Shown here: piece after piece, positions 1 through 60,528 of the stretch
How the letters are laid out: each line of letters begins with the position of its first letter
Numbering within the stretch: the stretch's first letter is position 1
Assembly: GCA_016210005.1 (NCBI GenBank)
Contig: JACQVA010000194.1
Location: forward strand, 1 to 60,528
DNA length: 60,528 bases
Source of the DNA: Deltaproteobacteria bacterium
GTDB lineage: Bacteria; Desulfobacterota; Binatia; HRBIN30; JACQVA1
Reading direction: 5' to 3'
Translations under genes and position numbers: made by a program
Notes under the pieces: model-generated
Databases searched by the model: none
Told to the model about the DNA's origin: nothing
What the model saw: the letters and a program-made list of their open reading frames with translations, nothing else

Positions 1-55
1 CATCGATCGCACCGACCGGAAAAACCAACCCCGCCGCTTCCACCACCGCCGTCAC
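1..55 (-). CDS. possible 5' end of a gene running off the left edge
   Basis: On the minus strand a GTG at 53-55 opens a frame reading roughly V-T-A-V-V-E-A-A-G-L-V-F-P-V-G-A-I-D before the window ends. The composition is protein-like, and it lies just downstream of the TPR lipoprotein on the same strand. An ATG at 57-59 opens a different, glycine-rich frame. Too short to identify. Confidence 0.2.
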   Translation of the reverse strand, partial: MTAVVEAAGLVFPVGAID

Positions 56-65
56 GCATGTACGT

Positions 66-659
66 CTACCGCAATCCAACCTCCGTGTCCAGAGGCCACA
101 AGTCGGGCAGGGTCAGACCCAAGGTAGGAGGGCGGAGGTCGCTGCGCTCTGCCGCATCGGTACGCGCCGCCGCCACCGGTGTCGGCTTTGTGGTCTGCGG
201 CACTTCTCGCGGTTGTTCTGCCGGAGGCGAGCTTGCGCGTTGCGCTGCCAGGGCCTCCAGTGCCGGCAACGGAGTGGTCTGGGCTAGGCGAGCCTCCGGC
301 GAGTCCGGATGATCGGATCGCAGCTTTTGAACGATCAGCCGAGCGTCGATGGGGTCCCCCGACAGCTCGAAGGCGCGAGCTAGCTGATAGAGCGCCCGAG
401 GGGCGTACTGGCTCTTGGGCGCCTTCAGCAACACATCGTTCAGCTCGATAATCGCCCTGTTGTAGTCACCCTTCGCCAACGCCTCCTCGCCCTTTTGAAT
501 ATTCATCGCCGGGTCTTGTTTAGACGACGCTCCGGCCGGTTGGCCGGCCAGGCACCCGCTGATCATGAAGAACAACGCCAGCCCAACGCCGAGGCGATGG
601 CACTTGCGGGTCAGCGCCCGCTGTTCGAAGCTAAAGACCCAACGCCCGTTCGTTCCCAT
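66..659 (-). CDS. TPR-containing lipoprotein (YfiO/YbgF-like)
   Basis: A 197-residue predicted lipoprotein. A hydrophobic segment ends in the lipobox I-S-G-C (Cys36) after a long basic N-terminal region. Residues about 50-125 form helical TPR-like repeats (KGEEALAKGDYNRAI, then RALYQLARAFELSGD) like those of YfiO/YbgF-type envelope lipoproteins, which act as periplasmic scaffolds. The tail is Pro/Ala-rich and probably disordered. The start is supported: a GAGGAGGAG Shine-Dalgarno run lies about 8 bases upstream of the ATG. The gene starts 15 bases after the end of the caspase-fragment ORF, so the two are probably co-transcribed. Residues about 86-132 are duplicated in that chimeric ORF. A partner or exact role cannot be told from sequence. 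Confidence 0.7.
   Translation of the reverse strand: MGTNGRWVFSFEQRALTRKCHRLGVGLALFFMISGCLAGQPAGASSKQDPAMNIQKGEEALAKGDYNRAIIELNDVLLKAPKSQYAPRALYQLARAFELSGDPIDARLIVQKLRSDHPDSPEARLAQTTPLPALEALAAQRASSPPAEQPREVPQTTKPTPVAAARTDAAERSDLRPPTLGLTLPDLWPLDTEVGLR
262..404. repeat. direct repeat, copy 1 (inside TPR lipoprotein gene)
   Basis: 143 bases repeated almost perfectly at 1015-1160. The only difference I see is a 3-base insertion in copy 2 (gcgagctagctg versus gcgagctactagctg), which keeps the reading frame and adds one Val. This copy sits in its natural context within the TPR coding sequence. Confidence 0.95.
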
Positions 660-674
660 TGCACTGGCTCCTCC

Positions 675-1169
675 TCAGTTGCGGAAGCGGAAACGGCCCC
701 GCAGCTCCGAGGCATCGGGGATCAAGCTGGGCGTTTGGGTCACGTTCAGCAGCTTGGCGGCGTCCCCGACCTCGGGGGTGATCGTGCGGTAGATCTCGGC
801 GAGATCTTTCTTGCCGTCACGGATGGCCTTCAGAAAATAGTAGGTGAGGATGCCGTGGCCGACTTCGGGTGAGGACGTGCTGATCTGCGCGCCGCGTGCA
901 GCGGCGAGCGTCCGGGTTTCCTTGATCATGACCAAAGGCCGTGCACCTTTCGCCAATACGCTACGTCCGCCAGCGCCAGAGAAGCAGGCATCAAGCACCA
1001 CGGCGACTTCTTTAGCCGGCAACGGAGTGGTCTGGGCTAGGCGAGCCTCCGGCGAGTCCGGATGATCGGATCGCAGCTTTTGAACGATCAGCCGAGCGTC
1101 GATGGGGTCCCCCGACAGCTCGAAGGCGCGAGCTACTAGCTGATAGAGCGCCCGAGGGGCAGGCTGCAA
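675..1169 (-). pseudogene. chimeric ORF: TPR fragment joined to C-terminal half of a caspase-like domain
   Basis: The ORF has two parts. Its first ~50 residues copy the neighbouring TPR lipoprotein (A-L-Y-Q-L-V-A-R-A-F-E-L-S-G-D). After the shared tripeptide L-P-A it becomes the second half of a peptidase C14 (caspase-like) domain: the catalytic-Cys strand VVLDACFSG, then GARPLVMIKETRTLAAA, a SSPEVGHGILTYYFLKAI segment and the usual end of the fold. The half with the catalytic His (Y-S-G-H-G) is missing, so it should not be an active protease. The only start is a weak TTG at 1167-1169 inside the rearranged stretch. I read it as a caspase gene that lost its 5' part by recombination. A misassembly could give the same picture. 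Confidence 0.75.
1015..1160. repeat. direct repeat, copy 2 (displaced into caspase fragment)
   Basis: 146-base near-perfect copy of 262-404, now joined on one side to a caspase coding sequence and on the other to a remnant of the DUF4143 ATPase tail. Both junctions fall on short shared strings (gccggc at 1015-1020 and ggc at 1158-1160), as in microhomology-mediated joining. Confidence 0.95.
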
Positions 1170-1205
1170 GTGCGTTGGGTGAGGCGCTGGACGAGTGGGA
1201 CATGG
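1158..1205 (-). pseudogene. remnant of a DUF4143-ATPase C-terminus
   Basis: The stretch matches 3212-3259, the 3' end of the intact ATPase, including an identical 18-base run tgcgttgggtgaggcgct. On the minus strand it reads V-Q-R-L-T-Q-R-T-C-S-L against V-E-R-L-T-Q-R-I-Y-N-L in the intact gene. It therefore comes from a second, diverged copy of that gene and is abutted to the displaced TPR repeat. No function expected. Confidence 0.65.
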
Positions 1206-1226
1206 CGCCGGTTCCGGCCGACCGAT

Positions 1227-2693
1227 TCACGGTTCGCCGCCGAGGGTACGGAGCAAGTCTCGCGTCTGCTGCCGATCAGCTTCCGATGCTTCTACCGAAA
1301 ACAGTCCGCCCTTGAAGCATGCCGGAAATTTGTCGGGGCCGTTGCAGCTTGCGGCTACAGCGGTCCCGAAGCTGCCCATGCCCAGCGGCACCGTCAGATC
1401 TCGCAGGTACAACTTAAACTGCTCAGTGGCTGGTCCAGCGTTGCCCTTGGCCATGAGCACTAGCCCGAGCTGGTAGTGCGCATTTGGAGCGGAGTACTGG
1501 CGCAACACGTCGCGCAACTCGCGCTCCGCGCCGTCGAAGTCGCCAGTGCCGGCTAGAGCGCGTCCCATGCAGAAGCGAGTCGGCCCCCACCCAGTGCTCG
1601 CCTCTGCGCTGCATTCGCGTAGCGCGCCTGCGAAGTCCTTCTTCTCGAGCAATGCCTCACCCAGGCACGTGCGCAGCGGCATTCCAGCCGGGTTGAGGCG
1701 CAACGCCTCGCGGTACTCCCGAATCGCGCCGTCTAAATCGCGCGTGTTGTAAAGGGCGTTCGCGAGCACCGCACGCGGTTGCCAATCGTCCGGCCGTAAT
1801 CGCGCTGACGCAGCGAGCTCGCGCAAGGCGCCTGCGAAGTTGCCCTCGTCGTACAGCAACTGGGCCATCGCCTCGTGCCCCTCCGGCCGGTCCGGCTGGA
1901 GCATCATGGCGCGCTGGAGAAGATCGCGGGTCTCACGGATCGTCGCTTCGGGCGAACGACCCGCGTCACGCGCCTCGTCCCTTTGTACTATTTCCGCCCA
2001 TGCGCGTGCGATCAGCGCGTCGGCTTCAGCCTCCTGCATCACGCGTTGGCGCTTGGTCGTCGCGCGCTCCACGTCGGTCTTCGTCTTGGCATGCGCCACC
2101 TGCCGCGATTGTTCTTGCAGTTGCGCGCGCAGCCGCTCATTCTCCTCGTGCAGACGTTGAAGGGCGTCGGCGGCCTTTTCACTCTCGCGTAAGCGGGCAA
2201 TCTGACGGGCAACACCTCCCGGGTCGATCCGACAGAGGACATCGACGCGTATCACCGTCGTTTCACCGTCCATCGTGGCGTGCGTTTCCACCTCCTTGAT
2301 TTCCACGACGCCCGCAGTCAGCGCACGGATCTCATCGCGCGTGACCGCCATGTCGCGCACCTCGGTGATGCTCTCGACGCACGTGCCCACCTGCTCCAAG
2401 GCCAGCCGCTTGGCATCTAGAAGTGCCAAGCGCTTGGCGTCGGCGCGCGTGTCGTTGTCGCCCATGCGGTACTCGCCGGTGGCACGAATGGTGCGCGTCT
2501 CGGTAGCAGCAATGGCTGGCTGCACACCGAGTAATAGCAGGGCGACCATGCAGCCGGTTACAAAGCCAGGCGGACAGGGGCGCTTCTCGGCGACCCTCGC
2601 GACGCCGCGAAGAGAGCGCACGCTAGCGTCGGGAGACAGCAAGGCTCCAGCGGGTGGATGGGCCTGAGACCAAGCTCGCGGCTCTCGCATCAT
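1227..2693 (-). CDS. envelope TPR protein with N-terminal domain and coiled coil
   Basis: 488 residues. A hydrophobic segment (MVALLLLGVQPAIAA, about 49-63) looks like a signal peptide or anchor. It is followed by a ~95-residue alpha/beta domain (T-R-T-I-R-A-T-G-E-Y-R-M-G-D...R-V-D-V-L-C-R-I) resembling the LPP20/flagellar-assembly type found in secreted proteins, then a charged coiled coil (about 160-240) and five or more TPR units (about 245-440, e.g. GNFAGALRELAASARLRPDD, DLDGAIREYREALRLNP). An AGGGAG run six bases before the ATG at 2693 supports the long start. That leaves ~45 residues before the hydrophobic segment; ATG at 2549 is the alternative. Same strand as the caspase and lipoprotein genes downstream, but the 1.16-1.22 kb junction is rearranged. 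Probably a periplasmic scaffold. Confidence 0.65.
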   Translation of the reverse strand: MMREPRAWSQAHPPAGALLSPDASVRSLRGVARVAEKRPCPPGFVTGCMVALLLLGVQPAIAATETRTIRATGEYRMGDNDTRADAKRLALLDAKRLALEQVGTCVESITEVRDMAVTRDEIRALTAGVVEIKEVETHATMDGETTVIRVDVLCRIDPGGVARQIARLRESEKAADALQRLHEENERLRAQLQEQSRQVAHAKTKTDVERATTKRQRVMQEAEADALIARAWAEIVQRDEARDAGRSPEATIRETRDLLQRAMMLQPDRPEGHEAMAQLLYDEGNFAGALRELAASARLRPDDWQPRAVLANALYNTRDLDGAIREYREALRLNPAGMPLRTCLGEALLEKKDFAGALRECSAEASTGWGPTRFCMGRALAGTGDFDGAERELRDVLRQYSAPNAHYQLGLVLMAKGNAGPATEQFKLYLRDLTVPLGMGSFGTAVAASCNGPDKFPACFKGGLFSVEASEADRQQTRDLLRTLGGEP

Positions 2694-3183
2694 GCATAAC
2701 TCCCTGCGTCGCAGCCTTCTAGCGCGGGCGAACTCGATTGCGCAAGTGAAATCCGTTCGGCGAATCTGTTCGGGCGTGGAGCACCGCGGTGGGGCCTCAT
2801 CTCATTCAGACGCCGCCCCTCTTCTGTTCGCGCTTAGGAGGCCGGGCCTCTTCATCGGTCTCGAAGCACGGCGTCCCACGTCGCAACCCGCAGGGCTGCA
2901 CGATACAGGGCGCCCTTCGAGGCGCGGCCGGAAGAGATGACCGCTTATCAGAAGGGCGAACGGTTCAAGGCATGCTCATCTGGGATCAGCGAGGGATTCT
3001 TGAGCCGTTTTTCCCACAAGTCCGACGCGTACCCAAGCCGTTTCCCCAGGCGCCACTGCAATTGCCTCCACCGTCACTCGCTCGCAGCGTAAGGCCTTGC
3101 CACGAAATGGCTGATGCCCCACCTGGCAGCATTGTGGGTGTTACTGGCGCTGGCCCGGTTGGCTCGGCTGCCGTCCTGGCGCG
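2694..3183. other. 490-base gap with no intact gene; short coding-like remnant at 2948-3070
   Basis: No complete gene is convincing here. On the minus strand 2948-3070 reads W-R-L-G-K-R-L-G-Y-A-S-D-L-W-E-K-R-L-K-N-P, continuing S-L-I-P-D-E-H-A-L-N-R-S-P-F before a stop at 2948-2950. This has the look of a real protein tail but there is an in-frame stop upstream and no start. I do not recognise the family. The rest of the gap shows nothing I can name. Confidence 0.35.
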
Positions 3184-4437
3184 TCACGGGCCGTTGAGAA
3201 TCAGGCCGAGCGGCAGGTTGTAAATGCGTTGGGTGAGGCGCTCGACGCGCGGGTGCATCGAAATCAAGATGCCGTGGCGCGCCGTCTTCGGGTAGAGATC
3301 GAGAAACGCCTCCAGCGGGGTCAGGTCGCGGCTGGCGGGTGAGGCGGCGTGCTTGATCTCGATTGGTACCAGCCGCCCCGCCACTGGTAGCACCAGATCG
3401 CATTCCAACCCTTGCGGCGTGCGCCAGAACGACCCGTTCCACGGCATCCCCGCATGCCCGTACAGCTTGCGAATCTCCATGATCACGAACGACTCGAACA
3501 GGTGCCCGAAGTGCGGCGCGTTGAGCAGGCCGTGTGCGTCACGGATTGCTTGCACGTGCAAGCCCAGGCCGCTGTCTGCGAACACCCACTTGGGCCGCTT
3601 GACCAGCCGCTTGGTGGTGGTGGCGAAGTACGCCGGGAGCGACACGATCTGATAGCTGGTCTCCAACAGCGACAGCCAGTGATCGACGGTCTTGCTGTCG
3701 ATGCCGACCACGCTGCCGACTTCGGCCTTGTTGATCACCGTACCCGAGCGGCCCGCGCACAGGACGACAAAGCGATCGAACCGCCCGAGGTCCGCCACCT
3801 GACTGAGTTCTCGAATGTCACGCTGCACGTACGTGCGGCGATAGGCCTCCAGCCAGTCGGCGCCCGCGCCCTCCAACACCACGGGCGGGTATCCGCCCGT
3901 AAGCATGGCGGGGACGACATCGTCATGGTCGGTGGCCGGATACTCGCGCCCGAGCAGATCGCCGAGCTTGGTGGGACTCTCCAGCAGTTCCGTAGTGGCC
4001 GCGATGCGCTGCCCGCGCGTCTCTTGCACGGCAAACGGCCAGAGATCCAGCACCGCGACCCGGCCGGCCAGCGACTCTGTCACTCCCTTCATCAACTCGA
4101 AGTGCTGGCTGCCGGAGAGGAAGAAGCGAAATTTTCCCCGAGCCCGGTCCAACTCACGCTTGAGATAGGGAAAGAGGTCCGGGACGTGTTGCACCTCGTC
4201 GAGAAAGAGGATGCCCGGGTGGTTGAGGAAAAAGAGGTCCGGGTCGCGGCGGAAGGCGGCCACCTCGCTCGGGGTGTCGAACGCGATCGACCGGGCCCGG
4301 TCGCCGAAGAGCTCGGCGGTCAGATGCGCGAGCAGCGAGGTCTTGCCGGCCTGGCGCGGGCCGGTGACGAGGACGGCGCGAAACTGCGCCGTCAGTTTCC
4401 GGACCTTTGCCTCGATGGCACGCGGGACGTACGCCAC
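3184..4437 (-). CDS. AAA-type ATPase with DUF4143 domain
   Basis: 417 residues, the usual length of this family. Walker A is G-P-R-Q-A-G-K-T (residues 26-33), Walker B is ILFLDEVQ (about 76-83), and a sensor-like LSGSQHFELM follows. The second half is the DUF4143 region. It ends in a nuclease-like pattern (ECDLVLP, then VPIEIK), a PD-(D/E)XK-type arrangement also seen in the wider family. Start is GTG at 4435-4437. The family is common in accessory regions and is often linked with toxin-antitoxin-like or mobile DNA, but its biochemical role is poorly defined. Here it stands alone beside a broken RelE-like toxin and a broken RAYT. A remnant of a second copy lies at 1158-1205. Confidence 0.9.
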   Translation of the reverse strand: MAYVPRAIEAKVRKLTAQFRAVLVTGPRQAGKTSLLAHLTAELFGDRARSIAFDTPSEVAAFRRDPDLFFLNHPGILFLDEVQHVPDLFPYLKRELDRARGKFRFFLSGSQHFELMKGVTESLAGRVAVLDLWPFAVQETRGQRIAATTELLESPTKLGDLLGREYPATDHDDVVPAMLTGGYPPVVLEGAGADWLEAYRRTYVQRDIRELSQVADLGRFDRFVVLCAGRSGTVINKAEVGSVVGIDSKTVDHWLSLLETSYQIVSLPAYFATTTKRLVKRPKWVFADSGLGLHVQAIRDAHGLLNAPHFGHLFESFVIMEIRKLYGHAGMPWNGSFWRTPQGLECDLVLPVAGRLVPIEIKHAASPASRDLTPLEAFLDLYPKTARHGILISMHPRVERLTQRIYNLPLGLILNGP

Positions 4438-4506
4438 CAGTGCATTATTGGAGTGTCACTCCATTTTTGCAAGGCAGCGCGGTCGGCGCGGACCAGCGCG
4501 GGGCCG

Positions 4507-4574
4507 CCGTAGGGCAGGCTCTGCCTGCCGCCCCTCTTCAACCCTGTATCGGCAGGCACTGCCTGCCCTACGGA
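4507..4574. repeat. REP-like palindrome pair, family A (copy 1)
   Basis: Two imperfect palindromes (ccgtagggcaggctctgcc... at 4507-4530 and its inverted partner ending in gccctacgg at 4551-4573) face each other across about 20 bases, as in a bacterial interspersed mosaic element. The same unit recurs at 5130-5196, 5353-5415 and 7365-7388/7607-7630. Confidence 0.9.
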
Positions 4575-4588
4575 CTCGCCGCGAATGC

Positions 4589-4771
4589 TCAGAGCGACCG
4601 TAAGTAGCGCTGTATGTCCTCGTGGGTGCCGACTCGAACCAATGTGCACAGATCGCGCTCAACCGTGAACACGAGACGCCGGCCAAGGCCGATACGGGCT
4701 TCCCAGACGCCCGAGCGATGGAGCTTCCTGATCCCGAGTCCCTGGTGGCGATGAACATCGCCGATTAACGC
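4589..4771 (-). pseudogene. C-terminal part of a RelE/ParE-superfamily toxin
   Basis: The last ~60 residues of a minus-strand frame end in G-V-W-E-A-R-I-G-L-G-R-R-L-V-F-T-V, continuing to L-V-R-V-G-T-H-E-D-I-Q-R-Y-L. This is the strand-turn-strand core and C-terminal helix of RelE-like mRNA-interferase toxins. The N-terminal helices that precede it in full-length members (usually ~85-100 residues) are not found upstream, and no antitoxin gene is nearby. Directly beyond the break lies a truncated RAYT on the opposite strand. I infer a toxin gene cut by rearrangement; a cryptic start producing a short protein is unlikely. Confidence 0.6.
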
Positions 4772-4815
4772 AGAAACTGGACCGCAGAACCCGCGGTGAG
4801 CAACGGGAGGGGCGG

Positions 4816-5067
4816 CGCGGGGTGTGGCAGCGGCGCTTCTGGGAGCACCTGATCCGAGACGAGCACGACTTCGCCCGCCACGTAGACTACATCCACTACA
4901 ACCCGGTGAAACACGGGCTCGTTCGATGCCCGCACCACTGGCGATGGTCAAGTTTCCGGGCGTGGGTTGAACGCGGCGTGGTTGCGGAAGACTGGGCGTG
5001 CAGCTGCGGACACGGCACCGTAGCAGCGCTCCGCTTCGACGACATCCCAGGGGCGGGCGGCGAGTGA
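4816..5067 (+). pseudogene. 3' fragment of a REP-associated tyrosine transposase (RAYT)
   Basis: The frame opens at R-G-V-W-Q-R-R-F-W-E-H-L-I-R-D-E and continues D-F-A-R-H-V-D-Y-I-H-Y-N-P-V-K-H-G-L-V, then WRWSSFRAWVERG. This is the C-terminal third of RAYT/TnpA-REP proteins, including the Y-I-H-x-N-P motif that carries the catalytic Tyr. The N-terminal HUH half is absent: upstream bases encode nothing similar and instead run into the toxin remnant. The fragment is bracketed by family-A REP-like repeats, which fits a RAYT that once served them. Confidence 0.8.
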
Positions 5068-5129
5068 CTCGCGGAGTTGCGGCCGCAGCCCGGCGGTGCA
5101 GCGTCGGCGCAACGGGTTCCGCGTTCAGG

Positions 5130-5196
5130 CCGTAGGGCAGGCTGTGCCTGCCGTCCCTTCTCGACCCGGAATTGGCAGGCACAGCCTGCCCTACGG
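5130..5196. repeat. REP-like palindrome pair, family A (copy 2)
   Basis: Palindrome at 5130-5153 (ccgtagggcaggctgtgcct...) and its inverted partner at 5174-5196 (...acagcctgccctacgg), with a 20-base spacer. Just downstream of the RAYT fragment. Confidence 0.9.
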
Positions 5197-5352
5197 ACTA
5201 CTGCCCAATTGGACTTTCCGACCACGCCGCCCCGCTCCGGCGCCGAGGGGCCGGCGCCCTCCAGGGTGGGTGATCCGTAAAATCGTCGTTTCACACGAGA
5301 GCACGCCCGGTGGTCGCGCTCCACCCTTGGTCAGCGCAGCAACAAGAGCTAG

Positions 5353-5415
5353 CCGTAGGGCAGGCTGTGCCTGCCGTTCCCCTTCAACCCGGAATGGCAG
5401 GCACAGCCTGCCCTA
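5353..5415. repeat. REP-like palindrome pair, family A (copy 3)
   Basis: Palindrome 5353-5376 and inverted partner 5396-5415, the second lacking the final cgg. Lies 40 bases beyond the 3' end of the FGE-like gene, so the folded pair could also serve as that transcript's 3' structure. Confidence 0.85.
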
Positions 5416-5454
5416 GTGCGCCTGCCCTGGACCCAGAACACAGAAGCGTAAGAG

Positions 5455-6240
5455 CTACCGGGCACACCGGAAGCCGTAGCTCTCGAGCCGTGAGCGCGGC
5501 CTGCTCCTGCTGCGGTACGACGCGCGCGTGTTCTGCGGGTCGTAGTCCCACGAACCGCCGCACAGGCCGCGACCGTCAGCAATCTCGTCTTCGATCCACT
5601 CCCACACATTCCCTACCATATCCAGCGCCCCGTACGGCGACGCCCCGGCCGGAAACTTCCCCACCGGCGCCGTCCCCACATATCCGTCGTCATAGCCCTG
5701 GGCAACCGTCCAGTCCGAGTACGTCCGCTTTGCGCTCTCGTCGGCAATGTTCGCCACCTTCTTCCCCACCGCTTCGTACCCGATATTGCCCCACGGATAC
5801 TTCCGGCCATCGGTGCCGCGCGCCGCCTTCTCCCACTCAGCCTCGCGCGGCAATCGCTTCCCTGCCCACTTGCAGTACGCCTGCGCCTGGCTCCAGTCGA
5901 CGCAGTTGATCGGATGTTGCTCTCGCCCGGCCTGGCCCCAGTTGCAGTAGTCCTTCCACTCAGGTTGCTCCTTCATCGGGCTGCCCCAGTATGGCATCCG
6001 CAACCCGTCCGCCGAGCAGTTTCCCGCCTCCACGCAGCGGCGGTACGCCGCCACCGTCACCTCCGTCTTGTCGATCCGAAACGGACCCACGTTCACCCGG
6101 CGCCCCGGCTTCTCGTCCTCGGAACATTCCTTATCGACCTTCTCGTTGCAGCCCATGAAGAACTCGCCGCCGGGCACCTCCACCATGTCCGACGGCGTCG
6201 TGCCTCCTTGCACCACCAGCGGTGTTGGCCCCAGCGCCAC
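5455..6240 (-). CDS. formylglycine-generating enzyme (FGE/SUMF1)-like domain protein
   Basis: 261 residues covering a whole FGE-sulfatase domain: M-V-E-V-P-G-G-E-F-F-M-G-C at the start, INCVDWSQAQAYCKWAGKRLPREAEWEKAARG in the middle (two overlapping conserved blocks), D-M-V-G-N-V-W-E-W, then G-G-S-W and a closing Y-G-F-R-C-A-R. FGE family members either oxidise Cys to formylglycine in sulfatases or act as iron/C-type-lectin-fold modules. The copper-binding Cys pair of true FGEs is not evident, so enzyme activity is uncertain. There is no signal peptide of its own. The apparent GTG start (6238-6240) follows the caspase gene's TAA without a single base between, in the same frame. It may therefore be the back half of a caspase-FGE fusion protein split by one stop. 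Confidence 0.85.
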   Translation of the reverse strand: MALGPTPLVVQGGTTPSDMVEVPGGEFFMGCNEKVDKECSEDEKPGRRVNVGPFRIDKTEVTVAAYRRCVEAGNCSADGLRMPYWGSPMKEQPEWKDYCNWGQAGREQHPINCVDWSQAQAYCKWAGKRLPREAEWEKAARGTDGRKYPWGNIGYEAVGKKVANIADESAKRTYSDWTVAQGYDDGYVGTAPVGKFPAGASPYGALDMVGNVWEWIEDEIADGRGLCGGSWDYDPQNTRASYRSRSRPRSRLESYGFRCAR

Positions 6241-7299
6241 TTACGCCGCTGTCGGCCGCGGCGGCGCGGCCGCCGCTTTCAGCGCCTTCGCGCGCTTGCG
6301 CGCCAGCGTGGCGAATTCACCCTTCGGATACTTCTGCAGATACGCCTCGAACTCCGCCGCATCCTGGCTGTCCTTCACCGAGTTCCAGAACGTGAGCTCG
6401 ACCGCCGACTCGTCAACCCGCGGCGCCGGCGCCGCGGGAACCGGCGGGGCAGCCGCCGCTGCCGCTGCCGGCCCGGGCGCCACGAAGTAGAAATCTCCCT
6501 CCAGCGACGACGACTCCCAGGGTACTTGCTTACCGCCCGTCGCCCCGCGCACGGCGCCGCGCACGCGCTTGAAGACCTCTTCCACCTTCTGGCCCGGCCG
6601 CCGCATCTCCTCCAGCAGCGCGCCGGTGTAGGTGCCGTTGCGCCCGCTCCCGTCCGCTGCCGTGCTCCCCGGCGCGGTCGCGTAGGCGATCAGCGTGCCG
6701 TGCGTCGCGTCAACCGCGGCCAGCCCCGCCGCTTGCGAACGAAAGCTGCGCGTCATCGGGTTGGTGCGGCAGGCATCGAGAATCACCAGATTGACCGGCG
6801 CCCCCGCCGTCTCCATGCGTGAGAGCACTTTCGCCAGTTCCACGCCGTCGCTTTCCACCTCGGCTTCCGAGGCGGCCTTCATGTCCACCGGGATGAGATA
6901 ATTCCGCCCCTCGTACTGCATGCCGTGCCCGGAGTAGTAGAACAGCGCCACCGCCGCCCCGCGCAGGCGTTCGCCGAACTCGCGGATCGCGCGCACCATC
7001 TGCGCTTGGTCCAGGTCGCGGTGTTCCAGCACCTCGAAGCCCGTGGCTTTGAGTGCCGCCGCCATGTCCGGCGCGTCGTTGGCCGGGTTCTTCAGCCGCC
7101 CCACCGCGTACGCCGCGTTGCCGATCACCAGCGCCACACGCCGACCGCCAGCCGCCGCCGGCATCAGCACCAGCGGCCGATCCGTGGTCGCAGCCTCTTC
7201 GGCCCCGGCCCGCAACGCGCCCGCCAGCAGCGCCGCACAGGTTGCGAAGTAACAGAGAACGCGGCTGATCCCCGCCCCCATGCTCATGTGCGCATTCAT
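6241..7299 (-). CDS. secreted caspase-like protein (peptidase C14)
   Basis: A start at ATG 7297-7299 gives 352 residues and puts the signal-like stretch ISRVLCYFATCAALLAGALRAG near the N-terminus; the frame is open to 7344. The caspase domain starts at RRVALVIGNAAYAVGRLKNP (about 53-72). It carries the catalytic dyad: His in Y-Y-S-G-H-G (His125) and Cys in VILDACRTNP (Cys177). The basic P1-type specificity of metacaspase-like members is likely but not shown. After the domain come an Ala/Pro-rich linker, a helical repeat (D-A-A-E-F-E-A-Y-L-Q-K-Y-P-K-G-E-F, TPR-like) and a basic Ala-rich end. The frame then meets TAA and continues straight into the FGE-like domain. Export to the periplasm is inferred from the signal sequence. 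Confidence 0.85.
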   Translation of the reverse strand: MNAHMSMGAGISRVLCYFATCAALLAGALRAGAEEAATTDRPLVLMPAAAGGRRVALVIGNAAYAVGRLKNPANDAPDMAAALKATGFEVLEHRDLDQAQMVRAIREFGERLRGAAVALFYYSGHGMQYEGRNYLIPVDMKAASEAEVESDGVELAKVLSRMETAGAPVNLVILDACRTNPMTRSFRSQAAGLAAVDATHGTLIAYATAPGSTAADGSGRNGTYTGALLEEMRRPGQKVEEVFKRVRGAVRGATGGKQVPWESSSLEGDFYFVAPGPAAAAAAAPPVPAAPAPRVDESAVELTFWNSVKDSQDAAEFEAYLQKYPKGEFATLARKRAKALKAAAAPPRPTAA

Positions 7300-7364
7300 C
7301 CGCCAAACCCCACTCGGATTGCAAGCGGCCGGTAAGCCTTCCACACCACCGTGGCAATCCGTAG

Positions 7365-7388
7365 CCGTAGGGCAGGCTGTGCCTGCCG
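7365..7388. repeat. REP-like palindrome, family A (copy 4, left arm)
   Basis: ccgtagggcaggctgtgcct... in the upstream region of the caspase gene. Its inverted partner is at 7607-7630, with two other palindromes lying between them. Confidence 0.85.
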
Positions 7389-7439
7389 TCCTTTCAACCT
7401 AGCGCAGGCTGACGCCCGCAACCCAACAACGGCCCGTGG

Positions 7440-7464
7440 ATTCCCGCTTAAAGATTGCGGGAAT
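7440..7464. repeat. palindromic repeat attcccgc...gcgggaat
   Basis: Perfect 8-base arms (7440-7447 and 7457-7464) around a 9-base loop, followed by gacgg. Of the intergenic ATTCCCGC/GCGGGAAT type seen in many GC-rich genomes. Confidence 0.6.
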
Positions 7465-7487
7465 GACGGACCCTGGCCCGGACCGTC

Positions 7488-7512
7488 ATGCCGGCAGTCC
7501 TCTAGCCGGCAT
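7488..7512. repeat. palindromic repeat atgccggc...gccggcat
   Basis: Perfect 8-base arms (7488-7495 and 7505-7512) with a 9-base loop, then ccagga. A second small palindrome nested between the two REP arms, so the 7345-7753 gap is essentially a stack of repeats without a gene. Confidence 0.6.
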
Positions 7513-7606
7513 CCAGGAGGGGGGCGGGGACGTGCATCCCGAACCGCTCCTGCGGCTCCGAAATCTGTGCGCCGCGCGCAGACTTTCGGCCATAGTAGTT
7601 CAGAAC

Positions 7607-7630
7607 GGCAGGCACAGCCTGCCCTACGGA
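7607..7630. repeat. REP-like palindrome, family A (copy 4, right arm)
   Basis: ggcaggcacagcctgccc... in inverted orientation to 7365-7388, about 220 bases away. Elsewhere the spacing is about 20 bases, so the two palindromes described between them may be later insertions. Confidence 0.85.
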
Positions 7631-7753
7631 CTTCCGGGATCTCGCCGCCGGAGCCTGGACTTCTCTTACAACGATTAAACGGATGGAACGGATTTCACGG
7701 ACCGGAGAAGGCGTCGAGGCGATCCGACTCTGCTCAATCCCTTGTAGCAGAGA

Positions 7754-9124
7754 TCAGACTCGATAGGCGCAGGCTTCGATCAGCCGGGGCATCTCCCGGT
7801 CCCACTCGCCCTGCCAGCGCTCGATCACTAGATCGGCGGGCGAGAGGCCGCGCTCGATGAGTTCCTCCAGCGGCTCGAGGTGCACCGACTCGTCTTCGCC
7901 GCGGGCATCGAGCTGGCGCTGGCGCTCGCAGCCGGCGACCGCGATGGTCACTAGCTCACGGGCGAGTTCTTGAACGCGAATGCCTCGCACGCGCGCTTGT
8001 AAGCCCTGCTTAGGCGCGGCGTGCCATAACTCGAGGCGCTCCTCCCAACTCCAACGCTTGACCAGATCCCAGGCCGCCTGCAGGCAATCGGCGTCATAGA
8101 ACACGCCCTTGGCCAGCGCCGGCGCCGCCAGCATGAGTCGGGGCGATTGGCTGTCGATCGAGCGCAGCTCGATGTACCCCTTCAGCCGGGTTTCCGGAAA
8201 CAGCGTGGTCAGGTGCGCGTTCCAATCCGCCATGGTGGCGCGCTGGCCCTGGTAGCCTTCCCGCCAAAAGCGGCGGAAGGTGAGCTGCGTCATGTCGTGC
8301 CACACCCCGTCGCGGACGATGAAGTACATCGGCACATCGAGCGCGTACTCGACGTAGTCGGCGAAGCCCCAGCTGGGGCTAAAGACAAACGGCAGCAGCC
8401 CGCAGCGCGCCCGGTCGGTGTCGGTCCAGATGTGGCCGCGAAACGAGCGGTAGCCGTTGAGCCGGCCATCACAGATCGGCGAGTTGGCAAACATAGCGTT
8501 TAGCACCGAGCCGAGGCCCATGCCGACGCGCAGCTTCAGCACCGCGTCGGCTTCGCTGCCGTAGTCGAGATTGACCTGCACGGTGGCGGTCTGCTTCATC
8601 ATGCGCAAGCCGAGCGTGCCGACCCGTTCCATGTGCGGCGCCATGATGCGGTAGCGGCGCTTGGGCACGATCTCGATCTCCTCGATCCGGCTGAGCGGCT
8701 GCATGCCGAGACCGAGAAACACGATGCCGTGCTGCTGTGCGACCGTCACAATCTGTTCGATGTGCTGCGACAGCTCGCGCTGGGCGCAGTGAATGCTCTC
8801 GCACTTCTCGCCGCTCAGCTCCAGCTGCCCCCCGGGCTCCAAGGTGATCGCCGCCTTGGCGCCGCTCAGCGCGATCACCCGGCCGTCCTCGCTCACCGGC
8901 TGCCAGCCGTAGCGCGCGGCCAGATCACGCAACACCGCCTCGATGCCGTGGGCGCCGGAGAACGGCACGGCGGCGCCGTCGCTCAGACGGACCGCGACCT
9001 TCTCGTACTCGGTGCCGACGCGCCAGTCACTGGGCGGCTTACGGGCCGACTCGAAGTACTCGATCAGCTGCTCGTAGCGTTCGAGTGCAACCGGAGCGGC
9101 CGCGTCTGGGATGTACTGAGACAT
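7754..9124 (-). CDS. gshA: glutamate-cysteine ligase (plant/GCS2-type)
   Basis: 456 residues, full length for the plant-type (GCS2) glutamate-cysteine ligase also found in proteobacteria. It makes gamma-glutamylcysteine from Glu, Cys and ATP, the first step of glutathione synthesis. Visible family blocks: RVGTEYEKVAV near residue 36, ITLEPGGQLELSG (substrate/Mg site), K-R-R-Y-R-I-M-A-P-H-M, T-A-T-V-Q-V-N-L-D-Y, and ELRSIDSQSPRLMLAAPAL. Cytosolic; no signal peptide. Start is an ATG. No gshB is seen in the window. The gene stands alone, flanked by the repeat-filled gap on one side and a 150-base gap (9125-9277) without recognisable features on the other. Confidence 0.9.
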   Translation of the reverse strand: MSQYIPDAAAPVALERYEQLIEYFESARKPPSDWRVGTEYEKVAVRLSDGAAVPFSGAHGIEAVLRDLAARYGWQPVSEDGRVIALSGAKAAITLEPGGQLELSGEKCESIHCAQRELSQHIEQIVTVAQQHGIVFLGLGMQPLSRIEEIEIVPKRRYRIMAPHMERVGTLGLRMMKQTATVQVNLDYGSEADAVLKLRVGMGLGSVLNAMFANSPICDGRLNGYRSFRGHIWTDTDRARCGLLPFVFSPSWGFADYVEYALDVPMYFIVRDGVWHDMTQLTFRRFWREGYQGQRATMADWNAHLTTLFPETRLKGYIELRSIDSQSPRLMLAAPALAKGVFYDADCLQAAWDLVKRWSWEERLELWHAAPKQGLQARVRGIRVQELARELVTIAVAGCERQRQLDARGEDESVHLEPLEELIERGLSPADLVIERWQGEWDREMPRLIEACAYRV

Positions 9125-9277
9125 CGCTCACGTCCTCACCTGCTTCGTCGTCGTCTCCCGCCGCGGTGGTAATGCCAGCATAACCCCCGCCGCGCCCGGG
9201 TCGCAAGGTTCGTGTCACGCGCGGCACGCTAGCAGAGGACAGGGGTGTGGCAAGAGGGGTGGGAAGTCGCACCCGCC

Positions 9278-10915
9278 CTACGGGCCTGGTGGCGATGCCA
9301 GGCAATAGACGCGAATGGTCGGGTTGTGAAAGCCGTAGCTGCGCACCGCCGGGGCGAACTCAGCCGCCGGTGTATGCGTGAAGAGCTCGCGATAGAACTG
9401 GCGCGCGGCCGGCTCGCCGGCGCCGTAACGCACGAAGCGGTCGTAGATGAAACTGCTGGCCACGACGCAATCGAATTCGCCTAGACGATCGGCCAAGCTG
9501 GCCAGCGAGAAAGTATAGGAGACCCGGGCGTTGCTGAGTCGCGGAGCATACGCGATCACCGCTTCGCCGAGATCGGTGAGCAGTTGCCCTTCGACGGCGA
9601 CGCGCGCATCCGCCGGCAGTTGCTTCGCCAACCAGGCCCGCGCCCGCTCGCGCGTGTCGGGTTCGATCGCAGCCAGCAGCTGCACGCTGCGCCCCGCCGG
9701 TTCCGCCAGCGCGAGGGCGAGGGCAATGCCCGCGAGCACCGCCGAGCGCCGGCGCAATACCCGTACTCCCACGAGCGCCAGCACGGCGAGAAACGGCAGC
9801 AGCGGCAGCACGTAGCGATCGAAGTTGGGCGGCGGCTTGTACGGAGAGCTCTCGAACACCAAGTAGCCCAACCCGACAAACGCCGTCAGCAGCCGCGCCG
9901 CCGGCGAGGCCTGGCGCAGCAGGGCGACGAAGCCGAGCAGCGCCAGTGCGGTGGCCACGATGCCGAAGCCCGGCAGCAAGCTGAAGCGCAGGTGAAAGGT
10001 CCACAGCCACGGCAGCGGTAAGATCGCCGAGGTGGCCATGCCCGTGACCACGTTGCCGGCCTCGTGTGACACGCCGCGCCCGAAGTGCCAGAGGTCGGCG
10101 AGCGCAAACGGCGTGAGGGCGACAAACGCCAGCGCGGCGGCGGCCGCGAGCCGCCACCGCGCGCGCGCGGGCGGATGCGGCTGTTGGCGATGCGCGACTA
10201 AGGGTAGCACCAGCGCCAATAGGCCGGTGTATTTGCTGGCAATAGCGGCGCCGCAGAGCGCGCCGGCAATCAGATAGTCGCGGTTGCGGCCGCGCCGGGC
10301 CAGGCGCAGCGCCGCCAGCGCCGCCGCCACCACCCAGAACGTCAGCGGTGTATCCTCCTTCAGGTAGTGTGAGCAAAACACCGCCAGTGGCGCAACGGCC
10401 AGCAGGGCAGCCGCAGCGAACGCCATCGCCCAGCCGCCGGCCGCGCGTGCCAGCAAGCAGGTGAGCGGAACGGTAAGTGCTCCCAGCACCGCGTTGAGCA
10501 CGCGGCCGGCGAGCACCGCCTGCGCCGGTGTCGCCGCCCAGCCGAAGCTCTGGCCGGCGCGCACGGCCGCGGCGGTGGCGTAGAGCATAAAGCTCGGGTG
10601 CCAGAAGTAGTGGGGATTGAGATCACCCGCGGCGATGGCCAACGCCTTCTGCGCTTTGATGGGCTCGTCCGGGTGATACCACTCGGGCAGGCCAAAGCCG
10701 ATGTGCCACAGCCGCAGCGCCAAGGCCGCGGCGGTCAGGAAGATCAGGCCGCTGCCGATTGCGACCGGGCTCGACCCAGCTTGCCGGCCGGCACTTGTCA
10801 GAGCAGGTAACCCTTCGGCCCGCGGGCGACGAGCACGGGATCGCCGTAGCGCAGCGCCTGATCCGCGCCGATTTCGATTTGCTGGAGCGTGATTTCGCAG
10901 CGGCCGAGCGGGCAT
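9278..10915 (-). CDS. GT39/PMT-like membrane glycosyltransferase
   Basis: Up to 545 residues with about ten membrane segments. The N-terminal motif L-R-L-W-H-I-G-F-G-L-P-E-W-Y-H-P-D-E-P contains the acidic D-E typical of the first periplasmic loop of GT39/ArnT-like enzymes, which move sugars from polyprenyl-phosphate donors onto lipids, glycans or proteins. The start is unclear. The only in-frame ATG gives a 118-base overlap with the upstream gene's 3' end and a basic N-terminal tail of ~40 residues. No in-frame ATG, GTG or TTG lies between that gene's stop and the first membrane segment. A large periplasmic C-terminal domain (about residues 410-540) follows the membrane part. Acceptor unknown. 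Confidence 0.75.
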   Translation of the reverse strand: MPARPLRNHAPANRNRRGSGAALRRSRARRPRAEGLPALTSAGRQAGSSPVAIGSGLIFLTAAALALRLWHIGFGLPEWYHPDEPIKAQKALAIAAGDLNPHYFWHPSFMLYATAAAVRAGQSFGWAATPAQAVLAGRVLNAVLGALTVPLTCLLARAAGGWAMAFAAAALLAVAPLAVFCSHYLKEDTPLTFWVVAAALAALRLARRGRNRDYLIAGALCGAAIASKYTGLLALVLPLVAHRQQPHPPARARWRLAAAAALAFVALTPFALADLWHFGRGVSHEAGNVVTGMATSAILPLPWLWTFHLRFSLLPGFGIVATALALLGFVALLRQASPAARLLTAFVGLGYLVFESSPYKPPPNFDRYVLPLLPFLAVLALVGVRVLRRRSAVLAGIALALALAEPAGRSVQLLAAIEPDTRERARAWLAKQLPADARVAVEGQLLTDLGEAVIAYAPRLSNARVSYTFSLASLADRLGEFDCVVASSFIYDRFVRYGAGEPAARQFYRELFTHTPAAEFAPAVRSYGFHNPTIRVYCLASPPGP

Positions 10916-11508
10916 TGCAGCAGCACCGCCAGGCGCGCGCCGCTCTCGCCGCGCACCACCGCCGGTTCGTAGGCGGCGATCGGCTGGACCACGTCCCAGC
11001 CTTCACTCGCGGTGATTTGGCTGAGCTCTGCCGCCGACGCCACCAGGTGCGAGTGTGCCCAACGCGCGCTCGCCCACAGCTCCTGCATCGCCAGCCAGTA
11101 CTCGAACACGCCGCTGGCGGTGGCACAGAAAGTGAAGTGACGATAGAGGAGAGCGACATCCTGTGTCGGCGCCGCCGCCGCTACCAGCGAGTCGGGCGGC
11201 GCGTGCCAATCGAGCAACTGGCGCACGCTGTCGACGTCAGTGCCGGTGCGGGCAACAAATGGGCGCACCAGTAAGTCGCGCCCGCGCTGGCCGTAGAAGC
11301 GGTAACGCACCGAGTATCCCGCAGCCAGCTGCACCTGGGGCAGGGCGCGCAAGACCTCGGCGGCATTGGCTTCGAACAGCGGCTCCCAGTAACTCGCCTG
11401 CGGCTCTGCCGCCGGCGCCCCATGGCCGTCGAGCGCGCGCTGGCGCGCTTCTTCGATCCTGCGCCTGAGCGCGTGTACATCCGCCGCCGGGATGAACTCC
11501 ACCGACAT
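10798..11508 (-). CDS. conserved-looking protein of unknown function
   Basis: 236 residues from the ATG at 11506-11508 (M-S-V-E-F-I-P-A-A-D-V-H); the open frame extends to 11580. No signal peptide or membrane segment. Aromatic- and Trp-rich throughout (SYWEPLFEANAAEV, Y-R-F-Y-G-Q-R-G-R-D, ASARWAHSHLVASAAEL), ending P-K-G-Y-L-L. I do not recognise a family. It is upstream of, and overlaps, the mannosyltransferase-like gene on the same strand, which suggests co-transcription. Confidence 0.6.
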   Translation of the reverse strand: MSVEFIPAADVHALRRRIEEARQRALDGHGAPAAEPQASYWEPLFEANAAEVLRALPQVQLAAGYSVRYRFYGQRGRDLLVRPFVARTGTDVDSVRQLLDWHAPPDSLVAAAAPTQDVALLYRHFTFCATASGVFEYWLAMQELWASARWAHSHLVASAAELSQITASEGWDVVQPIAAYEPAVVRGESGARLAVLLQCPLGRCEITLQQIEIGADQALRYGDPVLVARGPKGYLL

Positions 11509-11623
11509 GGACGCAGCATGGCTGGTGGTTGGCGCGGGCGCAAGCCGCATCACGTTGCACCGCCGCCGCCAGACATGCATAGTGGCCCGCGTGCCAGCGT
11601 CGGGGCATGGCGGGGGCCGATGG

Positions 11624-12049
11624 ATGAAGCGCGTCGCGGTTGCGGCGGCGCTGGTGCTGGGTCTTGGCCTCGCTTACGTCGCGGCCCATTTGGCCCTGAT
11701 CGAAGTCGGCCGAGAAGTCGTCGTGCTGCACAAGTGGGCTGCGGCCGGCGAGGTGCGCAGGGCGCGCCTATGGCTCGTCGACGAGGGGCGCTACTCCTGG
11801 CTTCACCACGGCGATGCAAACTCGGAATGGATCCGCCGGCTGGCGTCCGATGCCATAGTTACAGTCGAGCGCGGCGGCCGGGCGCGACCATACCGCGCCA
11901 TACCCGACCCCCAGTCACACCAGCGCGTTCACCAGCTACTTCGTGAGAAGTATGGAATCGCCGACCGCTGGGTGCGGTTCCTTACGGGAGGTACGGAGCG
12001 ATGCCTCGCCCTCCCGGTTCGCCTGGAACCTGTAGGAGACCGGTTCTGA
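11624..12049 (+). CDS. small membrane-anchored nitroreductase/deazaflavin-reductase-like protein
   Basis: 141 residues from the ATG at 11624. A single N-terminal membrane helix (VAVAAALVLGLGLAYVAA) is followed by a compact domain with R-A-R-L-W-L-V-D-E-G, Y-S-W-L-H-H-G, S-E-W-I-R-R-L and H-Q-L-L-R-E-K-Y-G-I-A-D-R-W-V. These resemble PNPOx-like split-barrel proteins of the deazaflavin-dependent nitroreductase group (the 'x-W-L-x-R' cofactor strand and 'KYGWADRW' helix). The assignment rests on pattern memory and flavin or F420 use is not shown. Isolated gene, divergent from the preceding unknown gene. Confidence 0.55.
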   Translation: MKRVAVAAALVLGLGLAYVAAHLALIEVGREVVVLHKWAAAGEVRRARLWLVDEGRYSWLHHGDANSEWIRRLASDAIVTVERGGRARPYRAIPDPQSHQRVHQLLREKYGIADRWVRFLTGGTERCLALPVRLEPVGDRF

Positions 12050-12197
12050 GACGCGGCTGCCGCCGCATGCGCGCCGCTAGCAGATACCAGATGAACCTAC
12101 TGTCATCGCAACCGTTTGGGCTGTCCAGTTCGACCTCGGTTGTGATCTCTGGGCTTTGACAAGCGCCAACGAATTGCGGAAGGTGGGGCCCGGGCGG

Positions 12198-12962
12198 ATG
12201 GGTGCAACGATGAGAGGAAGGCGATGGGCCGCTTTGATGGCTGCGGTGCTCACCCTCGCCGCCAATGGAAGCGCGGCCGCGGCCGCGCCGCTGATCATCG
12301 ACGACTTCAGCAGCGCGGTGAATACCATCCTGGTCGCCAACACCAACGTCGGGGTATTCGTCCCCGGCACCTCTGTCACCGTCACCGACAGCGGGCTTGC
12401 CGATGTTCTGGGCGGCACACGCGAGCTGACTGTGCGGGTGGAACACTCGCCGGGGTTCATCATCGGGCTCGACAATGTGGTTGTAGGCGTTGTCCCGCTC
12501 GCGAGTTTCTTGGACTACAACTCGACCGCGGGGGCCGATGGCCAGGCCGTGCTGCGCTACGATCGCGGCGGCCTGGGTTTAAACGTGGGTTTGACACCTG
12601 CCGCCGGCATTCGGCTGGTGACAATTGATGCCGACTTTGCGGCTGTACCCTGCCAAATAATCGTAACACTGGTTGATACCGCCGGCCACAGCGCCTCGCT
12701 GAGCCGGACCGTTGCCTTGGCCGGCATCACCCCGGAACTGAACTTCCCCTTTACCGGCTTTCCGGGCGTCGATGTTCGACGGATATCGAGCATCGCGGTC
12801 GAAATCGACCCCAACCGCAACGGCGCGGCAGATCTCAGGCTGGACCGCCTCGAGACTTACGGATCGAGGCCGGTTGCAGCACCGCTAGTGTCGCCGCCGA
12901 TGCTGGCGGTGCTCGCGCTGGTCTTGTTGCTGTGCGGGCTGCGCCGCCTGGCTTGGGCTTGA
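12198..12962 (+). CDS. secreted protein with C-terminal sorting/anchor segment
   Basis: 254 residues from ATG 12198 (ATG 12210 also possible). A signal peptide (W-A-A-L-M-A-A-V-L-T-L-A-A-N-G-S-A-A-A) is followed by a beta-rich region (I-I-D-D-F-S-S-A-V-N-T, D-N-V-V-V-G-V-V-P). The C-terminus has S-P-P-M-L-A-V-L-A-L-V-L-L-L-C-G-L-R-R-L: a Pro patch, one membrane helix and a basic tail, like PEP-CTERM/IPTL-type sorting signals. Probably exported and anchored or trimmed at the surface. Function unknown. Its 3' end nearly touches that of the convergent diheme peroxidase gene. Confidence 0.6.
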   Translation: MGATMRGRRWAALMAAVLTLAANGSAAAAAPLIIDDFSSAVNTILVANTNVGVFVPGTSVTVTDSGLADVLGGTRELTVRVEHSPGFIIGLDNVVVGVVPLASFLDYNSTAGADGQAVLRYDRGGLGLNVGLTPAAGIRLVTIDADFAAVPCQIIVTLVDTAGHSASLSRTVALAGITPELNFPFTGFPGVDVRRISSIAVEIDPNRNGAADLRLDRLETYGSRPVAAPLVSPPMLAVLALVLLLCGLRRLAWA

Positions 12963-12973
12963 ACCGCTCAGCA

Positions 12974-14146
12974 CTAGCCCGCCAACACCTTCAGGAACGC
13001 AATCAGACCTCTCAGCTCCTCGTCGCTGAGATCGAGTGCGCGCAACTCGCTGGTACCGATCGGGGCGGCCGGCGCGGTGCGGTAGTGGTTGAGCACGTCA
13101 TCCAGCGTTGCCAGCTGCCCGGCGTGCATGAAGGGCGCGCGGCCGGCCACACCGCGCAGCGACGGCGTCTTGAACGCGCCCACGCGATCTTCGCCGCCGG
13201 CAGCCGTGGGCTCCGTGCAATCACCCGCGGCGGCATCACTCCAGCGCCCGCGGCACCCGAACTCATCGGCGAGCAGCAGCGGCCAGCCCTCTGCCCAGCC
13301 GCGATCGGGCGGCTTCCCGGCCGCGTCAGCAGGGGGCGGCACGCCGGTGTTGTGCAGCCGGTGATCGGTGAACAGCGCGCTGTTGTGGCAGCGGGCACAG
13401 CCGGCTTTGCCTATGAACAACTTCAAGCCGGCGATCTCGTCTCTAGAGAGCACTTCTGGTCCGGCGTGGGCTTCTCTGAGCATCGCCTCAACATAGGTGT
13501 CGAACCGGGTGGGCCGGGGCACTAGTGTGCGTTCATAGGCCGCAATCGCCTTGCCGATATTCACGAACACCCGCGTTACCTCATCTTGCTCGCCGGCGCT
13601 CAGCTGACCCCAGTCGGCCGTCCAGTCAACCGCCGGCAAGGACCCGAAGATCGGCTCGTAGTCCGCGGCGTAATGGTAGGCGATCGTGCGCGCATAGCCG
13701 AAGCGATGACCGCCATGTTCATTTGGGCTTTCGAGCGGTGCCAGCGCCTGCGCCCACAGGCTGTCTTTGCGGCCATCCCAGTAGAAGAGCCGGTTGTAGG
13801 CGGCGCCCACCACCGTCGGCGTCCGCCGCCGCGCCAGGCGTACGCCGCGGCCGAGTCGTAATCCGTCCTGAAATCCCAGGCTCGGCCGATGACAGGTGGC
13901 GCAAGAAACATAGCCGTTGGTGCTCAGCCGTGAATCGAAGAACAGCTCGCGGCCGAGCACGACCGCGCGCGCGTCGTCGGCCACACGGTTTGAGGGATCG
14001 GGCGGCGGCGCCGGCAGGTCGCCCAGCCACAGCGAACGCAGCTGTTCCAGCTCGGGCGCAGACCAAAGCGGTTGGCGGCAGGATGCCAGCACAATCGCCG
14101 CCAGCCCCAACCACAACCTCACGCTGCCGACAGCAAGCCCCTTCAT
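12974..14146 (-). CDS. diheme cytochrome c peroxidase/MauG-family lipoprotein
   Basis: 390 residues from the ATG at 14144-14146. A short signal ends in the lipobox V-L-A-S-C. Two c-type heme sites are present: C-A-T-C-H (followed by R-P-S-L-G-F-Q-D-G) and C-A-R-C-H. Between them is the family block Y-N-R-L-F-Y-W-D-G-R-K-D-S-L-W-A-Q-A-L. Members either reduce H2O2 with electrons from small cytochromes or, as MauG, oxidise residues of partner proteins. Sequence alone does not separate these. Periplasmic, lipid-anchored. It starts 7 bases after the stop of the upstream gene on the same strand, so it is in an operon with the next two genes. Confidence 0.88.
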   Translation of the reverse strand: MKGLAVGSVRLWLGLAAIVLASCRQPLWSAPELEQLRSLWLGDLPAPPPDPSNRVADDARAVVLGRELFFDSRLSTNGYVSCATCHRPSLGFQDGLRLGRGVRLARRRTPTVVGAAYNRLFYWDGRKDSLWAQALAPLESPNEHGGHRFGYARTIAYHYAADYEPIFGSLPAVDWTADWGQLSAGEQDEVTRVFVNIGKAIAAYERTLVPRPTRFDTYVEAMLREAHAGPEVLSRDEIAGLKLFIGKAGCARCHNSALFTDHRLHNTGVPPPADAAGKPPDRGWAEGWPLLLADEFGCRGRWSDAAAGDCTEPTAAGGEDRVGAFKTPSLRGVAGRAPFMHAGQLATLDDVLNHYRTAPAAPIGTSELRALDLSDEELRGLIAFLKVLAG

Positions 14147-14153
14147 GACCCAA

Positions 14154-15152
14154 CTATTTCCCGTAAGCTGCCAGCGGCTTCCAGCCGTCAGTGCCGGGGT
14201 CGTAGCTGAGCCGATAGTCCGTCTGTTTGCGTTCGCTGGTCGCAATCAAGTTGAACTCGAACTCCATGCCGCGCACCACCATGACGTTGTTGCGGTCGAA
14301 GATGATGCGCCGGGCTTTGTCGTCTCCCGACGCTCCCCAGCCGACCAGCGACACCGCCAGGCGGGCCTTGCCGGTGAAGCGGCCATCGCTTGCCAGGGCG
14401 ACCGAGCGGACCTCCGATGACCGAGCCGAGCCGAAATACAAGCGCTTGCCCGAAGCCCCGTTGAACACGGCGAGTCCAAAGGCGTCAGTGCGGTCGAATC
14501 GCGCTCCGACGGTGCCGGTGCGTAGACCAACTTGATAGATGCGCCCCAGCACTTGCGCTCGCGTCGAACCCGCCACCGACGCTGCGTACAGGCTATGCGT
14601 GTCACAATCGTAGGTCAGCCCGAGCACACCATAGGGATTTTCGGGCGACGGCGGAGCGGCCGCAGGCAGCGTGATGAACTCGGCCATGGCCCCGGTGTCG
14701 GCATCTACTTTGTAAAGGGTATTCTGCTTAGCGGGCGAGTTGTCGTAGAGGCTCACTCGCGGGGCGGGCGCGACGTAGACGTTGCCGGATCTGTCGGAGG
14801 TCAACGGGCCGAGATAGCCGGCCATATCCCAGGTAGGATGCCGGTACACGCGAGCCGGCTGGGCCCCGGCACTGGCCGGCGGGTCGTAAAGGACCAAGCC
14901 CTTGGTGTTGCCCAGGGTGTCGAGCACGCTCGATTCAGTGTAACCGAGCGCCTTGGCGAAGGCCGGCACCGTGCGACAATGCATCACTGCACCGAAGGCA
15001 AACTCGCCGGGGGCTGAAGGCTGGGGCGAGCGCGCAAAGTACACCGCCACGGCTATCGCGGCCGCCGCCAGCGACAACCCCACAATCCATCGGCGGTGCG
15101 CCGCTGCTGGTCTGGCGGCCGCTTCGGCGGTCACTTTGCGCTTTCTTGGCAC
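14154..15152 (-). CDS. membrane-anchored protein, probable beta-propeller-like repeats
   Basis: 332 residues. One N-terminal membrane helix (W-I-V-G-L-S-L-A-A-A-A-I-A-V-A-V-Y-F) is followed by repeated units such as S-G-N-V-Y-V-A-P-A-P, LGLTYDCDTHSLYAASVAG, R-I-Y-Q-V, GLAVFNGASGKRLYFGSARS and E-V-R-S-V-A-L, the rhythm of NHL/quinoprotein-type propellers. No catalytic motif is recognised. It lies between the amine-oxidase-like lipoprotein and the diheme peroxidase on one strand. A propeller next to a MauG-type enzyme recalls methylamine dehydrogenase loci, but no MauA-like Trp subunit is visible, so that is only an analogy. Confidence 0.6.
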   Translation of the reverse strand: MPRKRKVTAEAAARPAAAHRRWIVGLSLAAAAIAVAVYFARSPQPSAPGEFAFGAVMHCRTVPAFAKALGYTESSVLDTLGNTKGLVLYDPPASAGAQPARVYRHPTWDMAGYLGPLTSDRSGNVYVAPAPRVSLYDNSPAKQNTLYKVDADTGAMAEFITLPAAAPPSPENPYGVLGLTYDCDTHSLYAASVAGSTRAQVLGRIYQVGLRTGTVGARFDRTDAFGLAVFNGASGKRLYFGSARSSEVRSVALASDGRFTGKARLAVSLVGWGASGDDKARRIIFDRNNVMVVRGMEFEFNLIATSERKQTDYRLSYDPGTDGWKPLAAYGK

Positions 15153-15227
15153 GGCAATCGTGCTGCGCCCGGAGTCCTCACCAGCTGATCGAGACCGGGA
15201 GGCGCCGGGCGGCGGCCCCTTTCTTCT

Positions 15228-16991
15228 CTAGTGCTCCGCAATCGGCACAAACATCGGCCCGGTGTAACAAGGGTACTCATTGGCAACGTACACGCCGTCG
15301 ACCAGTGTCGAGTCGGCCCAGCAGTATTCGCGGCCCGGAGTGCTGTCGATCTTTATCTGGGGCACGTACCACAGCACCATCTCGCTTGCGGCGATATCTT
15401 CGGGGGGCGTATCGATGAACTTCTCCGGTCCTTGCTGGTAGTCCTCGTTACAGCACGGGCCGATCGTAACCATATCCGAATCGCCTTCATCCTTGTCGCG
15501 GTGGTAGCGCGTAACGTAGAGGTAGGCGTTGTCCCCGCGCCCGCCGTCGCCGAACTGCCCCTGCCCCGGCTCGAGGTAGAACCCGCCCCCGTTCTCTGCC
15601 CGCAGGCGATACTGGTAGCCGGCGGCGGTGTAGGCACCGTCAGCCTGCAACTGCCACTGTTCGGTGGACCAGTCCTGCCACGCCGCACCATTCCACGCCG
15701 CGGCGGTGTACTTACCGGCGAGGGCGATGCGCGTGACCGGCCGATACGTGCCTTGGTCGCCGCAGCCGCGCCCGATGTTGCCGCCCACGATCCGAAAGCG
15801 ACCGTCATCGTAGAACTCGAAGCGCTGGACGTAGTAGTAGTTGCACGGCGTCGGCCACAGGTGGCTCCAGAACTTCTGCACCAGGGCGAAACCGACGACG
15901 GTGCCGTTGCTGCGGAGGTCGGCGACGGTCGGCCCCTGGAACGCCACCACCGCCGCTTGGCTGAACATGGGGCAGCCGATGGCATCGCTGTAGCCGAAGC
16001 CGAGGGTGCTCGAATAGCTCACGTGCCAGTCCACCAACTTGGCGCTCTCCAGCACCTTCTTACCGTTATGGCGCACGTTGGAGATGCGCATGCCGTCCGA
16101 GCTGGTCAGGATGTAATCGAGAGCCCAGCCGCCATGCGCAAACGGCGTCGCTTTCTCGCAGTACTTGGCCGTTACCACGTCGTTCTGCAAGCTGCGTTCG
16201 GTCACGGCATGGCCGCTGGTTTCCCCCAGGTTCGTCCATTGCGTCCCCACCAGCACGCCATCGGTCAGGTCAACGATGGTCCACAGTGCACGGGTTCCGG
16301 CTATGAACGTGGGCGCTACGCACAAGTGGCGCGAGCGCTGGCAGCGCGTACCGTTGAGGGCGGTCTTGGTGTTGCCCATCATCGCCATGCTCGCCTCGGG
16401 CTTGGCGCCGAGCGCGGCCTCCAGCGCTTCCATCACGTCCGGTGCCTTGGTCGCGATCTCGATGGCCAAGCGTTCGAGGTGGGGCGGGACATCGGGCTGG
16501 GTCTCCGGCAAAGTGTGCACCGCCAGCACCAGCCGGCTACCGACGTCGACCATGGCGACGGTGGTGAGGTTGCGGGCGTAGTTGTACAGCTCGACGCGGA
16601 AACACGGCGAGGTGGCGCACGGCATCGTTGCCTCGGTCAGATCGCTCTTGCGCACCGGATAGACGCCGAAGATTTCGTTGCGCAGCGGTTGGCCTTGCTC
16701 GGACACGTTGGCCAAGAAGCGCGGATCACCGATCGCGAGTCGCTGCGCCAGCGCCGGCGCAGCCGCGAGATCGGCCAGCAGCAGAATCGGCGGGTTTTGC
16801 GACAAGGCGGCCTTAAATCGTGCGGCCCGCTCTGCCAGGCCCGGCAGATCAGGTTTGCTGGTGGAAAGCGGCTCGCGCGGGATCACGGCACCCACGGGCG
16901 TCGGTGTCGGCGCCGGGAACAAGCTCGGGATGTCGTCGCACGCCGCTGACAGCACCAGCGCGAGCAGAGGCAGAGCACGAAGCCGTTTCAT
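15228..16991 (-). CDS. lipoprotein with copper-amine-oxidase-like domain
   Basis: 587 residues from the ATG at 16989-16991. Signal and lipobox L-S-A-A-C, then a Pro-rich linker. From mid-protein it resembles the copper amine oxidase catalytic domain: G-W-A-L-D-Y-I-L-T-S-S-D-G-M-R-I-S-N-V, then K-K-V-L-E-S-A-K-L-V-D-W-H-V-S-Y, and later C-N-Y-Y-Y-V-Q-R-F-E-F-Y-D-D-G-R-F. In true enzymes the last block is N-Y-(D/E)-Y..F-Y-x-D-G, the Tyr being converted to topaquinone. Here the Tyr is kept (near residue 384) but the following acidic residue is Tyr. The paired copper His ligands are not obvious. It may be an inactive or altered relative. Operon with the propeller-like and diheme proteins. Confidence 0.5.
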   Translation of the reverse strand: MKRLRALPLLALVLSAACDDIPSLFPAPTPTPVGAVIPREPLSTSKPDLPGLAERAARFKAALSQNPPILLLADLAAAPALAQRLAIGDPRFLANVSEQGQPLRNEIFGVYPVRKSDLTEATMPCATSPCFRVELYNYARNLTTVAMVDVGSRLVLAVHTLPETQPDVPPHLERLAIEIATKAPDVMEALEAALGAKPEASMAMMGNTKTALNGTRCQRSRHLCVAPTFIAGTRALWTIVDLTDGVLVGTQWTNLGETSGHAVTERSLQNDVVTAKYCEKATPFAHGGWALDYILTSSDGMRISNVRHNGKKVLESAKLVDWHVSYSSTLGFGYSDAIGCPMFSQAAVVAFQGPTVADLRSNGTVVGFALVQKFWSHLWPTPCNYYYVQRFEFYDDGRFRIVGGNIGRGCGDQGTYRPVTRIALAGKYTAAAWNGAAWQDWSTEQWQLQADGAYTAAGYQYRLRAENGGGFYLEPGQGQFGDGGRGDNAYLYVTRYHRDKDEGDSDMVTIGPCCNEDYQQGPEKFIDTPPEDIAASEMVLWYVPQIKIDSTPGREYCWADSTLVDGVYVANEYPCYTGPMFVPIAEH

Positions 16992-17085
16992 CGTCTTGCG
17001 CCTGCCGACACCGGGGAGCTTGGCGATTGCCACCACGTCGAAGGTGTCGCAGGTGAAGGAGCGGGCTTTTCGACGAGCTGTAAGA

Positions 17086-18270
17086 TCAGCCCCGCGGCAG
17101 GCCCAGGCCGCGCTCGCTGATGATGTTCTTTTGAATCTGCGAGGTGCCGCCGCCGATGATCAGGCCGAGGGTGAACATGAATTCCCACGGCCAAATGGCG
17201 CGATCGACCACGCGCGGCGAGGTGCGCGCGTGCAGCGCATCGCTACCAAGCAGCTCCAAGGCGAGCGCGGCGATGTCGTGATTGAGCTCGGTGCTGACCA
17301 GCTTGTTGACCGAAGCTGCGATGCCCGGAAGGCGCCCGCGCACCACTTCGGTGAGCTGGCGATACGAGTGCAGCTTCATGGCCTCGACCCGAATCGCGAG
17401 TTCGGCCAGCTTCTGGCGCACCACCGGATCCTCGACCGCCCGCTTCCCATAGCGCTGGCGGTTCTGCGCAATCCGTAGCAGGCCGTTGAACATCAGCTGC
17501 GTGCGGGTGGTGGCGCCGAGCATGTTGCGCTCGTGCGCCAGGGTGGAGTTGGCCACCTGCCAGCCCTGGTTCAACTCGCCGACGAGATTCTGGCGTGGGA
17601 CCCGTACATCTTCGAAGAATACCTCGTTGAAGCCGGGGTCGCCGGTCATCTGAATCAGCGGGCGCACGGTTATGCCGGGCGTCTTCATGTCGATTAGGAT
17701 GTAAGAAATTCCGCGATGCTTGGGCGCGGCTGGATCGGTGCGCACGAGGCAGAACATCCAGTCGGCGAACTGCGCATTCGAGGTCCATACCTTCTGGCCG
17801 TTGACGACGAACTCGTCGCCGGCCAGCTCGGCGCGCGTCTTGAGCGAGGCGAGGTCAGAGCCGGATCCCGGCTCGGAATAGCCCTGACACCAGATCTCCT
17901 CCGCACTCAGAATGCGGGGCAGGTAGCGGCGCCTTTGCTCCTCGCTGCCCCACTGAATCAGGGTCGGCCCGACCATCAAGATGCCCATCATGCCGATCAA
18001 AGCCGGGGCGCGCGCCAACACCAGCTCTTCATTGACCAAGGTCTGGCTGATGATATCGGCCCCCTGTCCGCCGTACTCCTTGGGCCAGCCCATGGCCACG
18101 TAGCCGGCGTCGTAGAGCTTGCGCTGCCAGGCCTTGGCGTCGGCGATCCGTTTGGGGTCGCCCAGCTCGAGTGACTCGCCGCGGCGATCCTTCGGCGGCA
18201 GGTTCTTCTTCAACCAGGCGCGTACCTGGCGACGGAAGGCCTCTTGTTCGCGGCTGTAGGAGAGGTCCAT
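17086..18270 (-). CDS. acyl-CoA dehydrogenase
   Basis: 394 residues, full length. Typical blocks: Y-A/V-A-M-G-W-P-K-E-Y-G-G-Q-G at the N-terminal helix domain, C-Q-G-Y-S-E-P-G-S-G-S-D-L-A-S-L (FAD/substrate strand), V-N-G-Q-K-V-W-T-S-N-A, and the C-terminal G-G-G-T-S-Q-I-Q-K-N-I-I-S-E-R. FAD enzyme that oxidises an acyl-CoA to the 2-enoyl-CoA. The G-Y-S-E-P and W-T-S-N forms are common in members acting on bulky, e.g. steroid or terpenoid side-chain, substrates, but the substrate cannot be assigned. Follows the aminotransferase gene on the same strand by 37 bases. Confidence 0.93.
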   Translation of the reverse strand: MDLSYSREQEAFRRQVRAWLKKNLPPKDRRGESLELGDPKRIADAKAWQRKLYDAGYVAMGWPKEYGGQGADIISQTLVNEELVLARAPALIGMMGILMVGPTLIQWGSEEQRRRYLPRILSAEEIWCQGYSEPGSGSDLASLKTRAELAGDEFVVNGQKVWTSNAQFADWMFCLVRTDPAAPKHRGISYILIDMKTPGITVRPLIQMTGDPGFNEVFFEDVRVPRQNLVGELNQGWQVANSTLAHERNMLGATTRTQLMFNGLLRIAQNRQRYGKRAVEDPVVRQKLAELAIRVEAMKLHSYRQLTEVVRGRLPGIAASVNKLVSTELNHDIAALALELLGSDALHARTSPRVVDRAIWPWEFMFTLGLIIGGGTSQIQKNIISERGLGLPRG

Positions 18271-18307
18271 GCTTTGTCTCCGTGCTCTCGCTGTGCGGCC
18301 GGCCGTT

Positions 18308-19552
18308 CTAGTTCGCGAAGTCCTTGCGAATGATGGCGAAAGCCTCGTCGGAAGCTTCCAGTGTGCGGCGGATGTCGGCCTCGGAGTGCGCGGCCGACAA
18401 GAACCAATTGTGAACCGGGTGGAAGTAGACGCCGCGCTGGATGCACAGCGCCGAGAAGCGGCGGGCGCGCTCGAAGCCGCCCTCGTCGGCGGTGAAAGTC
18501 ATGAACGGAATCGCCGGCGGTCCGGAGTACGTCAGCCCCAAGCCGTGGGCGCGGGCTTGCTCTTCCAGGCCGCGCTGCAACATGGTGCCGAGCTGGCGCA
18601 TGCGCTCGATGCCGCCGCTGGCCTTGAGCTCTTTCAAACACGCCAGCGCCGCCGCCATCGGCACGCCCGAGGTGAAATACGAGCCGGTGAAGAACACCTG
18701 CTCCGCCGCCGGTTTCAGGAACTCGCGCCCGACACAGGCCGACAGCGGGTAGCCGTTGGCAAGCGCCTTGCAGTACGCGGCCAGATCGGGCCGCACCCCG
18801 AAGATCTCGCCCGAGCCGCCGAGATGGAGGCGGAAGCCCGCGCGCACGTCGTCGAGGATCAACACCATCTTCTTTTCGTCACACAGCCGGCGCACGCCCT
18901 GGAGAAAACCCTCCACCGGCAGCTCCTGATCGTGGAAGGCTTCGTGACGAAAGGGCGTAACGATGATGCCGGCCACCTGGCCGTCATGCTCGGCGACCAC
19001 GCGCTGGAGGTCCGCGAGATCGTTGTATGCAAAGGGCACCACGTTGGCGGTGTCGGCGTCGGTGGTGCCGGCGGGAAGCGGCGTGCACCAAGCGTGGGTG
19101 CCGTGATAAGCGCCGGCGGCTTTGACGATCTTTGGCCGCCCGGTATGCTCGCGCGCGATCTCTGTCGCCCACGTGCATACGTCGGAGCCGTTCTTGCCAA
19201 ACGCGGCCCAGTCGGCGAACGGGGTGATCCCCACCAGGTGTTCCGCCAGCTCGACCCACAGCTCGGTGGGGCCGTTGAAGCAGTTGCCCTTGCGCCGCTG
19301 CCCCGCCACGGCTTCTTCCACCTTGGGGTGATTGTGCCCGAGCACGATCGGGCCGTACGAGCACATGTAGTCGATGTACTCGTTGCCGTCGACGTCCCAG
19401 ATGTGCGAGCCGGCGCCGTGGTCGAAGAAGTAGGGATACTCGCCGGGTACCAACATCAGCGGACTCTGGTGGCCATAAATGCCGCCGGGAACCACGCGCA
19501 GGGCGCGCTCGAACAAGGATTGGCTCTGGCTGAAATGACGTGGCTGGCTCAT
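18308..19552 (-). CDS. class III PLP aminotransferase (glutamate-1-semialdehyde aminomutase-like)
   Basis: 414 residues from the ATG at 19550-19552, which is preceded almost directly by AGGAGG; an upstream extension to 19606 is less likely. Blocks: R-V-V-P-G-G-I-Y-G-H-Q near the start, D-G-N-E-Y-I-D-Y-M-C-S-Y-G-P-I-V-L-G-H, the ILDDVRAGFR strand holding the PLP-ring Asp, and Y-C-K-A-L-A-N-G-Y-P with the Schiff-base Lys. The family includes HemL and many catabolic or secondary-metabolism aminotransferases. The GIYGHQSP N-terminus and the acyl-CoA dehydrogenase neighbour argue for a catabolic role rather than heme synthesis; that is inference. Confidence 0.85.
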   Translation of the reverse strand: MSQPRHFSQSQSLFERALRVVPGGIYGHQSPLMLVPGEYPYFFDHGAGSHIWDVDGNEYIDYMCSYGPIVLGHNHPKVEEAVAGQRRKGNCFNGPTELWVELAEHLVGITPFADWAAFGKNGSDVCTWATEIAREHTGRPKIVKAAGAYHGTHAWCTPLPAGTTDADTANVVPFAYNDLADLQRVVAEHDGQVAGIIVTPFRHEAFHDQELPVEGFLQGVRRLCDEKKMVLILDDVRAGFRLHLGGSGEIFGVRPDLAAYCKALANGYPLSACVGREFLKPAAEQVFFTGSYFTSGVPMAAALACLKELKASGGIERMRQLGTMLQRGLEEQARAHGLGLTYSGPPAIPFMTFTADEGGFERARRFSALCIQRGVYFHPVHNWFLSAAHSEADIRRTLEASDEAFAIIRKDFAN

Positions 19553-19785
19553 GACCTCCTCCGTGGCTGGGCCGGGATGGTAGGCATGCTCGCCGGCCGG
19601 AATCAAGGTTGCGCACGGCCGCTGTCAGGCTCCGGGTCGGCTGCACGTTACCCACAGATTTGTCGCACACCCGAAGAGCGCTAAGATCGCCGCGGCGCTT
19701 GTACAGCAAGGGTCATCCGGGTACACTGCGCCTGCTGTGATGACACTGCAACTAGCTACCGGCTTCCCGCGCCTGTAAAGGACCC

Positions 19786-21117
19786 GTGGATTTCCGTTCT
19801 CTGCATCTTCCCGAGCCAGTGCTCCGAGGCATCGACGCGATTGGTTTCACCACCTGCACGCCGATTCAGGAGAAGACTCTGCCGCTGGCATTAGCCGGCA
19901 AGGACGTCGCCGGCCAGGCCCAGACCGGCACCGGCAAGACCGCCGCCTTTCTCATCACCGCCTTCACGCGCCTGCTCAAGCACCACCGCCAGCGTGAGAA
20001 GTCCCATGCCGATGGGGAAAGGCAGCAACCGGCGGGAGCGCCGCGGGCGCTGGTGGTGGCGCCGACTCGCGAGCTGGTGGTCCAAATCCTCCAGGACGCG
20101 CAGCAGCTCGGCCAGTTCACCGGCTTGACGATGGCCGCGGTATACGGCGGTGTGGACTACGGCAAGCAGCGCGATGCCGTGCGCGCCGGCTGTGATGTCT
20201 TGGTCGGCACCCCGGGCCGGCTCATCGACTACTTCAAGCAGCAGGTCTACTCGCTGCGGCAGATCGAGGTGCTGGTGATCGACGAGGCCGATCGCATGTT
20301 CGACATGGGCTTCATCGCCGACTTGCGCTTCCTGCTGCGCCGCTTGCCGCCGTACAACAAACGCCAGTCGATGCTGTTTTCGGCCACCTTGAGTTGGGAC
20401 GTGATGGAGTTGGCCTACGAGCACATGAACGACCCGGTGAAGCTGGTGGCGACGCCGGAGCAGATCACGGCGGAAAGGGTCGAGCATATCCTCTATCACG
20501 TGGCCAAGCGCGAGAAGTTTCCGCTGCTGCTCGGCCTGCTGCGCCACGAACGGCCCGCGCGGACGATGATCTTCGTCAACACCAAGCGTGAAGGCGAATG
20601 GTTGGGGCAGCGGCTGAGCGACAATGGCTTCGATGCCCGGGCGATCACCGGTGACATCGCGCAACGCCTGCGGCTGCGCATGATGGAGGAGTTCAAGACC
20701 GGCGAGCTGCCGATCCTGGTGGCCACCGACGTGGCCTCGCGCGGCCTGCACATCGAAGGCGTTAGCCACGTGATCAACTACGACCTGCCGCAGGACGCCG
20801 AGGATTACGTTCACCGCGTCGGCCGCACCGCGCGCGCCGGGGCCTCGGGCAAAGCCATCAGCTTGGCCTGCGAGGAGTACGTCATGGCGCTCGACGCCAT
20901 CGAGCAGCTGACCGGATTCAAGCTCCCGTTCACGCATGTCACTGACGAGATGCTGGTAGACCCGGTGCCGCCGCTGCACCAGCATCGGCCGCCGGGAGCA
21001 CACGTAACTCGTCCGCCACGGCCGGGTGGCCCGCGCGGCCGGCCGCGCGGGCGCGGCGGCAAGCCGGCGCATGGCGGCGGACGCCAACACCTCGGCGCGC
21101 GCGGCAATCACCCGTAA
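19786..21117 (+). CDS. DEAD-box RNA helicase (RhlB/RhlE-like)
   Basis: 443 residues from a GTG start with AAAGGA four bases upstream. All DEAD-box motifs are present: Q motif (G-F-T-T-C-T-P-I-Q), A-Q-T-G-T-G-K-T, P-T-R-E-L, T-P-G-R-L, V-I-D-E-A-D-R-M-F-D-M-G-F, S-A-T, and H-R-V-G-R-T-A-R-A-G. The last ~60 residues are Arg/Gly/Pro-rich, as in RhlB/RhlE tails that bind RNA. Unwinds structured RNA, with roles in decay and ribosome assembly. A cold-shock protein gene follows 16 bases later, which suggests a two-gene RNA-remodelling operon. Confidence 0.93.
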   Translation: MDFRSLHLPEPVLRGIDAIGFTTCTPIQEKTLPLALAGKDVAGQAQTGTGKTAAFLITAFTRLLKHHRQREKSHADGERQQPAGAPRALVVAPTRELVVQILQDAQQLGQFTGLTMAAVYGGVDYGKQRDAVRAGCDVLVGTPGRLIDYFKQQVYSLRQIEVLVIDEADRMFDMGFIADLRFLLRRLPPYNKRQSMLFSATLSWDVMELAYEHMNDPVKLVATPEQITAERVEHILYHVAKREKFPLLLGLLRHERPARTMIFVNTKREGEWLGQRLSDNGFDARAITGDIAQRLRLRMMEEFKTGELPILVATDVASRGLHIEGVSHVINYDLPQDAEDYVHRVGRTARAGASGKAISLACEEYVMALDAIEQLTGFKLPFTHVTDEMLVDPVPPLHQHRPPGAHVTRPPRPGGPRGRPRGRGGKPAHGGGRQHLGARGNHP

Positions 21118-21133
21118 GCGGTAAGGAGGCACT

Positions 21134-21337
21134 ATGTTCGGAACCATCAAGAAGATCGTCAGAGACAAAGGCTTCGGCTTCATCACCCCCGACGACAACA
21201 GCGACGACGTGTTCTTCCACCGCTCGCGCATGGCCCCAAAGGTGATCTTCGAGGACCTGCGCGAAGGCGAAGAGGTGGAATTCCAACTCAAGCCGGGCGA
21301 GAAGGGCCCGCAAGCTTTCAACCTCAAGCCGCGCTGA
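21134..21337 (+). CDS. cold-shock-domain RNA chaperone
   Basis: 67 residues, the standard size for CspA-type proteins. RNP1 is K-G-F-G-F-I and RNP2 is D-V-F-F-H; the start M-F-G-T-I-K-K is typical apart from the missing Trp. Strong AAGGAGG five bases before ATG. Binds single-stranded RNA/DNA. Directly after the DEAD-box helicase gene. Confidence 0.95.
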   Translation: MFGTIKKIVRDKGFGFITPDDNSDDVFFHRSRMAPKVIFEDLREGEEVEFQLKPGEKGPQAFNLKPR

Positions 21338-21420
21338 CAACGGCGCGAGCCCTCGACCCGGCGCATCATCGAGTCAACGGCTCAGTACGCTGGTTCTGTG
21401 CGCCGGCGTATTCGCTCGGT

Positions 21421-21475
21421 TCCTCTCCTCCCGGGAGAGAGAGCCGGTTCTGTCGCAGGGGGCAGGGTGAGGGGA
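21421..21475. repeat. intergenic palindromic repeat (cctctcctcccgggagagag type)
   Basis: Centred on the palindrome ctcccgggag (21427-21436) and followed by gggcagggtgagggg. It resembles the widespread CTCTCCC.GGGAGAG...CAGGGTGAGGG intergenic element of many genomes. It lies in the 210-base gap before lnt, where I see nothing else. Confidence 0.45.
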
Positions 21476-21547
21476 TTGGATGCTCGACGAAGTCGCCCGA
21501 TTCGTTGACATGCTAGTGCCGAAGGGCACTCAGTGCCCCTTGCCTCG

Positions 21548-23143
21548 ATGACTCGACGGCGCAACCTCCCGGCGCAACGCGCCGGAGCGCTCACCGCGGC
21601 GGCGCCCCCCCAGGCGGCGGCGCGTGCCGTGGCCTGGTCACAGTTGATGGCCTCCGCTCTGTCGGGTGGGCTCATCGGCGCCGGTTTTCTCAACTTCGAT
21701 CTCTTCCCGTTAGCTTGGGCCGCCTTCGCTCCATTATTGTGGGCGCTCGGCCGCGCCCGGGACCGCCGCGAGGCCCTCGGCAGCGCCGCCGCCGCCGGCG
21801 TCGTCACCAACATCCTCGGCTTCTACTGGCTGGTCTACACCATTCATATCTTCGGGGGCTTCCCCTATCCCGTAGCGCTGTTTGTTTTCGGCTGCTTGAC
21901 CGCCTACTCGTCCCTGCAATTCGTCTTGTTCGCTCTGGCCCTGCGGATCACCGGCTGGGGACCGCTGGGGTTGGCGCCGGCGCTGCTCTGGACGGCACTG
22001 GAGTTCCTCTACCCGAATCTCTTTCCGTGGCGCATGGCCAACACGCAGTATCACTTGGTTCCGCTGCTCCAGATCGGCGACATCACCGGTCCGTTCGCTC
22101 TGAGCCTGGTGATCGTCTGGGCGAGCGCGGCGCTGGTGCGGCTGGTGACACAGTCAGGGTGGCAGCGAATGGCGCCGTTGGCCGCGGTCGCCGTCAGCGC
22201 CGCCGCGCTTTACGCTTACGGTCTGGCTCGCATTCCGGCCATCGAGGCCGCCATGCGGGCGGCGCCCGGCGTGCCGGTGGCCCTGATTCAAGGGAACATC
22301 GGCGTCAAGGAAAAGGGCAACCTCAGCTACTTCGACGTCAACCTCGAGCAATACCGCCAGCTGACGGCCAGCGTGCAAGACCGCGTCGCCCTCGCGGCCT
22401 GGCCGGAAACGGTCGTGCAGGAGTGGGTACCGGCCGACACCGCGGTGTTGGCGGAAGCCGATCAACCGGTGCCTGGCTTGCGCACCGCCCTGATCTACGG
22501 CGGGTTGTCGTTTCGACAGACCGGGCCGCACCAGGCCGAGGAGTTCAACAGCGCGTTTCTGCTCGGCCCTTGGGGGCAGGTGTTGGGGCGATACGACAAG
22601 CAGATCCTTATGCCGTTCGGAGAATACCTCCCGGGTGCGTCGTTGTTGCCGTGGATCAAGCAACTGAGCCCGCACAGCGGCGGCTTCACCGCCGGGCGTG
22701 AGAGCCGGCTATTCACCGTGCCCGGCCTGGGCCGCGTCGGCCCGCTGATCTGTTTCGAGGATCTGCCTGCCAGCATACCGCGGGCGATGACCCGGGCGGG
22801 TGCAGAGCTGCTGCTGGCGATGGCCAACGACGCTTGGTACGGCAACTCCGCCGCGCCTTACGAACATCAAGCCCTCGCCCTGTGGCGCGCCATCGAGACC
22901 CGCCGCTACCTGCTGCGGGTCAACAACAGCGGCGTCACCGGCGTGATTGATCCCCTCGGCCGCGTGGTCGAAACGCTGCCGATCTTCACCGCCGGCACCC
23001 TCGTCGCCACCGTCCACCCGCTCCAGCTCGTCTCGGTGTATACGCGCATCGGCAACGTATTCGGATGGCTGGTGGTGGGCGTCACCGCCGCTCTGTTGGG
23101 CTGGCGCCACCTGTACGGCCACAGCCTCCGAGCTGTCAGTTGA
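21548..23143 (+). CDS. lnt: apolipoprotein N-acyltransferase
   Basis: 531 residues from ATG 21548 (the frame is open from GTG 21533). An N-terminal block of about six membrane helices is followed by a nitrilase-like domain with the catalytic triad: Glu in A-A-W-P-E-T-V-V, Lys in Y-D-K-Q-I-L-M-P-F-G-E-Y, and Cys in P-L-I-C-F-E-D. A last membrane helix closes the protein. Adds the third acyl chain to lipoproteins in the inner membrane, consistent with the many lipobox proteins in the window. Its start lacks a clear Shine-Dalgarno site. Confidence 0.93.
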   Translation: MTRRRNLPAQRAGALTAAAPPQAAARAVAWSQLMASALSGGLIGAGFLNFDLFPLAWAAFAPLLWALGRARDRREALGSAAAAGVVTNILGFYWLVYTIHIFGGFPYPVALFVFGCLTAYSSLQFVLFALALRITGWGPLGLAPALLWTALEFLYPNLFPWRMANTQYHLVPLLQIGDITGPFALSLVIVWASAALVRLVTQSGWQRMAPLAAVAVSAAALYAYGLARIPAIEAAMRAAPGVPVALIQGNIGVKEKGNLSYFDVNLEQYRQLTASVQDRVALAAWPETVVQEWVPADTAVLAEADQPVPGLRTALIYGGLSFRQTGPHQAEEFNSAFLLGPWGQVLGRYDKQILMPFGEYLPGASLLPWIKQLSPHSGGFTAGRESRLFTVPGLGRVGPLICFEDLPASIPRAMTRAGAELLLAMANDAWYGNSAAPYEHQALALWRAIETRRYLLRVNNSGVTGVIDPLGRVVETLPIFTAGTLVATVHPLQLVSVYTRIGNVFGWLVVGVTAALLGWRHLYGHSLRAVS

Positions 23144-23243
23144 GGCCGGAGACTTTGTAGCGGATTGAACGGATTCGGACCCGGATCTTCAGTTGCTCCA
23201 GGGGGCTTCGCAGAATCCGTTGACCGGTGTTCGTCGGCGGTAC

Positions 23244-23777
23244 CTACTTCGACCGCTCCGCTTCCCGGCGTAACCCCTCGCCGGCCGGTTCCAGCTGCAG
23301 CGGCACCAGCAAGCGGGCCAGCATGTTCCAATAGGCGATCACCATCGTCAGCTCGACGATCTCCCGCTCGTTGAAGTGCGCGCGTATGCGGGCGAACAGC
23401 TCGTCGGGCACCGCCACCGCCCGCGTGACCACCTCGGCATATTCGAGCACCAAACGCTCGCGGTCGTCGTAGTAGGCGTAGGTACGGTAAGCCCCGACGT
23501 TGGCGATCTGCTTGTCGCTGAGGCCGGCGACCTTGGCGACGGCCATGCGCTGTCGAAAACCGACGTCGCAATGGGTGAGACGAAATAGCTGCAACACCGC
23601 CAGCTCGCACAGCTGGGGATCGAGGCTGAGGCCGTCGCGCAGCGCCTGGCCGAGCGCGCTCACCCCTTGCGGCAGTGCGGGGGAGCGCGCCAGCGCCCGC
23701 AGCGCGGCCGTCACCAAGGAGTCGCACATCGTCTGGGCGCCGGTCGCGGCAGGGTCGATCTCGGGCACGCGGGCCAT
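23244..23777 (-). CDS. carboxymuconolactone decarboxylase/AhpD-family protein
   Basis: 177 residues from ATG 23775-23777. Helical CMD-type fold: L-C-E-L-A-V-L-Q-L-F-R-L-T-H-C-D-V-G-F-R-Q-R in the central helix, L-S-D-K-Q-I-A-N-V, and E-R-E-I-V-E-L-T-M-V-I-A-Y-W-N-M-L-A-R-L near the end. The AhpD-type C-x-x-C is not present, so a disulphide-reductase role is unlikely. Many such proteins are of unknown function. Stands between lnt (convergent) and the dehydrogenase (divergent). Confidence 0.75.
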   Translation of the reverse strand: MARVPEIDPAATGAQTMCDSLVTAALRALARSPALPQGVSALGQALRDGLSLDPQLCELAVLQLFRLTHCDVGFRQRMAVAKVAGLSDKQIANVGAYRTYAYYDDRERLVLEYAEVVTRAVAVPDELFARIRAHFNEREIVELTMVIAYWNMLARLLVPLQLEPAGEGLRREAERSK

Positions 23778-23880
23778 GGCCGCAATATCTAGCAACCGCC
23801 GGACGATGAAGCCAACGTGGCCGTAGGCGGCAGCCTCTGCCCGTTGCGGTCGGCGCCTGGCAGTGCCACAAACAGCGGCG

Positions 23881-24837
23881 ATGAAATTGGTCGTGCTTGA
23901 CGGTTATACGCTCAATCCCGGGGACAACCCGTGGGCTGCGCTGGCGCGGCTGGGTGAGCTCACCGTTTATGATCGGACCGCGCCCGAGCTGACTGTCGAG
24001 CGCGCGCGCCCGGCCGAGATCGTGCTCACCAACAAGACGCCGCTGAGCGCCGCCACGCTGGCGCAGTTGCCGGTGTTGCGGTTCATCGGGGTGCTGGCGA
24101 CGGGCTTCAACGTCGTTGACACCGAGGCCGCACGCGCCCGCGGCATCGCGGTGTCGAATGTTCCCGAGTACGGCACCAACTCCGTGGCGCAGCACGTCTT
24201 CGCCTTGGTGCTTGAGCTGTGCCATGGCGTCGGCCGCCACAACGCGGCGGTGCACGCGGGGGAGTGGAGCCGGGCGCGCGACTTCTGCTTTTGGGAAGCG
24301 CCGCCGCTCGAATTGGCCGGACTGACCATGGGCATCGCCGGCTTCGGTCGCATCGGCCGGCGTGTCGGTGAACTGGCCCACGCCTTCGGCATGAACGTTA
24401 TCGCGGCCGGCGGCTCGCGCCGCGACCCTCCAAACTATGAGCCGTTCGCTTGGGTGGAGATGCCGGAGTTATTCGCGCGCGCCGACGTGGTCAGCCTGCA
24501 CTGCCCGCTGGCCGCCGATAACCACGAGTTCGTCAACCGCGAGTTGCTCGGGCGCATGAAGCCGAGCGCCTTCCTGATCAATACGGCGCGCGGCGGCTTG
24601 GTGCACGAGAGCGCGCTGGCCGAAGCGCTCAACGCGGGCAAGTTGGCGGGCGCCGCGGCCGATGTCGTCTCGGTCGAGCCGATCCGCCCCGACAATCCGT
24701 TGCTGCACGCCCGCAATTGCCTGATCACTCCTCACCTGGCATGGGGCAGCCTGGCCGCCCGCCGCCGGCTGATGGCAATCACGGTCCAGAACGTGGCCGC
24801 TTTCCTTGCCGGCCGGCCGATCAATCTGGTGAACTGA
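23881..24837 (+). CDS. D-2-hydroxyacid dehydrogenase (glycerate dehydrogenase-like)
   Basis: 318 residues from ATG 23881 (M-K-L-V-V-L-D-G-Y-T-L-N). NAD-binding G-F-G-R-I-G-R-R, catalytic Arg in N-T-A-R-G-G-L-V, Glu in the D-V-V-S-V-E-P-I segment, and His in T-P-H-L-A-W. The opening D-G-Y-T-L-N-P-G-D and I-G-V-L-A-T-G-F-N-V-V-D are typical of the hydroxypyruvate/glycerate branch. Reduces a 2-keto acid to the D-hydroxy acid, probably with hydroxypyruvate as substrate; not proven. Cytosolic. Confidence 0.88.
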   Translation: MKLVVLDGYTLNPGDNPWAALARLGELTVYDRTAPELTVERARPAEIVLTNKTPLSAATLAQLPVLRFIGVLATGFNVVDTEAARARGIAVSNVPEYGTNSVAQHVFALVLELCHGVGRHNAAVHAGEWSRARDFCFWEAPPLELAGLTMGIAGFGRIGRRVGELAHAFGMNVIAAGGSRRDPPNYEPFAWVEMPELFARADVVSLHCPLAADNHEFVNRELLGRMKPSAFLINTARGGLVHESALAEALNAGKLAGAAADVVSVEPIRPDNPLLHARNCLITPHLAWGSLAARRRLMAITVQNVAAFLAGRPINLVN

Positions 24838-24956
24838 GAGCGGGCTGGCCCCGGCGATCACCATTTTCTTTCCATTCCCTGGTCGCTGGGATAAACCACC
24901 GGCGTACCGGCGCTGCTGAGGAAGCAAGCGGGCCTCAAGAAGTAGGAGAATTGCCC

Positions 24957-25025
24957 GTGCGGTACTTAGTCGTCGTTGAACAAGGTCCCAAGTCGTTCGG
25001 CGCGTACGTGCCAGATCTGAGCTGA
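24957..25025 (+). pseudogene. N-terminal 22 residues of a HicB-like antitoxin
   Basis: After AGGAG and an 8-base spacer, GTG opens R-Y-L-V-V-V-E-Q-G-P-K-S-F-G-A-Y-V-P-D-L-S and then stops (TGA at 25023-25025). This is the conserved first strand-helix of HicB antitoxins (x-Y-x-V-V-x-E-x-x...G-A-Y-V-P-D-L-P-G-C). The match ends exactly at P-D-L; the P-G-C-x-x-x-G continuation and the rest are missing, and no HicA toxin is nearby. A decayed antitoxin with its ribosome site still present. Confidence 0.65.
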
Positions 25026-25109
25026 TCTACCAGTCCTCCTGTCGGGCCCACGCCCTGGCCCTCGCTCGGCCTTGCAGACACAGCGGCGCCTTTGATCTAC
25101 AAGGAGTAC

Positions 25110-25154
25110 ATGACTGAACCCGCCGTGAGACGGCGGGCAAGGAGGCCGGGTTGA
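25110..25154 (+). CDS. possible 14-residue leader ORF
   Basis: AAGGAG precedes ATG by three bases, and the frame M-T-E-P-A-V-R-R-R-A-R-R-P-G stops at TGA 25152-25154, overlapping the TTG start of the thioesterase as TTGA. The frame contains a perfect hairpin. It may be a translational-coupling leader; such a short frame can also occur by chance. Confidence 0.3.
   Translation: MTEPAVRRRARRPG
25119..25137 (+). promoter_or_regulatory. hairpin just upstream of the thioesterase ribosome-binding site
   Basis: cccgccg / cggcggg form seven G/C pairs around tgaga. AAGGAGG begins two bases after the stem, with TTG five bases further on. No U-tract, so not a terminator. It could set ribosome access or shield the leader. 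Confidence 0.45.
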
Positions 25155-25846
25155 GCGAACAGGACAAGAGGACGGACGACCGTCCGACGATCGATACCGC
25201 CGTCGCCGGCGACGATGCCGTGTGGGTGCAAAAGCGGCGGCTGGCCTACGCCATGCGCGCGGTGATCGAACGTCTGGTTACCACCGAGGCCCCGGAGGCC
25301 GAGCTGCGGGTGGCGGCCGAGCGGCTGGAGCAATACGCGGAACGACTGAAGAAGCAGCCCCGCAAGTATGTGATTTGGGGTCACCCGGAGTCGGCGACGG
25401 CGGGCAGTACCGGCGGCTTCTTCGATCTCAGCCCGCTCATGGGCCACGCCAACCCGCTGGCGCCGCCGCTGGCGCTGTGGGTCGATGGCTCGGTGGTGCG
25501 CGGTAAGGTGACGCTCGGCTGGGCTTACCAGGGGCCGCCCGGGCACGTGCACGGCGGCTTTGTCGCCGCGCTGTTCGATGAGACCCTCGGGCTCACCCAA
25601 TCGCTGTCGGGACAGCCCGGCATGACCGGCACGCTGACCATCCGCTATCGCCGCCCGACTCCGCTGTTCACCGAGCTGCGCCTCGAAAGCACGGTGCAGC
25701 GGGTCGAGGGCCGCAAGATCTTCACCGAAGCGCGCATGTACGCCGGCGAGGTGTTGACCGCGGAGGCCGATGGCCTGTTCATCTCGGTCGATTTGTCGAC
25801 CATGCAAAAGCTGGTTGCGGCCACGCACGTGCCGCATGACGAGTGA
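25151..25846 (+). CDS. PaaI/4HBT-family hotdog thioesterase
   Basis: 231 residues from a TTG start with a good AAGGAGG. The first ~100 residues are helical. The hotdog domain follows with G-P-P-G-H-V-H-G-G-F-V-A-A-L-F-D-E-T-L-G, the family's His-Gly-Gly...Asp-Glu signature, and L-T-I-R-Y-R-R-P-T-P-L. Likely hydrolyses an acyl-CoA thioester. The 3' end is 26 bases before ispH's chosen start. Confidence 0.85.
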   Translation: MSEQDKRTDDRPTIDTAVAGDDAVWVQKRRLAYAMRAVIERLVTTEAPEAELRVAAERLEQYAERLKKQPRKYVIWGHPESATAGSTGGFFDLSPLMGHANPLAPPLALWVDGSVVRGKVTLGWAYQGPPGHVHGGFVAALFDETLGLTQSLSGQPGMTGTLTIRYRRPTPLFTELRLESTVQRVEGRKIFTEARMYAGEVLTAEADGLFISVDLSTMQKLVAATHVPHDE

Positions 25847-25872
25847 GCGCGCGAGGCTGCTACAGTACCGGC

Positions 25873-26844
25873 ATGTCCACTGAGTTTACGACCGCACCGG
25901 CAATCGTGCTGGCGAGCCCGCGGGGTTTTTGCGCCGGGGTGTCGTACGCGATTGAGATCGTCAACCTCGTACTCGACCGCTACGGCCCGCCGGTGTACGT
26001 GCGTCACGAGATCGTGCACAACCGCCACGTGGTCGAGCAGCTGCGCGCCAAGGGGGCTTGCTTTGTCGAGGATCTCGCCGGCGTGCCCGCGGGCAGCCTG
26101 CTGATTTTCAGCGCCCACGGCGTCTCTCCGGCGGTGCGCGAGCAAGCCTGCAGCGGCGGTCTGCGGGTAATTGATGCCACCTGCCCACTCGTGACAAAAG
26201 TTCACTTGCAGGCGCTGAAGTATGCCCGCGAGGGTTACGAGATTCTGTTGATCGGGCACCGCGGCCACGTCGAGGTCGAAGGCACCCTCGGCCACGCCCC
26301 CGAGCGCATGTATCTGGTCGAGACGGTGGCGGACGTTGCCAGCGTACCGGTGCGCCAGCACGAGCGGGTGGCGGTGGTGACGCAGACGACGCTGTCGGTG
26401 GACGACACCCGCGCTATCGTCGAGGCGATCAAGCAGCGCTTCCCGGCCGTTTGCACGCCGCCGAAGGACGATATCTGCTATGCCACCCAGAACCGGCAAA
26501 CGGCGGTGAAAGCGCTGGCGCGGCTGACCGACCTGGTGCTGGTGTTGGGCTCGCCGACTTCGAGCAACGCCAACCGGCTGGTCGAGGTAGCCCGGCAGGC
26601 GGGAACCAGCGCACGCCTGATCGAGGATGCCGCCGGCATCGAGCCCTGGTGGCTGCAAGGGGTACGTGCGGTCGGCCTCAGCGCCGGCGCCTCGACGCCC
26701 GAGCCGCTGGTGGCGGCAACGATTGCGCGCCTGCAAGCCTTGGGGTGCGGCGCGGTACGCGACTTGACCACGGCGCAGGAGAACGTCACCTTCCCGTTAC
26801 CGCGCGAGCTGCGCGATCACGGCGCCAACTCGCCGGCCGGATAG
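25873..26844 (+). CDS. ispH: 4-hydroxy-3-methylbut-2-enyl diphosphate reductase
   Basis: 323 residues from ATG 25873 (M-S-T-E-F-T-T); an in-frame ATG at 25843 overlaps the thioesterase stop. The three [4Fe-4S] Cys are in R-G-F-C-A-G-V, D-A-T-C-P-L-V and D-D-I-C-Y-A-T-Q-N-R. Also seen are Y-V-R-H-E-I-V-H-N and F-S-A-H-G-V-S (substrate His), T-Q-T-T-L-S-V-D-D, L-G-S-P-T-S-S-N-A-N-R-L and G-L-S-A-G-A-S-T-P-E. Last step of the MEP isoprenoid route, making IPP and DMAPP. Cytosolic. Confidence 0.95.
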   Translation: MSTEFTTAPAIVLASPRGFCAGVSYAIEIVNLVLDRYGPPVYVRHEIVHNRHVVEQLRAKGACFVEDLAGVPAGSLLIFSAHGVSPAVREQACSGGLRVIDATCPLVTKVHLQALKYAREGYEILLIGHRGHVEVEGTLGHAPERMYLVETVADVASVPVRQHERVAVVTQTTLSVDDTRAIVEAIKQRFPAVCTPPKDDICYATQNRQTAVKALARLTDLVLVLGSPTSSNANRLVEVARQAGTSARLIEDAAGIEPWWLQGVRAVGLSAGASTPEPLVAATIARLQALGCGAVRDLTTAQENVTFPLPRELRDHGANSPAG

Positions 26845-26868
26845 AAGCTCGGCGGCGGTGCGCCGCGT

Positions 26869-27732
26869 TCAGAACTCGACCAAGAACCCCTCGGTCTCTT
26901 CGCTCTCGGCTTCGGTTACCAGCACGCGGGCGCGGGTGTAGTGGTCCGCGGGGTAGAAAAGGTAGCCCTGCGCTGACGAGTCGCGGCCCATCTCGGTGGT
27001 GGTTAACAGCTTGGCCTCGATCTGCGGAGGCAAGGCCGCGAGGTCGCTGCCGGGCTGGCCGGGTACCATGGCCGCCGCCGCTTGTCGCAGCCGCTCCATT
27101 ACCGCGGCTACGCTCAGCGGGTGCACGCGCTGGTTGTCGGCGCGCACCATCACGATTTCCTGGGGCTCGAGTTGGTAACGGCGCTCGCTGCGGTTGTTGA
27201 TCACGACCCGTATCGGCAGAACTCCGGCAGCGCCGAAGTCGGCGGCGAATTCCATGCGCGACTCGTATCCCGGCATCGGCGTAATCAGGACCTCGAAGCC
27301 CTGCTGCTTGCGTTTTGCCAGGGGCAAAGCCGCCTGTTGCTGCGCCACGGCGGCGTGCGCCTGGCGCTGGCTCACCAGGCCGGTGAAGGCGAGGTAGAAG
27401 CCGCGCTTGAAGTCGAGTTGTCCAAGCAACTTGCCGTCCTCGCTGGCCGCGATCGTCGGCCCGGTGGCGGCACAGCTCAGCGCCACCGTCACGCTCTTCG
27501 CGCCGTCGTCGCGTGCGCCCTTGATGAACCCCTGCCCACCCGCGGCCGCGGGTGAAAACGCCGTGATGGTGTAGCCCATCGCCTTGAGCGTGTCGTGGGC
27601 GCAGCGATTGGCCTCCTCGCACGAGAGCGCTTGATCCCGCAACTCGAACTGGCGCACCGGCGGGGTGCATGCCGCCAGCAGTAGGACCGCGATCAGCAAG
27701 GTGTGAGGCGTGAGGTGGGGCAAGGTTCGCAC
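26869..27732 (-). CDS. lipoprotein of unknown function, paralogue A
   Basis: 287 residues. Signal ends with lipobox L-L-A-A-C (Cys22). It then reads S-C-E-E-A-N-R-C-A-H-D-T-L-K-A-M-G-Y-T-I-T, a beta-rich middle (R-V-V-I-N-N-R-S-E-R-R-Y-Q-L-E-P-Q-E-I) and an end E-S-E-E-T-E-G-F-L-V-E-F. The gene 18 bases upstream has the same design: Cys...A..A..A-x-M-G-Y near the start, I-N-R-S-x-R-x-Y-R/Q-x-x-x-x-E in the middle, and E-G-F-x-(I/V)-E-F at the end. So this is a tandem duplication. No known family recognised. Confidence 0.75.
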   Translation of the reverse strand: MRTLPHLTPHTLLIAVLLLAACTPPVRQFELRDQALSCEEANRCAHDTLKAMGYTITAFSPAAAGGQGFIKGARDDGAKSVTVALSCAATGPTIAASEDGKLLGQLDFKRGFYLAFTGLVSQRQAHAAVAQQQAALPLAKRKQQGFEVLITPMPGYESRMEFAADFGAAGVLPIRVVINNRSERRYQLEPQEIVMVRADNQRVHPLSVAAVMERLRQAAAAMVPGQPGSDLAALPPQIEAKLLTTTEMGRDSSAQGYLFYPADHYTRARVLVTEAESEETEGFLVEF

Positions 27733-27750
27733 GGCTAGGCTCCGTCGCGC

Positions 27751-28605
27751 TCAGAATTCGATAGCGAAGCCCTCAGGCTCATCGCCTTCGATGTCGATGA
27801 GGACGATCTTGGCCCGGCGATAGGCCGCGGCCTGGAAGTAGAGATAACCGCTCAGCGAGCCCCCGGCGGGGACATCGCCGTCAGCCACCGCGGCCTTCGT
27901 CATCGCCGCTTCCGCTTCGGCGCGTCCGGGCTGCGCCAGCGGCTTGGCGGCCGCCGCCGGCGACAGCGGCCGTACCCGCACACCCTGCTCCGTGATCAGC
28001 TCGACTTCAGCTTGCCGAAAACGGTAGTGGCGCGGGCTGCGGTTGATGATCTCGATCTTCACCGGGGTGATCCCTGCCGCCGGCAGATCAAAACCGAAAG
28101 TGAGTTGCGCTGCACCACTGCGGATGGGCTCGACACTAAGTGCCAGCGCCGGCGGGGGCTCGTCGCTCACGCGCGGCTGGATCAGCTTGCGCTCCACCTT
28201 CTCCTGCAAGGCCTCGGTGAACCTTTGGCCGAATGTCAACTGAGTACTGACACCTTCGTCGCTGACCGCGTCGAACTGCGAGCCGGTGTCGGAGCAGGTG
28301 ATGGTGACGGCGACGCTGCCTTGTGAGCCCGCTTGCGGCGCCGCGGGCACCCACCCCGTCTCACGCACTCCGACGACTTTGCCGGGAGCGCCGGGCTTGG
28401 CCGGCTCCACGCTGGTGACCGAGTAACCCATCTTGGCGAGCGCGGCGCGGGCGGCGCGGGTGGCTTGGGCGCAAGCCAGTTGCGGTTGGCTCACCCGCAC
28501 CGGGCGGCGCACGGCGCACCCGCTCGCTACCGCGCACAGCCCGATGACCAGTACGATCATCGCCGCGCGCCGGTGTGCCGCGGAGCTGGCGAGCATTCCT
28601 TCCAT
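27751..28605 (-). CDS. lipoprotein of unknown function, paralogue B
   Basis: 284 residues. Signal with lipobox V-A-S-G-C. Shared features with its neighbour: C-A-Q-A-T-R-A-A-R-A-A-L-A-K-M-G-Y, K-I-E-I-I-N-R-S-P-R-H-Y-R-F, and the ending E-P-E-G-F-A-I-E-F. The middle adds a long polar helix (R-F-T-E-A-L-Q-E-K-V-E-R-K). An ATG at 28560 would shorten the signal. Divergent from the hydrolase gene. The pair is probably expressed together at the outer membrane. Confidence 0.75.
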   Translation of the reverse strand: MEGMLASSAAHRRAAMIVLVIGLCAVASGCAVRRPVRVSQPQLACAQATRAARAALAKMGYSVTSVEPAKPGAPGKVVGVRETGWVPAAPQAGSQGSVAVTITCSDTGSQFDAVSDEGVSTQLTFGQRFTEALQEKVERKLIQPRVSDEPPPALALSVEPIRSGAAQLTFGFDLPAAGITPVKIEIINRSPRHYRFRQAEVELITEQGVRVRPLSPAAAAKPLAQPGRAEAEAAMTKAAVADGDVPAGGSLSGYLYFQAAAYRRAKIVLIDIEGDEPEGFAIEF

Positions 28606-28727
28606 CAGCCGTATTCAACCACGACGGGGGCGGCGATTTCAAAGCATTCGGGGCCAACGGCTGCCTGCGCCCCCGACTGGCGCTGGTGCACGCCCCAAGC
28701 TATCGTCCGCGGCGCACGGAGGCCGCC

Positions 28728-29603
28728 ATGGCACAGGCACTGATCGGACCGACATCGCACTACTTCTATTCGCAGCGGCTTAAGCTGCACTACGTCGACT
28801 GGGGCAATCACCGCCGGCCACCGTTGCTGCTCATCCACGGCGGCCGCGATCACGCGCGCAACTGGGATTGGGTGGCGCAGGAGCTGCGCCACGACTATCA
28901 CCTGATCGCCCCCGACTTACGCGGCCACGGCGACTCCCAGTGGTCAGTCGGCGGCAGCTACGCCATGGTCGATTACACCCTCGATGTGGCGCAGCTGCTC
29001 GACGCCCTCGGCCTGTTTCCCATCACCATCATCGGCCATTCGCTCGGCGGCGCGATCGCCTTGCAGTATACCGGCACCTATCCGGAGCGGGTAGGCAAGG
29101 TGGTGGCGATCGAAGGGCTCGGGCCGCCACCGGGCCTCATCCGCCCGCGGCCCGCACCCGCGCGCATGCTCGAATGGATCGCCGAAATGCAAGCGCTCGC
29201 CCGCCGCCATCCGCATCGCTACAAGAGCCTCGACGAGGCGATCGAGCGCATGCGCGAAGCCAACCCGCACCTCTCGGCTGAGCAGGCCCGCCATCTCACC
29301 ATCCACGGCAGCTACCGCGACGAAGACGGTACCTACCTGTGGAAGTTCGACAACTACGTGCGCGCCGCCTCGCCCTATCTGTTCAACATGGACGACGCCG
29401 TCGAGTTGTGGGGCCAGATCACCTGCCCGGTGCTGTTGGTGCGCGGCACCGAGTCGTGGGCCTCCGATCCCGACCAGGATGGCCGCGCGAAGTCGTTCAA
29501 GGACTATCGCGCCGTCAACATCGAGCGCGCCGGCCATTGGGTGCACCACGATCAGCTCGACGTGTTCCTGAAACACGTACGCGAATTCCTCGCGGCGCCG
29601 TGA
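28728..29603 (+). CDS. alpha/beta-fold hydrolase
   Basis: 291 residues from the ATG at 28728, preceded by CGGAGG. Oxyanion strand L-L-I-H-G-G-R-D-H, nucleophile elbow I-I-G-H-S-L-G-G, acidic residue in V-R-G-T-E-S, and His in A-G-H-W-V-H-H-D. The alternative ATG at 28575 would run through the divergent lipoprotein's promoter region. Substrate unknown; the cap helices (about 145-215) are Arg- and His-rich. Confidence 0.88.
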   Translation: MAQALIGPTSHYFYSQRLKLHYVDWGNHRRPPLLLIHGGRDHARNWDWVAQELRHDYHLIAPDLRGHGDSQWSVGGSYAMVDYTLDVAQLLDALGLFPITIIGHSLGGAIALQYTGTYPERVGKVVAIEGLGPPPGLIRPRPAPARMLEWIAEMQALARRHPHRYKSLDEAIERMREANPHLSAEQARHLTIHGSYRDEDGTYLWKFDNYVRAASPYLFNMDDAVELWGQITCPVLLVRGTESWASDPDQDGRAKSFKDYRAVNIERAGHWVHHDQLDVFLKHVREFLAAP

Positions 29604-29704
29604 GTCGGGCCAAGGGCGGCCGCGGGTTGGCACTGGCGGTGGCTTGGCGCACCACTGCCAGCAGCGCCACCGCCCGCGGCATGCCCGAGGCGGGGCCTCA
29701 GCAA

Positions 29705-31252
29705 CTACGCCTTGTAACGGTCCCAGTTGGTCTTGATGTAGTTAGCGGCGACGTAGGACCAGGCCATGATGGTCAGCGACGGGTCGACGCTGAGCGGGCC
29801 GGGAAAGGCGCTGCCGTCGCATACGAACAGGCGCTTGAGATGATGGCACTCGTGGTTTGAATCGATCACCGAGAACAGCGGGTCGCGCCCCATGCGGGCG
29901 GCTCCGGCCGGGTGCGGCGCCGCGAACATCATCGAGCCGGCACGGATGTCGACGCGGTCAAGCGCGGCGATCTGCTTCTCGTCTTTGACGCGGGTGCCGA
30001 GGCGGTCGGGCACGATCACTTCCTTGGCGCCGCTGGCCAACAACAGCAGCGCCTGCTTCTTGAAGGCGTCGCGAATCTTCAACTCATCGAGACCGCGGAT
30101 TTCGTAGTGGTAGCGTGGGCGGTGTTGGCGATCGAGGGTGATGCGGCCGGGGTTCTCGTCGTCGATCCAGGCGATGCAGCTGCCGATGCGCGGCGCCTGT
30201 TCCATCAGCGCGCGGTGTTCGAGGCCCAAGCCGGGCAGCACCGCGGCCAGCAGCGCCGGCTGCAGTTGGTTGGGGTGCAGCAGGTAGCCGCCTTCGAGGT
30301 AACGCCTGCCGTCCATGCGTTGGAGCCGGAAGCGCATCGTGCCGGTGGCGGCCGGGATGTTGCGCCACATGACGATGTCCTTGTCGTAGAGCGCGAACAG
30401 CATCGGGCACGGGTTGCCGAAGAGTTGCTTGCCGACGGCGGGACCGCCGAGCCGGTTCCGCAACAAGATGACGGCCGAATTGAAGCCACCGGCGGCCAGC
30501 ACCACCACCTTTGAGCGCAAGTGCAGGCGGTACGGCCCGGGCCGATTGCGGCGGCGATCGAGAAAGACCGCGCTCAGGCCGGTGGCCTGGCCGCCGGCGG
30601 TGAGGATGTGCTCGACCCGGCAGTCGGCGAAGAGCTTGGCGCCGCCGGCAAGAGCCGCGGGGATGTGGGTCACCAGCTGTGACTGCTTGGCGTTGTAAGC
30701 GCAGCCCTGCATACAGTAGCCACTGCGCATGCAGCCGCGCCGCGCCTGGTGGACGGGCTCGACCTCCCACCCCAGCCGCCGCGCGCCTTGGTCGAAGGTC
30801 AGGTTCATCGTGTTGTAGAGGTCGGGGGTGGCGGGATGGATATTGAGGTCGTGTTCGATGCGGTCGAAGTACGGCGCCAACTCCTCGTGCGAATGACCCT
30901 CGACGCCCAAGCCGGCGAAGCGCTCGCAGCGGTCGCGCGGCGTGCGCCAGCTGTCGGCCCAGTAATGGACGCTGGCGCCGCCGACGCAGTTGCCGTACTG
31001 GAGCGTAATCTGACCGTTGCTGGTGGTGGTGAACCCGCGCCCGCCGTCGAGGCGGATCAGCATGTCGTCTTCGCGCTGATCGAAGTCGCCGTGTCTGGCG
31101 CTGTAGTAACCGCCTTGTTCGACCATCGCCACCGACAAGCCCGCGGCGGCCAGCTCCTTGGCCACCGTGGCGCCACCGCAGCCGGAGCCGACGACGGCGA
31201 CGTCGACGGTTTCGCTGATGTCGTGTTTGACCTCGTTGCCCTGAACAATCAT
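29705..31252 (-). CDS. GMC-family FAD oxidoreductase
   Basis: 515 residues from ATG 31250-31252. Rossmann motif V-G-S-G-C-G-G-A-T-V-A-K-E-L and E-Q-G-G-Y-Y; N-C-V-G-G-A-S-V-H-Y-W before the substrate site; A-A-H/H-P-A-G-A-A-R-M-G and V-D-P-S-L-T-I-M-A-W-S near the catalytic His end. Oxidises an alcohol or sugar group. Its ATG overlaps the upstream gene's TGA by one base (TGATG), so the two are translated together, as in large and small subunits of membrane gluconate-type dehydrogenases. Confidence 0.88.
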   Translation of the reverse strand: MIVQGNEVKHDISETVDVAVVGSGCGGATVAKELAAAGLSVAMVEQGGYYSARHGDFDQREDDMLIRLDGGRGFTTTSNGQITLQYGNCVGGASVHYWADSWRTPRDRCERFAGLGVEGHSHEELAPYFDRIEHDLNIHPATPDLYNTMNLTFDQGARRLGWEVEPVHQARRGCMRSGYCMQGCAYNAKQSQLVTHIPAALAGGAKLFADCRVEHILTAGGQATGLSAVFLDRRRNRPGPYRLHLRSKVVVLAAGGFNSAVILLRNRLGGPAVGKQLFGNPCPMLFALYDKDIVMWRNIPAATGTMRFRLQRMDGRRYLEGGYLLHPNQLQPALLAAVLPGLGLEHRALMEQAPRIGSCIAWIDDENPGRITLDRQHRPRYHYEIRGLDELKIRDAFKKQALLLLASGAKEVIVPDRLGTRVKDEKQIAALDRVDIRAGSMMFAAPHPAGAARMGRDPLFSVIDSNHECHHLKRLFVCDGSAFPGPLSVDPSLTIMAWSYVAANYIKTNWDRYKA

Positions 31253-31878
31253 CACGCGCTCTCCACGAGGTTGTGGGCCTCGGGCAACTTGCGATCCATT
31301 GTTGGCCCGGCATAACCGATCTGCCGCCAAGTGCGCTCGTCGGTGTAGTGGAAGAACTGCGCCATGAAGCGCAGGCCGTTCACCGGATCACGCCTGATGC
31401 TGATATCGGAGCGCGACATCGCGACTAGAAAGGTTTCCCGGGCAGCCGGCGCCAGGCGGCTGAAGCGCCGCCAGTAGCCGCTGGCCAGCGGCAGGTACTC
31501 GATCAGCAAGAGCGCGTTCTTGACATCTGCGAGCACAGCCGAGTCGGGGTGGAAGGTCAACTCTTTGTCGACGCGTTTGGCGATGGCCGTGTCAGCCGCC
31601 GTCGGCGTGCCCGGCTTGGCGCTGACGGCGGTCGCACAGAACGCGCTGAGGATGGCGAACTCTCTCAGCGTCAGTGCCATCGGACGGTAATCAGCGAGCA
31701 ACTCCAACTCCGCCGCCGAGCAGCCCGACATGGCGATGGCTCCGGCGGTCGAGAGCGCGAGCGTGGTTGCGGCGCTCAGTCTGAGAAAGCCGCGGCGATC
31801 GATCGGGCCGCCCGCTACGCAGGCGCCGTCGATTGCCGCGGCGTGTAACTCGTCGTCGGCTTCCCGGGGGGCGATCAT
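31252..31878 (-). CDS. Tat-exported small subunit (gluconate 2-dehydrogenase subunit 3-like)
   Basis: 208 residues. Twin-arginine signal D-R-R-G-F-L-R-L-S-A-A-T-T-L-A-L, then S-G-C (possible lipobox). A helical domain with L-T-L-R-E-F-A-I-L-S-A-F-C-A-T-A-V and R-D-P-V-N-G-L-R-F-M-A-Q-F-F-H-Y-T-D matches the small-subunit family that escorts GMC oxidoreductases through the Tat system. The GMC partner has no signal of its own, so it may be exported as a complex; that is inference from the pairing. Confidence 0.75.
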   Translation of the reverse strand: MIAPREADDELHAAAIDGACVAGGPIDRRGFLRLSAATTLALSTAGAIAMSGCSAAELELLADYRPMALTLREFAILSAFCATAVSAKPGTPTAADTAIAKRVDKELTFHPDSAVLADVKNALLLIEYLPLASGYWRRFSRLAPAARETFLVAMSRSDISIRRDPVNGLRFMAQFFHYTDERTWRQIGYAGPTMDRKLPEAHNLVESA

Positions 31879-32089
31879 AGTGGCCTCCAGCTACCCCGCG
31901 ATCGCCACGGCGTCAATGCGTGGAGCAGCCCCAGGCCAACGGCCAGCAGCCCGACCTGTTCGCTGACTTCAACGGCGGCCCGCCTGCTCCGCCTGCAGCC
32001 GTACGCGACGCGGCCCTCGGCAATGCGTTCCCGGCATTCTTGCCCTACGCAGCGGTTTCAGTTAAGTAGCTCGGCGTCAACCTGCCCGT

Positions 32090-32162
32090 GGGGCTGTAGC
32101 TCAGTTGGGAGAGCGCCTGAATGGCATTCAGGAGGTCGACGGTTCGACTCCGTTCAGCTCCA
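32090..32162 (+). tRNA. tRNA-Ala (GGC anticodon)
   Basis: 73 bases fold into a full cloverleaf. The acceptor pairs ggggctg with cagctcc plus discriminator a (one G-U). The D arm is gctcagttgggagagc, the anticodon stem-loop cctga/atggcat/tcagg with GGC at 34-36, and the T arm cgacggttcgactccg. The 3' CCA is not encoded. Preceded by a ~210-base gene-free stretch (31879-32089). Confidence 0.97.
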
Positions 32163-32188
32163 TTTCTCACCTCTCGTTGATCACGCCT

Positions 32189-32926
32189 TCACTGCGAAGC
32201 CTGCTGCGGCAGCAACTCCAGCAACTGCGCCAGCCGGCAAATTCGCGGGCAGTCGAGGCGGCCGGGGTAGCGGTCGAGCGGGTCCATCAACACGGCACGC
32301 AAGCCCGCGCGGCGGGCGCCGGCAATGTCGATGCCGTAGACGTCACCAACGTAGAGTGCCGCCTCAGCCCTCACGCCGATGCGCTCGAGCGCCAGCTTGA
32401 AGATCGCCGGGTCGGGTTTCTCCAGCCCAACCACGTGGGAGTCGATCACCGCGGCGAAGTGGGCGCGCAGGCCGTAGCGCTCGAGATCGGCTTCAATGCG
32501 GCCGTCGCTGTTGGAGATCACCGCCAGCGTGAAGCCGCGAGCCCGCAGCGCCGCCAGCACCTGCGCGGTGTCGGGTTCGACCACACGCCACAGGCAGCTG
32601 GCCTGGTTGTGCGCGCGCAACGCTGCGAGAATCGGCTTCGCCTGTGCGCTCGCAATGCCGAGGCAGTGAAGAACCGTGGCGAAGTACGACGGTCGCGCGG
32701 CTTCTTCATCCGGCCAGAGCAAACCCTCGATGCTGCCGGGCGGCGCCATCTCGGGAGCCAGTTGGCGATCGATGGCCGCCTTGGCCCCGTACTCAGCAAG
32801 GCGCAGGTCCTCGGGGCTCACCCGCTGCCCGTGCTCGGCCAAGACCTCGGCGATGAAGGCGTAATCGAGGTGCGCCAGCGTATTGCCGGCGTCGAACAAG
32901 ACGGCGCCAATGCCTTCGATCTTCAT
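32189..32926 (-). CDS. HAD-superfamily hydrolase
   Basis: 245 residues from ATG 32924-32926. Motif I is V-L-F-D-A-G-N-T-L: nucleophile Asp kept, but the second Asp of D-x-D is Gly, as in HAD subgroups that are dehalogenase- or phosphatase-like with a changed acid/base. Motif II is V-I-S-N-S-D, motif III Lys in G-L-E-K-P-D-P-A-I-F, motif IV Y-V-G-D-V-Y-G-I-D. Overlaps the protease gene by ATGA (32923-32926), so it is translationally coupled. Substrate unknown. Confidence 0.85.
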   Translation of the reverse strand: MKIEGIGAVLFDAGNTLAHLDYAFIAEVLAEHGQRVSPEDLRLAEYGAKAAIDRQLAPEMAPPGSIEGLLWPDEEAARPSYFATVLHCLGIASAQAKPILAALRAHNQASCLWRVVEPDTAQVLAALRARGFTLAVISNSDGRIEADLERYGLRAHFAAVIDSHVVGLEKPDPAIFKLALERIGVRAEAALYVGDVYGIDIAGARRAGLRAVLMDPLDRYPGRLDCPRICRLAQLLELLPQQASQ

Positions 32927-33645
32927 CGCCACACTCGGCCGCAGGCGAGCAGGAGCGCGAGTGGGAGCAGCAGCAACCACGCCGGTGCTCGGCTATCCGC
33001 CGGCACCAGCGCGCAGCTGTTGCTGCCCGCGGGCACGGTGCCGTCACCGTCGCTCCCGTAGATCGCGCGCGCACCGGCAACGTCATCCGCCTGCGGGCTT
33101 GCCAGCCGGGGCTCCTCGAGCAGCGTGACCCGGCGCATCAGCGTGCCGTTGCCGGAGTCGCCGCAAGCGTCGGAATGATCCAAGCCCAGGACGTGCCCGA
33201 GCTCGTGCATGGCGATCTGCCGAAACAGCGCGGGCTCGGCCAAGTCGGCAGCGGAGCTACGGAAGGTGACGTCGGCATCGATGAATTCGCCGGCCGTGTT
33301 GTGGCGGTACATGGTGATGCTCACCGCATCGCCGTAGCCGGCGCCGCCGCAGGTCTGCTGGGAGAATCCCATCGCGGTCACGCCGTCGGTCGGATCACAG
33401 AAGTCGCCGGAGCCGTGCTCGAAGTGAAAGTTGCCGATCGCCGCATTCCAGCGATTGATCGCTTCGGTGGCATACGAGCCGAACTGCGGCGGATCGAGGG
33501 CGCCGACATCGACGGCCACGGCATGCTCGCGCCAGAACAGATTCTGCGCGTTGCCGCAGGGATTGCCGTCGACGCGCAGCAGCTCGAACGCCCCCGCCGG
33601 GCTTGCCGCTAGTGCCAGATAGATGATCGCCAGCGCACGCTTCAT
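32923..33645 (-). CDS. secreted matrixin-like zinc metalloprotease with C-terminal membrane segment
   Basis: 240 residues. Signal peptide (A-L-A-I-I-Y-L-A-L-A-A-S-P-A-G-A). Catalytic zinc site H-E-L-G-H-V-L-G-L-D-H-S-D, followed by a Met-turn candidate G-T-L-M-R-R, as in M10/matrixin enzymes. Cys are suggestive of disulphides (C-G-N, F-C-D, T-C-G-G, A-C-G-D). The end R-A-P-A-W-L-L-L-L-P-L-A-L-L-L-A-C-G-R-V-W-R is a membrane helix with a basic tail, so the protease is probably anchored outside the cytoplasm. ATGA overlaps on both sides bind it to the secreted protein upstream and the HAD gene downstream. Confidence 0.88.
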   Translation of the reverse strand: MKRALAIIYLALAASPAGAFELLRVDGNPCGNAQNLFWREHAVAVDVGALDPPQFGSYATEAINRWNAAIGNFHFEHGSGDFCDPTDGVTAMGFSQQTCGGAGYGDAVSITMYRHNTAGEFIDADVTFRSSAADLAEPALFRQIAMHELGHVLGLDHSDACGDSGNGTLMRRVTLLEEPRLASPQADDVAGARAIYGSDGDGTVPAGSNSCALVPADSRAPAWLLLLPLALLLACGRVWR

Positions 33646-34211
33646 TGGTTGGCCTCCCGCTGCCGCAGGCGCTGGCGGAGGGCATCGAGAAAGCCGCGCA
33701 GCGGCGTGGCACCGACCCCTTGCACCTCGCTGCTCAGCAGCCGGCTGCCATCGGCAAGCGCACCAACGAATTCGTACGATGGCCGGAGGACGGCCGCGGC
33801 CTCACCCTCTCCCTGCACGCGGAAGTAGCCTTGGTGAAAACCGACCAACGGGCTGGCGAAGTGACCATCGCGGGCAAAGATCACCCCGTGTTCACCGCGG
33901 GCGAACCGCGGCACCCCCTGCACCCGCTCGACCAAGTCGCCGATCTGCCCGCCGGCGAACCGCAGGCTGATGAATGCTGAGTCGGCGCCATAGAGCGGCT
34001 CGATGGTCTCGAAAGTGACGACCGTTTCAATGTGGCGCCGGGCCGCATCGGTCCACTGCGGCTCGATGGCAACCACCTTGCCGGTGAATACGTGGTCCGC
34101 CTCGGCACAGAGGCTGTCGAGATTCTTCTCCATCACGGTGGTTGCCCGCACGGGCGGGGCGGCGAGAAACCACAGCGCCAGACCAAGGTAAAGACAATCG
34201 GCTCGATTCAT
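33642..34211 (-). CDS. secreted protein of unknown function
   Basis: 189 residues from ATG 34209-34211. Signal peptide (L-Y-L-G-L-A-L-W-F-L-A-A-P-P-V-R-A). Core reads A-D-H-V-F-T-G-K-V-V-A-I-E-P-Q-W, T-V-V-T-F-E-T-I-E-P-L-Y-G and G-E-H-G-V-I-F-A-R-D-G, an OB/beta-sandwich-like pattern. The C-terminal ~20 residues are a basic helix. Overlaps the matrixin gene by ATGA. The tight coupling suggests a partner, inhibitor or substrate of the protease; that is inference. Confidence 0.65.
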   Translation of the reverse strand: MNRADCLYLGLALWFLAAPPVRATTVMEKNLDSLCAEADHVFTGKVVAIEPQWTDAARRHIETVVTFETIEPLYGADSAFISLRFAGGQIGDLVERVQGVPRFARGEHGVIFARDGHFASPLVGFHQGYFRVQGEGEAAAVLRPSYEFVGALADGSRLLSSEVQGVGATPLRGFLDALRQRLRQREANQ

Positions 34212-34381
34212 CGCCCAGACTATTAGCAGGCGCAACGATCTTGAACCATGAGGGCCCAGCGGCGGGCTGAAAGAGCCGGTGGGCGCCGAGTTACGGTGCG
34301 CACCGAGTTCATAGCACTCCGCGCCGGGTGCTCGTCTCGAATTGACTCGCTGGCGGAATGGATGAATGAATCACCGCGCGC

Positions 34382-35689
34382 ATGCCGGCCACCACGATCA
34401 CCAACGTTTCGCCGACGCCAGCCGATCGGCTCTACCGTGTCGCAGCGCGGGCGGCGTTCGGGTTGGCGTGGGTGGTAGCCCGCGGGTTGGGGGCGACGCC
34501 GCAGGCGCTGCGCGCTCGTACCGGCAGGTTGCCGCCGGCAACGCCGCCCTTGCTGTGGCTGCACGGGGCTTCGGCCGGAGAGATGGCGGCGGCGATCGGG
34601 CTCAGCGCCGCCTTGCGGGCGCACGGGCATCGCTTCACGGCGGCGTACACGGCGGCCAACGCTGCGGGTGTTGAGTTCGTGCAGCGGCGCGGCGGCACGC
34701 AGGCGGTGGCGGCGCTGGCGCCGTGGGATCACCCGCGCTGGGTGGCGCGCGCCTTCGATCACTGGCAGCCGCGCCTGCTGCTGTTGGTCGAAACCGAGCT
34801 GTGGCCCACTCTGATTCTGGAAGCGGCCCGGCGCCGGCTGCCGGTGTTCTGCGTCAGCGCCAGGATCTACCCGCGCGACGCCGGCCGCTACCGGCTGATC
34901 CGCGCCCTGACGGCGCCCATGCTGCAACGGCTGACCGGCGTGCTCGCCCAAGACGACACCGAGCGGGAACGATTCGTGGCGCTCGGCATGCCCCCGGAGT
35001 GCTGCACCGTTGCTGGCAATCTGAAGTACTTGGCCGCCACGGGTGCCAGCCGCTCGCATGGGCCTTTGCCGGCGACTGCCGCTTGGCGCCGCGAGCTGCA
35101 CCTGGTCGAGGGCGAGCGCGTCGTTGTCTGTGGCAGCATTCACACCGACGAGTTGCGGGCCGTGTTTGCCGCCCTCGATCAGCTGCCCCTGGACGCACTG
35201 CGTGTGATCATCGCGCCGCGACACCTGACGGCGACGGTGATGATTACCCGGCTGGCGCAGCGGCGGGGCTGGCGGCTACACCGGCGCTCGGCCGGCTCGG
35301 TGCCGCCGGGTTGGCAGCTGTTGGTGTTGGATCGCGTGGGCGAGTTGGCGGAAGCCTACGCGGTCGCCTCCCTGGCGGTAGTCGGCGGCGGGTTCGGCGC
35401 TCATGGCGGGCACAACCCGTTCGAGCCGCTGCTGGCAGGAGCGCCGGTGATCTTCGGGCCGCACTTCGACCACTTTGCCGGCGAGGCCCGGGCCTTGGCC
35501 GCGGTCGAGCCCACGGCGCAAGTCGATGGCCCGCTTCAGCTCGGCCAGCGGCTGTTGCAGTGGTGGAGTGACCCGCGGCGCTGCGCGCGCGTGCTCGCGC
35601 GGCAGCGCAGCGCGCTTCCGGACGGGGCAGCCATTGCGCGGCGGTATGTCAATGCGCTATCGCCGTGGCTCGAAAGAGGCGGGGTGTGA
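34382..35689 (+). CDS. waaA: 3-deoxy-D-manno-octulosonic acid (Kdo) transferase
   Basis: 435 residues. The GT-B N-domain carries L-L-W-L-H-G-A-S-A-G-E (catalytic Glu region) and E-T-E-L-W-P; the C-domain has V-V-C-G-S-I-H-T-D-E, G-E-L-A-E-A-Y and V-V-G-G-G-F-G-A-H-G-G-H-N-P-F-E-P. Adds Kdo from CMP-Kdo to lipid A precursor at the inner membrane. S-I-H-T-D-E replaces the usual S-T-H-x-x-E. Its TGA is overlapped by the start of lpxB (GTGA), so the two enzymes are made together. Confidence 0.93.
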   Translation: MPATTITNVSPTPADRLYRVAARAAFGLAWVVARGLGATPQALRARTGRLPPATPPLLWLHGASAGEMAAAIGLSAALRAHGHRFTAAYTAANAAGVEFVQRRGGTQAVAALAPWDHPRWVARAFDHWQPRLLLLVETELWPTLILEAARRRLPVFCVSARIYPRDAGRYRLIRALTAPMLQRLTGVLAQDDTERERFVALGMPPECCTVAGNLKYLAATGASRSHGPLPATAAWRRELHLVEGERVVVCGSIHTDELRAVFAALDQLPLDALRVIIAPRHLTATVMITRLAQRRGWRLHRRSAGSVPPGWQLLVLDRVGELAEAYAVASLAVVGGGFGAHGGHNPFEPLLAGAPVIFGPHFDHFAGEARALAAVEPTAQVDGPLQLGQRLLQWWSDPRRCARVLARQRSALPDGAAIARRYVNALSPWLERGGV

Positions 35690-36912
35690 GCAGCGGCGGG
35701 CGACAGTGCACGATTTGTTTGGTTGCCGGCGACGTTTCCGGGGATGACAACGCGGGACATCTGGCGGCGGCCATCCGCCAACTGGCTCCGGCGGTGCGCC
35801 TGGTGGGGGCGGGCGGGAGCGCCATGCGCGCGGCCGGCGTCGAAATTGCCGTCGAGACCACCGACCTATCCGCCGTCGGCGTGTTGGATTCCGTACGCAT
35901 GCTGCCCCAGCTGGTGGCCCGCTTTCGGCGCTGGCAGCGGTTGGTGCGCAGCGCGCGACCGGATTTGGTGGTGCTGGTGGACAGCGAAACGGTGAACGCG
36001 CCGGCGGCGCTGTGGCTGTACCGGCGGCGGGTGCCGGTGGCGTTCTTCTTCCCGCCCCAGGTCTGGCTCTGGGGACGGTGGCGGTTACCGGCGATTGTGC
36101 CGCTGGCGCGCCGCGTGATCTCGGCCTTTCAACCGGAAGCGGCGCTCTACGCGCAAGCCGGCGCCGACACGGTCTGGGTCGGGCATCCGCTGCGCGAGCT
36201 GGTGCAGGTGAGCGAAGACGCGCCCGCGGCGCTGGGTGCGCTCGGACTCGACCCGTCCCGGCCGCTGGTGGCGTTGATGCCGGGCAGTCGCACCAACGAG
36301 GTGCGGCGGCTGGCGCCGGCGATTTTGGGCGCTGCCCGGATCTTGCAGGCGCGCGATCCGGCGCTGCAGTTCGCTTTGCCGCTGGCCAGCGATGCACTGC
36401 GGGCCGAGGTCGAGCGGCAGGTGGCCGCCAGCGGCGTGCGCGGAGTGGTGCTCTACCGCCCGCAATCGTACGCGGTGCTCAGTCAGGCGCGGGTGGTGTT
36501 GCAGTGCTCGGGCACCGCCACCCTGGAGGCAGCGCTGCTCGGCATTCCGGCGGTGATTGTCTATCGCTGCATCGCGATCGAGTACCTGGTGGGCCGGTAT
36601 CTGCTGATCGATGCACCGTTCATTGGCATGCCTAACATTCTGTTGGGCGAGATGGTGCAGCCAGAGTTTTTCCACCGGCACGCCGACGCCGAGCACATCG
36701 CGGCCGAGGCCTGGTCGCTGCTCACCGACGAGTGCCGCCGCCAGCGCGTGCGCGCGCAGCTCGCCGGCATTGCCGGCCTGCTCGGACCGCCGGGGGCATT
36801 TGCGCGCGCGGCGCAGGCGGTGGTGGGGTTGTTGCCGCCGGCGGCCGAGCTGATGCCAGTGCCCGCGCCCGGCAACGGCGATGACTGCGGGCGCCGTGCC
36901 CAGGCCCGCTGA
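35686..36912 (+). CDS. lpxB: lipid-A-disaccharide synthase
   Basis: 408 residues from GTG 35686-35688, which overlaps the waaA stop as GTGA; an in-frame GTG at 35665 would lie deep in waaA. Motifs: V-A-G-D-V-S-G-D-D-N-A-G (usual A-G-E-A-S-G-D, with Glu to Asp), F-F-P-P-Q-V-W-L-W, M-P-G-S-R-T-N-E-V, C-S-G-T-A-T-L-E-A-A-L and P-N-I-L-L-G-E-M-V-Q-P-E-F. Joins UDP-diacylglucosamine and lipid X in the lipid A route. The Asp variant also occurs in diverged LpxB-like proteins, so a changed substrate is possible. Confidence 0.88.
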   Translation: MSSGGRQCTICLVAGDVSGDDNAGHLAAAIRQLAPAVRLVGAGGSAMRAAGVEIAVETTDLSAVGVLDSVRMLPQLVARFRRWQRLVRSARPDLVVLVDSETVNAPAALWLYRRRVPVAFFFPPQVWLWGRWRLPAIVPLARRVISAFQPEAALYAQAGADTVWVGHPLRELVQVSEDAPAALGALGLDPSRPLVALMPGSRTNEVRRLAPAILGAARILQARDPALQFALPLASDALRAEVERQVAASGVRGVVLYRPQSYAVLSQARVVLQCSGTATLEAALLGIPAVIVYRCIAIEYLVGRYLLIDAPFIGMPNILLGEMVQPEFFHRHADAEHIAAEAWSLLTDECRRQRVRAQLAGIAGLLGPPGAFARAAQAVVGLLPPAAELMPVPAPGNGDDCGRRAQAR

Positions 36913-37004
36913 CGGCGTGGCCCGCGCCGTGCGGCCTGCGATGGGCTTCCCGCGGCGCTTGTGGCATATCGCCTGTAGCCCGCCGTCAAGCGACCCGTGC
37001 AGCG

Positions 37005-37868
37005 ATGTTTCGACTCAAGCACCTGCAGATCGACACCCTCGGCGAGCACGTTGTGTTCATTCACGAGAGCGCCGGCGCCTGCATCGCGTGGGGCGGCGCG
37101 CTCGACTTGGCCCCGGCCGACGACATCTTGATCACGGTCGAGCGCCCGATGGAGATCGACACGGAGGTACAATTGGTGGCCTCGATCTTGTCGAAGAAGA
37201 AGACCGCGGGGGCCACGCACGCTTTGATCGACATTCCGGTCGGCCGCACGGCAAAGATGCGCTCGCACGGCGGCGCGGAGCGGCTGGCCAACCTGTTCCG
37301 CGCCGTCGCCAAGGAAGTCGAGCTGCTCATCGACGTGGTAGTGACCGAGGCCAGCGGCCCGATCGGCTGGGGCATCGGGCCGCAGCTGGAAGCGTTCGAC
37401 GTGCTGGCGGTGTTACGGCGTGAGCCGGGCGCGCCGCAAGATCTGCGCGAGAAGTCCCTCTACCTGGCGGCCCGCATTCTCGAACTGGTGGGCGCTGTGG
37501 CCCCTGCCGCCGGCTATCGCGCCGCCCAGCAGACGCTCGACTCCGGCGCGGCCGAGCGTGCCTTCACCCGCATCATCGCCGCACAAGGGGAGCGCGCGCC
37601 GGTGCCCGCGGCGCCCTACAGGCACGTGGTCGAGGCCCCCGCCGACGGCCGCATTCACGAAATCGACTGCTGGGAGATCGCCCGTGTTGCCAAACGCGCC
37701 GGCGCGCCGGCTCACGCTGCCGCCGGCGTACGGCTACTGCACACGGTGGGGGACATCGTCGAGCGCGGCGAGCCGGTGTTCGAGATTCACGCGCAGAGCG
37801 CCGCGCAACTCGAATTCGGCCGGGCTTACGCCGCCGCTCACCCCGACATCGTGCGCTTCGGGTTCTGA
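37005..37868 (+). CDS. C-terminal half of a thymidine/AMP phosphorylase-like protein
   Basis: 287 residues, whereas the family is usually ~430-510. It opens with ~25 residues that do not match, then reads G-A-C-I-A-W-G-G-A-L-D-L-A-P-A-D-D, V-A-S-I-L-S-K-K-K-T-A-G-A-T-H, I-D-I-P-V-G-R-T-A-K-M-R, and G-P-I-G-W-G-I-G-P-Q-L-E-A-F-D-V-L. These come from the middle and C-terminal part of the DeoA/AMP-phosphorylase family. The N-terminal helical domain and the K-H-S-x-G-G-V phosphate loop are not encoded upstream. So it is either a truncated gene still in frame or a reduced protein with a new role. There is no clear ribosome site before the ATG. Confidence 0.7.
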   Translation: MFRLKHLQIDTLGEHVVFIHESAGACIAWGGALDLAPADDILITVERPMEIDTEVQLVASILSKKKTAGATHALIDIPVGRTAKMRSHGGAERLANLFRAVAKEVELLIDVVVTEASGPIGWGIGPQLEAFDVLAVLRREPGAPQDLREKSLYLAARILELVGAVAPAAGYRAAQQTLDSGAAERAFTRIIAAQGERAPVPAAPYRHVVEAPADGRIHEIDCWEIARVAKRAGAPAHAAAGVRLLHTVGDIVERGEPVFEIHAQSAAQLEFGRAYAAAHPDIVRFGF

Positions 37869-37913
37869 GGCCGGCCGCCGCCGTTGGTGATCTACGCCAT
37901 CGCCCCGCCAGTT

Positions 37914-39875
37914 ATGACGCGCGCAGGGTATCGCTCGCTGCTGAGCACCACGGCCTTGCTGCTGGCGCCCGCGGCCTGGGCGGCGCTGCACGGGCCGGTG
38001 ACGGGCACGGCCGACCCGAACGAGCCGGGCGTGGTGTCGGCCGCCGCCGCAGTGCCGGCGCAGCCGGTCGTGGTACCGCGTATGCCCGGGCCCCGGCGCA
38101 ACCACGCGCTCGGCGCCGCTGCCGGGCGCTCCACGCTTGCGCCACCGCTGTCACCACTCCAGAGCGCCCCGATTCTCGCCGGCGACTTTGCCGGCATCCC
38201 CTTCACCTCCTTCTTCCCGCCCGACCCCAGCCTCGCCGTCGGACCCGATGATCTGGTGGCGGTAGTCAACGGGGCGATCGCGCTGTTCACCCGGAGCGGC
38301 GCCAATCCCTGGCAGCGCTCGCTCAACAACTTCTTCAACGGCTCACAGTCGAGCAGCTTCGTCTATGATCCCAAAGTCATCTTCGACCCCCATTCCGGCC
38401 GCTTCTTCGTGGCGGCAATCGACGGCCAGAACAGCCCGAACTCGTGGCTGCGCCTGGCGGTGTCGAAGTCGAGTGCCCCGAGCAATCTAAGCGTGTCGCC
38501 GAGCGCAACCAGCCAGTGGTGGGGATACAACATTGATGCCGATCGCGACGGCGGGGCGCAGATCAATAACAACTGGGCCGATTTTCCCGGGGTCGGTGTC
38601 GATCAGTACAACCTCTACATCACGGCCAACATGTTCGACAACGACGGCGGCTTTCACTACGTCAAGGTTTGGGTGATCGCCAAGGCCGCGCTGTTGAATG
38701 GCGGACCGCCTACGGTCTTCGAGTTTGGGGCGCCGCCGGCGCCGGCGCTGGGCAATCCGGAGACGGGCGAGCCGGACTTCACCATCACGCCCGCGCTCAA
38801 CTTCGACTCCGGCAGCGAGCACATGCTCTCGACCAACGAACTAGCCGGTGGCGATGGTTTCCTCACGCTGTGGACGGTCAACGACCCCGGCGGCACACCG
38901 CTGCTGGCGAGCGCCAACCTAACGGTGGCGGCGTGGAACGGCTTTACCGTGCCGCCGTGCGCACAGGCGGGCGGCGGCACACCGCTCGATGCCGGCGACA
39001 CGCGCGTGCTCAATGCGGTCGAACGTGACGGCAGCCTGTGGGCGACCCACACCCAGCCGAGCGCCGACGGTTTGCGCGCCGAGGTCCGCTGGTACGAGAT
39101 CGACGTCGCCGGGCCGACGCTGCGGCAATCCGGCCTGGTGTCCGATGCCACTCGTTGTTACTTCTATCCGGCGATCATGCCCGACGCGCAGGGCAATGCC
39201 GGCTTGGTCATGAGCGGGGTCGATGAAGCTATCTTCGGCTCAGTCTTCTACACCGGCCGCTTGGCTGCCGATGCCGCCGGCACGATGCCGCCCGTGGCCA
39301 CGCTGCGCGCCGGCCTCTCCAGCTACGTCAGAACCGACGCGGCGGGATTCAATCGCTGGGGCGACTACGGCGGTATTGCCGCCGACCCCGCCGGCGGCGA
39401 GCTCTGGATATTCCACGAATATGCCTCGCACGCGCCCGACCTATGGGACACCTGGCTTGGCCGATTGCAGTTCCCCACACCCGCGCCGTCCCCGACCAGT
39501 ACGGTGGCGCCAACTGCCGGCGCCAGCGTAACCCCGGAGCCGACACCGGCAGCGACAGCCACCGCAAGTGATACGCCGCTGGCGACTTCGACATATACGG
39601 CCAGCCCTACCGCCACCGACACCGCAACGCCGATGGACACTGCGGCTCCCGTTTTCAGCCCGACGTTCACTCCGACAACCGCGCCGCTCGGCCCTCGTGG
39701 CGATGCCAACTGCGACCTGCGGGTTTCAGCCGCCGATGTCTCGGCCGTGGTCCTGCGGCTAACCGGCGTGGAGGTCGCCAGCTGCGCGCAAGCCGATGTT
39801 GACGGCAACGGTCAGGTAACAGCGGCCGACATTGCCGCCGTGATCGAGCGCATCTTCACGGCCGCCGTACTCTAG
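37914..39875 (+). CDS. large secreted protein with Pro/Thr linker and dockerin-like tail
   Basis: 653 residues from ATG 37914. Signal peptide (L-L-S-T-T-A-L-L-L-A-P-A-A-W-A). A long beta-rich region has D-P-K-V-I-F-D-P-H-S-G-R-F-F-V-A-A-I-D and Y-N-L-Y-I-T-A-N-M-F repeats. It is followed by a linker of P-T/T-A-T repeats (about residues 520-590), then G-D-A-N-C-D-L-R-V-S-A-A-D-V-S-A-V-V and D-V-D-G-N-G-Q-V-T-A-A-D-I-A-A-V-I. The last two are EF-hand-like Ca loops of a dockerin-type pair. Exported; possibly surface-attached through the dockerin module. No cohesin is seen here. Function of the main domain unknown. Confidence 0.8.
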   Translation: MTRAGYRSLLSTTALLLAPAAWAALHGPVTGTADPNEPGVVSAAAAVPAQPVVVPRMPGPRRNHALGAAAGRSTLAPPLSPLQSAPILAGDFAGIPFTSFFPPDPSLAVGPDDLVAVVNGAIALFTRSGANPWQRSLNNFFNGSQSSSFVYDPKVIFDPHSGRFFVAAIDGQNSPNSWLRLAVSKSSAPSNLSVSPSATSQWWGYNIDADRDGGAQINNNWADFPGVGVDQYNLYITANMFDNDGGFHYVKVWVIAKAALLNGGPPTVFEFGAPPAPALGNPETGEPDFTITPALNFDSGSEHMLSTNELAGGDGFLTLWTVNDPGGTPLLASANLTVAAWNGFTVPPCAQAGGGTPLDAGDTRVLNAVERDGSLWATHTQPSADGLRAEVRWYEIDVAGPTLRQSGLVSDATRCYFYPAIMPDAQGNAGLVMSGVDEAIFGSVFYTGRLAADAAGTMPPVATLRAGLSSYVRTDAAGFNRWGDYGGIAADPAGGELWIFHEYASHAPDLWDTWLGRLQFPTPAPSPTSTVAPTAGASVTPEPTPAATATASDTPLATSTYTASPTATDTATPMDTAAPVFSPTFTPTTAPLGPRGDANCDLRVSAADVSAVVLRLTGVEVASCAQADVDGNGQVTAADIAAVIERIFTAAVL

Positions 39876-39954
39876 CCGGCCTTGGCGAACCGCTGCATTG
39901 CGGGGTATAAGCGCATCGCGGTTTTGGCCATGAAGCGCCCGAGGAACATCGCTG

Positions 39955-41010
39955 ATGCCTGACATGCCGTTGCTGCTTCTGCGCGTTGCCGGCGTGGTGG
40001 TTGGTCTGGCCGGTCTGTGGCTGACCTATCGGCTACGGTTTCGCGCGCGCCGGCTGGCGAACTCGGAGTGGCTGCTGGGTACATTGCTGGCCTTCGCGCT
40101 GGTCGTCTGCGGCTTGGTGCCGAACGCCTTCGACTTCCTGCTCGGCCTATTCGCCTTTCGCAAGGGCGGCGGGCAGCGGCTGATCGGCTTGTTGATCTTC
40201 TCGAATCTGCTCTCGTACGTGCTGATCTACCTCGCGTTGACTCGCAGCAATCGGGCCGAGGAGGTGATTGACCGGGTTGTCCGGGAGCTGGCCAAGCGGC
40301 AGTACCGCGAGAGCCGCGACGCTGACGACGCCCAGCTGTACATCGTCATCCCGGCCTTCAACGAGGCCGCCAACATCGGCGCGGTGTTGGCCGGCGTCCC
40401 GCCGCTGGTTTGCGGGTTGCGCACCAAGCCCATTGTCGTCGTTGACGGCGCCACTGACGACACCGCAACCGTGGTGCGGCAGTGCAGCAGCGAGCCGGTG
40501 TGCTACCTCGTCAATCGCGGCGGGGGCTCGGCACTGAAGGCGGGCTACGATCTGGCCATCGAGAACGGGGGGGATATCGTCGTCACGCTAGATGCCGACG
40601 GCCAGCATCGGCCCGACGAGATTTCCCGATTGGTGCAGCCGATCGTCGATGGCCGCGCCGATCTAGTCAACGGCTCGCGGCTGCTCGGGCGCTACCAGGT
40701 CGAGCGCTGGAGCCGGGCTACCGGCTTGGTGTTGTTCAATTGGCTCATCAGCCTGCTCACGCTCACCCGCATCACCGATTGTTCCAGCGGTTTTCGCGCG
40801 ATTCGCACCGCCGAGCTGGCCAAGTTAGAGTTACGCCAGCCGCAGTTCCACACCTCCGAGCTGTTGATCGAGGCGCTGCGCAAAGGGCTGCGAGTGACGG
40901 AAGTACCGATCAGCGGCGAGCGCCGGCGAAGCGGCGAAAGCAAGAAGCCCGCGTCGTGGCGTTACGGCTGGGGGTTTGCCCGCGCGATCGTGTCGACGTG
41001 GTTGCGCTAG
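39955..41010 (+). CDS. membrane-associated GT2 glycosyltransferase (DPM1/DPG-synthase-like)
   Basis: 351 residues. Residues 1-105 hold three to four membrane helices. The GT2 domain follows: L-Y-I-V-I-P-A-F-N-E-A-A-N-I, V-V-V-D-G-A-T-D-D-T, the D-x-D in V-T-L-D-A-D-G-Q-H, and D-C-S-S-G-F-R-A. A short basic tail ends the protein. The layout is that of enzymes that load sugars on polyprenyl phosphate. Its last 13 bases overlap the GTG start of the next gene, so it belongs to the glycan operon. Confidence 0.87.
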   Translation: MPDMPLLLLRVAGVVVGLAGLWLTYRLRFRARRLANSEWLLGTLLAFALVVCGLVPNAFDFLLGLFAFRKGGGQRLIGLLIFSNLLSYVLIYLALTRSNRAEEVIDRVVRELAKRQYRESRDADDAQLYIVIPAFNEAANIGAVLAGVPPLVCGLRTKPIVVVDGATDDTATVVRQCSSEPVCYLVNRGGGSALKAGYDLAIENGGDIVVTLDADGQHRPDEISRLVQPIVDGRADLVNGSRLLGRYQVERWSRATGLVLFNWLISLLTLTRITDCSSGFRAIRTAELAKLELRQPQFHTSELLIEALRKGLRVTEVPISGERRRSGESKKPASWRYGWGFARAIVSTWLR

Positions 41011-43106
41011 CAGCGGCCGAGGTCCGGCCGGCGTGGCGGGCCGGGGCGATGGCTTTGGCGCTGGTGCTGCTGTGGGGAGCGGCCTGGGCCGCGAACTGGC
41101 AAGCGTGGCTGGCGGCTTGGCCCTGGCCGCGAGTACTGGCGGCCTGGCTGCTCTTCGTGCTGCCCGGGGTGTGGCTGGCGCGCTGGCTCGATGATGCCGC
41201 CGGCTTTGTCCTCAGTCGCCATCTGAGCGCCGGCTTCGCGATTGCGCTGGGTATCACGGGGCTGTTGGGCACACTCAGCCGCGTCACTCATCTCCCATAC
41301 GGAGTCATTCGCCTGCTGTTCTTCGGCGCTGGCGCGGTGGCGCTCGCCGGCTTCGTCCTGAGTCGGCGCACGCCGCTGCCACGAAAGCCGGGCCGGCTGC
41401 TGTCGGGGGCGCTGCCGGCACTGGCCGCCGCCGCACTCGCCGTGACTGTGGGACTGGGCCGAGTTAGCAGCGCGGACGACTACTCCACCACCGTCTTCGT
41501 CACCGCCTTTGTGCAGTCTGCCGGTTCCAACTTCGAGGACCCGGTGTTCGGTACCGGCCATCCATTGGCGCCGCGCTTTTGGCTGAGCTTCTGGCCGTTG
41601 GCGCAAGCCCTGATCGCCAGCAAGGCACGGGTGAGCGGCATCGAAATAAACAACGTCTATCTCACCCCCTTCTTGTTAATCTGGTCGCTACTCGGCGTCT
41701 TCAGTCTGGCGCGCGCGCTCGGATGGTCGCGCCGGCTCGCCACGCTCGCCGTCGTGTCACAGGTGGTGAGCCTGGTGTTGCTGCTCGGGCGCGATCAAGT
41801 CGGGGATGCGTTCTTTGAGCGTATTGTGCAAGACAAGGTTCTGGCCGCTGCGGTCATCTCACCTCCGTTCTTCGCTTTGCTGGCGAGGTTCCTCTCGGCA
41901 CCCGGCTGGCGCCGGCTGTTGCTGCTGCTGTTGGCGGGGCTGGGGTTGGCGTTCACTCACGGCACCATGCTGGGAATCGCGGTGCTGATGGCGGCGGCGC
42001 AGGGGTTGCTCGACGGGGCTGTGAGGCGCAACGCGACTGGGCTCCTCTTTCTGGCCGTTTTGCTGGTCGTGCTCACGCTGCCGCAGTTGGCACTGCGCTT
42101 GGTCGACCATGCGATGAATCGCCGGTTGCAGTATTCCGTCACCGCGGCGCGGGAAAGCGGCGCGCTCAGCCCGATGAGAGAGCGGCGCCTGCGGGTGCTC
42201 GCCGACCAGCGCTTCTACGGCGTTGCTCCCGAGTTGGTGTGGGGGCTTTCATTTGCCGGGGTGGCCGCCGCCGCAGTGCTGGCGTTGGCCGCAGCGCGAG
42301 AGAGCGTTGCGGCCCGCTACCTAATCGCATCCGCCAGCGTCATCGCCGCCGGAGTGTTTCCCTACACCGGTTGGTTGCTGGGGCTTCTGCTGACCCCGTT
42401 CCACTTGTGGCGGCTGACTTGGTTCACCCCTTTCGGAATAGCCTGGGCGTTCCTGATCGGGGCCGGGTTGAAGCTGCTCGAGCGACGCGGCGCCCGAGGC
42501 CGACGCCTTAGTCGCTGGAGAACTGTGGAAGCGGTCGCGGTGGTGTACTGCCTGCTTTTTGCGACTGCGGCAGTCGCGCTGGTCGCTGCCTACGAGAAGA
42601 ACCCTTTGCCGCTTAGTCTGCACGATCCGCCCGATTGGCAGAGGCTAGCTTACGTTCGCGGAGTCAACTACTCTCGGCCCGGCTGCCGGCCGCGATACGC
42701 CGACTTGCGGGAAGTCGGCCGCCGGTTGGACGCGGTGATCGCGGGCGAGGCGGTGGTTGTCGGCGATCGGTACGTGAATGACTTCATTCCCTCGATGTCG
42801 GCGAAAGCCAAACTGCTGGCCTATCGTGTGACCAAGGAACGCTTGAACAAGCAGACTGTCTACCATGGTAGCTTCGAGGCCCAGGCCGCCGAGCGGCGCG
42901 TGGCCGACTGGCGCGGTGTCACCACCAGTGGCCCCGCGGAAGAGCGCCTCGCTATCCTTGAGCGCTATCGCGTCCGGTTCCTGCTCCAGTGCGGCGGCAC
43001 CGGCTGGGCCGAGGCGCTGCGGCAACAGCGTCCCGATCGGATCGTCGCGTTGTACCGGGCGGGCAACCTTCACTTGTATGGCGTGCAGCTGAACCAGGCA
43101 GGCTGA
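40998..43106 (+). CDS. polytopic membrane protein of the glycan locus
   Basis: 702 residues if the GTG at 40998 is used (overlapping the GT2 stop); ATG 41049 would remove 17 residues. About a dozen membrane helices. The first large loop reads G-S-N-F-E-D-P-V-F-G-T-G-H-P-L-A-P-R-F-W, acidic and aromatic like the catalytic loop of GT39/GT83-type enzymes. The extracytoplasmic C-terminal ~150 residues are soluble. I judge it a GT-C-like sugar transferase or a carrier-lipid-linked assembly protein; the family is not certain. Confidence 0.65.
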   Translation: MVALAAAEVRPAWRAGAMALALVLLWGAAWAANWQAWLAAWPWPRVLAAWLLFVLPGVWLARWLDDAAGFVLSRHLSAGFAIALGITGLLGTLSRVTHLPYGVIRLLFFGAGAVALAGFVLSRRTPLPRKPGRLLSGALPALAAAALAVTVGLGRVSSADDYSTTVFVTAFVQSAGSNFEDPVFGTGHPLAPRFWLSFWPLAQALIASKARVSGIEINNVYLTPFLLIWSLLGVFSLARALGWSRRLATLAVVSQVVSLVLLLGRDQVGDAFFERIVQDKVLAAAVISPPFFALLARFLSAPGWRRLLLLLLAGLGLAFTHGTMLGIAVLMAAAQGLLDGAVRRNATGLLFLAVLLVVLTLPQLALRLVDHAMNRRLQYSVTAARESGALSPMRERRLRVLADQRFYGVAPELVWGLSFAGVAAAAVLALAAARESVAARYLIASASVIAAGVFPYTGWLLGLLLTPFHLWRLTWFTPFGIAWAFLIGAGLKLLERRGARGRRLSRWRTVEAVAVVYCLLFATAAVALVAAYEKNPLPLSLHDPPDWQRLAYVRGVNYSRPGCRPRYADLREVGRRLDAVIAGEAVVVGDRYVNDFIPSMSAKAKLLAYRVTKERLNKQTVYHGSFEAQAAERRVADWRGVTTSGPAEERLAILERYRVRFLLQCGGTGWAEALRQQRPDRIVALYRAGNLHLYGVQLNQAG

Positions 43107-43135
43107 GGCAGGGCGGGGTTCTAAGGAGGGCACAC

Positions 43136-44362
43136 ATGCGCGTGTTGATTGCCGGCATCGATGGATATCTGGGCTGGCCTTTGGCGCTGGCGCTGGCCGC
43201 GCGCGGTCACGAGCTGGCGGGGGTGGACTTGTTCCTGCGACGCCGATGGGTGGAGGAAATGGGCAGCCACAGCGCAATCCCGATTGCCTCCATGCACGAG
43301 CGTCTGGCCGCCTATCGCGAGCACTTCGGCGCCGCCCTATGGTTTCGCGAAGGTGATTTGCGCGCCCCGGGGTTCGTGCGCCGCGTGTTGGCCGAGTTCC
43401 AGCCGGAAGCGGTCGTGCATCTCGGCGAGATGCCCTCGGCCCCTTATTCGATGATTGACGTCGACCACGCCGTCTTCACCCAGACCAACAACATCGTCAG
43501 CACGCTCAACCTCCTCTTCGCCTTGCGCGACACATGCCCGGACACCCACCTGGTCAAGCTCGGGACCATGGGTGAGTACGGCACGCCCAACCTCGACATT
43601 CCCGAAGGCTTCTTCGAGATCGAGTACCGCGGCCGCCGCGACCGCCTGCCGTTCCCCCGCCAGGCGGGCAGCTGGTACCACCTCAGCAAGGTGCACGACA
43701 GCCACAACATCATGTTCGCCTGCCGCACTTGGCAGCTACGCTCGACCGACGTCATGCAGGGCATTGTCTACGGCACTCGCACCCGGCAGATCACCAGCGA
43801 CGCGCGACTGGGCACGCGCCTCGACTTCGACGAGGCCTTCGGCACCGTGATCAACCGCTTTTGCTGCCAGGCCGTCATCGGCCATCCGATTACGCTCTAC
43901 GGCGCGGCGCAGCGCCAGCGCGGCTTTCTGCCTCTGCGTGATTCCATTCAATGCCTGACGCTGGCGATCGAGCATCCGCCGGCCACCGGCGAGTATCGGG
44001 TTTTCAACCAACTCGAAGCCGTCTACAACCTCTGCCAGCTGGCCGAACGGGTGCAGCGCATCGGCGGTGAATTCGGGCTCGCCGCCGATATTCGGCGCCT
44101 CGACAATCCCCGCGTCGAGGCCGAGGCGCACTATTACAACCCCGATCACCAGCACCTGCTCGATCTGGGATACCGCCCGACCCACGACATGGATACCGAG
44201 CTGCGGGTGTTACTGGCTGACCTGCTGCCCCAGCGCCAGCGCATCGTGGCCAAGCAGGCCGCGTTAGTTCCCGGCATTCACTGGGACGGCCGGCGCAGGG
44301 CCGCCCGTGCGGTTGACGAGGCCGTGCCGGGGCCAGCGGCCAGGCGCCGGCAGGCGAGCTGA
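43136..44362 (+). CDS. sqdB: UDP-sulfoquinovose synthase (SQD1 family)
   Basis: 408 residues from an ATG with TAAGGAGGG upstream. NAD site G-I-D-G-Y-L-G-W; then G-E-M-P-S-A-P-Y-S-M-I-D, H/Q-T-N-N-I-V-S-T-L-N-L-L-F-A, K-L-G-T-M-G-E-Y-G-T-P-N, S-W-Y-H-L-S-K-V-H-D-S-H-N, and R-V-F-N-Q plus N-P-R-V-E-A-E-A-H-Y-Y-N at the end. The catalytic Thr144, Tyr181 and Lys185 align with those of plant SQD1. The enzyme converts UDP-glucose and sulfite to UDP-sulfoquinovose. No SqdX/SQD2-type glycolipid transferase is nearby. Instead it sits in an export locus, so the product probably enters a glycan; that is inference. Confidence 0.88.
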   Translation: MRVLIAGIDGYLGWPLALALAARGHELAGVDLFLRRRWVEEMGSHSAIPIASMHERLAAYREHFGAALWFREGDLRAPGFVRRVLAEFQPEAVVHLGEMPSAPYSMIDVDHAVFTQTNNIVSTLNLLFALRDTCPDTHLVKLGTMGEYGTPNLDIPEGFFEIEYRGRRDRLPFPRQAGSWYHLSKVHDSHNIMFACRTWQLRSTDVMQGIVYGTRTRQITSDARLGTRLDFDEAFGTVINRFCCQAVIGHPITLYGAAQRQRGFLPLRDSIQCLTLAIEHPPATGEYRVFNQLEAVYNLCQLAERVQRIGGEFGLAADIRRLDNPRVEAEAHYYNPDHQHLLDLGYRPTHDMDTELRVLLADLLPQRQRIVAKQAALVPGIHWDGRRRAARAVDEAVPGPAARRRQAS

Positions 44363-44422
44363 AGCGGCCGCCGCTCGCCTTGGCCGCGAGCGCGGCTTTC
44401 TGGTATCTCACGCGCGCTGGCT

Positions 44423-45265
44423 ATGGCTGAGGCGGATTCGAGTCCCGAGAGTCGTCTTGTCACCAGGAGCGCGCCACCGCGCCGAGGGCAGCGTCTTGCC
44501 CGCTACCTCGAGCTGGTGTGGGTGTTGGCGCGGCGGGATTTCGAGGCGCGCTACCGCGGCAACGTGCTCGGACTGCTCACCGGGCTGGTAATTCCACTGG
44601 CGTTCTTGGTGGTCTACAGTTTTGTTTTTTCCAGCATCGCGCCGGTACGGGTGCGTCCCGGCGCTGATCGAGCGGACTATGCCCTGTTCGTGTTCGCCGG
44701 CTTGTTGCCGTGGGCGATCCTGGCCGACTGCGCGGCGCGGGCGCCGCGGCTGATTTGCGGCAACGCGCATCTGGTGCGCCGGGTAGCGGTGCCGCTCAGT
44801 GCGCTGCCGCTGTCCCTCGTGGTGGCGGCCTACCTCCAGTTCTTGCTTGGTTGCGTGGCCTTGTTTCTGGTCACCTGGCTGATCCGCGGGACGCCGCCGT
44901 GGCTGGTGCCGCTGGCGCCGCTGGCGTTGATCGGGCACCTCGCCTTTTGTGCCGGCGTGGTCTGGCTGCTCGCGGCCGTCGGCGCGTTTGTGCGCGACCT
45001 CGGCGATGTCGTCGCGCCGGTGCTGGCGATGTGGCTGTTCGTCACCCCCGTGCTGTATCCGGAGAGCAACCTGGCGCCACTGGGTTGGTTGCAGTTCGTC
45101 AACCCGGTGTCGCCCCATATCACCATTGCTCGCAACCTGATGTTCGACGGCCAACTGCCTTCGCCCGCTGCGGTCATGACCTCGCTGGGCATCGGCGTGG
45201 TCTGTGGGCTGGGCGGCTGGCTGACGTTTCGCACCGTCCGACCCGCTTTTGCCGATGTGGTCTGA
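44423..45265 (+). CDS. ABC-2 polysaccharide export permease (Wzm-like)
   Basis: 280 residues with six membrane helices. The N-terminal amphipathic part L-A-R-R-D-F-E-A-R-Y-R-G-N-V-L-G is the usual gate helix of O-antigen/teichoic-acid exporters, and V-N-P-V-S-P-H-I-T-I-A-R is a late family block. Forms the channel of an ABC exporter with the following gene, whose ATG overlaps its TGA (TGATG). Located at the inner membrane. Confidence 0.9.
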   Translation: MAEADSSPESRLVTRSAPPRRGQRLARYLELVWVLARRDFEARYRGNVLGLLTGLVIPLAFLVVYSFVFSSIAPVRVRPGADRADYALFVFAGLLPWAILADCAARAPRLICGNAHLVRRVAVPLSALPLSLVVAAYLQFLLGCVALFLVTWLIRGTPPWLVPLAPLALIGHLAFCAGVVWLLAAVGAFVRDLGDVVAPVLAMWLFVTPVLYPESNLAPLGWLQFVNPVSPHITIARNLMFDGQLPSPAAVMTSLGIGVVCGLGGWLTFRTVRPAFADVV

Positions 45266-46563
45266 TGGACGGTCCGGCAATCGAGGTGGTCAACGCCGCC
45301 AAGGTGTACCGCATCTACCGCCACCCGCTCGATCGCATCTGGCAGCGGCTGACGGGCAAGCGCTTGTGCACCGACGTATGGGCGCTGCGCGAGGTGACGC
45401 TGTCGGTACCGCACGGGGTGACTTACGGCGTTGTCGGCCGCAATGGCTCAGGGAAATCGACGCTGCTGCAAGTGTTGGCCGGAACCGTCACCCTGACCTC
45501 GGGCCGAGCCCAGGCGCACGGGCGGGTCAGCGCCGTGCTGGAACTCGGCGCCGGCTTCAACCCCGAGTTCTCCGGCACTGAGAACGCCGCCATCGGCGGC
45601 TTGCTCGCCGGCCTATCGCGCCGCGAGATGGCCGGCCGCATGGCGGCAGTGCGCGCCTTCGCGGATATCGGCGAGGCGTTCGACCGGCCGCTCAAGACCT
45701 ATTCCAGCGGCATGATCGCGCGTCTGGCCTTTGCCACGGCTATCAGCGTCGATCCGGAAATATTGCTGATCGACGAAGTGCTGGCGGTTGGCGACGCGTT
45801 TTTTCAGCAGCGCTGCATGCGCCGGCTGCGGGAGCTACAGCTGGCCGGTGTGACCATCATCTTCGTCACCCACGACTACAACGCGGTCACCAGCTTATGC
45901 GGCCGGGCCGCCTGGTTGCACCAAGGAGAGCTGATGGCCGAAGGCGAGCCCGAGCGTGTCGTGCGCGAGTACCTCGGCTCGCGTGTGGTTGAGGACACCG
46001 GCGCCCTCGACGTCACCGCGCCGCCGCCGCTGGTACTCACCGATGAGGTGGCACCGGCGTTGGAAATCCCGCATATCGATCATCGCTACGGCTCAGGCGA
46101 AGGTGAAGTCCTGGGCATCGCGCTCGACACCGACGGCGGCGTGCAGCCGGGCAGCTACTGCCGGGTGCGCATCACGGCGCGGGCAGTGCAGCCGATCGCC
46201 CAGCCGATCCTTGGGTTCACCATGCGCAACCGCTTCGGCGAAATAGTCACCGCCACCAACTCTCTTTACCAAGGCATCGCCGTGCCGGCGCTGCAGCCGG
46301 GAGACAGGTTGACGGTGAGCTTCGAGTTCAACTGGCCGGCGCTAGCTGCCAGCCACTATTCCCTTTCACCGGCGCTCTCGGCCGGCACGCTCGACCAGCA
46401 CCGCATCTGCGATTGGATCGACAACGCCCTGATTGTCGAGAGCAGCGACCCGGGCGGGCGCTACGGCTGGCTGCGGCTAACCGACGTTAGCGTCAAGGTC
46501 GCACTTCGTCCGGCCGCCGGCCCCAGTGCACCCCCGCGCTCGAGCGCCGCAATCGGCGGGTGA
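45265..46563 (+). CDS. ABC exporter ATPase with C-terminal ligand-binding domain (Wzt-like)
   Basis: 432 residues. ATPase motifs: Walker A G-R-N-G-S-G-K-S-T (58-66), Q-loop-side E-L-G-A-G-F-N-P-E-F-S-G, signature Y-S-S-G-M-I-A-R-L-A-F-A (the O-antigen-type variant), Walker B I-L-L-I-D-E-V-L-A-V-G-D. From about 270 a beta-sandwich domain begins (G-E-V-L-G-I-A-L-D-T-D-G-G, L-G-F-T-M-R-N-R-F-G-E), the sort that recognises a capped glycan end in Wzt. It therefore probably exports a finished glycan with a terminal mark. The last 71 bases overlap, in the opposite direction, the end of the 1314-residue glycosyltransferase gene. Confidence 0.9.
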   Translation: MDGPAIEVVNAAKVYRIYRHPLDRIWQRLTGKRLCTDVWALREVTLSVPHGVTYGVVGRNGSGKSTLLQVLAGTVTLTSGRAQAHGRVSAVLELGAGFNPEFSGTENAAIGGLLAGLSRREMAGRMAAVRAFADIGEAFDRPLKTYSSGMIARLAFATAISVDPEILLIDEVLAVGDAFFQQRCMRRLRELQLAGVTIIFVTHDYNAVTSLCGRAAWLHQGELMAEGEPERVVREYLGSRVVEDTGALDVTAPPPLVLTDEVAPALEIPHIDHRYGSGEGEVLGIALDTDGGVQPGSYCRVRITARAVQPIAQPILGFTMRNRFGEIVTATNSLYQGIAVPALQPGDRLTVSFEFNWPALAASHYSLSPALSAGTLDQHRICDWIDNALIVESSDPGGRYGWLRLTDVSVKVALRPAAGPSAPPRSSAAIGG

Positions 46564-49500
46564 GCACCTGCGGCAGCAGCCGCTCGAACAGCGCCACGTA
46601 CTCGCGCTCGGCAAAGCACGACTGGAAACGAAAACGCACGGTGTCTCGCGCGTTGCGCCCGAGGCTGGCGGCGCGCTTGCGGTCACGCGCCAACGCCAGC
46701 AGCCCGGCGGCGATAGCCATGGCGCTGTTCGGCGTGTACAGCAGTGCCGTCCGCTTGTGATTGACCGCTTCGCGGACACCGGGCAGGTCGGGAGCCAGCA
46801 GCGGCAGCCCACAGCCCATGGCTTCGAGCAGTGCCCGCGGTAAGTGCTCGCGCTGGCCGGTGGGACAAACGAACACGTTGGCCGCGAGCAGCGATTGCAG
46901 ATCGATGTCGGGAGCGACATGGAACCGCTCGGCACAGCCACTGGCTTCGATTTCTGCTTGTAGCGCAGTCCGGTCAACCGCCAGCCCGCCGCCTAGAAGG
47001 ACGTGCAGCGGCTCGGCGGGGCGCGCGGCCAGACAACGCGCGGCGGCCCTGATGAGGTCGCGTTGCGCCGCCAGCGAGCAGGGGTGGCCGGTCATAGCTG
47101 CCAGCCAGGCGTCAGCCGGTATGCCTAAGCGGGCGCGCACGGCCGGCCGGTCGAGCGCGCGCTCGACACCGGCGATGGCCTCGAGTTCGACGCCGCTATG
47201 GATTACCCGAAACCGTGCAATCGGGTCGGGGTAGCCAAAGCTCAGACACGAGGCGGCACTGCCGAAGATGACCGAATCGGCGTGCTCGAGCGCCGCCAGC
47301 ATGCGTGCATGCAGCCGCGGCTCGAACCGCCACAGTCCCACGTGCCAGAGCGGCTGCTCTTCCATGAACCACACCGCGGGCACACCGGCGAGCCGGGCGG
47401 CATCGACAGCCCAGAAGCTCGCCCAGCAACCGGCCGCAACCAGATCGAAGTCGCCCGCCTGCAAAGCCGTGAGCAAGTAATTGCGGCGGCGGCTGAAACT
47501 GAGCTGGTCAATGATGCCGTGGGAGGCCGGGACCGTGGCGCGGACTACGCAGCCCGCATGCTCGAAGGCCTGGCGCAGTCGTCCCTCGCGCTCGCTCAAG
47601 ACCGTCACCCGATAACCGGCACCGCGCAGCGCGCCGGCGACGGCGAGCAGGCGCAGGCCGGCTTCGTCGCGCTCCAGGTTGCCGGTTACCACCGCCACGT
47701 GCGCTGCCAGCGGCAGGTGCACCGGCCGGGTGAGCCCGCGGATGATCTCGAAGCGCCCGTCGGTGCGCACCAGGTTGGGGTTGTAAGCCTCGCCGCGGTC
47801 GAGTCGCTCGCGCCAGCGCTGGCGCATCGCCGCGGCCTCGTGCGGATCAACCACCCGCTGGCGGGTGGCGTGCTCGTAATGCAACAGCTCGACCGAGCCG
47901 GCGTAAATGCTGCGGTAGCCCGCTTGCCCCAGGCGCAGGCAGTAGTCCACGTCCTGGTAGGCGACGCGCAGGTCGGTTTCATCGAAGCCGCCCTGAGCGA
48001 GAAAGAGATCACGGGAGGTGAGCAGGCAGGCGCCAGTCACTGCGGGATACTCGCGGATCACCACCGGATAGTATAGATAGCCGGTGCTCCATTCTGGCAA
48101 GCCCTGGAAGGCGTGCAGGGCGACTCCGGCCGGTACCAGCAGCACCCCGCCGTGTTGCACCCGACCGTCGGGGTACAGCAACCGCGCGCCGACCGCTCCA
48201 ACCTCCGGCAACTGCGCCAGGCCCACCAGCGTCTCCAGCCAGTCAGGCGAGACGACTTCGGTGTCGTTGTTGAGAAACAACACGTAGGGCGAGGTCACGG
48301 CGGCGGCGGCCTGATTCATCAGCCGCGAGAAGTTGAAGCCGTCGCGGCCTTTGAACCGCAGCACCCGGACACCGCGGCCGGCACACTGGCGCAGGTATCT
48401 GAGTGTGGCGGGATCATCGCTGTCGTCGTCGACGATCACGATCTCGTAATTGGGGTAAGTGGTCAGAGCCTCGATGCTGCGCACGCAGCGCTCCACCATC
48501 GCGCGCTGGTTGCGGGTCGGGATAATGATGCTGACACGCTCACTGCCGTCCGGCTGAAAGCGCAGCCGGTAGACAGCCGCGGGGCCTTGGCCATTCAAGG
48601 CGGGCCACTCGGCGCGTGCTCGTACCCCGCGCCGGGCCAGTGCCTCGTTGAGCGCACGCGCGCCGCCAGCAATGTCCGGCAACGGCGCCTGCGCGCCCGC
48701 GTGATAGAGCACCAGGGGAACGTGGGCGATCCGCTGCGTGTGCTCGCTTACGCGCAGGACGAAATCGTAATCGGCGGCACCGCCGAAATCGGAGCGCCAG
48801 CCTCCGACTTGTGCAAACACGCTCCGGCGCACCGCCAGGCCGGTCCCGCAGTAGCAGTACGAGAGCAGTAGCGCCGGATTCCAGTCGGGCCGAAAGGCGG
48901 GGGCGAAGCGGCGGCCGCTGTCGTCGATTCGATCCGTATCGAAGTAAACCAAGTCGGTCTCCGGCCGCTCGGCCAGCAGCTGCGCCAAATGGAACAGGCT
49001 GTCGGGGGCGAGGACATCATCCTGGCCCAGGAACAGCAGCCACTCGCCGGTGGCCAGCGCTGCCGCGGCGTTGACCGTGCCTCCTGGTTCACTGTTTGTA
49101 GCAAAGCGTATCCTGGGCTCGTCCGCCGCCAGGCGGCCCGGCAACTCGCCGGCAACGCACAGTTCCCAGTGGGGGTAGACTTGCTCCCGTACGGATGCGA
49201 GCGCGCGCTCCCATCGTTGCGGTGCCGGGCGTTGAGCGGCGAGGATCACGCTGATGACCGGGCGCTGTGGCAGCGCGGCGGTCGCCTGCGCCAGCAGCGG
49301 CTGGTACTCGGGCCGGTAGTCGTTGATGGCGCGCCAGCGTGCATAGGCGCCGGCACCGCGGCGGGCGCGCACGCGGGCGGTGTGCAGGAAGTGCCGGCCG
49401 GAGCGCAGCAACAAGACCCACTTGATCACCTCGCGGCGCGTACGCGGGAAGCGCTGGTTGCGGGCGAAGTCCCACAGCAGACGCACCAGGTCGCGATAGT

Positions 49501-50437
49501 TAGCGAGCGGCTGGCGCAGCAGTCGCGCCACCAGCCGCGGCTGGCCGACTGAGCGGCGCAGATATCCGCCATGCCAGCGCAGGTGGCGCAGCGCCGAGCC
49601 GTACGCCGCGGCCGCCGCCGGATCGCGCGCGAACAGCGCCCGGGCGCCGTTGCTAACACCCTGGCGCAGCAGCTCGAGCGCGCGCGCCACGACGTAAGCC
49701 GCATACTTCTTGCCGCCGAGATGGGTGACGGCGTACAAGCGGCGCGCCTGCCAGCGCAACCGGTCGGCGGCCTCGCTGCTGCGGGCGAGTGTGCCGCCCT
49801 GGTGGTGCACCACCTGCTGGCTCGGGTCATAGAGAATGCGCCAACCAGCTGCGGACAGCCGCCGGCACAAATCGACATCTTCCTCGTACAAGAAGAAGCG
49901 CTCGTCGAATCCGCCCACGGCGCGGGCGGCGGCAGTGCGGAGCAAGACGGCGGCACCTTCGACCCAATCGACCCGCGCCAATGCCGCCGGCAGCGGCTCG
50001 AAGCGGGCCAGCGCCCGGCGCAACGAGTCGCGGGCCGAGGGAAAGCGCCGCCGCGCGCAGGGCTGCGGCCGGCCGGCGGCGTCGATGAGCCGGCAGCCGA
50101 CGGCAGCGGCTTCGGCATGTGCTTCGAGCACGTTCGCCAAGCCGCCGACGGCGTCATCTACCAGCTCGGTGTCGCTGTTGAGCAGCATGACGAACTCAGT
50201 TGTGATCGTGGCTAAGGCGCAGTTGTTAGCCGCGCCGAAACCCAGGTTGCGGGCGTTACACAGGAGGTGCACGGCGGGAAAATCCTCCGCCACCATCTCG
50301 GCGCTGCCGTCGCCGGAGCCGTTGTCGACCACCACCACCGGATAGCCGCCGGCGTGGGTACGAATGGAGTCGAGGCAGGCGCGCAGCAACGCGCTGGTGT
50401 TGTAGCTCACGATCACGATGGTGGCGCGTGGGTCCAT
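46493..50437 (-). CDS. four-domain glycosyltransferase (GT2-GT2-GT2-GT4)
   Basis: 1314 residues. Domain 1 (about 5-240): V-I-V-S-Y-N-T-S, V-V-V-D-N-G-S-G-D and L-N-S-D-T-E-L, like rhamnosyl-type WbbL enzymes. Domain 2 (about 391-610): V-I-S-V-I-L-A-A-Q-R, weaker, with L-L-F-L-G-Q-D-D in place of the usual acidic motif. Domain 3 (about 631-880): V-S-I-I-I-P-T-R-N-Q, I-V-D-D-D-S-D-D and L-N-N-D-T-E-V. Domain 4 (about 908-1290): a GT4/GT-B part with a C-lobe E-H-L-P-R-A-L-L-E-A-M-G-C-G. Probably builds a repeating glycan on the cytosolic face. Convergent with the ABC exporter. Confidence 0.85.
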   Translation of the reverse strand: MDPRATIVIVSYNTSALLRACLDSIRTHAGGYPVVVVDNGSGDGSAEMVAEDFPAVHLLCNARNLGFGAANNCALATITTEFVMLLNSDTELVDDAVGGLANVLEAHAEAAAVGCRLIDAAGRPQPCARRRFPSARDSLRRALARFEPLPAALARVDWVEGAAVLLRTAAARAVGGFDERFFLYEEDVDLCRRLSAAGWRILYDPSQQVVHHQGGTLARSSEAADRLRWQARRLYAVTHLGGKKYAAYVVARALELLRQGVSNGARALFARDPAAAAAYGSALRHLRWHGGYLRRSVGQPRLVARLLRQPLANYRDLVRLLWDFARNQRFPRTRREVIKWVLLLRSGRHFLHTARVRARRGAGAYARWRAINDYRPEYQPLLAQATAALPQRPVISVILAAQRPAPQRWERALASVREQVYPHWELCVAGELPGRLAADEPRIRFATNSEPGGTVNAAAALATGEWLLFLGQDDVLAPDSLFHLAQLLAERPETDLVYFDTDRIDDSGRRFAPAFRPDWNPALLLSYCYCGTGLAVRRSVFAQVGGWRSDFGGAADYDFVLRVSEHTQRIAHVPLVLYHAGAQAPLPDIAGGARALNEALARRGVRARAEWPALNGQGPAAVYRLRFQPDGSERVSIIIPTRNQRAMVERCVRSIEALTTYPNYEIVIVDDDSDDPATLRYLRQCAGRGVRVLRFKGRDGFNFSRLMNQAAAAVTSPYVLFLNNDTEVVSPDWLETLVGLAQLPEVGAVGARLLYPDGRVQHGGVLLVPAGVALHAFQGLPEWSTGYLYYPVVIREYPAVTGACLLTSRDLFLAQGGFDETDLRVAYQDVDYCLRLGQAGYRSIYAGSVELLHYEHATRQRVVDPHEAAAMRQRWRERLDRGEAYNPNLVRTDGRFEIIRGLTRPVHLPLAAHVAVVTGNLERDEAGLRLLAVAGALRGAGYRVTVLSEREGRLRQAFEHAGCVVRATVPASHGIIDQLSFSRRRNYLLTALQAGDFDLVAAGCWASFWAVDAARLAGVPAVWFMEEQPLWHVGLWRFEPRLHARMLAALEHADSVIFGSAASCLSFGYPDPIARFRVIHSGVELEAIAGVERALDRPAVRARLGIPADAWLAAMTGHPCSLAAQRDLIRAAARCLAARPAEPLHVLLGGGLAVDRTALQAEIEASGCAERFHVAPDIDLQSLLAANVFVCPTGQREHLPRALLEAMGCGLPLLAPDLPGVREAVNHKRTALLYTPNSAMAIAAGLLALARDRKRAASLGRNARDTVRFRFQSCFAEREYVALFERLLPQVLTRRLRRSSAGVHWGRRPDEVRP

Positions 50438-50483
50438 GCGGAGCGGGCTGCGGCGGGCCGGCGACGGTCGCGATCGCGGCGGC

Positions 50484-51287
50484 TTAGGGCTGCCCGAGCA
50501 GGCGCCGCAGCTCCTGCGCCGGCTGGCCGCGCCGAACGGTTAAGGCGTAGTCGTAAATCCGCCCGAGGGGAAAGGCCACCGCGGTGGCGAGCGACACCCA
50601 CGCCAGCAGCGGCCAGCCGGTGAGCAGCTCGCTCAACAGGGCCAGACTGATGATCACCGTCAGGCCGGTACCCAGCGGCAAGCCGTAGCGATGGGTGGCG
50701 CGCTCGAAGCCGAAGTCGCCCGCCAGCCGGCCCTCACGTGACTGGATCAGCGGATGGACGTGCACCGGACCGGCGGCCGCACGGGCGAGCAGCTCTTCGA
50801 GCAGAATCGAGGCACGCACGCGATAGAGCGAAATCGTCGGCGTGCAGAAGATCGCCGCGATAGCGCCGAGCAGGAGCGGCACCAGCGCGCCCTGCGCCAG
50901 TGCCGCCCGCAGCCCGAGGGCGAGCACCACCAGCGGCGTAACGAAATAATGGCCGGCAACGTCGGCAAAAACGAAGGTGGCATCATCGGCGCGGCGCGCG
51001 CGCGCCACCTCGCCGTCGGCACAGTCGAGCACTTCGCCGAGATATGCCAGCGGCACGAACAGCAGTGATACGGCGATCTCGGGACAAGCGAGGCAGGCGG
51101 CGCTGAGCAAACCGACGGCGATGTTGGCGGCGCTGACGGCGGGGGCCGATATGCCCCAGCGCAGCAACAGCCGGGTGAGGTGCTTGGAGACGGGCCGGCA
51201 GGCGCGCTGCGTCAGGCCGGTACCGACCCGCGGCTGCAGTGCCTCGATCTCGCTGATCGTCAGCGCCGGTGTGCGCAACTGCTCCAC
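50484..51287 (-). CDS. CDP-alcohol phosphatidyltransferase-family membrane protein with variant motif
   Basis: 267 residues, about six membrane helices. The family motif D-x2-D-G-x2-A-R-x8-G-x3-D-x3-D is seen as D-C-A-D-G-E-V-A-R...A-T-F-V-F-A-D-V-A-G-H. The first three Asp are kept, but the Gly is Phe and the last Asp, thought to be the catalytic base, is His. Such enzymes move a phospho-alcohol from a CDP donor. The changes suggest altered chemistry or substrate. It starts 9 bases after the stop of the GT2 gene on the same strand. Confidence 0.8.
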   Translation of the reverse strand: MEQLRTPALTISEIEALQPRVGTGLTQRACRPVSKHLTRLLLRWGISAPAVSAANIAVGLLSAACLACPEIAVSLLFVPLAYLGEVLDCADGEVARARRADDATFVFADVAGHYFVTPLVVLALGLRAALAQGALVPLLLGAIAAIFCTPTISLYRVRASILLEELLARAAAGPVHVHPLIQSREGRLAGDFGFERATHRYGLPLGTGLTVIISLALLSELLTGWPLLAWVSLATAVAFPLGRIYDYALTVRRGQPAQELRRLLGQP

Positions 51288-51296
51288 GTCGTTGCC

Positions 51297-52370
51297 TCAG
51301 CGCTCCCGCGCCACCGCCAGTGAGTCGAGCCGCCCGCCGCGGAACGTCCGCGGTGCCGCCCGCCCGCGCAGGCGCTCGCCGAAGGCCCACAGCTTCAGCG
51401 CCCGCCCGACCAGGTCCAACAACAGGTATTGCGGCAGCGCGCGGCGGTAGTCGCCCAGCCCACGCCGCCTGAGGGCCTCGATCCGCCAGCCGCAGGCGGC
51501 GGCGTACGCCAGCAGCGGCGCGGCGCACGCCAGCGCCAGAGCGATCGACCACCGTGCGGCCACCAGCGCGGCGGGCAGGGCTGCGAGTAAGACAGCACTG
51601 GCGGCGGCTTGGCGCGCCGCCGCTGTGAGCGGCACGATCGCCATCGCCCCACGCCGATTGCGCAGCATCGTGGCGAGCAGCCCACCCAGGGTCCAAGGAA
51701 CCATGGTGGTGGCGCGGGCACGCGGCGCGTAGGTGATCTCCCAGCCCTCCGCCTGCAGCGCGCGCCCGAGATAGAGATCGTCCTTGCTGCCAATGGTGGC
51801 CGGCAGCAGCACCGGCAGCGCCGCGGGTGGCAGCGCCGCTCGTGGCAGGGCGACGAACTCGCCGCTGAGGGTGCGGTCGAAATGGAGGTCCTTGTGCAGG
51901 CGGCGGTTGAGCTCCCAGTAGCGCGACACCCAAGTGTCGAGGCGCGGCCGGGCGGCGCCGTGGGCGACGATGCGAGGATTACGGGCGAGCATTTGCTCCA
52001 GCTCGCTCAGCGCCGGCGGTTCCAGTTCGGTATCGGCGTCGAGCAGCACGATCATATCCGCGTGCGCCCGGGCGCAGCCCAGTTGCAGCGCCGCATTCTT
52101 ATTACCGGCAGCCAGGGTGGCGACCTCGAAGCGGCCGAAGTGCTCACCGTGGCGCGCCGCTGCTGCCGCCGTGTCGTCGCTGCCGGCAGCCACCACGATC
52201 ACTTCGAGATGGGCCGCGCCGATGGTTTGCACCGCCAGCGCCTGTAAGCAGGCGCCGATGGTGCCGGCCTCGTTACGGGCCGGGATCACCACGGTGGCGC
52301 GCGGCGCCGTTGCCGCTGGCGCGGTGGCTGGGCCACAATCAAGCTGGTGCAGATCGGTCGCGGACGCCAT
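51297..52370 (-). CDS. GT2 glycosyltransferase with C-terminal membrane helices
   Basis: 357 residues. V-V-I-P-A-R-N-E-A-G-T-I at the start, V-V-A-A-G-S-D-D-T, D-x-D in L-L-D-A-D-T-E-L, and a K-D-D-L-Y-L-G-R-A-L motif; two to three membrane helices late in the protein (W-S-I-A-L-A-L-A-C-A-A-P-L-L-A). First gene of a minus-strand unit leading into the CDP-alcohol transferase and then the four-domain glycosyltransferase. Sugar and acceptor unknown. Confidence 0.85.
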   Translation of the reverse strand: MASATDLHQLDCGPATAPAATAPRATVVIPARNEAGTIGACLQALAVQTIGAAHLEVIVVAAGSDDTAAAAARHGEHFGRFEVATLAAGNKNAALQLGCARAHADMIVLLDADTELEPPALSELEQMLARNPRIVAHGAARPRLDTWVSRYWELNRRLHKDLHFDRTLSGEFVALPRAALPPAALPVLLPATIGSKDDLYLGRALQAEGWEITYAPRARATTMVPWTLGGLLATMLRNRRGAMAIVPLTAAARQAAASAVLLAALPAALVAARWSIALALACAAPLLAYAAACGWRIEALRRRGLGDYRRALPQYLLLDLVGRALKLWAFGERLRGRAAPRTFRGGRLDSLAVARER

Positions 52371-52401
52371 TGCTTCGCGGGCTGATTAGCCCCGATGGCG
52401 C

Positions 52402-52427
52402 AAAAAGGAAAGCCGGCGGGCTTTCCT
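52402..52427 (-). terminator. terminator-like hairpin in the leader of the GT2 gene
   Basis: Read on the minus strand: AGGAAAGCC, loop CGCC, GGCTTTCCT, then TTTTG, giving a run of five T just past the core stem. The stem has nine perfect pairs and ends about 30 bases before the GT2 ATG. It is oriented to stop transcription toward that gene, as an attenuator would. It could instead end read-through from further right. Confidence 0.6.
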
Positions 52428-52470
52428 CTCGGCGCCGCTCGCGGCATGTTGTGCCACCGATGAGGACGGC

Positions 52471-53691
52471 ATGACAATGCGGTCGGAGTTGCCGCGCGAC
52501 TTTTGGTTCTTCTTGGCCAGCCGCTTTTGTGCGGGGACGGCGATGACCATGCTACGGGCGGCGATCGCCTGGCACGTGTTCGACCTCTCCCGCTCGGCCT
52601 TTCACCTCGGGCTGATCGGCCTGGTGCAGTTCGGTCCCGCCTTGGGCCTGATGCTGGTGGGCGGGGCGGTGGCCGACAGCTACGATCGGCGCAAGATCAT
52701 CATGACCGCGCAGGCAGTGGCGTTGGCGACGGCGGTGGCGCTGGTGGCGGCAACCGAGCGCGGGCTGGCGAGCCTGCCGCTGCTCTACGGCACGGTGCTG
52801 CTGGTGGCCGTGACCGCGGCGTTCGACAATCCGGCGCGGGCGGCGTTGCTGCCGACGCTGGTGACGCGCGCGGTGTTTCCACGTGCGGTGACAATCGCCT
52901 CGACCAACCAGGCGCTGGCGTTCATCACCGGACCGGCGGTGGGCGGCCTGCTGATCGCGGCCGCCGGCGTGACCGCGGCGTATGCCGCCTATGCCGGGCT
53001 GATCGCGGCCTCGATCACCGGGTTCGCCCTGCTGCGCCTGCGGCCGCACGAAGGAGCGCGGGCGGCGGTCAGTTTGCACGCCATCCGCGAGGGGCTGCGC
53101 TTCGTGCGCCGGCAGCGGCTGGTTCTCGGCTGTATGACCCTCGATATGTTCGCGGTGATCTTCGGCGGTGCGACGGCGCTGCTGCCGATTTACGCCAACG
53201 AGATACTGCACGTCGGCGCGCGCGGCTACGGCTTGCTGACGTCATCGCTGGAGATCGGCGCCTTGTTGACCTCACTGGTGCTGATGGTGGTGCCGCCGAT
53301 CCGGCAAGCGGGCCGCGCGTTGTTGATTGCGGTGGCGGGGTTCGGTGTGGCCACCATTGTCTTCGGACTGTCGCGTTCTTTTGCGCTTTCGGTGCTGGCC
53401 TACATGGCGGCGGGTGTGGCCGACCAGATCAGCGTGGTGATGCGCAGTACGGCAGTTCAGCTGTCGACCCCGGACGAGCTGCGCGGCCGTGTCAGCTCGG
53501 TGAACTTCTTGTTCATCGGCGCCTCGAACCAGCTCGGGGCGGTCGAATCGGGCTTTGTAGCCGCGCTCACCAGCGCGACCTTCTCCGTCGTCAGCGGCGG
53601 CGTGGGCTGCCTGGTGGTGCTGGCAATTGTCGCCCTGGCCATCCCCGAGCTCCGCCGCTATCGCATCGGCGGGCCGCGCGCGGCCGCCTAG
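52471..53691 (+). CDS. MFS transporter (EntS/MFS_3-like)
   Basis: 406 residues with 12 membrane helices. D-L-S-R-S-A-F-H-L-G-L-I-G-L-V-Q-F-G-P-A near helix 2 and the loop 2-3 motif G-G-A-V-A-D-S-Y-D-R-R-K, with F-D-N-P-A-R-A-A-L-L-P following in helix 4-5 as in the EntS subgroup. Exports small molecules or siderophores in known members; substrate here unknown. Divergent from the GT2 gene and convergent, two bases apart, with the DUF1214 gene. Confidence 0.88.
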   Translation: MTMRSELPRDFWFFLASRFCAGTAMTMLRAAIAWHVFDLSRSAFHLGLIGLVQFGPALGLMLVGGAVADSYDRRKIIMTAQAVALATAVALVAATERGLASLPLLYGTVLLVAVTAAFDNPARAALLPTLVTRAVFPRAVTIASTNQALAFITGPAVGGLLIAAAGVTAAYAAYAGLIAASITGFALLRLRPHEGARAAVSLHAIREGLRFVRRQRLVLGCMTLDMFAVIFGGATALLPIYANEILHVGARGYGLLTSSLEIGALLTSLVLMVVPPIRQAGRALLIAVAGFGVATIVFGLSRSFALSVLAYMAAGVADQISVVMRSTAVQLSTPDELRGRVSSVNFLFIGASNQLGAVESGFVAALTSATFSVVSGGVGCLVVLAIVALAIPELRRYRIGGPRAAA

Positions 53692-53693
53692 GC

Positions 53694-54791
53694 TCACAGT
53701 TCGGCCGACTTGACCACGCGGGTTATCGGCTGCGGGTGGCTCTGGGCACGGATCCAGCGCCAGCACATCGTGCCGCGGCGGTGGCCGGCGGTGTCGAGCC
53801 AGTTGTCGGCCCCCGGGTTGTGCTCCGCTACCACGATGCGCACCGAGCCGTCGGGCCGGTACTTGGCGCCGTGATGGTTGACGGCGATCGGATGATAACG
53901 GTAGTCGAGCGACTCCATCCAGTGGTTGTTGAGCTGGAAGTTCCAGTAGTCGCACGGCGGCGGCGTGACTTCGATGACCAACGCCTGATCGGGGGCCAAC
54001 TCCCAATAGCCGTGGTAGTAAAAGATGTTCGGATCACCGTGGGCCGCGCCCGCGATCTTGGGGTCCAGCGGGTGCAATTCATTCACGCCTTGTTTGGCGA
54101 AGCCCTCGGCCCAATCGGCGAACAGTTTCGCCGTTCCCGCCACGTAGGCGCAGGCCGCGGCCAAGCCCCGGTCGATGAATTCCGGGGTGATCGGCCGCGG
54201 CGGGCCTTCGACCCCGAGGCGTTCAATGTGCAGGTCGGCGATCGACTCCGCCCGGCGATCACGGAAGGTCTGCCGCACGATCAGCGAGGAAGTGTCGGGC
54301 TCCATGCGCAGCCAGTTGCCGGCTTGCGGCTGCGAGCTGGCGATGATGGTGAACGACCCGTCGCGGTTGAGCTGCAAATCCTTGCCCTCGAGATAGCCGG
54401 TCTGCCCCGAGCGGCCCGACGAGCCGTAGCTGCCGGCGTAGGTGCCGAAGCCGAGGTAGTAGACCGTACCGCGTGTGCCCCAGATGCGGTAGTCGTGCTG
54501 GCCGCTGATCGCGGCGCTCTGGTAGTAGTTATCCGGGTTGTCGGCGCCGATCTTGACCGTCTCGTGCGCCGGGCGGCGCAGAATCGGGAACAACGGGTCG
54601 GCGAACTCGATGTAGGACTCCAAGGCGACGCGGGTGAGGCGGCTGAGGTAGCGAAAGCCCTCGGCGCGATCGAAGGGATCCGGCGGTGAGCCCTCGCGCA
54701 GGATGATGTCGCCGGCGCGCTTGAGCGCGTCGCAGAAGTCGGCCCAGGTCGAGCCATTCATGATCCGGTTGATTGCGTCTTCGTTGGCCAT
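53694..54791 (-). CDS. DUF1214 domain protein
   Basis: 365 residues from ATG 54789-54791, preceded by AGGAG at a seven-base spacing. C-terminal block: Y-W-N-F-Q-L-N-N-H-W-M-E-S-L-D-Y-R-Y, T-P-P-P-C-D-Y-W, and C-W-R-W-I-R-A-Q, the typical DUF1214 end. The N-terminal ~130 residues include N-P-D-N-Y-Y-Q-S-A and a beta-strand-rich Y-R-I-W-G-T-R-G-T-V-Y-Y-L. No signal peptide. The family is frequent near lipid, steroid or hydrocarbon catabolism genes, but its activity is not established. 180 bases without features follow before the restriction gene. Confidence 0.8.
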   Translation of the reverse strand: MANEDAINRIMNGSTWADFCDALKRAGDIILREGSPPDPFDRAEGFRYLSRLTRVALESYIEFADPLFPILRRPAHETVKIGADNPDNYYQSAAISGQHDYRIWGTRGTVYYLGFGTYAGSYGSSGRSGQTGYLEGKDLQLNRDGSFTIIASSQPQAGNWLRMEPDTSSLIVRQTFRDRRAESIADLHIERLGVEGPPRPITPEFIDRGLAAACAYVAGTAKLFADWAEGFAKQGVNELHPLDPKIAGAAHGDPNIFYYHGYWELAPDQALVIEVTPPPCDYWNFQLNNHWMESLDYRYHPIAVNHHGAKYRPDGSVRIVVAEHNPGADNWLDTAGHRRGTMCWRWIRAQSHPQPITRVVKSAEL

Positions 54792-54971
54792 CTCGGGCTC
54801 CTGTGTGTCGTAAGTCGTTCGCGGTGGGCTGCGGCGGGCGTCTCTTGGCGAACGCCCGCCGGCCCTCCGGGTTCTGTTCCTTCAGTGCGGTCCGCCGCGC
54901 GCTTCCGCCAAGGCGTCGCGTGCTCAACGAACGTTTCTCTGCCCACCTTGTGTTGACATTGAAGCGATCCG

Positions 54972-57641
54972 TCAGGCGGCAAACGCGGAGCAGACTGCCT
55001 TGAACGTCTTGGGGCGATACTGTTCCCATTGTTCCTGCCGGACAAACAGCGGCCGGAACCGTCGCGCCTGCTCCTTCGCCGTTGCGTCCACGCACCACTG
55101 ACCCAGCCGTTCCCACTTGCGCGGGTCCTCGATATCCTCGCGCCCCTTCGTCTCGATCACCCAGACATCGGTCTCGGTCTCCTTCACGACAAAGTCCGGG
55201 TAGTAATTGCGGATGCCGCCGTCCGCTGCCCGGTACTCGATCCGGAAGCCGGTGCTCTGGCTGTTCTTCACGAACCCGATGATGTCGTCGCAGCCATCCA
55301 GGAAGGCGGCGAACTCCAGCTCAAACGCGTTGCCGACGACCTTGTTGAAAATCGAGCGCCTCGGCACGATGTACGGCTGATCGTTCACAATGAACGGCCG
55401 CGTCTTGCTGAGCTTGATGGAGTCTCGGATCTCGGTCGTGCCCTTGTCCTGCACGGTCAGCGCATTCACGGCCGCCTTGAACGTTTCCAAGATCGCGCGC
55501 GTCGCTTCGACTTCCGACAGGTTGCGCAGGACGTCCAAGTCATCGAGATCCACCGGCCGGTCAAAGAGATGCGCTTGCATGAACCGCTTGAGCTTCCCGA
55601 ACAGAACGTCGAAGCCGCCCACCAAGCGAAGGTCGCGCATGATCGTTCGCGCGAAGAAGCCGACAGCACTCTGATGCGATGGGGTGAAGGCGGAATCCAA
55701 CACCGTGGTGTGGCTGACCATGTCGGTGTTCAGGTCCTTGAATACGATCTCGCGTTGCTCCTCCTCGGAGAACGTCTTGATGGGTAGCTTCGGGCGCGGC
55801 AAAGCATCCGGATCCAATTCCTCAAGGTTGAGGTATTCGCGGTAGATGCGCGGGGCCAGAACCGGAAGTTCGATGTCGAGCCCGTCGATATCCTTCTTCC
55901 GGTTTTCGCGGTCGACCTCGACAACCAGCGGCGCCTTGGGCTTGCTGTGCTCTCCCATCTCGGCGTATTCGAGGTCGACGCCTTCGCTGCGGATCGACTC
56001 GACGAAGTCCATGAAGGCGTCCGTGCCGACGACACTCACCTTCTCGATCACCGGTAGCCCGCGGAACATTCGCCGCAGCCCACGCCCGAGGGTTTGCTCG
56101 GGCAAGATCTGACTCGCCGCCTTGTATGGTCGCAGTCCCACCATTGCGACGACGTTCTCCACGTCCCAGCCTTCGCGCAGCATCATGACCGAGACGATCG
56201 CTTTGTACCGGTTACCCGCGTCGTCGATCTCCCGGCTGAATCTGCGCAGCCGCTGCAGTTCCTCCTCGCTCTTGCCACTCGCCGCTTCGGAGATCTCGCC
56301 ATTCTTCTTCGTGTGAATCACCAGCACGGCGCCGTGCAGCTCTGGATACCGCGCTTCGAGGAACTCGCCGACCTCGTCGCAGTTGCGCGTGTCGTCGGTC
56401 ATCACAAACAGAACCGACTTCTTCCCTGTCGGTTTGAGCTGTTCGTAGACCTTCTGCCATTCGAGGTATCCGAGGTGCAGGTAGTCTTCGTAGTGCTCGG
56501 TGAATTTGTTGCTCTGTCGCTCGGTGAGCTTGGCGCGCGAGGCGGCGTCGGGCAGGACGGGGGTCTTCACCACGCCTTGCCGAATGGCTTCCACCAGCGG
56601 GTAGTCGCTGATCGTCTGCACGAAGATCGCACCGTTGCTGTGCTTCGGCGTTGCGGTCAGGTCGAACTGCGCCGACAGCTTGCTGCCCTTCAGCCGCAAC
56701 TGATTCGAGATGTCCTCGATGTTCTTGAACCACGCCATCTCGGGGTCGTGGATGTGGTGCGCCTCGTCGTTGAGAACGACCAGGTCCGGCACGTCGCGCA
56801 CGATCTGTCCGACATCGACGCGTGATTGATTCGTCTTGCCCGTCGGCCGCCGGCCGAGAAAATAGTCCGTGGTGTCGTCGTCCTCAAACGACGGCGTGGA
56901 GGTGTTCTCGTACACGCGGTGAATGTTGGTCAGAAAGATGTTGCCGGTGTCCGAGACCACCCCGATCTCGTCCTGCACGTGCAACGTGATCTGAAACTCG
57001 TTCGGCCAGTCGTGCCCCTCGTAGCCGTTCTCCGGCAGCACCGGGTCGTCGTGGAAGATGCCCAAGCCGTCGAAGGCCTCCCGCAACCGATCGAGCACGA
57101 TGATGTTCGGTGCGATGACCAGAAAGTTCGTGCTCAGGTCCGAACCAGCCTCGTAGCGCTTGTGGAAGTACGCCCAGGCGATGAGAAGACTCCTCACCTT
57201 GGTCTTGCCGGCGCCGGTGGCCAGCTTCATCACGTAGCGCGTCCAGTCCTCGGCGAACATCCCCTTCGACACGCGACCCGACGAGTCGAACTTGATCAGC
57301 GCGTACGGATCACGCGCCTCTTCGACCTCGTACAACCAGATGGCCGACTCCACCGCCTCACGCTGCGCGAAGAAGTACCGGAAGGGCTGTAAGGTACCAT
57401 CGTCCGACGGAAGAAGGTGCTCGCTCTTGAACCAATGGTAGAGGAGCGCCCGCGTGGTGTCGCTCGCCCCTGCATACCCGCTGTCACGCCACGCCTGCAC
57501 GCCTTGCCGCACCTTGTACACGAGCGGCGGCAGCAGGGTCGCGTAGCCGTCCTCGGTGAACAACTCCTCGCCCGGATACCAGCGGATGTTCGGTTCGAGG
57601 ACGGCGTGCGGATCGGTCGGGAAGTCGGGACGCAGGCCCAT
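54972..57641 (-). CDS. type III-like restriction helicase-nuclease (Res subunit)
   Basis: 889 residues. SF2 helicase core: L-A-T-G-A-G-K-T-K-V-R (Walker A), L-N-D-E-A-H-H (DExH), D-L-T-A-T-P-K-H (motif III), S-V-M-M-L-R-E-G-W-D-V (motif V), and Q-T-L-G-R-G-L-R-R (motif VI). The C-terminus has Y-Y-P-D-F-V-V then V-I-E-T-K-G-R-E-D, a PD-(D/E)XK nuclease. A start with AAGGAG eight bases upstream is clear. Normally paired with a Mod methylase; none is in the window. Its layout matches the stand-alone 'BPTD_3080-type' restriction proteins rather than EcoP1. Upstream lie REP repeats, a RAYT and three accessory genes on the same strand. Confidence 0.9.
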   Translation of the reverse strand: MGLRPDFPTDPHAVLEPNIRWYPGEELFTEDGYATLLPPLVYKVRQGVQAWRDSGYAGASDTTRALLYHWFKSEHLLPSDDGTLQPFRYFFAQREAVESAIWLYEVEEARDPYALIKFDSSGRVSKGMFAEDWTRYVMKLATGAGKTKVRSLLIAWAYFHKRYEAGSDLSTNFLVIAPNIIVLDRLREAFDGLGIFHDDPVLPENGYEGHDWPNEFQITLHVQDEIGVVSDTGNIFLTNIHRVYENTSTPSFEDDDTTDYFLGRRPTGKTNQSRVDVGQIVRDVPDLVVLNDEAHHIHDPEMAWFKNIEDISNQLRLKGSKLSAQFDLTATPKHSNGAIFVQTISDYPLVEAIRQGVVKTPVLPDAASRAKLTERQSNKFTEHYEDYLHLGYLEWQKVYEQLKPTGKKSVLFVMTDDTRNCDEVGEFLEARYPELHGAVLVIHTKKNGEISEAASGKSEEELQRLRRFSREIDDAGNRYKAIVSVMMLREGWDVENVVAMVGLRPYKAASQILPEQTLGRGLRRMFRGLPVIEKVSVVGTDAFMDFVESIRSEGVDLEYAEMGEHSKPKAPLVVEVDRENRKKDIDGLDIELPVLAPRIYREYLNLEELDPDALPRPKLPIKTFSEEEQREIVFKDLNTDMVSHTTVLDSAFTPSHQSAVGFFARTIMRDLRLVGGFDVLFGKLKRFMQAHLFDRPVDLDDLDVLRNLSEVEATRAILETFKAAVNALTVQDKGTTEIRDSIKLSKTRPFIVNDQPYIVPRRSIFNKVVGNAFELEFAAFLDGCDDIIGFVKNSQSTGFRIEYRAADGGIRNYYPDFVVKETETDVWVIETKGREDIEDPRKWERLGQWCVDATAKEQARRFRPLFVRQEQWEQYRPKTFKAVCSAFAA

Positions 57642-57660
57642 GCCTAATCTCCTTAAGAGA

Positions 57661-57683
57661 GTACGGGCTGGAAGCCCATACCA
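57661..57683. repeat. REP-like palindrome, family B (copy 1)
   Basis: gtacgggctggaagcccata... lying 20 bases upstream of the restriction gene's start. Unrelated in sequence to family A. Its inverted partner is at 57751-57775. Confidence 0.9.
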
Positions 57684-57750
57684 CCAAAGCCCGCGTCACC
57701 ACGCTCAGTACTGGTGGCAACGGCTTCACCGGCGGTATGGCCTTCACTGG

Positions 57751-57775
57751 TGGTATGGGCTTCCAGCCCGTACCC
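57751..57775. repeat. REP-like palindrome, family B (copy 2)
   Basis: tggtatgggcttccagcccg..., inverted relative to copy 1 and separated from it by ~67 bases. Six bases before the RAYT stop codon. Confidence 0.9.
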
Positions 57776-57780
57776 AACTT

Positions 57781-58299
57781 CTACCACGGCAGCTTCCCAC
57801 GATGCAGTGCATCCCACGCACTCGGGGACTTGCACAGGCCAGCCTTGACCGGGTTGTTCTCGATGTACTGCCACTTCTCGAACAGCTCGGTCTCATCGCG
57901 CACGATCCGGTCAAAGCTTTCCTGCATCCACACGGCACCGTGCCGGTGCAGCCGGCGGTTGATCTCCTTGGCCGTAAACGACTTGATCGAATGGGTGATG
58001 CTCGCTAGCGACCACCACCGGCCGGGCTCCTGCTCCAGTGGCAACAGGAGAAGGTGCACGTGATCCGGCATGACCACGGCGGCCAGAAGATCGTAGCGCC
58101 GGCCATCGAAGAACCGGCACGCATCGAGAACCATGCGGCGTAGCTCGACGCCGAGATCCACGCCGAGGGTGCGAAACGTGACGAAGTAGACGCTGCCACC
58201 CTTCTGCCAATGCGGAAGCCACCGGTGCGTCGTCTGGAGCTCCGGTCCGCTGGGATCGAGTGCGCTCTTCCTGGTGCTTCTCTCTTGTTCCGGCGTCAT
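57781..58299 (-). CDS. intact REP-associated tyrosine transposase (RAYT)
   Basis: 172 residues from ATG 58297-58299 (M-T-P-E-Q-E-R-S); the frame extends into the flanking repeat. HUH motif M-P-D-H-V-H-L-L-L-L and catalytic Tyr in E-K-W-Q-Y-I-E-N-N-P-V-K-A-G-L: a complete Y1/HUH single-strand transposase of the TnpA-REP class. F-D-R-I-V-R-D-E-T-E-L-F is also typical. Such proteins cut at REP hairpins and are thought to spread or maintain them. Two family-B REP-like palindromes lie on each side of it, the standard RAYT arrangement, and it sits inside the restriction operon. Confidence 0.93.
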   Translation of the reverse strand: MTPEQERSTRKSALDPSGPELQTTHRWLPHWQKGGSVYFVTFRTLGVDLGVELRRMVLDACRFFDGRRYDLLAAVVMPDHVHLLLLPLEQEPGRWWSLASITHSIKSFTAKEINRRLHRHGAVWMQESFDRIVRDETELFEKWQYIENNPVKAGLCKSPSAWDALHRGKLPW

Positions 58300-58313
58300 G
58301 TCGGCCACCCGCT

Positions 58314-58338
58314 GGTACGGGCTGGAAGCCCATACCAC
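58314..58338. repeat. REP-like palindrome, family B (copy 3)
   Basis: ggtacgggctggaagcccat... just upstream of the RAYT start; same orientation as copy 1. Confidence 0.9.
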
Positions 58339-58510
58339 CTATTGGAGGAATCCCATGCCCGCGGCCATGCCATCAAACCTCGTACTGCTGCTACAGATTC
58401 TGAGCCTGTCCGGCTGTGAACCCGAACCCGCTGACATCGGTTCTCAGCCTGCCCCAGCAAGCCTCACACTGGTGGGATGGGCCTTCCAGGGTGGCATGGA
58501 CCTCCAGAGT

Positions 58511-58535
58511 GGTATGGGCTTCCAGCCCGTACCAC
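58511..58535. repeat. REP-like palindrome, family B (copy 4)
   Basis: ggtatgggcttccagcccgt..., inverted relative to copy 3. Two decayed relatives (gggccttccagggtggcatg...) lie just before it. The 58340-58569 gap holds no gene. Confidence 0.9.
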
Positions 58536-58569
58536 CAAACAGAGATGGTGAGATGTTCGTTCATGCCCA

Positions 58570-59328
58570 TCAAGCCGCCTCTCGCTCCAACACCTGTTCC
58601 GCGTTCTCCTTGAAGTCGTCGAGCGAGATGAACTGCTTGTCCGCTGCGCTGGTGACCCGGTTGCGGTCCTTCCTGCCCAGCGCCTCGAAGTCTTCGTGCA
58701 CGACGAAGCTCTTGAACGGCAGCTTGTTGCGCTGAAACTCCAGACACGAGATGGCCGCCAGCCGTGCCTTCGCCGTGTCGCGCACGCCAAAGAGGTAGAC
58801 GGGCCGCGGCGTGATCTCGAACGCAAAATCTACCTCCAGATCATCGCGCGCCGGGATCGGCAGCACGTTCGGACGCGGATGGTACTTCGCCAGCGACTGC
58901 TCGATGAACTCGGTGAGCAGCTCGTAGAAGAGGCTGTGGATCACCTCGCGCTTGTAGAGTTGCATGTTGGAGACCTTGGCCACCGTCTGGGCGAACTGCA
59001 GGACGGCAGGGTACAAGCTCTCCGGCTTGGCCTCCACAAACAGGTTCCCGTTCTCCTCGCTGACTTGGTTCTCGGCGAGAATCCTATGGAAGATGCGCTC
59101 TTTGTTCGGCGTGTCCAAGTCGAACGAGTACGACAAGCGCATCAGGGTCATGCCGTGGTCGCAGACACGCACCCGCTCCTGCGTGCCGTTCTTGGGCTCC
59201 AGAAAGATCTCCATCATGTCGCCGTCCTCGTGATACAGCGGCGCCAGCAACTGAAGCACTCCCGGGCGGCGTTCCCGAAAGGCAACGTGATGGTTGAACT
59301 GCTCCTTCAGCAGGTCGAGGTAGCTCAT
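58570..59328 (-). CDS. DUF1828/DUF1829-type protein of the defence-like operon
   Basis: 252 residues. N-terminal part V-C-D-H-G-M-T-L-M-R-L-S-Y is the DUF1828 core. The second half (L-E-V-D-F-A-F-E-I, A-A-I-S-C-L-E-F-Q-R-N-K-L-P-F-K-S-F-V) resembles DUF1829, with an endonuclease-like strand pattern. Encoded 24 bases after the PIN gene. Homologues lie beside restriction or toxin genes in accessory islands, but activity is not known. Confidence 0.7.
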   Translation of the reverse strand: MSYLDLLKEQFNHHVAFRERRPGVLQLLAPLYHEDGDMMEIFLEPKNGTQERVRVCDHGMTLMRLSYSFDLDTPNKERIFHRILAENQVSEENGNLFVEAKPESLYPAVLQFAQTVAKVSNMQLYKREVIHSLFYELLTEFIEQSLAKYHPRPNVLPIPARDDLEVDFAFEITPRPVYLFGVRDTAKARLAAISCLEFQRNKLPFKSFVVHEDFEALGRKDRNRVTSAADKQFISLDDFKENAEQVLEREAA

Positions 59329-59352
59329 GTCTCTGGCTCCCCCATTCGCGAT

Positions 59353-59901
59353 TCACGGACCGAGTAGACGCTTGTTCGCTGTGACCAGGGCGAGCCCGTG
59401 CCCGCCAAAGTCACCGTCATCCGTGACGAGCTTCAGCCCCTTGCTCTTGCACAACTCCGCCAGCACCTGGTCGTTCAAGTCCGAGTCGCCTTGTTCGTAT
59501 TCGGCGATCAGCGCTTGGATATCGAGCGTGCTGAAGCCGCTATCCACCCGCACGCAGTGCTTGAGGACTTGCTTCACGTCTCCCGCGATGTCCTTGGCGA
59601 TGGGCTTGAACGCCACACTCCGCCGGAACTGCTTGAAGTCGGAAGATGCGGTGCCCTTGGACCGCAGGATGTTGTACCTCAGGCGGGCATAGGCATTGAC
59701 GAACTCGGAGACGATCAAGACATCGATGAAGATCCTGCTCTGGGCCTTCAGCATGCTCGCCAGCGCCTGAGAATACACCGCGGCCTTCGCACTTCCGGGC
59801 TTGCGGGGGCCATACACCGACAGCCACACATTCGTGTCCAACAACAGCTCGTCGGTCGACTTGAACACGTAGCCGCCGATCGGCTGTGCCTTACTCGTCA
59901 T
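59353..59901 (-). CDS. PIN-domain protein (VapC-like nuclease)
   Basis: 182 residues. PIN acidic residues: L-L-L-D-T-N-V-W-L near the start, Glu in V-S-E-F-V-N-A-Y-A-R, and Asp in V-T-D-D-G-D-F near the end, giving the expected metal site for an RNase. A V-D-S-G-F-S-T-L-D insertion makes it longer than typical VapC (~130). Its start overlaps the upstream STAS-like gene's end by 11 bases, so it is translationally coupled. It could be the toxin with the STAS-like protein as partner; not known. Confidence 0.85.
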   Translation of the reverse strand: MTSKAQPIGGYVFKSTDELLLDTNVWLSVYGPRKPGSAKAAVYSQALASMLKAQSRIFIDVLIVSEFVNAYARLRYNILRSKGTASSDFKQFRRSVAFKPIAKDIAGDVKQVLKHCVRVDSGFSTLDIQALIAEYEQGDSDLNDQVLAELCKSKGLKLVTDDGDFGGHGLALVTANKRLLGP

Positions 59902-60256
59902 CGGCGTCGTTCCCCAGCACCTCGCGCGTTGCCTTCTCGAAACGTCTCGGGTCCTTGAAGTACTCCTTTGCCGTGTCGACCACTCGCTTCAACAGCTCCA
60001 GATCGTCCGGCTCCATGTCGGCCACGCGCAGTCGCGAGCGAATCAACTGGGAGCTGAACGAGCCGTAGAGCTGGCCGATGGCGGCATTGAGGAAGGCCGA
60101 GGTCAGGCTCGTCACGTTCCGGAACGAAAGCGTGACGCTGCTCCCGTGGCGGATGGCCGCCGCGATCTGGTCGTGCAGGCGTTGCCCGTCGTCTGAAGCA
60201 ACGCACAGCGGGCTGCCAACGATCTCGTAAACTGACATGGTAACTGGCTTGCTCAT
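59891..60256 (-). CDS. STAS-like DUF4325 protein
   Basis: 121 residues. S-S-V-T-L-S-F-R-N-V-T-S-L-T-S-A-F-L-N-A-A-I-G-Q-L-Y is the DUF4325 core (a STAS-like strand-helix). The rest is helical and acidic. Overlaps the PIN gene by 11 bases. STAS-like domains often switch partner proteins by phosphorylation; the Ser-rich turn (L-T-S-A) is a candidate site, which is only an inference. Confidence 0.8.
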   Translation of the reverse strand: MSKPVTMSVYEIVGSPLCVASDDGQRLHDQIAAAIRHGSSVTLSFRNVTSLTSAFLNAAIGQLYGSFSSQLIRSRLRVADMEPDDLELLKRVVDTAKEYFKDPRRFEKATREVLGNDADDE

Positions 60257-60281
60257 ACGTGCGCTCCCTTGCCGCCAGCCG

Positions 60282-60431
60282 TCAAAAGACGTCTGTCTCC
60301 GACAACTCCGAGGCCAGCCGGTACGACTGCGTGTCCGCGGCGTTGATCTCTATCGTCACAACCGTACCCGGAAAGCAATGCGGAAACACTGCCGTGCCCA
60401 CCTGCCCATCGCTTAGTACTCCATCTCGCAA
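60282..60431 (-). pseudogene. 3' fragment of an unrecognised gene
   Basis: The frame from TTG 60429-60431 to TGA 60282-60284 reads L-R-D-G-V-L-S-D-G-Q-V-G-T-A-V-F-P-H-C-F, continuing through V-V-T-I-E-I-N-A-A to E-T-D-V-F. It lies just upstream of the STAS-like gene on the same strand, and an in-frame TAA lies directly before it. It looks like the tail of the gene that once led the operon, cut at about 60432. Confidence 0.45.
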
Positions 60432-60458
60432 TTACGGTGACGTATTTTGATCATGCAA

Positions 60459-60528
60459 TCACGCAGCTTTGGCAAGGGGACACTCCTTCGCGTGGAGTTT
60501 TTCCAGCAGACTGGCGAGGTCCTGCCGG
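60459..60528 (-). CDS. 3' end of a gene entering from the right edge
   Basis: Minus-strand frame R-Q-D-L-A-S-L-L-E-K-L-H-A-K-E-C-P-L-A-K-A-A then TGA (60459-60461). Such a short basic tail is common in transposases, and the break in the neighbouring fragment would fit an inserted element; both are guesses. Only 22 residues are visible. Confidence 0.35.
   Translation of the reverse strand, partial: RQDLASLLEKLHAKECPLAKAA

Follow-up and report, generated by a model that had tools for sequence, protein, structure and literature searches.

Sulfoquinovose has been described as the headgroup of sulfoquinovosyl-diacylglycerol (SQDG) and as a part of some archaeal N-glycans (PMC12890257). Its use in a surface glycan was found described only in some archaea: a search by title and abstract of the open full-text literature, with subscription papers mostly outside it, returned no report of sulfoquinovose in a bacterial surface glycan, and the sulfoquinovose passages of PMC8987622 and PMC7922415 contain none. 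Sugars are also attached by multi-component transmembrane glycosylation systems, a term and a set of parts taken here from PMC8035078; GacI, GacJ and GacL of Streptococcus pyogenes, for example, act on an ABC-exported polyrhamnose (PMC8327497). Here we describe a bacterial locus in which three adjacent genes look built for loading sulfoquinovose onto a lipid and attaching it outside the cell, and two of these genes recur together in distant bacteria.

The locus lies at positions 39,955 to 52,370 of the window (the whole 60,528-nucleotide stretch of DNA analysed), in a genome assembly with a completeness of 97.6%. An earlier note had read it as one export locus for a sulfoquinovose-containing glycan. 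Comparisons with Pfam, NCBIfam, PDB sequences and a structure model confirmed the gene content and order given there, and the family calls were borne out, the relative of CDP-alcohol phosphotransferases being the weakest. The locus is two separable modules. The first, on the forward strand, encodes a DUF2304-GT2 protein (GT2a), a large membrane protein and an SQD1/Agl3-family protein, and thereby holds two parts of a multi-component transmembrane glycosylation system, a polyprenyl-phosphate sugar synthase by homology and a GT-C glycosyltransferase by the fold of its model. We give about an even chance to the proposal that SQD1, GT2a and GT-C form a sulfoquinovose version of the Gtr, ArnCT and GacIJL systems, with transfer in the periplasm from polyprenyl-phosphate-sulfoquinovose.

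GT2a (39955–41010, + strand) combines an N-terminal DUF2304-like membrane region with a GT2 domain (PF00535), and its predicted role is that of a polyprenyl-phosphate:sulfoquinovose transferase. The DUF2304 match is weak (24.8 bits against a Pfam cut-off of 25.5), and the GT2a proteins of metagenome-assembled genomes (MAGs) L024 and L064 score over the cut-off; the mycobacterial protein Rv3632 presumably holds the same domain. A DADGQH motif lies at 213. The best NCBIfam models were AglJ and PpgS, both far under their cut-offs. Seven of the ten PDB sequence matches were to DPMS (5mlz), ArnC (three) or sll0501 (three), which we take to be a GtrB-type enzyme, and the other three were to glucosyl-3-phosphoglycerate synthase. 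By homology, GT2a is thus probably a membrane-linked, GT-A-type relative of polyprenyl-phosphate sugar synthases, in support of the polyprenyl-type GT2 proposed before. In a tree whose rows were selected by similarity to GT2a, a single clade of 17 rows (96/99) holds all 12 SQD1-linked GT2a proteins; the GT2 paralogues of the window's genome, 11 of 18 of which were included, lie outside it.

The adjacent membrane protein (41049–43106, + strand; 685 aa) gave no match to any Pfam or NCBIfam model, and a sequence-profile search of the PDB returned a single chance-level match. A first structure model from five sequences was poor (pLDDT 46). The AlphaFold model (pLDDT 79.5, pTM 0.86) gave Z-scores of 19.2 with yeast STT3, the oligosaccharyltransferase, 15.3 with PglB, 14.7 with AftA and 13.5 with ArnT, with Foldseek TM-scores of only 0.35–0.47. 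As modelled, the protein is supported as having a GT-C fold, in line with the GT-C-like assignment of the earlier note, and it is a predicted periplasmic sulfoquinovosyltransferase. Asp143, in its first extracytoplasmic loop, is kept in 12/12 aligned rows. Homologues were found in genomes G001, G117 and G118, and the profile gave no match at E ≤ 1e-8 in G005 (7 of 25 candidates scored). In L019, L024, L027 and L064, SQD1 has large membrane proteins next to it to which profile comparison showed no relation, a result that says little because a known PMT control failed too; nor did profile comparison show one to those of L036, L037 and L039, whose genomes carry SqdX.

Across the class (148 genomes), four, among them the window's own, have a full-length GT2a (E ≤ 1e-40), and each of the four carries a close SQD1 (at least 594 bits) on the same contig. 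SQD1 at that score occurs in five genomes of the class (Fisher p 2.6e-7 for co-occurrence, kinship ignored); the one without full-length GT2a, G082, has an SQD1 62% identical, inside a capsule-type locus. Absences in these class searches are strong hints rather than proofs, because scoring was limited to the top candidates of each genome, at most 14 (7 to 14 in the cited rows). The order GT2a–GT-C–SQD1 of the window becomes GT2a–PF03706–five GT-C–SQD1 on one contig in G001, of the same family, and GT2a–PF03706–sulfatase-like–GT-C–SQD1 in G117; since the three genes are found together on one contig in both genomes, the grouping goes beyond chance. Outside the class, GT2a adjoins SQD1 in the deltaproteobacterium NaphS2, in Kribbella, in three Actinomycetota MAGs (L024, L059 and L060) and in two further MAGs (L052 and L056), with 4-base SQD1/GT2a overlaps in L024 and L059. 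In the Chloroflexota MAG L064, an epimerase-like ORF lies between the two, and in 4 of the 12 GT2a genomes GT2a is away from SQD1. A PF03706 protein adjoins GT2a in L024 and L064, in G005 one is found 6.6 kb away from SQD1, and L027 has a homologue 3 kb from GT2a; the window's module has none, and seven PF03706 proteins are encoded elsewhere in its genome. Predicted frames were often wrong in the GC-rich genomes, so most of these neighbour claims are based on homology and Pfam searches. The conserved partner of SQD1 is the DUF2304-GT2 protein, often accompanied by large membrane proteins and a PF03706 protein. With slightly less than even confidence, we suggest that a module of SQD1, DUF2304-GT2, flippase and GT-C has moved between several bacterial phyla and sulfonates extracytoplasmic surface molecules. 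It belongs to the same reading, and is put forward just as tentatively, that some bacteria lacking SqdX may carry sulfoquinovose in their envelope by way of a polyprenyl-phosphate-sulfoquinovose donor.

The main rival is that GT2a has taken the place of SqdX without being its orthologue and makes SQDG or another membrane sulfolipid, the GT-C being unrelated or acting downstream. The absence of SqdX, claimed before, holds genome-wide at the thresholds used: no match to the SqdX-type protein of L092 was found at E ≤ 1e-20 (13 of 34 candidates scored), and a profile built from four SqdX proteins gave nine control proteins 239–705 bits but no more than 92 bits to any of the 32 PF00534 places of the window's genome. 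At E ≤ 1e-20, G001 and G117 also had no match and G005 had two weak SqdX-like matches (4e-26 and 3e-23); Kribbella has one SqdX-like match of 239 bits. Among 50 SQD1-bearing genomes, full-length GT2a (at least 265 bits) was present in 12 and SqdX (E ≤ 1e-80) in 19, with both in none and neither in 19 (Fisher p 0.0012 on the raw count), as a replacement would predict. The exclusivity is weaker at E ≤ 1e-40 (21 SqdX genomes, two overlaps with GT2a, p 0.04) and loses significance when tested on the tree (0 pairs in the same direction, 3–4 in the opposite one, p 0.125–0.25), so it is clear by raw count and not once kinship is allowed for. Certain loci hold the SQD1-GT2a pair alone: in the stretch covered around it in L052, L056 and L060, with short contigs in L052 and L056, no hydrophobic ORF of at least 300 aa was found, which also fits a lipid product. 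Against this stand the relatives of GT2a, which make polyprenyl-phosphate sugars; the flippase-like protein and GT-C of the module, which suit a lipid-phosphate-linked donor; and Kribbella (L096), where a PMT_2-like part (19.8 bits, cut-off 26.1) is fused to GT2a near SQD1. We consider a GT2a-made sulfolipid unlikely, and the earlier view that this SQD1-family gene has a glycan setting, not an SQDG one, is supported.

The SQD1/Agl3-family protein (43136–44362, + strand; 408 aa) aligns with Arabidopsis SQD1 (1qrr) over residues 2–384 (E 5e-118). Thr144, Tyr181 and Lys185 are in place, as had been claimed, and T144 M145 G146, Y181 and K185 make up the SDR catalytic fingerprint; [ST]MG...Yx3K is the fingerprint given for UDP-sulfoquinovose synthases in PMC8987622. 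Its membership of the SQD1 family is assigned by homology, and UDP-sulfoquinovose formation from UDP-glucose and sulfite is only predicted for it, because an Arg essential in Agl3 (Arg101, whose Ala mutant is inactive; PMC4388408) is Pro100 here and Pro in most sampled relatives. Across the 50 SQD1 genomes the residue is Pro in 30, Arg in 17 and another in three. This raises the alternative, which we regard as distinctly improbable, of an SQD1-family branch with changed chemistry that would make a different nucleotide sugar for GT2a and GT-C. A Tyr in place of His95, a His essential in Agl3, in L019, L024 and L027 points the same way. The window protein, by contrast, retains His95, Met145, Glu147, Tyr148, Ser179, Tyr181 and Lys185 (Agl3 Thr185 being Ser184), and the same Pro is found not only in 10 of the 12 GT2a genomes but also in 8 of the 19 SqdX genomes, all eight of them Chloroflexota. 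Its NF041015 score of 549 bits likewise exceeds the 478 bits of a cyanobacterial SQD1 near SqdX; the equivalog cut-off of 575 bits, which it misses, is uninformative here because none of the ten family members scored reaches it.

In the SQD1 family tree, which retained L015 and L016 (dropped from row set A1 before counting) and does not include Agl3 itself, the window protein is separated from the cyanobacterial and Bacillota SQD1s of the SqdB/SqdX pathway by a 100/100 split. Tree position alone was rejected as proof that an SQD1 serves a glycan: Chloroflexota with SqdX-type proteins in their genomes also fall on the window's side. On that side, too, four Thermoplasmata loci have a loose SqdX-like cluster member nearby.

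The second module begins 60 bases downstream of SQD1 on the same strand with Wzm, an ABC-2 polysaccharide exporter permease (44423–45265, PF01061), followed by Wzt, the exporter ATPase (45265–46563; ABC_tran and a Wzt_C carbohydrate-binding domain; best PDB match 8dku). On the reverse strand are a four-domain glycosyltransferase (46493–50437; three GT2 stretches and one Glycos_transf_1 of GT4 type), likely the backbone polymerase of the exported glycan; a CDP-alcohol phosphotransferase-like membrane protein (50484–51287), without a Pfam match (NCBIfam NF040950, E 6e-4) and with the variant motif DCADGEVAR...FADVAGHY, in which the last Asp is His; and GT2b (51297–52370; PF00535/PF13641). Wzm, Wzt with a C-terminal binding domain and a multi-domain glycosyltransferase are the features of an ABC-transporter-dependent glycan locus, and no WbdD-type chain-terminating enzyme is among the eight genes. 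A promoter scan was at chance level.

A single 12.4 kb export locus was rejected. In G001, Wzm (79% identical), the Wzt beside it (71%), the four-domain glycosyltransferase (50%), the CDP-alcohol-like protein (69%) and GT2b (56%) form one block on a different contig from that of GT2a, PF03706, the GT-Cs and SQD1. Strong Wzm orthologues among the 148 class genomes are limited to the window's genome and G001 (605 and 465 bits; next 136), and the SQD1-GT2a pair is kept in G005, whose Wzm match is 122 bits on another contig, and in G117, with no Wzm match at E ≤ 1e-25; Wzm/Wzt export therefore lies outside the conserved system. What the earlier note had named as telling against it, an SqdX elsewhere in the genome and neighbours that are not conserved together, holds only for the Wzm/Wzt half. 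Its model, that sulfoquinovose enters a carrier-linked glycan in the cytoplasm for export through the adjacent Wzm/Wzt, is the least probable explanation: the closeness of Wzm to SQD1, the carbohydrate-binding domain of Wzt, terminator-like sites no more frequent than in shuffles (8 versus 7.2) and the presence of both modules in the window's genome and G001 favour it, but the separate contigs in G001 and the module without a strong Wzm orthologue in G005 and G117 argue against it, and GT2a and GT-C point to extracytoplasmic addition from a lipid-linked donor.

Based on these data, we propose a plausible mechanism for the periplasmic transfer of sulfoquinovose. First, the SQD1-family enzyme would convert UDP-glucose and sulfite to UDP-sulfoquinovose, from which GT2a would transfer sulfoquinovose onto polyprenyl phosphate, with its DUF2304 part in the role of GacJ. 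The polyprenyl-phosphate-sulfoquinovose would then be turned to the periplasmic face of the inner membrane, and the protein responsible may be of the PF03706 type, for which we assume a flippase role. Finally, GT-C would move sulfoquinovose from the lipid donor onto an acceptor in the periplasm. One candidate acceptor is the glycan that the adjacent Wzm/Wzt module exports, and LPS core, a protein or another glycan are possible. If correct, surface molecules would gain sulfonate charge by a route other than SQDG, sulfoquinovose degraders would have a further source of the sugar, and SQD1 genes in some SqdX-less bacteria would be explained. The proposal defines a specific enzymatic step, that of GT2a with UDP-sulfoquinovose and polyprenyl phosphate.

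The SqdB/SqdX sulfolipid pathway of cyanobacteria and Bacillota shares with this locus an SQD1-family donor enzyme and differs in SqdX and in the side of the SQD1 tree. Agl3 of Sulfolobus acidocaldarius is likewise an SQD1-family enzyme that supplies a surface glycan and not SQDG (PMC4388408), although the glycan is an archaeal N-glycan and the window protein lacks the essential Arg. In Mycobacterium tuberculosis, PpgS (Rv3631), a GT2, and its small membrane partner Rv3632 produce polyprenyl-phosphate-GalNAc, which is used by the membrane glycosyltransferase Rv3779 (PMC3485146); the sugar is another one and SQD1 is absent. The Gac proteins (GacI, GacJ, GacK and GacL) also lack SQD1, use GlcNAc and a Wzx-like transporter, and have the synthase and DUF2304 as separate proteins, but they resemble the module in joining a GlcNAc-P-Und synthase to a GacJ-type (DUF2304) membrane helper and in having a polytopic membrane protein move the lipid-linked sugar to an ABC-exported polymer (PMC8327497). 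The three-component system of Citrobacter youngae O1/O2 (ORF15/ORF14/ORF12, GT136) differs in its pentofuranose from PRPP, its unrelated synthase and its MATE-family flippase, whereas, like the locus described here, it pairs a polyprenyl-phosphate sugar synthase, a flippase and a GT-C and lies beside Wzm/Wzt and a multi-domain polymerase (PMC11127046).

The genome containing the window, which is one entire contig, is a 5.9 Mb draft (G000; 268 contigs, 97.6% complete, 4.5% contamination). On the plus strand, the GT2 protein GT2a (39955-41010) is followed by a 685-residue membrane protein (GT-C, 41049-43106), an SQD1-family protein (43136-44362, AAGGAGG ahead of the gene), Wzm (44423-45265) and Wzt (45265-46563). 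Convergent to these are a four-domain glycosyltransferase of 1314 residues, a CDP-alcohol-transferase-like protein (50484-51287) and a second GT2 (GT2b, 51297-52370). The gene list of the earlier note is correct, its least secure identity being the CDP-alcohol relative, which had no Pfam match. This protein and its counterpart in G001, a genome of the window's family, carry a His at the place of the last Asp of the canonical motif, and it is possibly a variant subfamily. Directly upstream of the locus, 37884-39875 encodes a protein with a Thr/Pro-rich linker and then a C-terminal type I dockerin-like domain; a second GT-C-like protein (545 aa, PMT_2/PMT Pfam matches) lies at 9278-10915 on the minus strand.

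Contig C17 of G001 carries, one after another, GT2a (60% identical), a PF03706 protein, five paralogous GT-Cs and SQD1 (~71% identical); among the GT-Cs is one fatty-acid-hydroxylase-family gene on the opposite strand. Contig C11 groups Wzm (79%), Wzt (71%), the four-domain glycosyltransferase (50%), the CDP-alcohol-like protein (69%) and GT2b (56%). Because SQD1 and Wzm/Wzt are on different contigs there, the locus divides into two separable modules, 39955-44362 and 44423-52370, which adjoin in G000. Both are present in the two genomes, but their linkage is not conserved; since both are kept, they may cooperate. Of the proposal that 39955-52370 is a single sulfoquinovose export locus, the genes observed stand and the interpretation survives in part, in refined form, whereas the one-locus linkage does not.

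The conserved partner of SQD1 is GT2a. Among 148 genomes of the class, including G000, SQD1 was found in 17 at E ≤ 1e-70 and in five at ≥594 bits, and full-length GT2a at E ≤ 1e-40 in four (G000, G001, G005 and G117), which span three families. In all four, GT2a shares a contig with SQD1, at most 12.5 kb away (G001); the Fisher p for co-occurrence is 2.6e-7, kinship ignored. G082, the fifth genome with SQD1 at ≥594 bits, gave no full-length GT2a at E ≤ 1e-40. In the class search, the window GT-C profile exceeded 300 bits only in G000, G001, G117 and G118, reached 53-83 bits in four more genomes and had no match at E ≤ 1e-8 in G005. G118 had neither an SQD1 nor a GT2a match in the class searches, and its GT-C contig is merely 4.7 kb. 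In G005 (L019, 3308-9632, minus strand), three ~700-aa tandem paralogues (48-53% identical) adjoin SQD1, resembling in layout the five tandem GT-Cs of G001; one of two tested matches PF10131.

Beyond the class, a scan of 94 SQD1 loci (L010-L103, E ≤ 1e-6), six of them (L018-L023) from the window's class, placed a GT2a homologue near SQD1 in NaphS2 (L027), L024, L052, L056, L059, L060, L064 and Kribbella (L096); the L019 match is G005, and those of L022 and L040 are weak. The SQD1 and GT2a genes overlap by 4 bases in two pairs and are divergent in L056 and L060. In a wider search of 50 SQD1-bearing genomes, taken from 80 named loci, 23 matched the GT2a profile at E ≤ 1e-40: 12 at ≥265 bits, a line chosen post hoc once the score gap was visible, and 11 at 140-167 bits, chiefly over the GT2 domain. 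SQD1 lies inside the 1.5 kb flank of GT2a in eight of the 12 full-length genomes. When 40 GT2 proteins were placed in a tree, one 17-member clade (support 96/99) took in all 12 SQD1-linked GT2a and none of the 11 G000 paralogues included. G005, NaphS2 and L024 cluster together in the SQD1 and GT2a trees alike, as if the pair had been transferred jointly.

The window's SQD1, the only close copy in G000, aligns with Arabidopsis SQD1 across almost its full length. In the mutagenesis of Agl3 described in PMC4388408, several Ala mutants were inactive, including Arg101, and Thr185 was partly needed. All residues with an inactive Ala mutant are retained in the window protein except Arg101, which is Pro100; Thr185 corresponds to Ser184. 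Across the 50 sampled genomes this position is Pro in 30 and Arg in 17, and the remaining three read GQMPSAP, outside the search pattern. Because Pro100 stands at an Agl3-essential site, we use the label SQD1-family protein and consider UDP-sulfoquinovose activity likely. A tree of 95 members has two sides (split support 100/100). One (52 rows) comprises cyanobacteria, Bacillota and others, 16 rows having a loose SqdX-like GT4 cluster member within ~1.3 kb; the other (43 rows) comprises archaea, viral-contig rows and a 21-row clade (18 bacterial, three from viral contigs) containing the window. This position is only suggestive, because Chloroflexota on the window's side possess SqdX-type genes. 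In Chloroflexota loci L025-L029 and L032, SQD1 has an unexpected housekeeping setting amid amino-acid biosynthesis genes in largely conserved order; L028, the sole such locus run against Pfam, gave prephenate dehydratase, semialdehyde dehydrogenase and histidinol dehydrogenase around SQD1. Two catalogued viral contigs (L010 and L011; IMGVR_UViG_3300009034_000001 and _000002; 241 and 173 kb) carry the same SQD1, 60% identical to the window's; they are either large phages that possess a gene for an envelope sugar, or host sequence wrongly catalogued as viral.

G082 offers a third setting, in which an SQD1 62% identical to the window's (9167-10354 of L132, G082:C22:15000-34900) belongs to a capsule-type gene cluster. 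The proteins around it include Poly_export/SLBB (Wza-like) and Wzi, a Wzz-like one scoring at cut-off, a Wzx-like one and a weakly Wzy-like one (24.7 bits against a 31.7 cut-off); the genome holds another SQD1, 45% identical. Independently of GT2a, this cluster speaks for a role of the SQD1 branch in glycan synthesis, and it would give sulfoquinovose a second way into a polysaccharide of bacteria.

A possible alternative is that GT2a, a GT2-type enzyme, itself makes a sulfolipid, which fits best where SQD1 and GT2a occur without the long membrane protein (L060). Of the 148 class genomes, 30 gave a match to SqdX, the usual sulfolipid transferase, at a loose E ≤ 1e-20; the match was strong in G009 and G011 and weak in G005, and none was found in G000, G001 or G117. 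Because only 13 of 34 G000 candidates had been scored, all 32 PF00534 places of that genome, contained in 25 further stretches plus the window (some stretches with one overlap of places), were scored with a four-SqdX profile. None exceeded 92 bits, and nine control proteins gave 239-705. This agreed with the earlier absence and left the odds of the readings unchanged. In the 50-genome set, SqdX occurs in 19 genomes at E ≤ 1e-80 and GT2a in 12, with none sharing both (p 0.0012); at E ≤ 1e-40, SqdX occurs in 21, two of them (NaphS2 and Kribbella) with GT2a (p 0.04). Since the two seldom or never co-occur, GT2a appears to draw on UDP-sulfoquinovose as an alternative to SqdX; however, this exclusivity, on which the sulfolipid alternative also draws, is a non-significant trend once the tree is accounted for.

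Among ten PDB sequence matches of GT2a, seven are dolichol-phosphate mannose synthase/ArnC/sll0501 and three are glucosyl-3-phosphoglycerate synthases. Its N-terminus is DUF2304-like, a domain described as typical of GacJ-like proteins in PMC8327497, according to which GacJ boosts GacI, whose product GlcNAc-P-undecaprenol decorates ABC-exported polyrhamnose. The 685-residue protein had no Pfam match. Its AlphaFold model (12 sequences, pLDDT 79.5, pTM 0.86) aligned with STT3 (Z 19.2 across 481 residues, rmsd 6.4), PglB (Z 15.3), AftA (14.7) and ArnT (13.5), followed by the AglB C-terminal domain (8.8), a GPI-transamidase chain (8.1) and others at Z < 6. Foldseek gave nine matches at E ≤ 0.001, every one a GT-C chain, judged by title or, for two translocon entries, by our own reading; their TM-scores by query were 0.35-0.47. 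As modelled, the protein matches the GT-C type, and all 12 aligned rows keep Asp143, located at the beginning of the first outer loop. A PF03706 protein, assumed to be a flippase, lies inside or close to the module in G001, G117, G005, L024 and L064; the Kribbella GT2a is part of a fusion whose leading portion resembles PMT_2 (19.8 bits, below the cut-off). In the G117 module, the PF03706 protein and GT-C are separated by a protein with a Sulfatase-superfamily domain (PF00884; L133, 2838-5096).

The best reading of the SQD1 module is a polyprenyl-linked route, for which one essential-residue check, that of Arg101, failed. SQD1 would convert UDP-glucose and sulfite to UDP-sulfoquinovose, and GT2a would transfer sulfoquinovose to polyprenyl phosphate. 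The lipid-linked sugar would be flipped by the PF03706 protein or another, and GT-C would transfer sulfoquinovose to an acceptor on the periplasmic side. Such a Gtr/ArnCT-type sulfoquinovose system spanning phyla would be unexpected to specialists and is directly testable. The proposed route follows the same logic as the three-component system described in PMC11127046, which decorates the Wzm/Wzt-exported O antigen of C. youngae O1, and as PpgS/Rv3632/Rv3779 as presented in PMC3485146.
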